NCBI GenBank assembly: GCA_025062095.1
Contig: JANXAZ010000035.1
Coordinates: forward strand, 1-32,758
Origin: Geminicoccaceae bacterium
GTDB taxonomy: Bacteria > Pseudomonadota > Alphaproteobacteria > Geminicoccales > Geminicoccaceae
DNA: 32,758 bases
Direction of reading: 5' to 3'
Shown: positions 1 to 32,758 of the stretch, piece after piece
Layout of the letters: every line of letters starts with the position of its first letter
Position numbering within the stretch: the first letter of the stretch is position 1
The notes under the pieces: generated by a model
The model's database searches: none
What the model saw: only the letters and a program-made list of their open reading frames with translations
What the model was told of the DNA's origin: nothing
Made by a program: the position numbers and the translations under genes

Positions 1-339
1 GTCGAGGATCACCGGGCCTTCCGCTCCGCGCAGCGCCGCTTTGAGCGCCGTGAAGAGCGCGAGCTGGTCGGCGCGGCCGGCGCCCGAAGGACTAGTGACG
101 AATTCGGGCACCGCCGTTCCGGCCTCGGCGAGCGCCGCCCGCAAGCCGTCTTCGTGCTTCGCTCGCGCCTCCTCGGTCGCGAGCACGAGGATCCGGCCCG
201 GAGCGAAAAGTTCGGCGAGGGCGCGGGCGACATAAGGCGTCGATGCCGCCTCGCGGCCTTCGAACCCGTAGCGGACCGGCTCGTAGCGTCCGGTGCCGAG
301 AAAAGTGACGAGCCGACCGACCTCGCTCTCGCTCGACAT
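1..339 (-). CDS. csx2: CRISPR-associated CARF protein, Csx2/TM1812-like (partial, C-terminus outside window)
   Basis: Reading leftward from the ATG at 339 there is an open frame of 113 codons running off the left edge. The N-terminus carries VTFLGTGRYEPVRYGF (about residues 10-25), the characteristic opening of the Csx2/TM1812 (TIGR02221) family of type III CRISPR accessory proteins. The fold is a CARF sensor for cyclic oligoadenylate. A second block, ILVLATEEARAKH, matches the next strand and helix of that fold. The frame is cut at VILD, where the family's DxTHG motif normally begins, so the key motif and the C-terminal effector domain lie outside. A purine-rich stretch (GAGGGATCGGAG) precedes the ATG. 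Family assignment is by motif memory. Effector activity cannot be judged. A type III cas locus or array is expected to the left but is not seen here. Confidence 0.82.
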   Translation of the reverse strand, partial: MSSESEVGRLVTFLGTGRYEPVRYGFEGREAASTPYVARALAELFAPGRILVLATEEARAKHEDGLRAALAEAGTAVPEFVTSPSGAGRADQLALFTALKAALRGAEGPVILD

Positions 340-604
340 CTCCGATCCCTCGAGCGGAACTCACTCGACCATCGCTCGAAGCGGACACAGTGTCGACATC
401 ACGCTCGACCACGCGCGAGTTCGCGGGCTCGAAGACCCGAGCCTCGCGCCCCGGCGGCTCTCCGCATCCCTCGGATCGCGTAGCTCGTCGAAGCTACCGT
501 GCTCGTGTGCGCGCGTTCGCGCGACTTTCGCGGCAGTTCGCGGCGGTCATGATCACGCTCCAGCGAGCCGGCCGGCCGGGCCGCCGCGCGCGAGGGAAAC
601 GACC
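340..604. other. Divergent intergenic region between csx2 and the 605-8390 operon
   Basis: The 265 bases between two diverging genes must hold both promoters. Visible elements are a short perfect dyad GACAC-A-GTGTC (84-94 of the 300s, i.e. 384-394), a hairpin GGCTCG-6 nt-CGAGCC (426-443) and two tandem 10-bp units TTCGCGGCAG/TTCGCGGCGG (527-546). No convincing -35/-10 pair stands out in this GC-rich sequence. No CRISPR repeat-spacer pattern is present. Confidence 0.4.
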
Positions 605-1510
605 ATGACCCAGAGCGATCGGGATCTTCTGGAAGAGCTCGGCGCCGAGGCCGCCGAGGGCGAATCGGAGCTCTTCGCCGCCGAGGAAGAGTTCGCGAGC
701 GAGGACCTTGTGGAGAGCATGGACGGTGAGGAGGCGCAAGACCTCCTCGAGGAGCTCGAGGGCGAAGAGGGCTTCGAGGAACCGACCGAAGCCGCTGACG
801 AGTTCGCGGTCGAGGACCACGTGATCCGGGCGGTGGGTCAGGCGCTCGCCGCCGAGGGCGAGGACGAGTTCATGGGCCGGCTCGCCCGCGGGGTGGCCCA
901 GGCTTTCCGCCGCGCGGCGCCGGTGGTGGGCAAAATCGCGCGCGCCGCGGCGCCGGTGCTCTCCGCGATCCCCCACCCGGCGGCTCAGATCGCCGCCCAG
1001 GTCGCGAACCTGGCGAGCCAACTGCGGGCCGAAGCGGAGACCCTCGGGGTGGCGCCGGTGGCGACCGTGCGCCGGGCGGCCGAGGTGGCGGCCGAGCTCG
1101 CCGCGCGCGAGCCGCGCGCGATGCCGGTCGTCGCCGGCCTCGTCGCCCGCCAGCTCCTGCAGAACCGCGGCGTCGCCCTGAGCCCCGCCCAGCGGCTGGC
1201 CGCCGTTCGCCGGGTGATGGCGGCGGCACGCAGCGTCAGTCGCGCCGTCGGTCCCGAAGGCGTGCGCGCGCTGCCCAAGATCGCCGAGAGCGTCAACCGC
1301 ACCGCCGCCGCCAAGGGCACACCCGTAGCCGCCAAACCGGCGGTGCTCCTGCGCACCGCGCAACGGGTCGCGCAGCGCCCCGATCTCGCCGCCCGCCTCG
1401 CCCGACCGGAACCGCGTGCGCTCCGACTCGTGCGCGGGATCGGCGGGGTCGACGGCCAGCGGAAGCTGCGGTTCGCCGGGCCGGTCGAAATCACCATCCG
1501 CGCGCTCTGA
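605..1510 (+). CDS. Hypothetical protein with acidic N-terminus and Ala/Arg-rich helical C-terminus
   Basis: A 301-residue protein starting at ATG 605, chosen because GAGGG (592-596) lies 8 bases upstream; the frame is open further upstream but without a better start. Residues 1-75 are strongly acidic, rich in EEL, EGEE and FEEP runs. From about residue 95 the protein becomes Ala/Arg-rich and predicted helical (LARGVAQAFRRAAPVVGKIA, then SAIPHPAAQIAAQ), with no transmembrane segment or signal peptide. Near the C-terminus ALPKIAESVNRTAAAKGTP forms a conserved-looking block. I do not recognise a named family. Similar acidic-head proteins occur as uncharacterised secreted or assembly proteins, but that is only an impression. 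It is the first gene of the operon and precedes the HExxH gene by 23 bases. Confidence 0.7.
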   Translation: MTQSDRDLLEELGAEAAEGESELFAAEEEFASEDLVESMDGEEAQDLLEELEGEEGFEEPTEAADEFAVEDHVIRAVGQALAAEGEDEFMGRLARGVAQAFRRAAPVVGKIARAAAPVLSAIPHPAAQIAAQVANLASQLRAEAETLGVAPVATVRRAAEVAAELAAREPRAMPVVAGLVARQLLQNRGVALSPAQRLAAVRRVMAAARSVSRAVGPEGVRALPKIAESVNRTAAAKGTPVAAKPAVLLRTAQRVAQRPDLAARLARPEPRALRLVRGIGGVDGQRKLRFAGPVEITIRAL

Positions 1511-1533
1511 ACCGAAAACCGACGGGGCGGGCG

Positions 1534-2877
1534 GTGGCCGAATCCTCGACCGACCGGTTCCTCGAGCTCAAGCGGCGGGCGCTCGTCGCCCGCGCGCGGC
1601 GGCTCGTCCGCCTCACCCCCGAGGCCGTGGGTCTGCGGCCGCAGGATCTGCGCTACGCGCCTTCGCCCGCCCATTTCGCCGCAGCGCAACGACGGTTGTC
1701 GGCGATCGACCGGAGCATCCGCGCCCGGCTCGCGCGGCTCGATCGGCTCGTCCGCGGACCGGAGCCGCGTCCGCGCGAGGACGTCCTTCTCGCCATGGCG
1801 ATGGTCGAACGCGAAATCGACCGCGCCCGCCGCGCCTTCGGCATGTTCTTCGAGATCTTCGCCCAGCGCGGCACCGCCTTCGCGCCGTCCCTCGCCGCCC
1901 ACGACGCGATCGCCGTCGACTGCTACCGAGCGGTGCGCGCGGGGCTTCCGGGCGAGTTCGCGGGCCCGATCCTCGCGCCCTTGACCTACCTGGAGCACGG
2001 CTACAGCCCGGCGACGATGCGCCGGGGCGTGAGCCTCGCGCGGCTTCTGGGCGAACCCAACCCCTTCCCGTTGATCCGCATCCCGTACGATCGCGATCAG
2101 CCCTGGCAGGCGGTCTTCCTCCACGAGGTCGCGCACAACCTCATGGCCGATCTCCGGGTCTGGCAGGAGACCCGGGAGGCGGTGATCGTCCGCCTGCACG
2201 AGGCGCGGCTGCCGCTCCGGGTCGTGGCGATCTACGGCCGCTGGCACAAGGAGATCTTCGCCGATCTCGCGGCGCTTCTCCTGGGCGGGCCGGCGGTGGC
2301 CTACGGGATGGCCGAGTTCCTCGCCCATCCGTCCGATCAGGTGATGACCTATCGGCCGGGCGGGCCGCACCCCGTGGGCTATCTGCGCGTCCTCCTCCTC
2401 GCCGAGATGCTGCGACGCATGGAGTTCGCGCACGAAGCCGAGGACCTCGCTTCGATCTGGCGCACGCTCTACGACCCGCGCCGCGGCCATCGCATCCCGC
2501 CCGAGCTCCTGGCCACCCGGGCGCGGGCGATACCCGCCGTGGTCGACGAGATCGCCTTCCAGCCGCGCCGCAACCTCGCCCAGCGCGCGCTCGCGAGCGT
2601 GATCCGGTTCACGGCCGAGGACCAGCGGGCGATCCGACGCGCCGCCTTCGACCTCGCCGCGGGCATGCCGGCCACCGACGTCCCGCCACGCCACCTGCCC
2701 GCTGCCTGCCGCTACGCCTTGAACGCCGGAGCGGACAGCCGCCGCCTGGGGTTCCTCGTGACCGAGCTCCTGGCCGCGAGCGGGACCGGCTGGCCGGCGG
2801 AACGGCTCGCCCCCGCGCGCTCGCCGCCTCCCCGTACCGCGACTCCGCGCTCCGAGCCCTTGGCCCTGGCCGCTTGA
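1534..2877 (+). CDS. Gluzincin-like HExxH zinc-metalloprotease-like protein
   Basis: A 447-residue protein from GTG 1534; no earlier start fits and the next Met is far inside. The block FLHEVAHNLMADL places H197-E198-x-x-H201, the zinc-binding and catalytic motif of metallopeptidases. About 40 residues on, WHKEIFADLAALLLGG (H238, E240, D243) resembles the second gluzincin motif in which a Glu supplies the third zinc ligand. No signal peptide or membrane segment is seen, so it is probably cytosolic. The N-terminal 150 residues are helical and Arg/Ala-rich, and the C-terminal tail is Pro/Ser/Thr-rich. The next gene starts 11 bases after the stop, with its ribosome site overlapping that stop. 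Substrate unknown. A HExxH motif alone can occur by chance, but the second motif at a sensible distance makes peptidase ancestry likely. Confidence 0.72.
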   Translation: MAESSTDRFLELKRRALVARARRLVRLTPEAVGLRPQDLRYAPSPAHFAAAQRRLSAIDRSIRARLARLDRLVRGPEPRPREDVLLAMAMVEREIDRARRAFGMFFEIFAQRGTAFAPSLAAHDAIAVDCYRAVRAGLPGEFAGPILAPLTYLEHGYSPATMRRGVSLARLLGEPNPFPLIRIPYDRDQPWQAVFLHEVAHNLMADLRVWQETREAVIVRLHEARLPLRVVAIYGRWHKEIFADLAALLLGGPAVAYGMAEFLAHPSDQVMTYRPGGPHPVGYLRVLLLAEMLRRMEFAHEAEDLASIWRTLYDPRRGHRIPPELLATRARAIPAVVDEIAFQPRRNLAQRALASVIRFTAEDQRAIRRAAFDLAAGMPATDVPPRHLPAACRYALNAGADSRRLGFLVTELLAASGTGWPAERLAPARSPPPRTATPRSEPLALAA

Positions 2878-2888
2878 GGTGACCGACG

Positions 2889-3860
2889 ATGCCCGCGACC
2901 GACAGCACCCCGCGCGACCGCTCGCCGCTCACGGCCCAGCTCGACAATCTCATCCGCCGCAGCCTGCGGATCAGCGATCCGGCCAACCCGGTCGAGGTGG
3001 CGGGCGGGCTGCGGCGCCTCTACCGCGCCGACGACGAGGCGATCGAGCGGGAGGAGCGCGGCCTCCCGATCCTCCCTCCCGTCCGGCTCGAGCGGCCGAT
3101 TTCCGCCGGTCCCTCGGCGGCCGAGGTCGAGCAGGCGCAGGCCGATATCGAGAACGACCTCCGCTTCCTCACGACATCGGCGCAGCTCAAGGACATCGAG
3201 CCCGAGCTCCAGGGCTGGGGTCAGGCGATCCGCGGCCACATCGCCGACGGGCTCGCCAACGCCCGCCAAGCGCTCGACCCGCGCGCCCGCGACCGCGCCT
3301 TCGCCGCTCGCCGCGCGCTCGGGGATTACGCCCGCCTGGCCCGCCACGTGGGTGCCCTCACCCCCGGCTTCTCCTCGCCTTACCGCCGCCTCGCCCAGAG
3401 CCTCGATCAGGTCGCGTCGCTCATCCTCGTGCTCATGGGCGAGAGCCTCGCCGAGCTCGGCAGCGGCGGCGGCCGCTTCTTGTTGGCCGCCCCGGCGAGC
3501 GAGCTCGTCGCGCGGCGCGACGCGGCGCTCAACGCCCTGCGCAACCTCGTGGGCTCGGCACAAGCGAGCCTCGATCAAGCGACCTGGCCCTGGGGCCTGC
3601 GGGGCTATCGCGACGTCATGGCCCGGCTCGGCGAAGGTGCCATGGCCGATGTCCGGGCGCTGTTCGACGAGAATACGCTCGCCCGGATGATGGACGAGCT
3701 GATCGACCGGGCGAGCAGCGTCTCGGGCCGGGGGCTGCGGGCGCTCGCCGCCACGAGCCGGTTGGCGTTGCAGCGGCTTGAGCGGCTGGTCCAGATCGCG
3801 GCTGCGATCAACGTCCAGCCCGCCTCGCCGCCGCTCGCCGCGTTCCTTGAGGCGGTGTAG
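2889..3860 (+). CDS. Hypothetical protein, N-terminal part of an amber-split gene
   Basis: The ATG at 2889 is preceded by GAGGTGA (2874-2880), which overlaps the stop of the previous gene. The 323 codons end at TAG 3858-3860. The same frame continues without any further stop to 4916, so this is the first half of a 675-codon gene rather than a complete one. The reading across the join, FLEAV-stop-LFIDTFRGGSAARLV, looks like one continuous amphipathic segment. The half is hydrophilic and helical (Ala, Leu, Arg, Glu), with no recognised domain, signal peptide or membrane span. A CAG-to-TAG change is the simplest explanation. If the stop is efficient the cell makes a 36-kDa fragment lacking the coiled-coil tail. 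I do not recognise the family. Confidence 0.7.
   Translation: MPATDSTPRDRSPLTAQLDNLIRRSLRISDPANPVEVAGGLRRLYRADDEAIEREERGLPILPPVRLERPISAGPSAAEVEQAQADIENDLRFLTTSAQLKDIEPELQGWGQAIRGHIADGLANARQALDPRARDRAFAARRALGDYARLARHVGALTPGFSSPYRRLAQSLDQVASLILVLMGESLAELGSGGGRFLLAAPASELVARRDAALNALRNLVGSAQASLDQATWPWGLRGYRDVMARLGEGAMADVRALFDENTLARMMDELIDRASSVSGRGLRALAATSRLALQRLERLVQIAAAINVQPASPPLAAFLEAV
3858..3860 (+). other. In-frame amber codon interrupting the 2889-4916 gene
   Basis: TAG lies in frame 1 of the 2889 gene and is followed by C (TAGC), a context known to be relatively leaky in bacteria. Both sides are in the same frame with the same style of sequence. No other gene in this window uses TAG as its terminal stop: all use TGA except the TetR gene, which uses TAA. 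Confidence 0.85.
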
Positions 3861-3902
3861 CTCTTCATCGACACCTTCCGAGGCGGCAGCGCCGCACGGC
3901 TC

Positions 3903-4916
3903 GTGGCGATCGCCCGACCGCCGATCGTGGCCTACGGCCTCTACGGCTTCGGCGGGCCCGACGCGCCGACCCGGCGGCTTCAGACGCTCGTCGTCCAGCG
4001 CGGCGTGCTCGCCCAGCTCCTCGACTGCTATCTCGGATGCGAGTGCGGTTCGGACGCGGTCGTCTGCCAGGTGTTGCTCGACAAGCTGCTCTCCGATGTC
4101 GATCGGGCGATCGACCTCTACGCCCAGGGCAGCGCGGAGCGGGGCGAGCCCGAGGTCCGGGCAGCAGCGTACGGCCAGCTCGTCGCGACCTTCCTGCAAA
4201 ACGCCCAAAAAATCGCGGCGGGCGGGACCCCGATCAGCTGCCCGGCCCGCGGCGCGGTGGCCTGGGACCGGCTCGCGAACACGCTCGAGACGATCCGTGA
4301 CGCGCTGCTGGAGCCGCTGCCCAAGGACCAACAGGACAACGTCAAGTTTGCCGAACTCGACCCGACCCAGCGTGAACAGATGCGCGAGGAACTCTGCCTG
4401 CAAAAGCGCGCGGACGAACGGCTGATCGATACGCTCGCCCTCATGACCCCGGGCTGCCACGAGCTCGTTCGGATCACCGGGGCGCTCGGCTGGCTCGTCG
4501 ACCAGGCGCTCCAAGCTCTTGGTGTGTCCGAGTCCTGCCCCGAGCCGCGGCCGTTCGTGCCCCAGACACCGGCCGAATCGCTCGACACACAGGCTTTCCG
4601 TCCCTCCTCGAACCGTGGAGCCGGACCCGTGACGCTCGGCACGATCGCCAAGACCTACCTCGAGAAGTTCGAAATGACGGCAAAGACGGTGGAAGCCGGG
4701 CTCGCCGAGCTCAAGGTGTTCGTTGCGACGCGCGAGGCCCTCGAGCAGCGCGTCGAAACGCAAGAAGGAAAATTGACGAAGCTCGAAGAAAAAGTCCGAG
4801 AGTTGCAGGAGAGCGTGAACAAGCTCCGCAAGAGTTCCTCAGCATCTTCAACCGCTGCGCCGAGCGAAGCGCCACCGCCGCCGTCCAGCCCCGAGCCGGG
4901 CGCGAAGAAGACCTGA
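3903..4916 (+). CDS. Hypothetical protein, C-terminal part of an amber-split gene, with coiled-coil tail
   Basis: This is the continuation of the 2889 frame. The sequence is in fact open from 3861 (351 codons), and GTG 3903 is only the first possible re-initiation codon, with no well-spaced ribosome site. Early residues VAYGLYGFGGPDAPTRR are followed by a cysteine cluster, LLDCYLGCECGSDAVVC (about 4018-4070). From about 4650 a heptad-like coiled coil runs through EALEQRVETQEGKLTKLEEK and onward, ending in a Ser/Pro-rich tail with GAKKT. The product may self-assemble or bind a partner through the coiled coil. No enzymatic motif is seen. Whether this part is translated depends on amber suppression, readthrough or a sequencing error at 3858. 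Confidence 0.68.
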   Translation: MAIARPPIVAYGLYGFGGPDAPTRRLQTLVVQRGVLAQLLDCYLGCECGSDAVVCQVLLDKLLSDVDRAIDLYAQGSAERGEPEVRAAAYGQLVATFLQNAQKIAAGGTPISCPARGAVAWDRLANTLETIRDALLEPLPKDQQDNVKFAELDPTQREQMREELCLQKRADERLIDTLALMTPGCHELVRITGALGWLVDQALQALGVSESCPEPRPFVPQTPAESLDTQAFRPSSNRGAGPVTLGTIAKTYLEKFEMTAKTVEAGLAELKVFVATREALEQRVETQEGKLTKLEEKVRELQESVNKLRKSSSASSTAAPSEAPPPPSSPEPGAKKT

Positions 4917-4955
4917 TCCGCGCGCCCGATCCCCACTTCCGCGCGAGGCCGTGCG

Positions 4956-6059
4956 ATGAGCTACACGACCTACGAGACGATCCAGCGCCTCTGGCAGCAG
5001 TTCGCACAAGACCAGCTCGCGCACCTTCCCCCCGAGCAGCGCGCCGAGCTCCGCGCCGCCTTCGAGGCCCGCTTCGGCGAGCTCCTCGCCAAGGCGGCGG
5101 GCGAAGACGGCGGGGCCTTCGTCGACCTCCTCGGCTTCGGCAAAGAGGGGCTCAAGCCCTTCGGCGAGGTGCCCTACCCCTTCCTCGCCGCCGATTTCGA
5201 CGAGGCGGTGGTCCCGAGCCAGCTGCACGCCGCAGCCGAGCTCTACTTCATCTACCAACACGAGCGGATGGGGATGTTCCGGGTCGCCGCCGTGCTCCGC
5301 CAGCTGTTCCGCGAAGGGCGGATCCGGATCCAGCGCGGGCCCGGCGCGCGCATGCTCTACACCATCGAGAAGTGGCAGCCGCTGCGCTACGGCCCCAAGG
5401 ACCGTATGGCGGCGTACAAGCGTGTTTTCAACTACGGCCGTCAGCCGCCGCCGGTGGGCGGCATCGTCAATCGCAATTTTCATTACCAACTCGTCGCGCT
5501 CATGAGCGCCCTCGTCCAGTACTACCGTGATCTGACGATCGCCGAGGTGATCCGCGGCGCCGCCCGGATCGACCAAAAGCCCTACGGCAACATCGCCTCG
5601 GTCCAGCGCCTCGGCATCGACCTGCGCTACGCGCTGGATCGGGCGAGCTACGGCAACATCGTGGCCCTGGCCATCGAAGTCGGCATGTACCTCAAACAGC
5701 TCTTGGAGCTGTTCGACACACCCGACATCAGGAAGGCCTTCGACGCCAACACGAAATGGGACGTCCTCGAGCAGGTCCTCAACCGCTTCCTGGGCGGTGC
5801 CCGAGAGCTCTCTCAGCGCGCCAAGATGGCCGAGGCCGGCCGGCGTGTCCTGCTGTGGGTCGCCGGCAACAAGTTCGAGAGCGACATCGACCCGCAGCTC
5901 TTCCAGATCGAGGCGCGCCCCGCCGGGGCCGCGGCCGAGGCCTGGATCGCCGCCTATCGGCTGACCGAAGAGGGCCGCCGCTTCCCCGGTGTCGCCGACA
6001 CTCTGCGCTGGGCCGTGGGCCTGCCGCCGCGCGCGGCCGAGGCTCCCGTCCTCGGCTGA
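4956..6059 (+). CDS. Hypothetical protein
   Basis: A 367-residue protein from ATG 4956, with GAGG 7 bases upstream. It lies 39 bases after the coiled-coil gene and is followed by the next gene 15 bases on, so it belongs to the operon. The sequence is rich in Tyr, Phe and Arg (ELYFIYQHERMGMFRV, RMAAYKRVFNYGRQ) and predicted mostly helical, with no signal peptide and no clear membrane span. No known catalytic motif is apparent. YALDRASYGNIVALAIEVGM and the repeated Y-G-N-I motif (about residues 206-231) are the most distinctive parts. Function unknown; the even composition suggests a real, soluble, folded protein. Confidence 0.68.
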   Translation: MSYTTYETIQRLWQQFAQDQLAHLPPEQRAELRAAFEARFGELLAKAAGEDGGAFVDLLGFGKEGLKPFGEVPYPFLAADFDEAVVPSQLHAAAELYFIYQHERMGMFRVAAVLRQLFREGRIRIQRGPGARMLYTIEKWQPLRYGPKDRMAAYKRVFNYGRQPPPVGGIVNRNFHYQLVALMSALVQYYRDLTIAEVIRGAARIDQKPYGNIASVQRLGIDLRYALDRASYGNIVALAIEVGMYLKQLLELFDTPDIRKAFDANTKWDVLEQVLNRFLGGARELSQRAKMAEAGRRVLLWVAGNKFESDIDPQLFQIEARPAGAAAEAWIAAYRLTEEGRRFPGVADTLRWAVGLPPRAAEAPVLG

Positions 6060-6074
6060 GGCGGGGTGCCGACG

Positions 6075-6923
6075 ATGTCCCCCCGGTCTTCGGAGGCCGG
6101 CCGCGGTGAGCGAACCGGCGCACCGCAGCCGCCCTTCGTGCTCGATCTGCCCTTGCTCCTGGTCCCCTTCGGACCGTGGCTCGTCCAGCGGCTCGCGGGC
6201 ACCGGGGATGTCTGGTTGCCGCGCGCGCTGTTGCGCTGGATCGAAGAAGCCGAGGCCGAGATCGGTGACGCGGCGGCGCTGTCGGGCGCGGCCCTCGGTT
6301 TGCGCGACGACGAGGATCTCGCCGAGGTGCTCGACCTGTGGCGGGCGAGCTGGCCCGATCTGGCCCAAGAGCCGCGCATCTTCTGGTTCGGCGACTCCCC
6401 CGATCGCTCGCGCCCGCGCAAGGGTCTGCCGGCCGCCCTGCTCGATCGGCTCGACGAGCTCGCGCGCGGTCTCGAGCCCATCGGCGCGAGCGCCCCTCCG
6501 GATGCGTTTCTGGATGCCGCGCGCGATGCTCTCGCGCTCACCGCCGCCCTTTCGCGCGAGCGGGCGGTGCTGCTCACGCCCTTTCTCGGCGGCCGGATGG
6601 TACCGGTGGCGGTCGAAGCACTCGATCGGTTCGGGATCGCCACCCACCGCCTCGAAGGCAACGACCAGCGCCGGCATCTCGTCGAGCCGCTCGTCGCCCG
6701 CCTCGCCGCGGCGCGGGTGTTGGGCCTTCTCGCCTGCGGACTCGTACGCATGGGCTTCGTCGAGCTCTACCTGCCGCACGCGCCACGGCCGCTGCCGGCG
6801 GCGCGCCCGTGGCCGTGGGACGCGATCGAGGAACCCGACGAACTTCTCCTGACCAGCGACGACTCCGACCGCGCGCGCGAGCTCTGGCGCGAGGCGGTGG
6901 CGATCTGGGACGAGCTTCGATGA
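6075..6923 (+). CDS. Hypothetical protein
   Basis: A 282-residue protein. I chose ATG 6075 because GGGG (6063-6066) sits 8 bases upstream; an in-frame GTG at 6066 would add three residues. The stop overlaps the start of the next gene (ATGA), showing tight translational coupling. The sequence is Leu/Ala/Asp-rich and begins with a Ser/Arg-rich leader, then PPFVLDLPLLLVPFGPWLVQ, a hydrophobic but probably globular stretch. RIFWFGDSPDRSRPRK lies near the middle and WPWDAIEEPDELLL near the end. No recognised domain. It may be a partner of the GIY-YIG-like protein encoded immediately downstream. Confidence 0.62.
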   Translation: MSPRSSEAGRGERTGAPQPPFVLDLPLLLVPFGPWLVQRLAGTGDVWLPRALLRWIEEAEAEIGDAAALSGAALGLRDDEDLAEVLDLWRASWPDLAQEPRIFWFGDSPDRSRPRKGLPAALLDRLDELARGLEPIGASAPPDAFLDAARDALALTAALSRERAVLLTPFLGGRMVPVAVEALDRFGIATHRLEGNDQRRHLVEPLVARLAAARVLGLLACGLVRMGFVELYLPHAPRPLPAARPWPWDAIEEPDELLLTSDDSDRARELWREAVAIWDELR

Positions 6924-7555
6924 CCGCGCTTCCCGCACGGGCTTCTGCGACCCGCGGGTGGCGCATCGAGCGTGGCGGACGCCGCGGGATCGACCGGCTG
7001 ACGCGCGACACGCTGCGGCGGCTCGAGGCCGAGGCCGGCGGCCCGGTCGCGACCGCGGCCGCGCTCCGGACGCTGCGGGCGGGGCCCATGGCCTTGCCCG
7101 GCCTCGCCCTCCTCTGGGGGCCCTCGATCCGCATCGCGACGGCGAACGGTAACACCACGCTGCCCCGAGAGCTCGAGCGGCGCTTTTGTCTTTACGCGAT
7201 CGAAGTCGACGGCCGGCCGGTCTACATCGGCATGGCGGCGGGTGCGACCGTCGCGCAACGGCTGCGGGCCCATCTCGCCCTCGCCCGCCGCCCGGGTACG
7301 GCTTTCTCGCGACGCGGTGATCTCGCTCGGCTGCACTCGATCCTGGTCGCAGCGAGGGCGAACCGGAAGTCGATCGCGGCGCGCATCGGGGTCGTCTCGG
7401 ACTGGGGCCCGTACCGACGCGACTGGAAGGTGTTGCACGCGGCCGAGGCGCTCGCGGCCAACCTGCTCCTCGCGGGAACGCCCGACACGGTGGCCTACGA
7501 TCCCTCGACCTGGACCTTCGAGACGCCGAACTGTCTCGGGAGACGGCGCGCTTGA
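6920..7555 (+). CDS. GIY-YIG-like protein
   Basis: A 211-residue protein from ATG 6920, overlapping the previous stop by four bases. Residues 90-104 read CLYAIEVDGRPVYIG, which has the two-strand hairpin layout of GIY-YIG nucleases (Y92 for the GIY tyrosine, Y102-I103-G104 for YIG). Downstream RLRAHL supplies a candidate conserved Arg (R114 or R116), and HAAEALAAN supplies the late Glu (E176) and Asn (N181) of that family. The first motif is CLY rather than GIY, so activity is uncertain. The N-terminal 85 residues are Arg-rich and of unknown role. The gene's stop overlaps the TTG start of the protease gene. An alternative is a non-enzymatic protein with this fold. Confidence 0.58.
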   Translation: MTALPARASATRGWRIERGGRRGIDRLTRDTLRRLEAEAGGPVATAAALRTLRAGPMALPGLALLWGPSIRIATANGNTTLPRELERRFCLYAIEVDGRPVYIGMAAGATVAQRLRAHLALARRPGTAFSRRGDLARLHSILVAARANRKSIAARIGVVSDWGPYRRDWKVLHAAEALAANLLLAGTPDTVAYDPSTWTFETPNCLGRRRA

Positions 7556-8390
7556 GCCTCGCCGATCGTTTGCGCCTGGAAGCCGAGGCGGAAGCGGCGG
7601 ATCGCGCGGTCGTCGGGCCGCGCGACAACCGAGTCCAGGAGATCGACACACGGCGTTTTCCGTGGTCGACCATCTGCCATCTCTGCCGCGATTTCGGTGA
7701 CGGTCGTTGCGTCGGGTGCAGCGGCGTGCTCATCGATCCGCGCAGCGTGCTCACCGCGGCGCATTGTCTCTGGAGCGTCGTGCGGCGGGCTGCACCGCGC
7801 GCGCTCACCGTTTTTCCCGGACGCAGCGATCGCGACACGATCCCCTTCGGCGCGTTCCGGGCACGCCGGTTCTGGGTGCCGCGCGGCTTCGTCGACGGAC
7901 CCGATCGGGCGCTCTGGGATTTCGGAGTGATCGAGCTCGTCCGGCGCCGGTGCGCCACACGCGCCGCTTTCTGCCCTTGGAGGCCCTCCACGACAGCGAG
8001 CTCGCGCGAACCGCGGTCGCGCGCCGGCTGGTGATCGCCGGCTATCCTGCCGACCGCCCGATCGGAACCCTCTGGCGGCACGCCGAGCGGTTGAAGAAAG
8101 TCACGCCGCGTCGCCTTTTCTATTCGGTCGATACCTGTCCCGGGCACAGCGGCAGCCCGGTGCTGCTCGATCGGGGTCGCGGTTTCGCGGTGATCGGAGT
8201 GCACACGAGCGGCGTCCTCGACGCCGAAGGCCGGCCCTACGGCTGCGGGCGGGACACCGTGCTCGCTCCGCCCGGGCTCCTCAACGCCGGCGTGCGCGTG
8301 ACCCCGGCGATGGTGGAGGCGATCCGACGGCCCGAAGCGCCGCGCAGCGGACCTTGGCGGATGGTCGAGCTGCCGCGCGAAGCCGTGTGA
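7552..8390 (+). pseudogene. V8/glutamyl-endopeptidase-like serine protease, frameshifted near 7941
   Basis: TTG 7552 overlaps the preceding stop by three bases. Residues 20-31 (VVGPRDNRVQEI) resemble the mature N-terminus of glutamyl endopeptidases. The catalytic triad is visible: H71 in LTAAHC, D123 in LWDFGVIEL and, in the shifted frame, the Ser in DTCPGHSGSPV (codon 8148-8150). After ELVR the first frame turns to nonsense and stops at 8034. The frame that begins at 7941 continues sensibly (PAPVRHTRRFLPLEAL) to TGA 8390. One lost C in the CC at 7941-7942 would account for it. Repaired length is about 279 residues. Cysteines around CHLCRDFGDGRCVGC suggest disulphides or metal, although no signal peptide is seen. 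It is either a recent pseudogene or a sequence error. Confidence 0.8.
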
Positions 8391-8403
8391 TCCGCGTCAT
8401 GTC

Positions 8404-8446
8404 TTGCCGAAAGGTTGTGAAAAATGATCAATTAGAGGAGATCATG
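8404..8446 (+). promoter_or_regulatory. A/T-rich promoter-like island with dyad upstream of luxR-type gene
   Basis: Between the protease stop and the regulator there is an A/T-rich patch that stands out in this GC-rich DNA. TTGCCG (8404-8409), 17 bases, then ATCAAT (8427-8432) is a weak sigma-70-like pair. It overlaps a dyad ATGATC-10 nt-GATCAT (8424-8445) that could be an operator, perhaps for autoregulation by the LuxR-type product. Confidence 0.35.
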
Positions 8447-8503
8447 GTTGATGGCGCGCCCGCCTTCGGTCCAGCCATCGCCCGGTCAGGGGGAGAAAAC
8501 GCC

Positions 8504-8917
8504 ATGTCCGAGAGAGCGCGGGGCACCTCCGCCGGCGCCCGCGTGCGATCGTCTTCGGATCCCGCCGGGCCGCCCTTGGCCTCGTTCCTGCTCGAGGGTC
8601 GGCTCTGCCACGTGGTTGCGGCCGCAAAGGGCGCCCTGGGGGACGGCGCGATCGGTCGCCTCCGGCTCGACGGACGTCCCTATCTCGTGATCCTCGGACG
8701 CACGGAGGAAACGAGGGTGCAGCGGCTCACCCGTCGGGAGCGGGAGATCGCTTGGCTGGTGGCGGAGGGATTGCTGACCAAGCAGATCGCTCACCGCCTG
8801 GGCTTGAGCCCGCACACCGTCACGGCCTACGTGAACCGCATCTACGCCCGCCTCGGCTGCCGCAACCGCGCCGAGATGGTGGCCGCGCTCGCGGGCCTTC
8901 TGCGCCGCTGCGGCTGA
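8504..8917 (+). CDS. Short stand-alone LuxR/GerE-type transcriptional regulator
   Basis: A 137-residue protein from ATG 8504, preceded by GGGGGAG with 8-base spacing. An alternative ATG at 8444 lies only 3 bases after AGAGGAG and would give 157 residues. The C-terminal 65 residues form a LuxR-type helix-turn-helix: LTRREREIAWLVAEGL, then KQIAHRLGLSPHTVTAYVNR and IYARLGCRNRAEMVA. The N-terminal half is a small domain (FLLEGRLCHVV, RLRLDGRPYLVIL) seen in short free-standing LuxR-type regulators; it has no receiver or autoinducer domain. It follows the protease gene by 113 bases and could regulate the upstream operon, though nothing shows this. It converges on livF with only 7 bases between stops. 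Confidence 0.8.
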   Translation: MSERARGTSAGARVRSSSDPAGPPLASFLLEGRLCHVVAAAKGALGDGAIGRLRLDGRPYLVILGRTEETRVQRLTRREREIAWLVAEGLLTKQIAHRLGLSPHTVTAYVNRIYARLGCRNRAEMVAALAGLLRRCG

Positions 8918-8924
8918 GCGCGGA

Positions 8925-9641
8925 TCAGATCCCGAGATAAGCCGCGCGCACCGCCGGATCGTCGAGAAGCGCCCGGCCGCTGCCGCTGTGCGCGATCCGC
9001 CCGGTCTCGAGCACGTAGCCGCGATCGGCGAGCGCGAGCGCGGCCACCGCGTTCTGCTCGACGAGGAGGATCGTCACGCCTTGCGCGCGCAAACGCGCGA
9101 CGGTGGCGAGGATCTCGTCGACGAGAAAGGGGGCGAGCCCCATCGAGGGTTCGTCGAGGAGCAGAAGCCGCGGCTCGGCCATGAGCGCGCGGCCGATCGC
9201 GCACATCTGCTGCTCGCCGCCGGAAAGCGCGCCCGCGGGCAGATGGCGGCGCTCGGCGAGCCGCGGGAAAAGCGCGAAGACGCGCTCGAGGTTCTCGTCC
9301 GTGCGCGCCCGGCCGCGGCGAAAAGCCCCCAAGCGGAGATTGTCGAGCACCGAAAGCGGCGCGAAGAGCTGACGCCCCTCGGGCACCTGAACGATACCGC
9401 GCGCCACGCGCTCGAACGGCGCGAGTCCTTCGATCGCCTCGCCGGCGAAGCGGATCGAGCCGGAAAAAAGCGGCAACACGCCCGAGATCGCGCGCAACAG
9501 GCTCGTCTTGCCGGCCCCGTTGGCGCCCACGAGCGCGACGATCTCGCCTTCCGCCACCTCGAGGTCGACGCCTTTGACGGCCTCGATCCGGCCGTAACCG
9601 CATCGCAGGCCGCGCACCGAAAGAAGCGGCTCAGGCGGCAT
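8925..9641 (-). CDS. livF: Branched-chain amino acid-type ABC transporter ATP-binding protein LivF
   Basis: A 238-residue ATPase of the hydrophobic amino-acid uptake (HAAT) group. The Walker A motif GANGAGKTS is at 39-47, the Q-loop region at IVQVPEGRQLFAPL, the signature at LSGGEQQMCAIGRAL and Walker B at LLLLDEPSMGL. The ATG at 9641 lies inside the end of livG (11-base overlap), so the two ATPases are translationally coupled. It would power import together with LivG on the LivHM permease. It is the last gene of the paaN-liv operon. The substrate is more likely an aromatic acid than leucine given the operon, but this is inference. Confidence 0.93.
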   Translation of the reverse strand: MPPEPLLSVRGLRCGYGRIEAVKGVDLEVAEGEIVALVGANGAGKTSLLRAISGVLPLFSGSIRFAGEAIEGLAPFERVARGIVQVPEGRQLFAPLSVLDNLRLGAFRRGRARTDENLERVFALFPRLAERRHLPAGALSGGEQQMCAIGRALMAEPRLLLLDEPSMGLAPFLVDEILATVARLRAQGVTILLVEQNAVAALALADRGYVLETGRIAHSGSGRALLDDPAVRAAYLGI

Positions 9642-10413
9642 GAGCGGTCTGCAGTCCGTGCCGGCCCAAATAGGCCTCGATCACCCGGGGATCGGCGCGC
9701 ACCTCCTGCGGTCGGCCCTCGGCGAGCACGCGGCCCCGGTCGAGGACGAGCACGCGATCCGAGATGCGCATGACGAGCTTCATGTCGTGCTCGACGAGCA
9801 CCACCGCGATCCCCGCGCGGGCGAGGGCGAGCACGAGCCGGTCGATCTCTTCGGTCTCCACCGGATTGCAGCCCGCCGCCGGCTCGTCGAGCATGAGGAC
9901 TTTGGGCTCGCTCGCGAGCGCACGCGCGATCTCGAGCCGCTTCAGCGCTCCGTAAGGAAGGCTCTGGGCGGGATCTTCGGCGCGATCCGCGAGCCCGACG
10001 AAGGCGAGGAGCGCGAGCGCCCTCCTTCGGCTTTCGCGGTTTTCGCGCAGAACCGAAGGAAGCCCCAAGAGCTCGGCGAAAAGGCGCCGGCGCTCCTTGA
10101 GGTGGCGGCCGACCATGACGTTCTCGAGCACGCTCATCCGGAAGAAGATCTGCAAGTTCTGGAAGGTGCGCGCGAGCCCGAGGGCGGCGAGCGCGTGCGG
10201 AGGAAGGCCGGTGACGTCGCGTCCGTCCAGGAACACGCGGCCGGCCTGCGCCCGATAGAGACCCGAGACGATGTTGAACAGCGTCGTCTTGCCGGCCCCG
10301 TTGGGGCCGATGATCGCCAGCACCTCGCCGGCGTTGGCGGAAAAGCTCACGCCGTCGAGCGCGCGCACGCCGCCGAAGGCGATCGAGAGCCCTTCGCCCC
10401 GCAAGCGGCTCAT
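9631..10413 (-). CDS. livG: Branched-chain amino acid-type ABC transporter ATP-binding protein LivG
   Basis: A 260-residue ATPase. Walker A GPNGAGKTT is at 36-44, followed by FNIVSGLYRAQAGRVFLDG and the LivG-typical ARTFQNLQIF. The signature region is SLPYGALKRLEIARALA, a variant of the usual LPYGxQRRLEIARAL, and Walker B is VLMLDEPAAG. The insert FAELLGLPSVLRENRESRRR is normal for LivG. The ATG at 10413 overlaps the livM stop (ATGA). It partners LivF at the cytoplasmic face of the membrane. Confidence 0.93.
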   Translation of the reverse strand: MSRLRGEGLSIAFGGVRALDGVSFSANAGEVLAIIGPNGAGKTTLFNIVSGLYRAQAGRVFLDGRDVTGLPPHALAALGLARTFQNLQIFFRMSVLENVMVGRHLKERRRLFAELLGLPSVLRENRESRRRALALLAFVGLADRAEDPAQSLPYGALKRLEIARALASEPKVLMLDEPAAGCNPVETEEIDRLVLALARAGIAVVLVEHDMKLVMRISDRVLVLDRGRVLAEGRPQEVRADPRVIEAYLGRHGLQTAHAA

Positions 10414-11357
10414 GCGCGTCTCCCGCGCGCGAACAGACCCGCGAGCCCGGGCACGATCCCCTGCCTCAAGAACACCATGAAAAGAACGATCGCGAGCCCC
10501 AGGACCGCGTGCTCGTAGTCGTGGAAGAAGGTGAGAAGCTGCGGCAAGACGGTGAGAAGCGCGGCGCCCACGATCGCACCCGCGATCGAGCCCATGCCGC
10601 CGATCACGACCATGGTCACGAGCTCGATCGAGCGCAGGAAGCTCGCGACGTCGGGGGTGACGAAGCGGTTGAGAAGCGCCAAGAGCCCCCCGGCGAGCGC
10701 GGCGTACACGGCGGCGACGACGAAGACCAAGAGCTTGTGCCGCGCGACGTCGATGCCCGCGACCGCGGCCGCGATCTCGCTGTCGTGCAGGGCGCGCAGC
10801 GCCCGGCCCGTCGAGCTGTCCTCGAGGTTGAGCGCGATCCAGGTCGCGAGCAGCAGGACCACGCCGGTGATCGCGTACCAGATCTCCGGACCGACCACGC
10901 GCCAGCCGAACAGCACCAGGCGCGGCACCTGGATCCCGTCCGGGCCGCCGGTGATCGCGACCTCGCTCACGACGACGAGATGAACGAGGATCCCCAGACC
11001 GAGGGTGGCGACCGCGAGATAATGGCCCTTCAGGCGCAGGATCGGCCGTCCGACGAGAAAGGCGAGGATCCCCGCGGCGAAGACGCCCGCGAGCATCGAG
11101 AGCAGAGGATCGAGCCCGAGATGGCGCGGCCCGAGGGCCGTCGCATATGCACCGATGGCCAGAAATCCGGCGTGACCCAGGCTCACCTGCCCCGCGAGGC
11201 CCATGAGCAGGGCGAGGCCGAGCGCGGCGATGGCGTTGATCCAGACGAGTGCCGCGACCCGCAGATGAAAAGCGGAAGGAAAGAGCAGCGGAACGACGAG
11301 GAGAAGCACAGCGAGCGTGCCCAGAAGCGCGATCTTGGAGCGGGTGGCGGGGGTCAC
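10410..11357 (-). CDS. livM: Branched-chain amino acid-type ABC transporter permease LivM
   Basis: A 315-residue inner-membrane permease starting at GTG 11357, five bases beyond the livH stop; no ATG is available nearby. About nine hydrophobic segments are visible. The family signature GLAGQVSLGHAGFLAIGAY lies in the first third, and MVVIGGMGSIAGAIVGAA near the end is the EAA-like loop that contacts the ATPase. It pairs with LivH to form the translocation channel. The stop overlaps the start of livG. Confidence 0.92.
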   Translation of the reverse strand: MTPATRSKIALLGTLAVLLLVVPLLFPSAFHLRVAALVWINAIAALGLALLMGLAGQVSLGHAGFLAIGAYATALGPRHLGLDPLLSMLAGVFAAGILAFLVGRPILRLKGHYLAVATLGLGILVHLVVVSEVAITGGPDGIQVPRLVLFGWRVVGPEIWYAITGVVLLLATWIALNLEDSSTGRALRALHDSEIAAAVAGIDVARHKLLVFVVAAVYAALAGGLLALLNRFVTPDVASFLRSIELVTMVVIGGMGSIAGAIVGAALLTVLPQLLTFFHDYEHAVLGLAIVLFMVFLRQGIVPGLAGLFARGRRA

Positions 11358-11362
11358 GGCGC

Positions 11363-12235
11363 TCAGACCCGCTCGATCGCCCGCCGGCCGAGAAGGCCCT
11401 GCGGGAGCGCGAAGAGCACGAGCAGGATGACCACGAAGGCCACCGCGTCCTTGTAGGTCGAGGAGATCCAGCCGGCGGCGAAAGATTCGAGAAGCCCCAA
11501 AAGAACTCCGCCCAGGACCGCGCCCACGGGATTGCCGATGCCCCCCAACATGGCGGCGGCGAAGCCTTTGAGGGCGAGGAGCGTGCCCACGGCGTAAGAG
11601 GTGAGCGTGACGGGTGTGACGAGGATGCCGCCCAGCGCCCCGATCGCCGCCGAAACACCGAAGGCGAAGGCGAGCACTCGGCGGGTGTCGATGCCCACGA
11701 GTTCGGCGGCGAGGCGGTTGGCCGCGGTCGCGCGCACCGCCGCACCGAACAGCGTCCGCTCCATGAACAGGCGCAAGCCGACGACGACGAGCGCGGCTCC
11801 GCCCAGCACCCACAACGACTGGGGCAGGATCGCGGCACCGAGAAGGCGCAGGGGTTCGTCGCCCGAAAAGGCGGGCAGGGCGTGGAACTGTTTGTCGAAG
11901 ACGATCTGGGCGATGCCGCGGATGAAGATCGAGGCGCCGATGGTCACGATGATCAGCGTCACGACCGTGGCTCCTTTGGCCGGCTCGATCGCGAAGCGAT
12001 GCAGCGAAAGGCCCACCGCGACGGCGACGAGGACGGCGAGGAGCGCGGCGAGCGGCAGGGGCACCCCGGCCTTGAAGGCGAAGACCGTGACCATGCCGCC
12101 CAACATGACGAACTCGCCCTGCGCGAAGTTCACCACCTCCGAGGCCTGGAAGATCAAGGTGAAGCCGAGGGCCACGAGGGCGTACACGGCGCCCACCGTG
12201 AGACCCGCGAAGAGAAGCTGGAGGAACTCGGCCAT
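11363..12235 (-). CDS. livH: Branched-chain amino acid-type ABC transporter permease LivH
   Basis: A 290-residue permease from ATG 12235. The opening LLFAGLTVGAVYALVALGFT and FQASEVVNFAQGEFVMLGGM are typical of LivH. The later KGFAAAMLGGIGNPVGAVLGG is the ATPase-coupling loop. About eight membrane spans are apparent. A strong hairpin (12246-12273) separates it from the upstream substrate-binding protein gene, so it may be expressed at a lower level than that gene. It is followed closely by livM. Confidence 0.93.
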   Translation of the reverse strand: MAEFLQLLFAGLTVGAVYALVALGFTLIFQASEVVNFAQGEFVMLGGMVTVFAFKAGVPLPLAALLAVLVAVAVGLSLHRFAIEPAKGATVVTLIIVTIGASIFIRGIAQIVFDKQFHALPAFSGDEPLRLLGAAILPQSLWVLGGAALVVVGLRLFMERTLFGAAVRATAANRLAAELVGIDTRRVLAFAFGVSAAIGALGGILVTPVTLTSYAVGTLLALKGFAAAMLGGIGNPVGAVLGGVLLGLLESFAAGWISSTYKDAVAFVVILLVLFALPQGLLGRRAIERV

Positions 12236-12245
12236 GGGCGATCAG

Positions 12246-12273
12246 GAGGGGTCGGCGCATCCGCCGACCCCTC
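12246..12273 (-). terminator. Intercistronic hairpin between the substrate-binding protein gene and livH
   Basis: AGGGGTCGGC (12247-12256) and GCCGACCCCT (12263-12272) form a perfect 10-bp stem with a 6-base loop, extendable by one G-C pair. No T-run follows on the minus strand, so it is more likely an attenuating or mRNA-stabilising element than a full terminator. Such elements commonly raise binding-protein levels relative to permease in ABC operons. Confidence 0.6.
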
Positions 12274-12285
12274 TCGTTCGTTTCC

Positions 12286-13431
12286 TCAATACAGGAGCTT
12301 CCAATCGCCGCCGCGGATCTCGAGCATCCGGAAGGCGGAGAGATCGAGCCCCATGTGATCCGTCGCGCTCATGTTCACGACCCCGCCCGTTCCGATGAAG
12401 CCCTTGGTGGCCCGCAGCGCATCGCGGATCTTGACCCCGTCGGTGGAGCCCGCGCGCTGGATCGCTTGGACGAGGAGCATGAGCCCGTCGTAGGCGTGCC
12501 CGCCGAAGGTGCTCACGGGTTGCCTCTGCGTGCTCTCGTAAGTCTGTTTGTACTCGAGCACGACCTTCTTCTGCGGATCGTGGTCCGGGAGCTGCTCGGC
12601 GACGAGCATCGCCGCCGCCGGCAAGCGCACGCCTTCCGCCGCCGGGCCGGCGAGGTCGATGAAGCTCTTGGAGGCCACGCCGTGGCTCTGGTAGAGGGGC
12701 AGATCCAGCCCGAGCTGGCGCACGTTGCGGGTGACGATCGCCGGACCCTGGCCGAAGTCGGCGTTGACGATCGCCTGCGCGCCCGAAGCCTTGATCTTGT
12801 TGAGCTGCGGGGTGGTGTCCGTGTCGCCCGGGGCGTAGCGCTCGTCGGCGACGATCTCGATGCCGTGGGCGGGTGCCACCTTGAGGCACTGGGTGCGCAT
12901 CGAGGCGCCGAAGCCGGCGGTCGAGCTGATGAGCCCGACCTTCGCCAGACCCCGCTTCTTGATGTCCGTGAAGATCTTCTCGCAGGCCATCTTGTCGGTG
13001 TGCGGGGTCTTGAAGGTGAAGGGCTTGACCGGCTCGACGATCTCGATTCCCCCGGCCAGGCTGATGAACGGGATCTGCGCCTCCTCGAAGACCGGGATGG
13101 CGGCCATGCTCGTCGCCGTGGTGGTCCCGCCCACGACGGCGACGACTTTGTCGCTCTCGACGAGCCGCGTCGCGAACGTCCGCGCGGCGCTGGGATCGCC
13201 CCCGTCGTCGTAGATCACGAGTTCGAGTTTCCTGCCCAGCACCCCGCCCGCGGCGTTGATCTTCTGCACGTAGAGCTCGAGCGTGCGTTTTTCGGGATCG
13301 CCCAGAAACGAGGCGGGCCCGGTCACGGACAGAAACGAGCCGATCTTGATCGGCTCCGCCGCGCTCAGCGGAAGAGCGGCGCACAGAAGGATCGCGCTCG
13401 CGACCCCGGTGGCGAGACGACGTCGGTTCAT
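12286..13431 (-). CDS. ABC transporter periplasmic substrate-binding protein (LivJ/LivK-like)
   Basis: A 381-residue type I periplasmic binding protein of the HAAT family. MNRRRLATGVASAILLCAAL followed by PLSAAEP is a Sec signal peptide with probable cleavage after about residue 25. The mature protein starts IKIGSFLSVTGPASFLGD, with the family's KIG...TG motif, followed by LELVIYDDGGDPSAARTFAT. The VVAVVGGTTTATSMAA segment lines the ligand pocket. It begins 25 bases after the paaN stop, so it is transcribed with it. The substrate is therefore probably phenylacetate or a related aromatic acid rather than a branched-chain amino acid, but the pocket residues do not prove this. Confidence 0.9.
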   Translation of the reverse strand: MNRRRLATGVASAILLCAALPLSAAEPIKIGSFLSVTGPASFLGDPEKRTLELYVQKINAAGGVLGRKLELVIYDDGGDPSAARTFATRLVESDKVVAVVGGTTTATSMAAIPVFEEAQIPFISLAGGIEIVEPVKPFTFKTPHTDKMACEKIFTDIKKRGLAKVGLISSTAGFGASMRTQCLKVAPAHGIEIVADERYAPGDTDTTPQLNKIKASGAQAIVNADFGQGPAIVTRNVRQLGLDLPLYQSHGVASKSFIDLAGPAAEGVRLPAAAMLVAEQLPDHDPQKKVVLEYKQTYESTQRQPVSTFGGHAYDGLMLLVQAIQRAGSTDGVKIRDALRATKGFIGTGGVVNMSATDHMGLDLSAFRMLEIRGGDWKLLY

Positions 13432-13456
13432 GGTTGCTCTCCCCGATCGCAGTGCG

Positions 13457-15112
13457 TCAGTGCGCGAGGCGGCGGATCCCGCACAAGCGGAACCGGCTCG
13501 CGACGAAAGCGAGATCGACGAAGGTGGCGTTGCCCGCGGGATTGAGCCCGCTCACGTGGAAGTCGCTGAAGGCCGCGGCCTGGTTCACCCACACCTGACC
13601 TTCGAGGTTCACCGAGAGCGGGGCTCCGGCGAAGGCGAAGGCATCGCTCGCGCGGGCGACGAAGTCCTCGTCGGTGGCCCACAGCGCCGCGGTGATCGCA
13701 CCTTTGGCGGCGGCCGTGGCGGCGGCGCGCGCGAGCGCCTCTTCGGCGTCGCGGCAACGGACGAGGAAGGCGATCGGCCCGAACCATTCCGAGCAGTAGG
13801 CGGGCTCGTTCTCGGCCGCGAGTTCGACGAGGAGCGGCGTGGCGGTGCGCGCCGGATGCGCGTCGGGCAGAGGAGCGCTCTCCCGTCGGACGCGCCCGAG
13901 CGCGCGCGCCCGCGCGATCCGCTCGAGCGTCGCCGGGCTCTGGATGGTCCCCAGCACCGCCGAGGCGCGGGCCGGATCGGCCAGGAGTTCGTCGATCGCG
14001 GCGACGAGCGCGCGCACCACCTCCTCGAAGCCGAGCGGGCCGTGCGGGCTCGCCACGGTTTCGGGGACGAAGATGTTCTGGGGTGCGGTGCACATCTGCC
14101 CCGAATACAGCGACAAGGAGAAGGCGAGATTGGCACAGGTCGCGGAGAGATCCCGCACCCCTTGGAGGACGACCGGGTTGACCCCCGCCTCCTCGGTGAA
14201 CAGGAGCTTGTCGCCGAGGTTTTCGCGCAGCCAACGGCCGAAAGCGGGGGATCCCGTGAAATCGACGATTCCGATGCGCGGATGGAGCGCGAGCTCCTTG
14301 GTGATCGGCGCTGCGCTCGTATCGACGGCGAGCTGGACGACGTCGGGATCGAAGCCCTCTTCGCGCAACACTTCGCGCGCCGTCTTCACCGAGAGCGCGA
14401 GCGGCAGGACGGCTCCGGGATGCGGCTTCACGATCACCGCGTTGCCGGTCACCAGGGAGGCGAACAGGCCCGGATAGCCGTTCCAGGTGGGGAAGGTCGA
14501 ACAGCCGATGACCAGGCCGATGCCGCGCGGGACGACGCGCCATTCTTTGGCGAGGCGCAAAGACGCCTTGCCCTGCGGCTTTTCCCAGAGAGCGCGGGCC
14601 GGAAACCGCGTCATCGCCTCGTAGGCGAGCGCGACCGCCTCGAGCCCGCGGTCCTGGGCGTGCGGCCCCCCGGCCTGGAAAGCCATGACGAAGCTCTGGC
14701 CGGTGGTGTGCTGGACGGCGTTCGCGATCAGGAAAGACTGGCGGTTGAGCCGGGCCAGGATCTCGAGCGCGATCCCGACCCGGGTCGCGATCGGGGCCCG
14801 CGCCCAACCGCCGCGCGCGCGCTCGGCCGCCGCTACGAGCGCCTCGACGTCCGCGCGCGGATAGCGGATGCCGAGGGCCTCTCCGGTCCAGGGCGAGACC
14901 TCCTCGCCGCAAGGCTCGCCACGGCTTTCCTGGCCGAGAGGAAAGAGGGCGCCGCGCAGCGCCGCGAAGGCGGCATCGGCTTCGGCCTTGGCGTTCTCGC
15001 CGTAGATCTTGCCCGAGGGGATCTCGGGATGAGGGCTCCAGTAGCCGCGGGTGCGGGAGGCCTCGAGGGCCTTTTCGAGCGTCGCTCGGTGCCGGGCGAA
15101 GAGATCCGCCAT
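13457..15112 (-). CDS. paaN: Phenylacetic acid degradation aldehyde dehydrogenase PaaN
   Basis: A 551-residue aldehyde dehydrogenase-superfamily protein of the PaaN type. GCSTFPTWNGYPGLFASL is a hallmark of this branch, followed by the cofactor strand VTGNAVIVKPHP. DFTGSPAFGRWLRE and LLFTEEAGVNPVVL carry the glycine loop and general-base region. The catalytic Cys is C341 in SGQMCTAPQNIF. It would oxidise the ring-opened semialdehyde-CoA in the paa pathway. Unlike the fused PaaZ (about 680 residues) there is no C-terminal MaoC-type hydratase domain, so ring opening must come from another gene outside this window. It is the first gene of the paaN-liv operon. A PaaR-type operator lies 59 bases upstream. 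Confidence 0.9.
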   Translation of the reverse strand: MADLFARHRATLEKALEASRTRGYWSPHPEIPSGKIYGENAKAEADAAFAALRGALFPLGQESRGEPCGEEVSPWTGEALGIRYPRADVEALVAAAERARGGWARAPIATRVGIALEILARLNRQSFLIANAVQHTTGQSFVMAFQAGGPHAQDRGLEAVALAYEAMTRFPARALWEKPQGKASLRLAKEWRVVPRGIGLVIGCSTFPTWNGYPGLFASLVTGNAVIVKPHPGAVLPLALSVKTAREVLREEGFDPDVVQLAVDTSAAPITKELALHPRIGIVDFTGSPAFGRWLRENLGDKLLFTEEAGVNPVVLQGVRDLSATCANLAFSLSLYSGQMCTAPQNIFVPETVASPHGPLGFEEVVRALVAAIDELLADPARASAVLGTIQSPATLERIARARALGRVRRESAPLPDAHPARTATPLLVELAAENEPAYCSEWFGPIAFLVRCRDAEEALARAAATAAAKGAITAALWATDEDFVARASDAFAFAGAPLSVNLEGQVWVNQAAAFSDFHVSGLNPAGNATFVDLAFVASRFRLCGIRRLAH

Positions 15113-15446
15113 CGCGAGTGCCTCCCCGATCCGCGCCGCGGTGCCCGCGGTCCCTGTCTCGCGATATCTTTGAACGCTCGGTCAGCGAATGGCAAGAGGG
15201 CAGCGATGCGCCGAGAGCACGGATGCGGCGGTCGGCCTCGCGCGGCCGGGCCCCGCATCGCGCGAGGCTCTTCGCGCGGCGGGATCGACGTTTACGGATT
15301 TTTCAATCGTAGCGGGGAAAAAGGGCACCGGATCGGTCCCACGTCTTCCGTTTCGGTGAACATCGCGCGCGAGCGCCGTTTCCGCGACCGAGCCGGCGCG
15401 AGCCGAAAAGGAAGGCCGGGGGCGATCGAACTCCGGAGCCCCGACC
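15113..15446. other. Divergent intergenic region between paaN and the serine hydrolase gene
   Basis: These 334 bases contain no gene. Near paaN lie a PaaR-type operator and GATATC, an A/T-rich -10-like patch on the minus strand. At 15290-15312 there is a second A/T-rich island (TTTACGGATTTTTCAATCG) that is the likeliest promoter for the rightward hydrolase gene. The rest is CG-rich sequence without recognisable repeats. Confidence 0.5.
15171..15185 (-). promoter_or_regulatory. Putative PaaR operator upstream of paaN
   Basis: TGAACGCTCGGTCAG matches 13 of 15 positions of the core of the perfect dyad found before paaG (TGACCGTTCGGTCAG). On the minus strand it lies between TTGCCA and an A/T-rich AAGATATC patch, so a bound repressor would block the paaN promoter. 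One half-site is degenerate. Confidence 0.6.
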
Positions 15447-16667
15447 ATGACGTTCGCGCTTCTGCGCTCCCGGGTCGCCGGTTCGCGGCGAACCGTGCTT
15501 TCTCGCGCCCTCGCGACCGCCGCCGCGGCGGCTCTGCCGCGGCACGTGTTCGATCCGAAAGACGCGAGCGCGAACGACACGGACTATTTCCCGCCTCCCG
15601 AAGCGAACGGGGGTTGGCGTTCGCTGGTGGTGCGCGATCAGGTGCCGAGCCCGTCGCGCAAGAGCGACATCCGCGCTCTCGCCGGTCTCGACTGGGACCG
15701 TCTCCACGCGACCTATCAGTGGGCGCGCGGCTTTTCGCCCGAGACCACGCTTCTCGTCCTGCGCCGCGGATGGATCGCGGGCGAATGGGGTCCGGGATCG
15801 ACGCACTTCGTGGCCTCGGTATCGAAGTCGCTCACCGCTCTCGCTTTCGCGCGGATGTGTTTTCTTTCGCGCGATTGGCGCTGGGGAAGAGTGGTGGAAC
15901 CGTCGACGCCCGCATGGACGGCCTTGCCTTCCAACTTCGAGCAGAGCGACCCGCGCAAGAGGAGCATCCGTCTCGAGCATCTCTCGTCGATGACCTCGGG
16001 CCTCGCGCCCGACGACGCTCCGTACGCCCAGACCTACACCCCGGATCGGGTGCTCTGCCAGCCCGTCCTCGCCCCGCCCGGAACGGTATGGTCCTATTGC
16101 TCGGCGAGTTCCGATCTCCTCGGCATGGCCGTGCAGACGGTGACCCGCCGCTGTCTGCGCGATTTCTTCAACCAGGAGATCGCGCGACCGCTCGGAATGT
16201 CGTGGACCGATTGGGACTTTTTCGGCCCCTACAACCGCGCCTGCTGCGCGGCGCGGCTCAACGCGCGGGACCTCGCGCGCGTGGCGTACTTGTTGCTGCG
16301 ACGGGGGCGCTGGCGGTCGGTCGACGGTCGGCTCGTTCAAATTCTCGACGAGCGACTGGTCGACTTTCTGATCCGTCCCTCGCCCGTCGCTCGTTCCTGC
16401 GCGTTCCGACCGACGACGAATTCGCCCTTCCCCGTCCCCTCCGATTCGCAACTCAATTACGGCAACGGTTTTTGGACCAACGCCACCCGCTCCACGCTCG
16501 GCTGGGCGGTACCTCCGGATGCGTTTTACGCGCACGGTTACGGCGAAACCCTGGTCGTCGCCGTCCCCTCCCTCGATCTCGTCGTGGTTCGGTACGGGTG
16601 GGGCACGAACGTCCTGCCGAGCTTGAAGCGCGACCTTCTCGCCCGCATCGTCGCGGCCGTGGTTTGA
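15447..16667 (+). CDS. Serine hydrolase, beta-lactamase fold (S12-like), with twin-arginine-type signal
   Basis: A 406-residue protein from ATG 15447. The N-terminus GSRRTVLSRALATAAAAALP looks like a twin-arginine export signal (RR plus hydrophobic Ala run), so the enzyme is probably periplasmic. The active-site motifs of the penicillin-binding-protein/class C family are present: S124-V-S-K127 (SxxK), Y217-C-S219 (YxN equivalent) and H363-G364 in AHGYGE in place of KTG. The HxG third motif is closer to S12 esterases and amide hydrolases than to true beta-lactamases. It sits between two PaaR-type operators but has no known role in phenylacetate catabolism. It might release an aromatic acid from an ester or amide, or be an insertion. 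Substrate unknown. Confidence 0.82.
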   Translation: MTFALLRSRVAGSRRTVLSRALATAAAAALPRHVFDPKDASANDTDYFPPPEANGGWRSLVVRDQVPSPSRKSDIRALAGLDWDRLHATYQWARGFSPETTLLVLRRGWIAGEWGPGSTHFVASVSKSLTALAFARMCFLSRDWRWGRVVEPSTPAWTALPSNFEQSDPRKRSIRLEHLSSMTSGLAPDDAPYAQTYTPDRVLCQPVLAPPGTVWSYCSASSDLLGMAVQTVTRRCLRDFFNQEIARPLGMSWTDWDFFGPYNRACCAARLNARDLARVAYLLLRRGRWRSVDGRLVQILDERLVDFLIRPSPVARSCAFRPTTNSPFPVPSDSQLNYGNGFWTNATRSTLGWAVPPDAFYAHGYGETLVVAVPSLDLVVVRYGWGTNVLPSLKRDLLARIVAAVV

Positions 16668-16698
16668 GCCGGCGATCGGCGCCCCCGCATCGTCGGCC

Positions 16699-16726
16699 TT
16701 GCCGGCGCCGGCGCTCCGTGATTAAT
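16699..16726 (+). promoter_or_regulatory. Putative sigma-70 promoter of paaG-paaI-paaK-paaR
   Basis: TTGCCG (16699-16704), a 16-base spacer and ATTAAT (16721-16726) form a reasonable promoter. The predicted start of transcription falls inside the operator dyad that follows immediately. Confidence 0.5.
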
Positions 16727-16746
16727 CCCTGACCGTTCGGTCAGGG
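16727..16746. promoter_or_regulatory. PaaR-type TetR operator, near-perfect dyad
   Basis: CCCTGACCG-TT-CGGTCAGGG is a 9+9 dyad with a 2-base centre, extended by a further T/A pair on each side. It resembles known PaaR (TetR-family) sites, which contain ACCG-NN-CGGT. It lies directly after the -10 element, in the position expected for repression relieved by phenylacetyl-CoA. The cognate regulator is most likely the TetR gene at 19347. Confidence 0.75.
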
Positions 16747-16799
16747 AATGGCGCGGGGCCGCGGCGGCGAGCCGGACCGGCGGCCTCCGGGAGGCGGGG

Positions 16800-17576
16800 A
16801 TGAGCGAGCCCGTGCGCATCGAGCCGCGCGAAGGCTTCTGGCGGATCGTCCTCGACCGCCCGGAGCGTCTCAACGCCTTCGACCGCGCGACGCACGCCGC
16901 GCTGCGCGCCGCGCTCGACCGAGCCGCCTCCGACAAGGCCTGCCGCGCTCTCGTCCTCGCCGGCTCCGGGCGGGCCTTCTGCGCCGGCCAGGATCTCGCC
17001 GCGGTCGAGGGCGAGGCCGATCTCGGCCGGCTGCTGGCCGAGACCTGGAACCCTCTCGTCGCGCGGTTGCGCGAGCTGCCCCTTCCCACCGTGGCGGCGG
17101 TCAACGGGATCGCCGCCGGCGCCGGGCTCTCCCTCGCGCTCGCCTGCGACATCGTGCTCGCCGCGAAAAGCGCCCGCTTCTTCGCGGCCTTCTCCAAGCT
17201 CGCCCTCGTTCCCGACAGCGGCGCCTCCTGGCTCCTGCCGCGCCTTCTGGGTCCCGTGCGCGCCCGCGCGCTCGCGCTTCTGGGCGATCCGCTCTCGGCC
17301 GAGGAGGCCGAACGTCTGGGCCTCGTCTGGCGCGCGGTTCCCGACGAAGAGCTCTTGCGCGAAGCCGAAGCGATCGCCGGCCGGCTGGCGGAAGGACCCA
17401 CGGCGGCGCTCGTCGCCACGCGCCGCCTGCTCGACGCGGCCTGGTGGCGCGACCTGCGCGCGCAGCTCGAGGAAGAGGCGCGGATGCAAGCGGAGCTCGG
17501 TCGGATGCCGGATTACGCGGAAGGGGTGCGCGCCTTCCTCGAGAAGCGCGCGCCGCGCTTCGGAGAGCGGCCGTGA
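16800..17576 (+). CDS. paaG: 2-(1,2-epoxy-1,2-dihydrophenyl)acetyl-CoA isomerase PaaG
   Basis: A 258-residue crotonase-fold enzyme from ATG 16800, with GGGAGG upstream. RPERLNAF and RAFCAGQDLAAV are the crotonase N-terminal and oxyanion-hole motifs. NGIAAGAGLSLALACDIVLA is the CoA-binding helix region, and FSKLALVPDSGASWLLPRL is typical of PaaG. It converts the ring epoxide to the oxepin-CoA in the cytoplasm, after PaaABCE. It is first in the paaG-I-K-R operon and its stop overlaps the paaI start (GTGA). A generic enoyl-CoA hydratase is the alternative, but the context favours PaaG. Confidence 0.88.
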   Translation: MSEPVRIEPREGFWRIVLDRPERLNAFDRATHAALRAALDRAASDKACRALVLAGSGRAFCAGQDLAAVEGEADLGRLLAETWNPLVARLRELPLPTVAAVNGIAAGAGLSLALACDIVLAAKSARFFAAFSKLALVPDSGASWLLPRLLGPVRARALALLGDPLSAEEAERLGLVWRAVPDEELLREAEAIAGRLAEGPTAALVATRRLLDAAWWRDLRAQLEEEARMQAELGRMPDYAEGVRAFLEKRAPRFGERP

Positions 17577-18016
17577 GCGGGAGCGAGCGCCCCTCGGTGG
17601 AGGCGGTGGCGGCGGCCATGTGGGCCGAGGACCGCGCGAGCCGCGGGCTCGGGATGGAGCTCCTGGAAGTGGGCGAGGGCCGCGCGACGCTCGCCATGCG
17701 GATCACCGAGAGCATGGTCAACGGCCACGGCATCGCCCACGGCGGCTTCATCTTCGCCCTCGCCGACAGCGCCTTCGCCTTCGCCTGCAACTGGACCGGC
17801 GAGCGCACCGTCGCGGCGCACTGCCAGATCACCTATCTGCGCCCGGCGCGGCTCGGCCAGCGCTTGATCGCCGAGGCGGTGGAGACCTTCCGCGAGGGAC
17901 GCAACGGCATCACGGACGTGCGCGTGCGCACCGAAGAAGGCGAGACGATCGCCATGTTCCGCGGCCATTCGCGGACCATCGGCGGCAGCATCCTGAGCGA
18001 GGAGAAGAGCCCATGA
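17573..18016 (+). CDS. paaI: Hotdog-fold thioesterase PaaI
   Basis: A 147-residue protein from GTG 17573, overlapping the paaG stop by four bases. The motif NGHGIAHGGFIFALADSAFA holds H56-G57-G58 and the catalytic D65 of PaaI thioesterases. TVAAHCQITYLRPARLGQRL matches the second half of the hotdog fold. It hydrolyses stalled hydroxyphenylacetyl-CoA intermediates and frees CoA. The stop overlaps the paaK start. Confidence 0.92.
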   Translation: MSGSERPSVEAVAAAMWAEDRASRGLGMELLEVGEGRATLAMRITESMVNGHGIAHGGFIFALADSAFAFACNWTGERTVAAHCQITYLRPARLGQRLIAEAVETFREGRNGITDVRVRTEEGETIAMFRGHSRTIGGSILSEEKSP

Positions 18017-19341
18017 GCGGCGCGCGCAGGCTCGGGCCGGCGCCCGACCCGGCCACTCTCGATCCCATGGAGTGCGCGAGCATCGACGAGTTGCGCGCTT
18101 GGCAACTCGATCGGCTGAAGTCGACCTTGCGACGGGTCTGGGACAACGTGCCCTATTATCGCGCGAAATTCGAGGCGCACGGTGTCCATCCCGACGATCT
18201 GCGCTCCCTCGACGACCTCGCGAAGTTCCCCTTCACCACCAAGCAAGACCTGCGCGCGACCTATCCTTTCGGCCTGTTCGCCGTTCCCCGCGAGGACATC
18301 GTGCGCATCCACGCGTCCTCGGGAACCACGGGCAAGCCCACGATCGTCGGCTACACGCGCCGGGACATCGACATCTGGTCGGAAGTCGTGGCGCGCTCGA
18401 TCCGCGCCTCGGGCGGCAGGCCCGGGATGATCGTCCACGTCGCCTATGGCTACGGCCTGTTCACGGGCGGGCTCGGAGCGCACTACGGGGCCGAGCGGCT
18501 GGGGTGCACGGTGGTGCCGGTCTCGGGCGGCATGACCGAGCGTCAGGTGCTCCTCATCGAGGATCTCAAGCCCGACATCATCATGGTCACCCCGTCTTAC
18601 ATGCTCGCGATCCTCGACGAGTTTCACCGCCGGGGCAAAGATCCCCGCGCCTGTTCGCTCTCGATCGGGATCTTCGGTGCCGAGCCCTGGACCGAGGCGA
18701 TGCGCCGCGAAATCGAAGACAGCTTCGACATGCACGCGGTCGACATCTACGGTCTTTCGGAAATCATCGGGCCCGGCGTGGCCAACGAGTGCGTCGAGAC
18801 CAAGGACGGGCTGCACGTCTGGGAGGACCATTTCTATCCCGAGATCATCGATCCCGAAACCGGAAAAGTCCTGCCCGAGGGCTCCTTCGGCGAGCTCGTG
18901 CTCACCACGCTCACCAAAGAGGGCATGCCGGTCGTCCGCTACCGCACGCGCGACCTCACGCGCCTCCTGCCCGGCACCGCGCGGCCCTCGATGCGCCGGA
19001 TCGAGAAGATCCGCGGGCGCAGCGACGACATGCTGATCGTCCGCGGCGTCAACCTCTTCCCTTCCCAGATCGAAGAGCAGATCCTCGCCACCGACGGGCT
19101 GGCGCCGCACTACGAATTGCGGGTGACGCGCGAGGGTCGGCTCGATACCCTCACCGTTCGCGTGGAAGCGGCCCCCAAAGCGGCATCGCACGAGGCGCGC
19201 CGGATCCTGGAGGAGCGTCTGGCCCATCATATCAAGAGCGTGATCGGCCTCACGTGTGCGGTCGAAGTCGTGGAGCCCGGGGCGATCGAGCGCTCGACGG
19301 GCAAGGCCAAGCGCATCGTCGATCTCCGCCCCAAGGACTGA
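18013..19341 (+). CDS. paaK: Phenylacetate-CoA ligase PaaK
   Basis: A 442-residue AMP-forming ligase from ATG 18013 (ATGA overlap with paaI). The ATP-binding loop SSGTTGKPT is at 102-110. AYGYGLFTGGLGAHYGAERL and YGLSEIIGPGVANEC are diagnostic of PaaK. The C-terminal domain carries GRSDDMLIVRGVNLFPSQIE and the catalytic Lys region STGKAKRIVDLRP. It converts phenylacetate, ATP and CoA into phenylacetyl-CoA, the pathway entry compound and the inducer sensed by PaaX and PaaR. Confidence 0.96.
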   Translation: MSGARRLGPAPDPATLDPMECASIDELRAWQLDRLKSTLRRVWDNVPYYRAKFEAHGVHPDDLRSLDDLAKFPFTTKQDLRATYPFGLFAVPREDIVRIHASSGTTGKPTIVGYTRRDIDIWSEVVARSIRASGGRPGMIVHVAYGYGLFTGGLGAHYGAERLGCTVVPVSGGMTERQVLLIEDLKPDIIMVTPSYMLAILDEFHRRGKDPRACSLSIGIFGAEPWTEAMRREIEDSFDMHAVDIYGLSEIIGPGVANECVETKDGLHVWEDHFYPEIIDPETGKVLPEGSFGELVLTTLTKEGMPVVRYRTRDLTRLLPGTARPSMRRIEKIRGRSDDMLIVRGVNLFPSQIEEQILATDGLAPHYELRVTREGRLDTLTVRVEAAPKAASHEARRILEERLAHHIKSVIGLTCAVEVVEPGAIERSTGKAKRIVDLRPKD

Positions 19342-19346
19342 GGCGC

Positions 19347-19988
19347 GTGGGACGGCGTCGGTCGGCCGACTACGAGGCCAAGCGCAGACGCATCCTCGAA
19401 GTGGCGGCGCCGCTCTTCGCTCGCCACGGCTACGATCGCACCTCGCTCGCCATGATCGGGGCGGCGGCGGGGGTGGCGAAGTCCCTCGTCTACCACTACT
19501 ACCGCGACAAGGACGACGTCCTCGCCGATCTGTTGCGTCGGCATCTCTCGGAGCTCGTCGTCGCGGTCGAGACCGCGGCCGCACCCGACGGCCGACCGCC
19601 GGAACGGCGCTTCACCGAGATGGCCGTCGCGCTTCTCGAGCGCTACCGCCACGCCGATGCCGAGCATCAGGTGCAGATCGCGCACCTCAAGCTCCTCCCT
19701 CCTCCGGTGCGCGAGGAGCTCTTGGAGCTCGAGCGGCGGCTCGTGCGTCTGTTCACGGAAGCCCTTCTCGCCGTGGTTCCCGAACTCGCCGACGACAAGC
19801 GCCACCTCAAACCGCTCGTCATGAGCCTGTTCGGAATGCTGAACTGGGCCTTCTTGTGGTTCCGCGAGGACGGCCCTCTCGATCGTCGCGGCTACGCCGA
19901 GCTCGCCGCGCGTCTCGTGCTCGACGGAGCCCGCGCGATCGCCCGCGAGCGCGCTCGCGCCCCTCTTCTCGCTCAAGCGGCGTCGTAA
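19347..19988 (+). CDS. paaR: TetR-family regulator, PaaR-like
   Basis: A 213-residue protein from GTG 19347, six bases after the paaK stop. The N-terminal domain EAKRRRILEVAAPLFARHGY followed by LAMIGAAAGVAKSLVYHYY and KDDVLADLL is a classic TetR helix-turn-helix. The C-terminal ligand domain ends with an Arg/Ala-rich helix. By analogy with PaaR of beta-proteobacteria it should bind the dyads at 16727 and 15171 and release them on binding phenylacetyl-CoA, so it would regulate its own operon and paaN-liv. It is the only gene here ending in TAA. Its last 16 bases overlap the end of paaE on the other strand. Confidence 0.83.
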   Translation: MGRRRSADYEAKRRRILEVAAPLFARHGYDRTSLAMIGAAAGVAKSLVYHYYRDKDDVLADLLRRHLSELVVAVETAAAPDGRPPERRFTEMAVALLERYRHADAEHQVQIAHLKLLPPPVREELLELERRLVRLFTEALLAVVPELADDKRHLKPLVMSLFGMLNWAFLWFREDGPLDRRGYAELAARLVLDGARAIARERARAPLLAQAAS

Positions 19989-21052
19989 TCGACGGCGAGG
20001 CGCCGGGTCTTCGGTCGGCTCTGGCAGGTGAGGACGAAGCCCGCGGCGAGCTCCCAATCGCGCAGGGAATAGTTGCGGTCCATCGCCACCGCGCCCTCGG
20101 TGAGCCGCGCCCGGCAGCTGCAGCACATGCCCGCGCGACACGACCAGGGCGCATCGAGCCCGGCGCGCAAAACCGCCTCGAGCACGGTCTCGCCTTCGGC
20201 GATCGGGATCTCGCTCGTGATCCCGTCGAGGGTGACGCGGATGCGCGCGATCGCCGGCTCGTCTTCGGCCACCGGAGCGGCGCGGGGCGCCGGCGCGCCC
20301 TCGGGCGGCGTGAAGCGCTCGACGAGGATCTTCTCTTCCGCCACGCCCATCGCGCGCAAGGCCGCAGCGGCCTCCTCGGGCAGACCCGGCGGGCCGCAGA
20401 CGTAGACCGCGTCCAATCGCGCCGGCGGAGCGAGCCGGGGCAGGAGGGTCTCGAGATGGGCGCGGTCGATGCGACCGTGGAGGACGGGGAGCTCGCACGC
20501 CTCGCGCGAGAGCAGATGGACGAGGGCGAAACGCGCGAGATGGCGGTCCTTGAGATCCTCGAGCTCCTCGCGGAACATGACGTCGCGGCTCGTGCGGTTG
20601 CCGAACAAGAGCACGAGCCGGGAGCGCGGCTCGCCTTCGAGCAGAGCCTTGGCGATCGCGAGGATCGGGGTGATCCCGGAGCCGGCGGCGAGCGCGAGAA
20701 CGGTGCGCGCACGCGCGGGATCGGGGGTGAAGGTGAAGCTGCCCTCGGGTGGCAGCGCCTCGAGGACGTCGCCGGGGGCGAGCTTCGTGTTCGCCCAGGT
20801 GGAGAAGCGCCCGCCCGGCACCCGTTTGATCCCGACCCGCAGCACGGCTTCCCCGGGGCCGGCGCAGATCGAATAGCTGCGCCGGATCTCTTCGCCGTCG
20901 AGGACGACGCGGAAGGTCAGGTGCTGGCCGGGAAGGAAGCGGAAGAGCTCCTTCGCCTCGGGCGGCGGGGCGAGGGTGACGGCGACGGCGTCCGGGGTGA
21001 GCCGCTCGATCGCCGTCACGAGCAGGGGATGAAAACGCGCGCGCCGGCTCAT
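19973..21052 (-). CDS. paaE: 1,2-phenylacetyl-CoA epoxidase reductase subunit PaaE
   Basis: A 359-residue reductase. The N-terminal ferredoxin-reductase module has the FAD motif RRSYSICAGPGE and the NAD(P) motif ALAAGSGITPILAIAKALL, with YVCGPPGL further on. The C-terminal plant-type 2Fe-2S domain binds its cluster through C305, C310, C313 and C343 (C-x4-C-x2-C-x29-C). It passes electrons from NADPH to the di-iron subunit PaaA. It starts 30 bases after the paaD stop and is the last gene of the operon. It converges on and overlaps paaR. Confidence 0.95.
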   Translation of the reverse strand: MSRRARFHPLLVTAIERLTPDAVAVTLAPPPEAKELFRFLPGQHLTFRVVLDGEEIRRSYSICAGPGEAVLRVGIKRVPGGRFSTWANTKLAPGDVLEALPPEGSFTFTPDPARARTVLALAAGSGITPILAIAKALLEGEPRSRLVLLFGNRTSRDVMFREELEDLKDRHLARFALVHLLSREACELPVLHGRIDRAHLETLLPRLAPPARLDAVYVCGPPGLPEEAAAALRAMGVAEEKILVERFTPPEGAPAPRAAPVAEDEPAIARIRVTLDGITSEIPIAEGETVLEAVLRAGLDAPWSCRAGMCCSCRARLTEGAVAMDRNYSLRDWELAAGFVLTCQSRPKTRRLAVDYDAA

Positions 21053-21082
21053 GGCTTTCTCCGGCCCTCCGAGCCCGCGGGC

Positions 21083-21565
21083 TCAGAGGCACTTGAAGCG
21101 GTGGAACGGCTCGCGGCAGCTCCGGCAGCGCCAGAGCGCCTTGCACGGGGTGGAGCCGAAGGGCGCGAGCTCTTCCGTGTCCTCGCTGCCGCAGTGCGGA
21201 CAGGCGACCGGTGTTTCGGCTTCGCCGCGCCGCGGCGGCGGGGCGATCCCGCAGCGGCGCAGCGCCGCCCGCCCTTCCTCCGTGATCCAGTCGGTGGTCC
21301 ACGCCGGGCTCAGGACGAGGTTGACGCGCGATCCGCTCAATCCCGCGGCCGCGAGCGCCGCCTCGACCTGTTGTTTGATGAGGTCGGTCGCCGGGCAACC
21401 CGAATAAGTGGGCGTGAGGTCGACCTCGACCGCCCCGTCGGCGGCCAGGCGGACCGTCCGCACCATACCGAGATCGGCGATCGAGACGGCGGGGATCTCG
21501 GGATCGACGACCGAAGAGACCGCCTCGATCGCGCGTTCGAGCCGTTCGAGCGCGTCGTTCGTCAC
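21083..21565 (-). CDS. paaD: 1,2-phenylacetyl-CoA epoxidase maturation subunit PaaD
   Basis: A 160-residue protein from GTG 21565, which overlaps the paaC stop (GTGA). The N-terminal MIP18/DUF59 domain has VVDPEIPAVSIADLGMV and YSGCPATDLIKQQV. The C-terminal zinc-ribbon region has CPHCGSEDTE and WRCRSCREPFHRFKCL, with four paired Cys. PaaD is thought to help assemble the iron-sulphur or di-iron centre of the epoxidase rather than take part in catalysis. All expected cysteines are present. Confidence 0.93.
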   Translation of the reverse strand: MTNDALERLERAIEAVSSVVDPEIPAVSIADLGMVRTVRLAADGAVEVDLTPTYSGCPATDLIKQQVEAALAAAGLSGSRVNLVLSPAWTTDWITEEGRAALRRCGIAPPPRRGEAETPVACPHCGSEDTEELAPFGSTPCKALWRCRSCREPFHRFKCL

Positions 21566-22332
21566 CACCGGGCTCCCGGATAGGCGCGCTGGAGGTGCTG
21601 CATCACTGCGAGCATGTGCCCGAGATGCTCGGTGTGGACGCCCCGCAGCCCGCCCGACTGCATCCACACCGCGGGCGGCCGGGGCAGACCGGCCTCGCGC
21701 AAAAGGCGATCGACGGTCTCCTCGAAATTCGGGCGGAGCGCTTCGGGATCGGGCAGCACGCCCGCCTCGATCATCGCCCGGCTCACCGCGTCGACTTCGA
21801 AGAACTCGCCCGTGTAGGGCCAGAGCGCATCGAGCGCCTCGCGCGTGCGCCGGTGGCTCTCCTCGGTGCCGTCGCCCAGGCGCACGAGCCACGCCCCCGC
21901 GTGGCGCAGATGATACGCGAGTTCTTTTTCGGCCTTGGCGGCGACCGCGGCGAGGGTGCGATCGGTGGAATTCGCGGCACGCCGCCAAAAAGGATGGAAG
22001 TAGGCCGAAAAGAGCGTCTGGCGGACGATCGTGAAGGCGAAATCTCCGCGCGGAAGCTCGGCGATGAGATAGTTGCGGAACTGGGGAGCGTCCCTGAGAT
22101 AGGCGTAATCGTCTTCCGTCCGTCCCTTGCCCTCGAGTTCGGCCGCGTGTTGGTACAGAAGCCGCGCCTGACCCAGGAGGTCGAGAGCGATGTTCGCGAG
22201 CGCGAGGTCCTCTTCGAGCATCGGCGCGTGCCCGCACCATTCCGAGAGCCGGTGCGAGAGCACGAGCGCCGTGTCCGCCAGGCGCAAAATCGCGGTCAGA
22301 TGCGGCGTCTCCTCGACCCGGATGGTGGTCAC
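21562..22332 (-). CDS. paaC: 1,2-phenylacetyl-CoA epoxidase structural subunit PaaC
   Basis: A 256-residue helical ferritin-like protein from GTG 22332. LADTALVLSHRLSEWCGHAP, EEDLALANIALDLLGQARLL and FRNYLIAELPRGDFAFTIVR are standard PaaC sequence, and the C-terminal GGLRGVHTEHLGHMLAVMQ is highly conserved. It lacks a complete di-iron site and serves as the structural partner of PaaA. It is 25 bases after paaB and translationally coupled to paaD. Confidence 0.95.
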   Translation of the reverse strand: MTTIRVEETPHLTAILRLADTALVLSHRLSEWCGHAPMLEEDLALANIALDLLGQARLLYQHAAELEGKGRTEDDYAYLRDAPQFRNYLIAELPRGDFAFTIVRQTLFSAYFHPFWRRAANSTDRTLAAVAAKAEKELAYHLRHAGAWLVRLGDGTEESHRRTREALDALWPYTGEFFEVDAVSRAMIEAGVLPDPEALRPNFEETVDRLLREAGLPRPPAVWMQSGGLRGVHTEHLGHMLAVMQHLQRAYPGARW

Positions 22333-22357
22333 GCCTTCGCCTCCCCCGCGCGGATCT

Positions 22358-22645
22358 TCACATGTGCCCGACTTCCTCGGGGATCTCGTAGAAGCTCGGA
22401 TGACGGTAGATCTTGGAGGCCGTGGGCTCGAAGAGGGAATCCTTGTCGGCCGGATCGGAGGCGGTGATCGCCGAAGAGGGCACGACCCAGATCGAGATCG
22501 CTTCGCCGCGACGGGTGTAGGTGTCGCGCGCCGCCTGCAGCGCCATCTCGGCGTCGGGGGCGTGCACCGAGCCCACGTGGCGGTGGGCGAGGCCGGTGCG
22601 CGCCCGCACGAAGACTTCCCAAAGCGGCATCGGCTGTTCGGCCAT
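22358..22645 (-). CDS. paaB: 1,2-phenylacetyl-CoA epoxidase subunit PaaB
   Basis: A 95-residue protein from ATG 22645, five bases after paaA. PLWEVFVRARTGLAHRHVGS, ALQAARDTYTRR and SIWVVPSSAI match the small PaaB bridging subunit of the PaaABC complex, and the length is normal. It is needed for complex formation and activity. No metal site is present. Confidence 0.95.
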   Translation of the reverse strand: MAEQPMPLWEVFVRARTGLAHRHVGSVHAPDAEMALQAARDTYTRRGEAISIWVVPSSAITASDPADKDSLFEPTASKIYRHPSFYEIPEEVGHM

Positions 22646-22650
22646 GGCTC

Positions 22651-23652
22651 TCACTCCGCCGCCAGGCGCTGCGCCCGCTCGCGCATGCGCCGCTTCTCGG
22701 CATGGGCGATCGCCGCCTCGCGCACCCACCGTCCCTCCTCGTGGGCCTTGCGCCGCGCGGCGAGCCGCTCGCGGTTGCAGGGACCGAAGCCCGCGATCAC
22801 GCGCTTGAACTCGTCCCAGTCGATCGGACCGTAGCGCCAGTGCCCGGTGGCCTCGTCGTAGCGCAACTCGGGATCGGGGATCGTCAGACCCAGATAGTGC
22901 GCCTGCGGCACGGTGGCGTCGACGAATTTCTGCCGCAGCTCGTCGTTGGTGAAGCGCTTGATCTTCCAGCGCATCGATTGCTCGGTGTGGACGCTCTCCG
23001 AATCCGGCGGACCGAACATCATGAGCGCCGGCCACCACCAGCGGTTGAGCGCGTCCTGGGCCATCGCCTTCTGCTCGGGCGTGCCGCGGCACAGGGCGAG
23101 CATGATCTCGTAGCCCTGGCGCTGGTGGAAGCTCTCCTCCTTGCAGATGCGGATCATCGCCCGCGCGTAAGGGCCGTACGAAGTGCGGCAGAGCGGGATC
23201 TGGTTCATGATCGCCGCACCGTCGACGAGCCAGCCGATGCAGCCGATGTCCGCCCAGGTGAGCGTGGGATAGTTGAAGATCGAGCTGTATTTGGCTTTGC
23301 CCGAAAGCAGCTGCTCGTAGAGCTCCTCGCGACTGACGCCGAGCGTTTCGGCCGCCGCGTACAGATACAGCCCGTGGCCGCCTTCGTCTTGGATCTTGGC
23401 GAGAAGCGCCGCCTTGCGCTTGAGCGTGGGCGCGCGGGTGAGCCAGTTCCCCTCGGGCAGCATGCCCACCACCTCGGAATGGGCGTGCTGGCTGATCTGG
23501 CGGACGAGCGTGCGCCGGTAGGCCTCCGGCATCCAATCGTTGGGCTCGATCTTTTCCTCGGCGTCGATGCGCGCCTGGAAGGCCGCGAGCTTCTCGGGAT
23601 CCTCGACCACCCGCGGGCCGTCGATCCGCTCGTTGAGCGCCTGGGTGTACAC
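22651..23652 (-). CDS. paaA: 1,2-phenylacetyl-CoA epoxidase catalytic subunit PaaA
   Basis: A 333-residue di-iron oxygenase from GTG 23652, with GGGAGGGG upstream. The metal-binding E-x-x-H pairs are visible at E90-H93 ([12 protein letters not shown]) and E173-H176 ([13 protein letters not shown]), the four-helix ferritin-like pattern. [15 protein letters not shown] and [16 protein letters not shown] are PaaA landmarks. It epoxidises the aromatic ring of phenylacetyl-CoA with O2, using electrons from PaaE. It is preceded by paaX in the same direction, with a separate promoter in the 52-base gap. Confidence 0.96.
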
Positions 23653-23674
23653 CGCCGCCCCTCCCTGCTGACGG

Positions 23675-23708
23675 CGAATACGTTACGAAATTCGGCGACT
23701 TCCGTCAA
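23675..23708 (-). promoter_or_regulatory. Putative paaA promoter with overlapping dyad, candidate PaaX operator
   Basis: On the minus strand TTGACG (23703-23708, overlapping the paaX stop), 17 bases and TAACGT (23680-23685) form a promoter-like pair. The inverted repeat CGAAT-10 nt-ATTCG (23675-23694) covers the -10 and part of the spacer, the place for a repressor site. Assignment to PaaX rests on position only. Confidence 0.5.
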
Positions 23709-24634
23709 GTCCTGTAACACGAACTCGCCGCGGCGAACGGCGCGAGATCCGCGAAGCGGGCGAAGAGCTCCGAGCCGGGAGGCGGCAGCGGCCCCCGGGC
23801 GTTCGTGGCATGGGCGTCGAGCCAGGCCTCGGAAGCCGGCAAGAGACGGTGCCACAGCCGCGCGCACAAGGCGCGCGCTCGGGTTTGCGGCCAGTCGGAA
23901 GGGAGAAGGGCGGCGGGCAGAAGCGGGTCTTTGAGCAGGATGCGGCGATAGTCGTGGATCAAAAGCACCCGCGCGACCAGTGCCGGAAGCGGCGGCACGG
24001 GCGCGGGATCGGCGAGGGCGGGTTCCCAGCCGGCGAGGAAGCGCCGGTACCGCTCGGCGATCGTGGCGAGCGGCCAGGCGAGCGCGGCGAGCTTCGGCCC
24101 GTCCCCGCCGAGCGCCTCGGCTTCGAGCCGCAGGAGCCCCGCGAGCTCGGGGATCGGGCACGCGCGCGGCGCGACGAACAGCGTCGGCGCGAGCGCCGCG
24201 AAGCCGGCCTCCTCGAGAGCCGCGCGCGCCCGCTCGCGCTCCGCCTCGGGCCCGATCAGGACGAGAAGCAGCCGCCCGTCGCCGTCCTCGGGGGGCGGAC
24301 CGTAGATCCGCCGGCTCGCCTCCGCGAACGCGCTCTCCGCGCTCCGCGCGAGACGATAGAAGGCGTTGCGGCCGATCCGCCGGCGCTCGAGCCAGCCCTC
24401 GGCGGAAAGACGCGAAAGCGCGGTGCGCACGACCCCGTCGCCGATCCCCATGGCGGCCATGATCGCCAGGAGCGAAGCGAGCGAGAGCTCGCCTCCGCGC
24501 GGCAGGATCGCATCGCCGAACAGCGTGACGACGAGCGAGCCCGTCCGGTGCGGTCCGTCGTGCAGCGCGGAAAGCCGAGCGGCGAGCCAATGCGGGGTCG
24601 CGATCACGGGACCCGCCGATGGCACGGAAGACAT
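23705..24634 (-). CDS. paaX: Phenylacetyl-CoA-responsive repressor PaaX
   Basis: A 309-residue protein from ATG 24634; an in-frame ATG at 24676 would add 14 residues with a poorer fit to the family. SLVVTLFGDAILPRGGELSL is the classic PaaX N-terminus. MAAMGIGDGVVRTALSRLSA and GWLERRRIGRNAFYRL form its winged helix-turn-helix. The middle domain contains FVAPRACPIPEL, and the C-terminal part has RVLLIHDYRRILLKDPLLP and DWPQTRARALC, both diagnostic. PaaX represses paa genes until it binds phenylacetyl-CoA. The length is normal (E. coli PaaX is 316). Confidence 0.93.
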   Translation of the reverse strand: MSSVPSAGPVIATPHWLAARLSALHDGPHRTGSLVVTLFGDAILPRGGELSLASLLAIMAAMGIGDGVVRTALSRLSAEGWLERRRIGRNAFYRLARSAESAFAEASRRIYGPPPEDGDGRLLLVLIGPEAERERARAALEEAGFAALAPTLFVAPRACPIPELAGLLRLEAEALGGDGPKLAALAWPLATIAERYRRFLAGWEPALADPAPVPPLPALVARVLLIHDYRRILLKDPLLPAALLPSDWPQTRARALCARLWHRLLPASEAWLDAHATNARGPLPPPGSELFARFADLAPFAAASSCYRT

Positions 24635-24735
24635 CCGCGGAAAAGCTCCCTTGCATCGCAGCCTCCGCGCGGCCATCGCCCTATGCTGCCGCGGCGCCGC
24701 GACGGCGCCGCCGATGCCGCCTTCGCCGAGGACGC

Positions 24736-26469
24736 ATGGAACACGAGGCCCTGCCGCTCGCTACCGCCGACATCCTGCTCTACCTCGCCGCCGCCGGGGT
24801 CGGGGTGCCGCTCCTGCACCGCCTCGGCATGGGTCAAGTGGCGGCCTTTCTGCTCGTGGGCGTGCTCTCGGGTCCGCACGTCGCGGGCCGGCTCGCCCAG
24901 TTCGCGCCCTGGCTCGGCCTGTTCACCTACAAGGATCCGCACACCCTCGAGCGTTTGGGCGAGCTCGGCGTGGTCTTCCTGTTGTTCACCCTCGGGCTCG
25001 AGCTCTCGCTCGACCGGCTGGCCGCGCTGCGCCGCTGGATGCTCGGCCTCGGCAGCCTGCAGGTGCTGGTCACCGGCGGCGCGATCGCCGCCGTCGCGTT
25101 CGCCTTCGGCAATCCGCCCGCGGCCTCGGTGCTCGTCGGCTCGAGCCTCGCCCTCTCCTCGACCGCGGTGGTCATGCAACTGTTGATCGAGCAGCGTCGA
25201 CAGACGAGCGAGGCCGGACGCATCGCCTTCGCCGTGCTCCTCGCCCAGGACGTGGCGGTGGTGCCGATCCTGTTGCTCGCCGGGCTGTTGACCGGCCTGG
25301 TCGTCGCCGATCCCTGGGCGGCGCTGGCCGAAACCGTGATCCTCACCGCCCTCGCCTTGGCTTCGCTGTTGCTCTTGGGCCCGCGGGTCGTGCGCCCGCT
25401 CCTGCGCCTGGCGAGCCGCGCCGGTGGCCGCGAGGTGCTCGTCGCGGCGGCGCTTCTCATGGTCATCGGCAGCGCCTCGCTCACCGCCATGGCCGGGGCC
25501 TCGCCGGGCCTGGGCGCGTTCATCGCCGGCGTGTTGTTGGCGGAAAGCGAATTCCGGCACACGATCGAAGCCGACATCGAACCCTTCAAGGGCCTGCTCC
25601 TCGGGCTCTTCTTCGTGATCGTCGGCACCACCGTCGATCCCCTCGCGATCCTGCCCGAGCTGCCGACGATCCTCCTTTCCGTCTTCGGCCTCGCCTGCCT
25701 CAAGGCGCTTCTTCTCTTCGGCCTCGGGGCGATCCTCGGGTTGCCGCTTTCCATCGCCCTCGAGGTCGGGATCCTCCTCGGTCAGGGCGGGGAGTTCGCG
25801 CTCGTGGTCGTCGCGCTCGCCCGCGACGGTGCCCTGTTGTCGGCCGAGGCCGCGCGCTTTCTCGTGGCGGTGATCCTCGTCTCGATGCTCGCCACGCCGC
25901 TCCTCGCGCGGCTCGCACCGCGCGTATCGGCCCGCTTGCGCCCGGCGGTGGCGCGCGAGGTTCCGGGACTGCCGCCCGTGAGCGAGCAGCTCGGTCACGT
26001 GGTCGTCGCCGGCTTCGGCCGCGTCGGCCGCACCGTGGCGCAGCTCCTCGAGGAAGCGGGCATCCCCTGGCTCGCGCTCGATCTCGACCCCGAGCGCGTC
26101 GCCGAGGAGCGCCGGCGCGGCCGTCCGGTCTTTCTGGGCGACGCCGGACGGCCGGAGATCCTCGCCCGCGTGCGCGTCGACAGCGCCCAGGCGCTGATCG
26201 TCACCCTCGACCAACCGGCCACCGCCGAGCGCACGGTGAGCGCCGCTCGTCGGATCGCACCGGCGCTGCCGATCGTGGCGCGGGCCCGCGACGCCGCGCA
26301 CGCGCGACGGTTGTTGGACACCGGGGCGGACGCGGTGGTCCCGGAGACGGTGGAGGCGAGTCTGCAGCTCGCCGGCCGCGCCTTCGAGATGCTCGGCCTG
26401 CCGGCCGAGGAGGTGCAACTGCGCCTCGCCCGCGAGCGGGATCTCCTGCTCGCCCCCGAGGCCGGCTGA
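24736..26469 (+). CDS. Monovalent cation:proton antiporter-2 family protein, KefB/KefC-like, with TrkA-N domain
   Basis: A 577-residue protein from ATG 24736; upstream in-frame residues are Arg-rich and not membrane-like. About twelve hydrophobic spans form a CPA2 exchanger core. LLFTLGLELSLDRLA and LALSSTAVVMQLLIEQR are family motifs, with AQDVAVVPILLLAG and LLGQGGEFALVVVALA following. The cytoplasmic C-terminus has a Rossmann TrkA-N domain with G426-F-G428-R-V-G431 and an acidic LALDLDPERV. It is probably a K+/H+ or Na+/H+ antiporter gated by a nucleotide. It diverges from paaX across about 100 bases. Not obviously related to the paa genes. KefB versus KefC cannot be decided. Confidence 0.9.
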   Translation: MEHEALPLATADILLYLAAAGVGVPLLHRLGMGQVAAFLLVGVLSGPHVAGRLAQFAPWLGLFTYKDPHTLERLGELGVVFLLFTLGLELSLDRLAALRRWMLGLGSLQVLVTGGAIAAVAFAFGNPPAASVLVGSSLALSSTAVVMQLLIEQRRQTSEAGRIAFAVLLAQDVAVVPILLLAGLLTGLVVADPWAALAETVILTALALASLLLLGPRVVRPLLRLASRAGGREVLVAAALLMVIGSASLTAMAGASPGLGAFIAGVLLAESEFRHTIEADIEPFKGLLLGLFFVIVGTTVDPLAILPELPTILLSVFGLACLKALLLFGLGAILGLPLSIALEVGILLGQGGEFALVVVALARDGALLSAEAARFLVAVILVSMLATPLLARLAPRVSARLRPAVAREVPGLPPVSEQLGHVVVAGFGRVGRTVAQLLEEAGIPWLALDLDPERVAEERRRGRPVFLGDAGRPEILARVRVDSAQALIVTLDQPATAERTVSAARRIAPALPIVARARDAAHARRLLDTGADAVVPETVEASLQLAGRAFEMLGLPAEEVQLRLARERDLLLAPEAG

Positions 26470-26489
26470 GGGGCGAGCGGCCTCAGCCG
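26463..26489. terminator. Bidirectional hairpin overlapping two convergent stop codons
   Basis: CGGCTGAGG (26463-26471) and CCTCAGCCG (26481-26489) form a perfect 9-bp stem with a 9-base loop. It contains the antiporter's TGA and the DUF815 gene's TGA. No T-run, so perhaps Rho-assisted or only a blocker of transcription read-through. Confidence 0.5.
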
Positions 26490-27337
26490 AGGGGGACGGC
26501 GAGCCGACCGGCCAAGTCCTGGATGAACTGAAAGGCCACCCGTCCCGAGCGGGCACCGCGCGTGGTCGCCCATTCGAGCGCCTCGCGGCGCAGGACCTCG
26601 GGCTCGACCGGCAGCCGATAATGCTGCGCGTACCGCGCGACCATCTCGAGATAGGTCTCCTGCGAGCACGGATGGAAGCCGAGCCAGAGCCCGAAACGAT
26701 CGGACAACGACACCTTCTCTTCCACCGCTTCGGAAGGGTTGATCGCGGTCGAGCGCTCGTTCTCGATCATCTGCCGCGGCATCAGATGCCTGCGGTTGGA
26801 GGTCGCGTAGAAGAGCACGTTGGGCGGCCGCCCCTCGATGCCCCCCTCGAGGATGGCCTTGAGCGATTTGTAAGACGTGTCCTCCTGGTCGAAGGAGAGA
26901 TCGTCGCAGAAAACGAGACAGCGTCGCGGGCTCGCCGCCAGGATCTGCAACAGCCGCGGCAGCGTCTCGATGTCTTCGCGGTGGATCTCGACGAGCGCGA
27001 GCGCGCGGGGCCGTTCGGCGTTGACCTTGGCGTGCACGGCCTTGACGAGCGAGCTCTTGCCCATGCCGCGCGCCCCCCACAACAGCGCGTTGTTCGCGGG
27101 CAGGCCGAGGGCGAAGCGCCGCGTGTTCTCGAGCAGGATCGCGGCCACCCGATCGATGCCGCACAGAAGCTCGAGCTCGACGCGCGCGACCTTGTTCACC
27201 GGGCGCAGGCGACCGGAAGGCTCGAAAACGAAGGCGTCCGCCGCGTCGAGATCGACCGGCGCGGGGGGCGGCGGGGCCATCCGCTCGAGGGCGGCGGCGA
27301 TGCGCCCCAGAAGAGCACGGAGATCGGCATCGGTCAT
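26483..27337 (-). CDS. DUF815 family ATP-binding protein (AAA-type ATPase)
   Basis: A 284-residue protein from ATG 27337. Walker A GARGMGKSS is at 88-96 and the Walker B-like RRCLVFCDDLSF at about 138-149. SYKSLKAILEGGIEGRPPNV, LFYATSNRRHLMPRQM and SLSDRFGLWLGFHPC are hallmark DUF815 sequence and include the sensor-1-like Asn. Soluble, cytosolic, cellular role unknown. In many alphaproteobacteria this gene lies next to yajC-secDF, divergent as here (158 bases apart). The C-terminal ARSGRVAFQFIQDLAG is normal. Confidence 0.92.
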   Translation of the reverse strand: MTDADLRALLGRIAAALERMAPPPPAPVDLDAADAFVFEPSGRLRPVNKVARVELELLCGIDRVAAILLENTRRFALGLPANNALLWGARGMGKSSLVKAVHAKVNAERPRALALVEIHREDIETLPRLLQILAASPRRCLVFCDDLSFDQEDTSYKSLKAILEGGIEGRPPNVLFYATSNRRHLMPRQMIENERSTAINPSEAVEEKVSLSDRFGLWLGFHPCSQETYLEMVARYAQHYRLPVEPEVLRREALEWATTRGARSGRVAFQFIQDLAGRLAVPLG

Positions 27338-27495
27338 CGCGGCTCGGGCCCGGCTGACGGCGCCAACGGGCGGTGCTGCTAGCCGCTCGGGGCGGGCGGG
27401 GCAAGCCGCCTTTCGGGCCGGCCCGGTTGCGCGACCGCCGCGCCCCGCTATAGTCCCCCGGCGATCGGCCCCACCAGCTTTCGAGGAGCGCCTCC

Positions 27496-27888
27496 TTGAT
27501 CTCTCCGGCTTTCGCCCAGGCGCAAGGCGCCGGTGGCGGCGACGTCTTCGTCTCGCTGCTCCCGCTCGTCTTGATCTTCATCGTCTTCTATTTCCTGCTG
27601 ATCCGTCCCCAGCAGCAGAAAATGAAACAACACCGGGCGATGCTCGACGCCCTCAAGAAGGGCGATCAAGTGCTCACCGGCGGCGGCATCTTCGGCAAGG
27701 TCACGCGCATCGATCCCGACGGCACGGTCATGGTCGAGATCGCGCAAGGGGTGGTGGTGAAGGTGGCCAAGGGCACGATCAGCGACGTGCTCACCAAACC
27801 CGCTCCCGCGGCGCCCGAAGGCGCCGCCCCGAGCGGTCCGCAGCCCGGCTCGGGCGGCCTCCTGAGCCGGTTCTTCAAGCGCTCGTGA
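27496..27888 (+). CDS. yajC: Preprotein translocase subunit YajC
   Basis: A 130-residue protein from TTG 27496, with GAGGAG (27483-27488) 7 bases upstream. One transmembrane segment (VSLLPLVLIFIVFYFLLI) is followed by RPQQQKMKQH and the compact domain LKKGDQVLTGGGIFGKVTRI, the YajC signature. The C-terminal tail is Ala/Pro-rich, as in alphaproteobacteria. It associates with SecDF in the inner membrane. It is first in the yajC-secD-secF operon. Confidence 0.95.
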   Translation: MISPAFAQAQGAGGGDVFVSLLPLVLIFIVFYFLLIRPQQQKMKQHRAMLDALKKGDQVLTGGGIFGKVTRIDPDGTVMVEIAQGVVVKVAKGTISDVLTKPAPAAPEGAAPSGPQPGSGGLLSRFFKRS

Positions 27889-27901
27889 GGGTCGGATCCG
27901 C

Positions 27902-29503
27902 GTGCGTCAGCCCTCCTGGAAGTTCGGCCTGGTCGCGGGCGCGTGGGTCTTCGCCCTTCTCGCCCTCGTCCCCAATCTCGTGAGCCGCGACATCCTCGAC
28001 CGGTTGCCGGGCTTTCTTCCGCGCAACCAGATCGTGCTCGGTCTCGATCTCCAGGGCGGATCGCATCTGTTGCTCGAGGTCGAAGCGGAGGCGGTGATCA
28101 AGGACCGTCTCGAACAGCTCGTGGGCGAGGTCCGCTCCGCCTTGCGCACCGCGCGCATCGGCTACCGCGGGCTCGGCATCCAGGACCGATCGGTGGTCCT
28201 GCAGCTCACCGAGCCGGCCCGGCTCGAGGAGGCCTTGGCCGAGCTCGGGAAGCTCAACCCGCTCTTGCCGGCGGCGGGCTTCGGCGCCGGCACCGTGCGC
28301 GAGCTCGTGATCGAAGGCGAGCGCGACGGCCGCATCCGGCTCGCGCTCTCCGAGCGCGCGCGCGACGACCGCGTCTCGGCGGCGGTCGCCCAGTCGCTGG
28401 AGGTCGTGCGGCGGCGGATCGACGAGCTCGGCACGCGCGAGGCCTCGATCCAGCGCCAGGGGGCCGATCGCATCCTCGTCCAGGTGCCGGGCGTGCGCGA
28501 CCCGGAAGCGATCAAGCGGCTCCTGGGCAAGACGGCGCGGCTCACCTTCCACATGGTGGAGCTCGGCGTCGACCCGGCGGAGGTGCGCGCCGGGCGCGGA
28601 CCGGCCGGCCTCATGGTCGTGGAATCGGCGGACCGCGTGGGCCCGCGCGAATATGTCTTGCACCGACAGGTGGAGCTGTCGGGCGAGAGCCTGGTCGACG
28701 CCCAAGCCACCTTCCAGAACAACGAACCGGTGGTGAGCTTCCGCTTCGATTCCCAAGGAGCGCGCAAGTTCGCGCGCATCACCCAGGAAAACGTCGGCAA
28801 ACTCTTCGCCATCGTGCTCGACGACAAGGTCATCTCGGCACCGCGCATCCGCGAGCCGATCCTCGGCGGCTCGGGCATCATCTCGGGCAGCTTCACCCCG
28901 GAGAGCGCCAACGAGCTCGCCGTGCTCTTGCGCGCCGGCGCGCTGCCGGCGCCTCTGAAGGTGATCGAGGAGCGCACGGTGGGACCGGACCTCGGCGCCG
29001 ACTCGATCCGCGCCGGCACGATCGCGGTCGTCGTCGCATCCGTCTTGGTCGTCTGCTATATGATGATTTATTATGGCATTTTCGGTCTGTTCGCGAACGT
29101 GGCTCTTCTATTGAACGTCATCCTGATCCTCGATCTCATGACCTTGCTCGGGGCGACGTTGACCCTGCCGGGGATCGCCGGCATCGTGCTCACCATCGGC
29201 CAGGCCGTCGATTCGAACGTGCTCATCTACGAGCGCATCCGCGAGGAGGCGCGCGCGGGCCGCACGCCGCTCGCGGCGATCGACGCCGGCTTCGGCGAGG
29301 CCACGCGGACGATCGTCGACGCCAACCTCACCACCCTCATCGCCGCCGCCGCGCTGTTCTACTTCGGCAGCGGCCCGGTCAAAGGGTTCGCCGTCACCCT
29401 CGGCTTCGGCATCCTCGCCAACATGTTCACGGCCGTGACCTTCACCCGCGTGATGGTGGAATTGTGGTACCGACGGGTGCGGCCGGCGGCCATCCCGCTC
29501 TGA
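27902..29503 (+). CDS. secD: Protein translocase subunit SecD
   Basis: A 533-residue membrane protein from GTG 27902, 13 bases after yajC. An N-terminal span is followed by GLDLQGGSHLLLEVE, the SecD motif, then the large periplasmic P1 region. Five further spans at the C-terminus include TIGQAVDSNVLIYERIREE, the conserved proton-relay segment. The length is typical for alphaproteobacteria. With SecF it uses the proton motive force to complete export through SecYEG. Codons at 29057-29083 (YMMIYYGIF) are unusually A/T-rich for this gene. Confidence 0.97.
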   Translation: MRQPSWKFGLVAGAWVFALLALVPNLVSRDILDRLPGFLPRNQIVLGLDLQGGSHLLLEVEAEAVIKDRLEQLVGEVRSALRTARIGYRGLGIQDRSVVLQLTEPARLEEALAELGKLNPLLPAAGFGAGTVRELVIEGERDGRIRLALSERARDDRVSAAVAQSLEVVRRRIDELGTREASIQRQGADRILVQVPGVRDPEAIKRLLGKTARLTFHMVELGVDPAEVRAGRGPAGLMVVESADRVGPREYVLHRQVELSGESLVDAQATFQNNEPVVSFRFDSQGARKFARITQENVGKLFAIVLDDKVISAPRIREPILGGSGIISGSFTPESANELAVLLRAGALPAPLKVIEERTVGPDLGADSIRAGTIAVVVASVLVVCYMMIYYGIFGLFANVALLLNVILILDLMTLLGATLTLPGIAGIVLTIGQAVDSNVLIYERIREEARAGRTPLAAIDAGFGEATRTIVDANLTTLIAAAALFYFGSGPVKGFAVTLGFGILANMFTAVTFTRVMVELWYRRVRPAAIPL

Positions 29504-29513
29504 GGATCGCAGC

Positions 29514-30455
29514 ATGCGGCGCCTGCGCCTGGTCCCCGACGACACCAAGATCCCGTTCTTCCGCTACCGCTGGATCGCCTTCGTCTGGTCGTTCGTGGTC
29601 CTCCTCGCCACCGTGGTGCTCGTGGCCACGGTCGGGCTCAACCTCGGGATCGACTTCAAGGGCGGCATCCTGCTCGAGGTCCGCACGCCGCAACCCGCCG
29701 ACCTCGCCCGCATGCGCGCCGCCCTCGGCCGCCTCGACTTCTCGGACGTGGCGCTGCAGGACGCGGGCAGCGACCGCGACGTCCTGATCCGGGTCGCCCT
29801 GCCGGAAGGGGGTGCCGAGGCCCAGCGCCTGGCGATCGAACGGATCAAGGCCGAACTCGAGCAGACGATCGGGCCCGGCATCGACTACAGGCGAGCCGAG
29901 TTCGTAGGACCGCGGGTGAGCCGGGAGCTGCTCGTGGGCGGCATCTACGCGGTGATCATTTCCCTTGTGGGTGTGCTCGTCTATCTCTGGTTCCGTTTCG
30001 AATGGCAATACGGCATCGGGGCCCTCGCCTCGCTCCTTCACGACGTGAGCGCGGCGATCGGGCTCTACGCCGTGACCCAGATCGAGTTCAACCTCGCGAG
30101 CCTCGCCGCGCTTTTGACCATCGTCGGCTATTCGCTCAACGACACGGTCGTGATCTACGATCGGGTGCGGGAGAACTTGCGCAAATTCAAAACCATGCCG
30201 ATCGAGCAGCTCCTCGACCGCTCGATCAACGAAACGCTCGGCCGTACGCTCTCCACCTCGCTCACCACCCTGCTCGCCCTCCTGGCCCTGTTCGCGATCG
30301 GCGGCGAGGTGATCCGCGGCTTCACCATCGTGATGATCTTCGGCGTGTTCGTCGGCACCTATTCGACCATCTACATCGCCACCCCGATCCTGTACTATTT
30401 CAAGATCCGTCCGACCGCGGCCGCCCCGGTCGCGGCCGGGCAAGCCGCGCGCTGA
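29514..30455 (+). CDS. secF: Protein translocase subunit SecF
   Basis: A 313-residue partner of SecD from ATG 29514, ten bases after the secD stop. The motif GLNLGIDFKGGILLEV follows the first span. GYSLNDTVVIYDRVRENLRK is the SecF equivalent of the SecD proton-relay segment, and LGRTLSTSLTTLLALLAL is in the penultimate spans. Six membrane segments in all. The length is normal. Confidence 0.97.
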   Translation: MRRLRLVPDDTKIPFFRYRWIAFVWSFVVLLATVVLVATVGLNLGIDFKGGILLEVRTPQPADLARMRAALGRLDFSDVALQDAGSDRDVLIRVALPEGGAEAQRLAIERIKAELEQTIGPGIDYRRAEFVGPRVSRELLVGGIYAVIISLVGVLVYLWFRFEWQYGIGALASLLHDVSAAIGLYAVTQIEFNLASLAALLTIVGYSLNDTVVIYDRVRENLRKFKTMPIEQLLDRSINETLGRTLSTSLTTLLALLALFAIGGEVIRGFTIVMIFGVFVGTYSTIYIATPILYYFKIRPTAAAPVAAGQAAR

Positions 30456-30460
30456 ACGCG

Positions 30461-30841
30461 ATGGAGATCGTCCGCCTCTCGAGCCCCGATCGGCCCTTCG
30501 TGCGCGCCTGGCACGCGGGCGGCTTCACGGTTGGCGAGCGCCGCTACACCGGTTCGCTCCTGCTCTTGCCCGATCGGGTGGAACCCTGGCGGCCGATCGA
30601 TCCCGCAGCGCTCGCACCGCCCGATCTCGAGCCCCTCCGCCCTTGGGCGGGCTCGGCCGTCACCCTCGTGGTCATCGGCACGGGCCTGCGCTCGCAGCGG
30701 CCCTCGCCCGCGCTCTGTGCGGCGCTGCGGGGCCTCGGCCTCGCCTTCGAGACGATGAGCACGCCGGCCGCCTGCCGTACCTGGAACCTTCTCCTCGCCG
30801 ACGACCGGCCGGCGGCGGCGCTGCTCGTGGCCTTGCCCTGA
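30461..30841 (+). CDS. Mth938-like (DUF498) domain-containing protein
   Basis: A 126-residue protein from ATG 30461, five bases after secF. FTVGERRYTGSLLLLPDRVE, the region around VTLVVIGTGLRSQRPSP and MSTPAACRTWNLLLADDRPA are characteristic of the Mth938/DUF498 fold, which is also found in a mitochondrial complex I assembly factor (NDUFAF3). Its place after secDF is common in alphaproteobacteria. Biochemical role unknown. Confidence 0.9.
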   Translation: MEIVRLSSPDRPFVRAWHAGGFTVGERRYTGSLLLLPDRVEPWRPIDPAALAPPDLEPLRPWAGSAVTLVVIGTGLRSQRPSPALCAALRGLGLAFETMSTPAACRTWNLLLADDRPAAALLVALP

Positions 30842-32758
30842 ACGCTCCCCCTCCTCGCGACCGCGACGGGGCGCGTCCCGGGAAGCGATCGAAGGCGCAG
30901 GGATCGCCTCCTTTGCACCGAAACCGCCTCGATCGCGGCGAACCGGGCGGCGGAACGTCGGCGGAGCGCACGGCCGCTGCGAAATCGGCCCCCTCGCGCG
31001 CGGCCGAGCGGGAACCGGCGGTGCGCGGGTGTGGTCTCGCGGCGCGCCGGGCCGGAACGACGCGCAGAGCCCGGCGTCCGCGCTCGCGATCGGCCGGTGC
31101 CGCGCGGGATCCGCGGCTCGGATGCGCCGAAGAGACGCGAACGGCCGCGAGCCTCTTCGCGGTTCGGACACCGCCGCGATCGCCCCCGAGCCGGTGCGGA
31201 CGGAGAAGCGGCCGGTGTCGGCTGTTCGGCGAATCGACCCCGGCCACGCCGGTCCGCCGGAGGGAGCACCGTCGCCGGGCGCGGCCAGTCGACCCGCGAG
31301 CGCTCGCTGCGGAGCCTTTTTCCGCGGGATGCTCCTCGCGAGATCCGCGCGACCTCGCGGTGGGTCCGTTCCGCTGGCGCGCCGCGCCCTCGGCGGTTCC
31401 TGGTCGACGACGCTCTCGGATCGACCGAAAGCCTGGGTCGCCCGTCGGGAGGGGGGGCGCGGCTCCATCGGCCCGCCGCCGCGACCGAGGCACCCGCCCC
31501 GGTGAACGCGACGCTGCGGCGACACCCGCGTTCGGCTCCGACCGCGTTTTCTCGGACGACCGCGGCACCGCGACCGCCCGCGGCTCGCGGCGTCCCTTTT
31601 TCGCGCGCGGGCTGCGCAGAGATCCGGGCGGCCGAGAGGGGGCAGAAGTCACCGAGACCGCTCGATCGAGACCGACCCGCGGTCGGAATGCTCCCGGCTC
31701 GGCACGGACGCGACGCGCGGGCGACCGCCTGTTTCGTGAGGGGGTCGGGACGCGGCCGCGGGCGAGCCGCTCCCCGGTGGGGGCGGACGAGAACGCGGTG
31801 GCGCGGCATCGGGCGAGTCGGCCCTCGAGCGGATTTGCGCGGACGGCCGCGAGAATCGCGGACGCGAACGACCCGGGACGGCTCTGTCCCGAACGACGCC
31901 CGGGCACGAGCTCCGCCTCCTGCGGGAGGCGGGAGCGGCGCGCCCCGCCCGCTCGCGGGCGGAGCGGCGGTCGGAGGGCGACCCCCTCGATGCGCGCGAG
32001 GTCCCGTGGTGGCTCGGCGGGCTCGCGGGGCTTGAGGGCGGTCGTGGTCGCGACGGCTCGAAGCGACGAGGGCGCGCGGCGTACGCTTCGGATACGCTCG
32101 CTTGCGGCCGTGCCGCGGGGCCGGAGGCGAACACGTCGCCCCGCGCTTCTCGCCTGTCGATCGCGACGAGCCCCGAGACGGAGCCGCGCACGGTCGGCCC
32201 GGTCGGCGCGCCCGCGCGCCGAGGCGACACCGCGCCTCGGGATCCGCGGGCGCTCGGGATCCCTGCGGCACGCGATGTCGCGCCGTCGAGCGATGCGCCT
32301 CGCCACTCCGGACCCGTCCCTCGCCGGCGGGCTCGCGGAGCCTCTCGCTTCGGGCGTCGGCCGCTCGCGCTTCGGCGTCGGGCGGCTCGCTCCTCGGATC
32401 GCGCGGGCGCGGTCGGCCGCGGCTCCCCGTCGCGCGCGCCGGGCAGCCCCGAGCCGCGCGTGGCCGCGCGGCCCGCCGCCACTGCTTCGGAGGGAGCCTC
32501 TGTGCGCTCGCCTCCGCCGAAGCCCGCGGGCGGTGGGGACGCCCGGTGATCGCGATCCCTTCTCCGGATCGCGCGCTCGGATCCCGCGAGCGCCGGGCAG
32601 GCGGCCGGCCTGCTCTCGGCCGGACCGAACGTCGCTCCGCACGGGAGGAAGCGTCCGCGCGGCCTCTCCGCTCCGCCGTCGCGTGCTCGCCGGCTCTGTC
32701 CGGGCATCCCACGGCTTCGGACCGAGGTGCGCCTGTTCTTCGGGTCGCTCGGGCCGAG
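30842..32758. other. Gene-free, GC-rich, TA-depleted tract
   Basis: The final 1,917 bases hold no gene I can support. Long open frames on both strands here are Arg/Pro/Ser-rich without domains, lack ribosome sites, and some run through the Mth938-like gene. They are what chance gives when TAA and TAG are missing. TA occurs only at 32082 and 32093. No tRNA, CRISPR repeat or insertion-sequence end is seen. Short repeats such as CTCGGGATCC (around 32236 and 32253) are unremarkable. Confidence 0.6.

What the first reader, a model, noticed from the sequence alone, without database searches (positions are those of the whole stretch)
2889..4916. Single in-frame TAG splits a 675-codon gene
Frames before and after 3858 are the same, no other stop lies in 2889-4913, and the sequence reads smoothly across the break. 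One C-to-T change from CAG would explain it. TAG followed by C is a leaky context, so regulated readthrough is possible, as are a recent inactivation or a sequencing error.
Basis: seen in the sequence. Interest (0 to 1): 0.6.

Follow-up and report, generated by a model that had tools for sequence, protein, structure and literature searches.

The report
Ordinary stop mutation in decaying cluster
A single base change has put a stop codon in the middle of an uncharacterised bacterial gene that is whole in the three relatives found, and a second gene of the same cluster is broken too, so this looks like ordinary gene decay rather than a special way of reading the code.

Summary
In detail: one in-frame TAG (3858-3860, codon 324) interrupts a 675-codon frame, and both halves carry coding signal in that frame. 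The three relatives found are single uninterrupted genes with CAG (Gln) at that codon, so this is a C-to-T nonsense change. The genome belongs to Geminicoccaceae (inferred). I find no sign of recoding: RF1 is present; 0 of 37 recovered tRNAs has a CUA anticodon, though that list is incomplete; TAG ends 48 of 541 gene calls in a 593-kb sample; the RNA after the stop is not unusually structured. A second lesion lies 4 kb downstream: the cluster's trypsin-like protease gene is frameshifted near 7945 and is whole in G022. The downstream half of the interrupted gene shows no faster protein evolution than in a sister lineage, so the change is recent if real. Best reading: recent inactivation within a patchily distributed accessory cluster. 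A sequencing error, or low-level readthrough of the kind proposed in PMC7918605, is not excluded. Interest is low.

The parts
2889..4916 (+). Gene C, uncharacterised, 675 codons counting the internal TAG; interrupted
   Evidence: no Pfam family over its cut-off for either half; intact relatives without Pfam match (G022 protein), PHROGs match (G003 and G022 proteins) or PDB match
3858..3860 (+). In-frame TAG at codon 324; CAG (Gln) in 3 of 3 relatives
3861..4634 (+). Part of the downstream half that aligns with relatives; no excess of lineage-specific residues
605..1507 (+). Gene A of the cluster, acidic N-terminal region; open here, with an in-frame TAG in the congeneric G003
1531..2874 (+). 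Gene B of the cluster; HEVAH stretch suggests a zinc metallopeptidase (motif recalled, no Pfam match)
4956..6056 (+). Gene D of the cluster, the most conserved in the comparison (90% and 81% identity to G003 and G022)
6126..6920 (+). Gene E of the cluster (start uncertain)
6947..7552 (+). Gene F of the cluster (start uncertain); GIY-YIG-like stretch read by eye, not tested
7555..8387 (+). Gene T, trypsin-like peptidase, frame broken near 7944-7947 between the Asp and Ser motifs (motifs recalled); start uncertain
8561..8914 (+). Gene R, LuxR-type (GerE) regulator at the end of the cluster; start uncertain

Best explanation
Gene C is an accessory gene of unknown function in a cluster of about eight genes on one strand. 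In this genome a recent C-to-T transition turned a conserved Gln codon (CAG) into TAG. Ribosomes should end there with RF1 and make a 323-residue protein cut inside a conserved stretch (FLEAVQLF), without the conserved second half. The cluster's trypsin-like protease gene is frameshifted too, so the cluster is most likely in early decay. Shown: the stop, CAG in the relatives, the frameshift, the RF1 gene. Inferred: that the product is truncated, that function is lost, and that the change is recent.
For: Single TAG in a coding frame. CAG at that codon and one uninterrupted frame in 3 of 3 relatives found. TAG is the stop most easily reached by one change in this gene, 107 of 166 paths. Second lesion in the same cluster: gene T frameshifted, whole in G022. 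Gene C in 3 of 31 family genomes, own included, so dispensable. RF1 469.8 bits over a cut-off of 423.25. 0 of 37 recovered tRNAs has anticodon CUA. TAG ends 48 of 541 gene calls, our own included. RNA downstream of the stop folds no better than shuffles, z -0.08.
Against: No relaxation is visible in the downstream part: 19 lineage-specific residues against 20 in G003, dN/dS 0.444 for window-G003; this fits a recent stop but equally a gene still in use or a sequence error. The two lesions are the only signs of decay; the other six cluster genes are open. G003 carries its own in-frame TAG in neighbouring gene A, where the window and G022 have Glu, which could hint at tolerated TAGs in this cluster, although that contig's name gives coverage 4.4.
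Confidence: 0.78

Rival explanations
1. Sequencing or assembly error: the organism has CAG at 3858 and perhaps an intact gene T, and the public sequence is wrong at one or both places.
For: No reads are available. Purifying selection downstream looks unchanged. The genome is a 143-contig draft. The related contig with a TAG in gene A has coverage 4.4 by its name.
Against: Completeness 99.57% and contamination 0. The catabolic, transport and SecD/SecF genes of the window that were scanned give mostly near full-length profile matches (LivM only in pieces). No systematic frameshift scan was made.
Confidence: 0.13
2. Readthrough: a fraction of ribosomes insert an amino acid at the TAG and make full-length protein C at low level, so the gene stays useful.
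For: Downstream half conserved. PMC7918605 (abstract and passages seen) argues that in-frame stops, including a TAG/CAG case in Paenibacillus, are often tolerated. A second in-frame TAG sits in gene A of G003.
Against: TAG is in 0 of 3 relatives. RF1 present, no CUA tRNA recovered, no downstream structure. In 593 kb, 3 TAGs had coding signal on both sides in 50-codon windows, and two of them look like borders between genes.
Confidence: 0.06
3. Split gene: the second half is translated on its own by reinitiation and works with the first half as two proteins.
For: An in-frame GTG lies 42 bases after the stop and opens a 337-codon frame to the TGA.
Against: 0 of 3 relatives are split. Coding signal is already positive in the 15 codons right after the stop, 0.30 per codon, as expected of an uninterrupted ancestor. 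The GTG start would drop conserved residues.
Confidence: 0.03

Closest known systems
Recent nonsense pseudogenes of bacterial accessory genes
   Same: One stop reachable by a single change from a codon conserved in relatives; a second lesion in the same cluster; patchy distribution.
   Different: Nothing tested sets it apart, except that relaxed selection after the stop could not be shown.
In-frame TAG/CAG codons proposed as tolerated or readthrough stops (Paenibacillus case in PMC7918605; abstract and passages seen)
   Same: TAG in place of CAG with the downstream half still conserved.
   Different: There the TAG is shared by eight orthologues; here it is in one genome and in 0 of 3 relatives.
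Phages that read TAG as Gln, genetic code 15 (PMC9523058; only the start of its abstract seen in the listing)
   Same: TAG where relatives have Gln.
   Different: Here TAG behaves as an ordinary terminator in the sampled genome, with RF1 present and no CUA tRNA recovered.

Membership tests
Nonsense pseudogene | Premature stop in a gene that is intact in relatives | tested here: met
   3 of 3 relatives uninterrupted, CAG at the codon
Nonsense pseudogene | Further inactivating lesions in the gene or its operon | tested here: met
   None further in gene C; gene T of the same cluster frameshifted
Nonsense pseudogene | Relaxed selection after the lesion | tested here: not met
   19 against 20 lineage-specific residues in 240 columns; expected if the lesion is recent, but not shown
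TAG recoding or suppression | tRNA with CUA anticodon | tested here: inconclusive
   0 of 37 tRNAs and 0 pattern hits, but no His or Ile tRNA is among the 37 and 26 of 37 known tRNAs fit the form of the pattern with A37
TAG recoding or suppression | RF1 lost, or TAG avoided as terminator | tested here: not met
   RF1 over its cut-off; TAG ends 48 of 541 gene calls
Conserved programmed readthrough | Stop conserved at the same codon in orthologues | tested here: not met
   0 of 3 relatives
Conserved programmed readthrough | Full-length product made | not testable with these tools
   needs proteomics or a reporter

The most novel reading that the evidence does not exclude
In-frame TAGs arise repeatedly in this cluster (gene C here, gene A in the congeneric G003) and are tolerated because weak amber readthrough keeps costly accessory proteins at trace level: a reversible dimmer made of a stop codon.
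Probability: 0.04. Interest if true: 0.5.

Novelty: new member of a known kind. Interest (0 to 1): 0.12.

Why it matters
As a stop codon it matters little: it is what a single C-to-T change gives in a GC-rich gene, in a cluster that most relatives lack. It mainly warns annotators that gene C is one family of about 580-630 residues in its intact relatives, not two proteins, and that this genome's copy of the cluster is probably inactive. If low-level amber readthrough were shown it would add a case to the argument of PMC7918605 that in-frame stops need not mean a dead gene.

Tried and rejected
Genome-wide TAG recoding: rejected on RF1 and ordinary TAG use. Structure-driven readthrough: no unusual fold in 120 nt after the stop, no Rfam match in window 1-9000 at gathering scores.

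Led nowhere: tblastn of the second half in plasmids, no match; genome-contig scan with the second half, none of 90 stretches a relative; tblastn of the intact G003 protein in plasmids, no match; gene D in phages, no match; PDB sequence search with gene C profile, 0, and with gene B, one weak hit at E 0.12. A structure model of the intact G003 protein had mean pLDDT 50.5, so no fold search was made with it. The first gene caller chose the wrong strand at several places, ours included, and was replaced by one started from codon-position G+C. Paper searches: 'Geminicoccaceae' with 'stop codon' gave one unrelated paper; two broader ones are.

In the in-frame-stop scan the 50-codon version gave 3 TAG, 3 TAA and 33 TGA; the 80-codon version gave 4 TAG, 3 TAA and 41 TGA, whose places were not printed. 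Several TGA cases have coding signal right after the stop as strong as ours. I take them for neighbouring genes in one frame, because start codons lie close by, but did not examine them, so the scan does not exclude other broken genes in this genome.

Gene C was also sought between B and D in four more distant loci; no similarity was found there.

Full report
What is there. The window's + strand holds an open frame from ATG 2889 to TGA 4914-4916 with one internal stop, TAG at 3858-3860, codon 324 of 675. A codon model trained on the window and 220 kb of the same genome scores this frame as coding before and after the TAG, +0.368 and +0.270 per codon, while the best of the other five frames reaches 0.134 and 0.076.

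Relatives. A search of 40 related genomes with the first half found two other copies, G003 (same genus, 87% identity) and G022 (same family, 76%). A whole-family search found the same: 3 of 31 genomes, own included. A class-wide sample added G101, 2 of 385 genomes, own included. The three relatives are single open frames of 627, 577 and 597 residues and have Gln, codon CAG, where the window has TAG. G003's contig has the same length, match position and sequence as JAILZQ010000175.1, a Geminicoccaceae MAG, so the window's genome is placed in Geminicoccaceae by inference.

Is TAG read as an amino acid here? RF1 is present, 469.8 bits against a cut-off of 423.25. An Rfam search gave 37 tRNAs, none with anticodon CUA. 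That list lacks His and Ile tRNAs, so it is incomplete. A pattern for a CUA tRNA had no hit in the genome; 26 of the 37 known tRNAs fit the same form of the pattern with their own anticodons. The same pattern hit twice in G003 and twice in G022; three of the four hits lie in tRNA-Arg(TCT) or tRNA-Ser(GGA) genes and the fourth in no tRNA. In 593 kb of the genome TAG ends 48 of 541 gene calls, ours included. Three TAGs had coding signal on both sides in 50-codon windows; in the two others the 15 codons right after the stop score below zero (-0.14, -0.22) and a start codon lies 12 or 39 bases on, as between neighbouring genes, while ours scores 0.30. The 120 bases after our TAG fold no better than shuffles, z -0.08. 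So TAG is an ordinary stop here as far as tested.

The neighbourhood. The gene sits in a cluster A-B-C-D-E-F-T-R, all on the + strand, conserved in order in G022, which has one more gene between C and D, and in G003 up to its contig end in F. Gene T is a trypsin-like peptidase (weak Pfam matches to its two parts). In the window its two parts lie in different frames that meet near 7944-7947: G022's protein matches 7192-7944 in one frame and 7947-8363 in another, and each of the three frames across 7561-8387 holds at least one stop. The break falls between the stretches I take for the Asp and Ser motifs of a trypsin (recalled), so the catalytic Ser would be lost. All eight genes are open in G022 and six of eight in the window. 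In G003, gene A has its own in-frame TAG at L041:753, where the window and G022 have Glu, codon GAG; that contig's name gives coverage 4.4. Outside the cluster, the phenylacetate, branched-chain amino acid transport and SecD/SecF/YajC genes that were scanned match their families mostly over near full length, LivM only in pieces; I did not scan the window systematically for frameshifts.

Age. In the alignable downstream part (240 columns) the window has 19 residues of its own and G003 has 20, with G022 as outgroup. dN/dS there is 0.444 (window-G003), 0.478 (window-G022) and 0.564 (G003-G022); in the first half 0.168, 0.214 and 0.233. Summed over the seven pieces compared, the window has 141 lineage-specific residues and G003 104, but its synonymous distances to G022 are also the longer ones in the pieces where both were computed (for example 0.708 against 0.529 in D), so this reads as a longer branch, not as relaxed constraint. 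The stop is thus recent, tolerated, or not real; the sequence alone cannot tell which.

Verdict. A single C-to-T nonsense change in an accessory gene, most likely recent, in a cluster with a second broken gene. The expected product is a 323-residue truncated protein. Regulated readthrough has no positive evidence beyond conservation of the downstream half and the second in-frame TAG in G003. PMC7918605 (abstract and passages) describes similar TAG/CAG cases and argues for readthrough; there the TAG recurs among orthologues, here it does not.

Noticed in passing
window 605-8914: An uncharacterised, patchily distributed cluster of about eight genes, with a metallopeptidase-like gene (HEVAH, motif recalled), a trypsin-like gene and a LuxR-type regulator. 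A, B, C, E and F have no Pfam match over cut-off; gene C is in 3 of 31 family genomes.
   Followed up: partly
window 7555-8387: Trypsin-like peptidase gene frameshifted near 7944-7947; open in G022.
   Followed up: yes
L041:753-755: In-frame TAG in gene A of the congeneric G003 where the window and G022 have Glu; low-coverage contig.
   Followed up: partly
L067, L070, L071: B and D homologues (33-38% identity) lie about 1.5-2.8 kb apart in a Paraburkholderia megaplasmid and two other Alphaproteobacteria genomes, with a gene in the position of C that shows no similarity to C. D alone also matches in Tolypothrix, Microchaete and Burkholderia plasmids.
   Followed up: partly
window 4614-4913: The C-terminal tail of gene C (coiled-coil-like, then Pro/Ser-rich) has no counterpart in G022 or G101 and differs in G003.
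   Followed up: no
window 13460-24610: Phenylacetate degradation genes (PaaN, PaaG-like, PaaK, PaaA/PaaC, PaaX) next to a branched-chain amino acid transporter.
   Followed up: no
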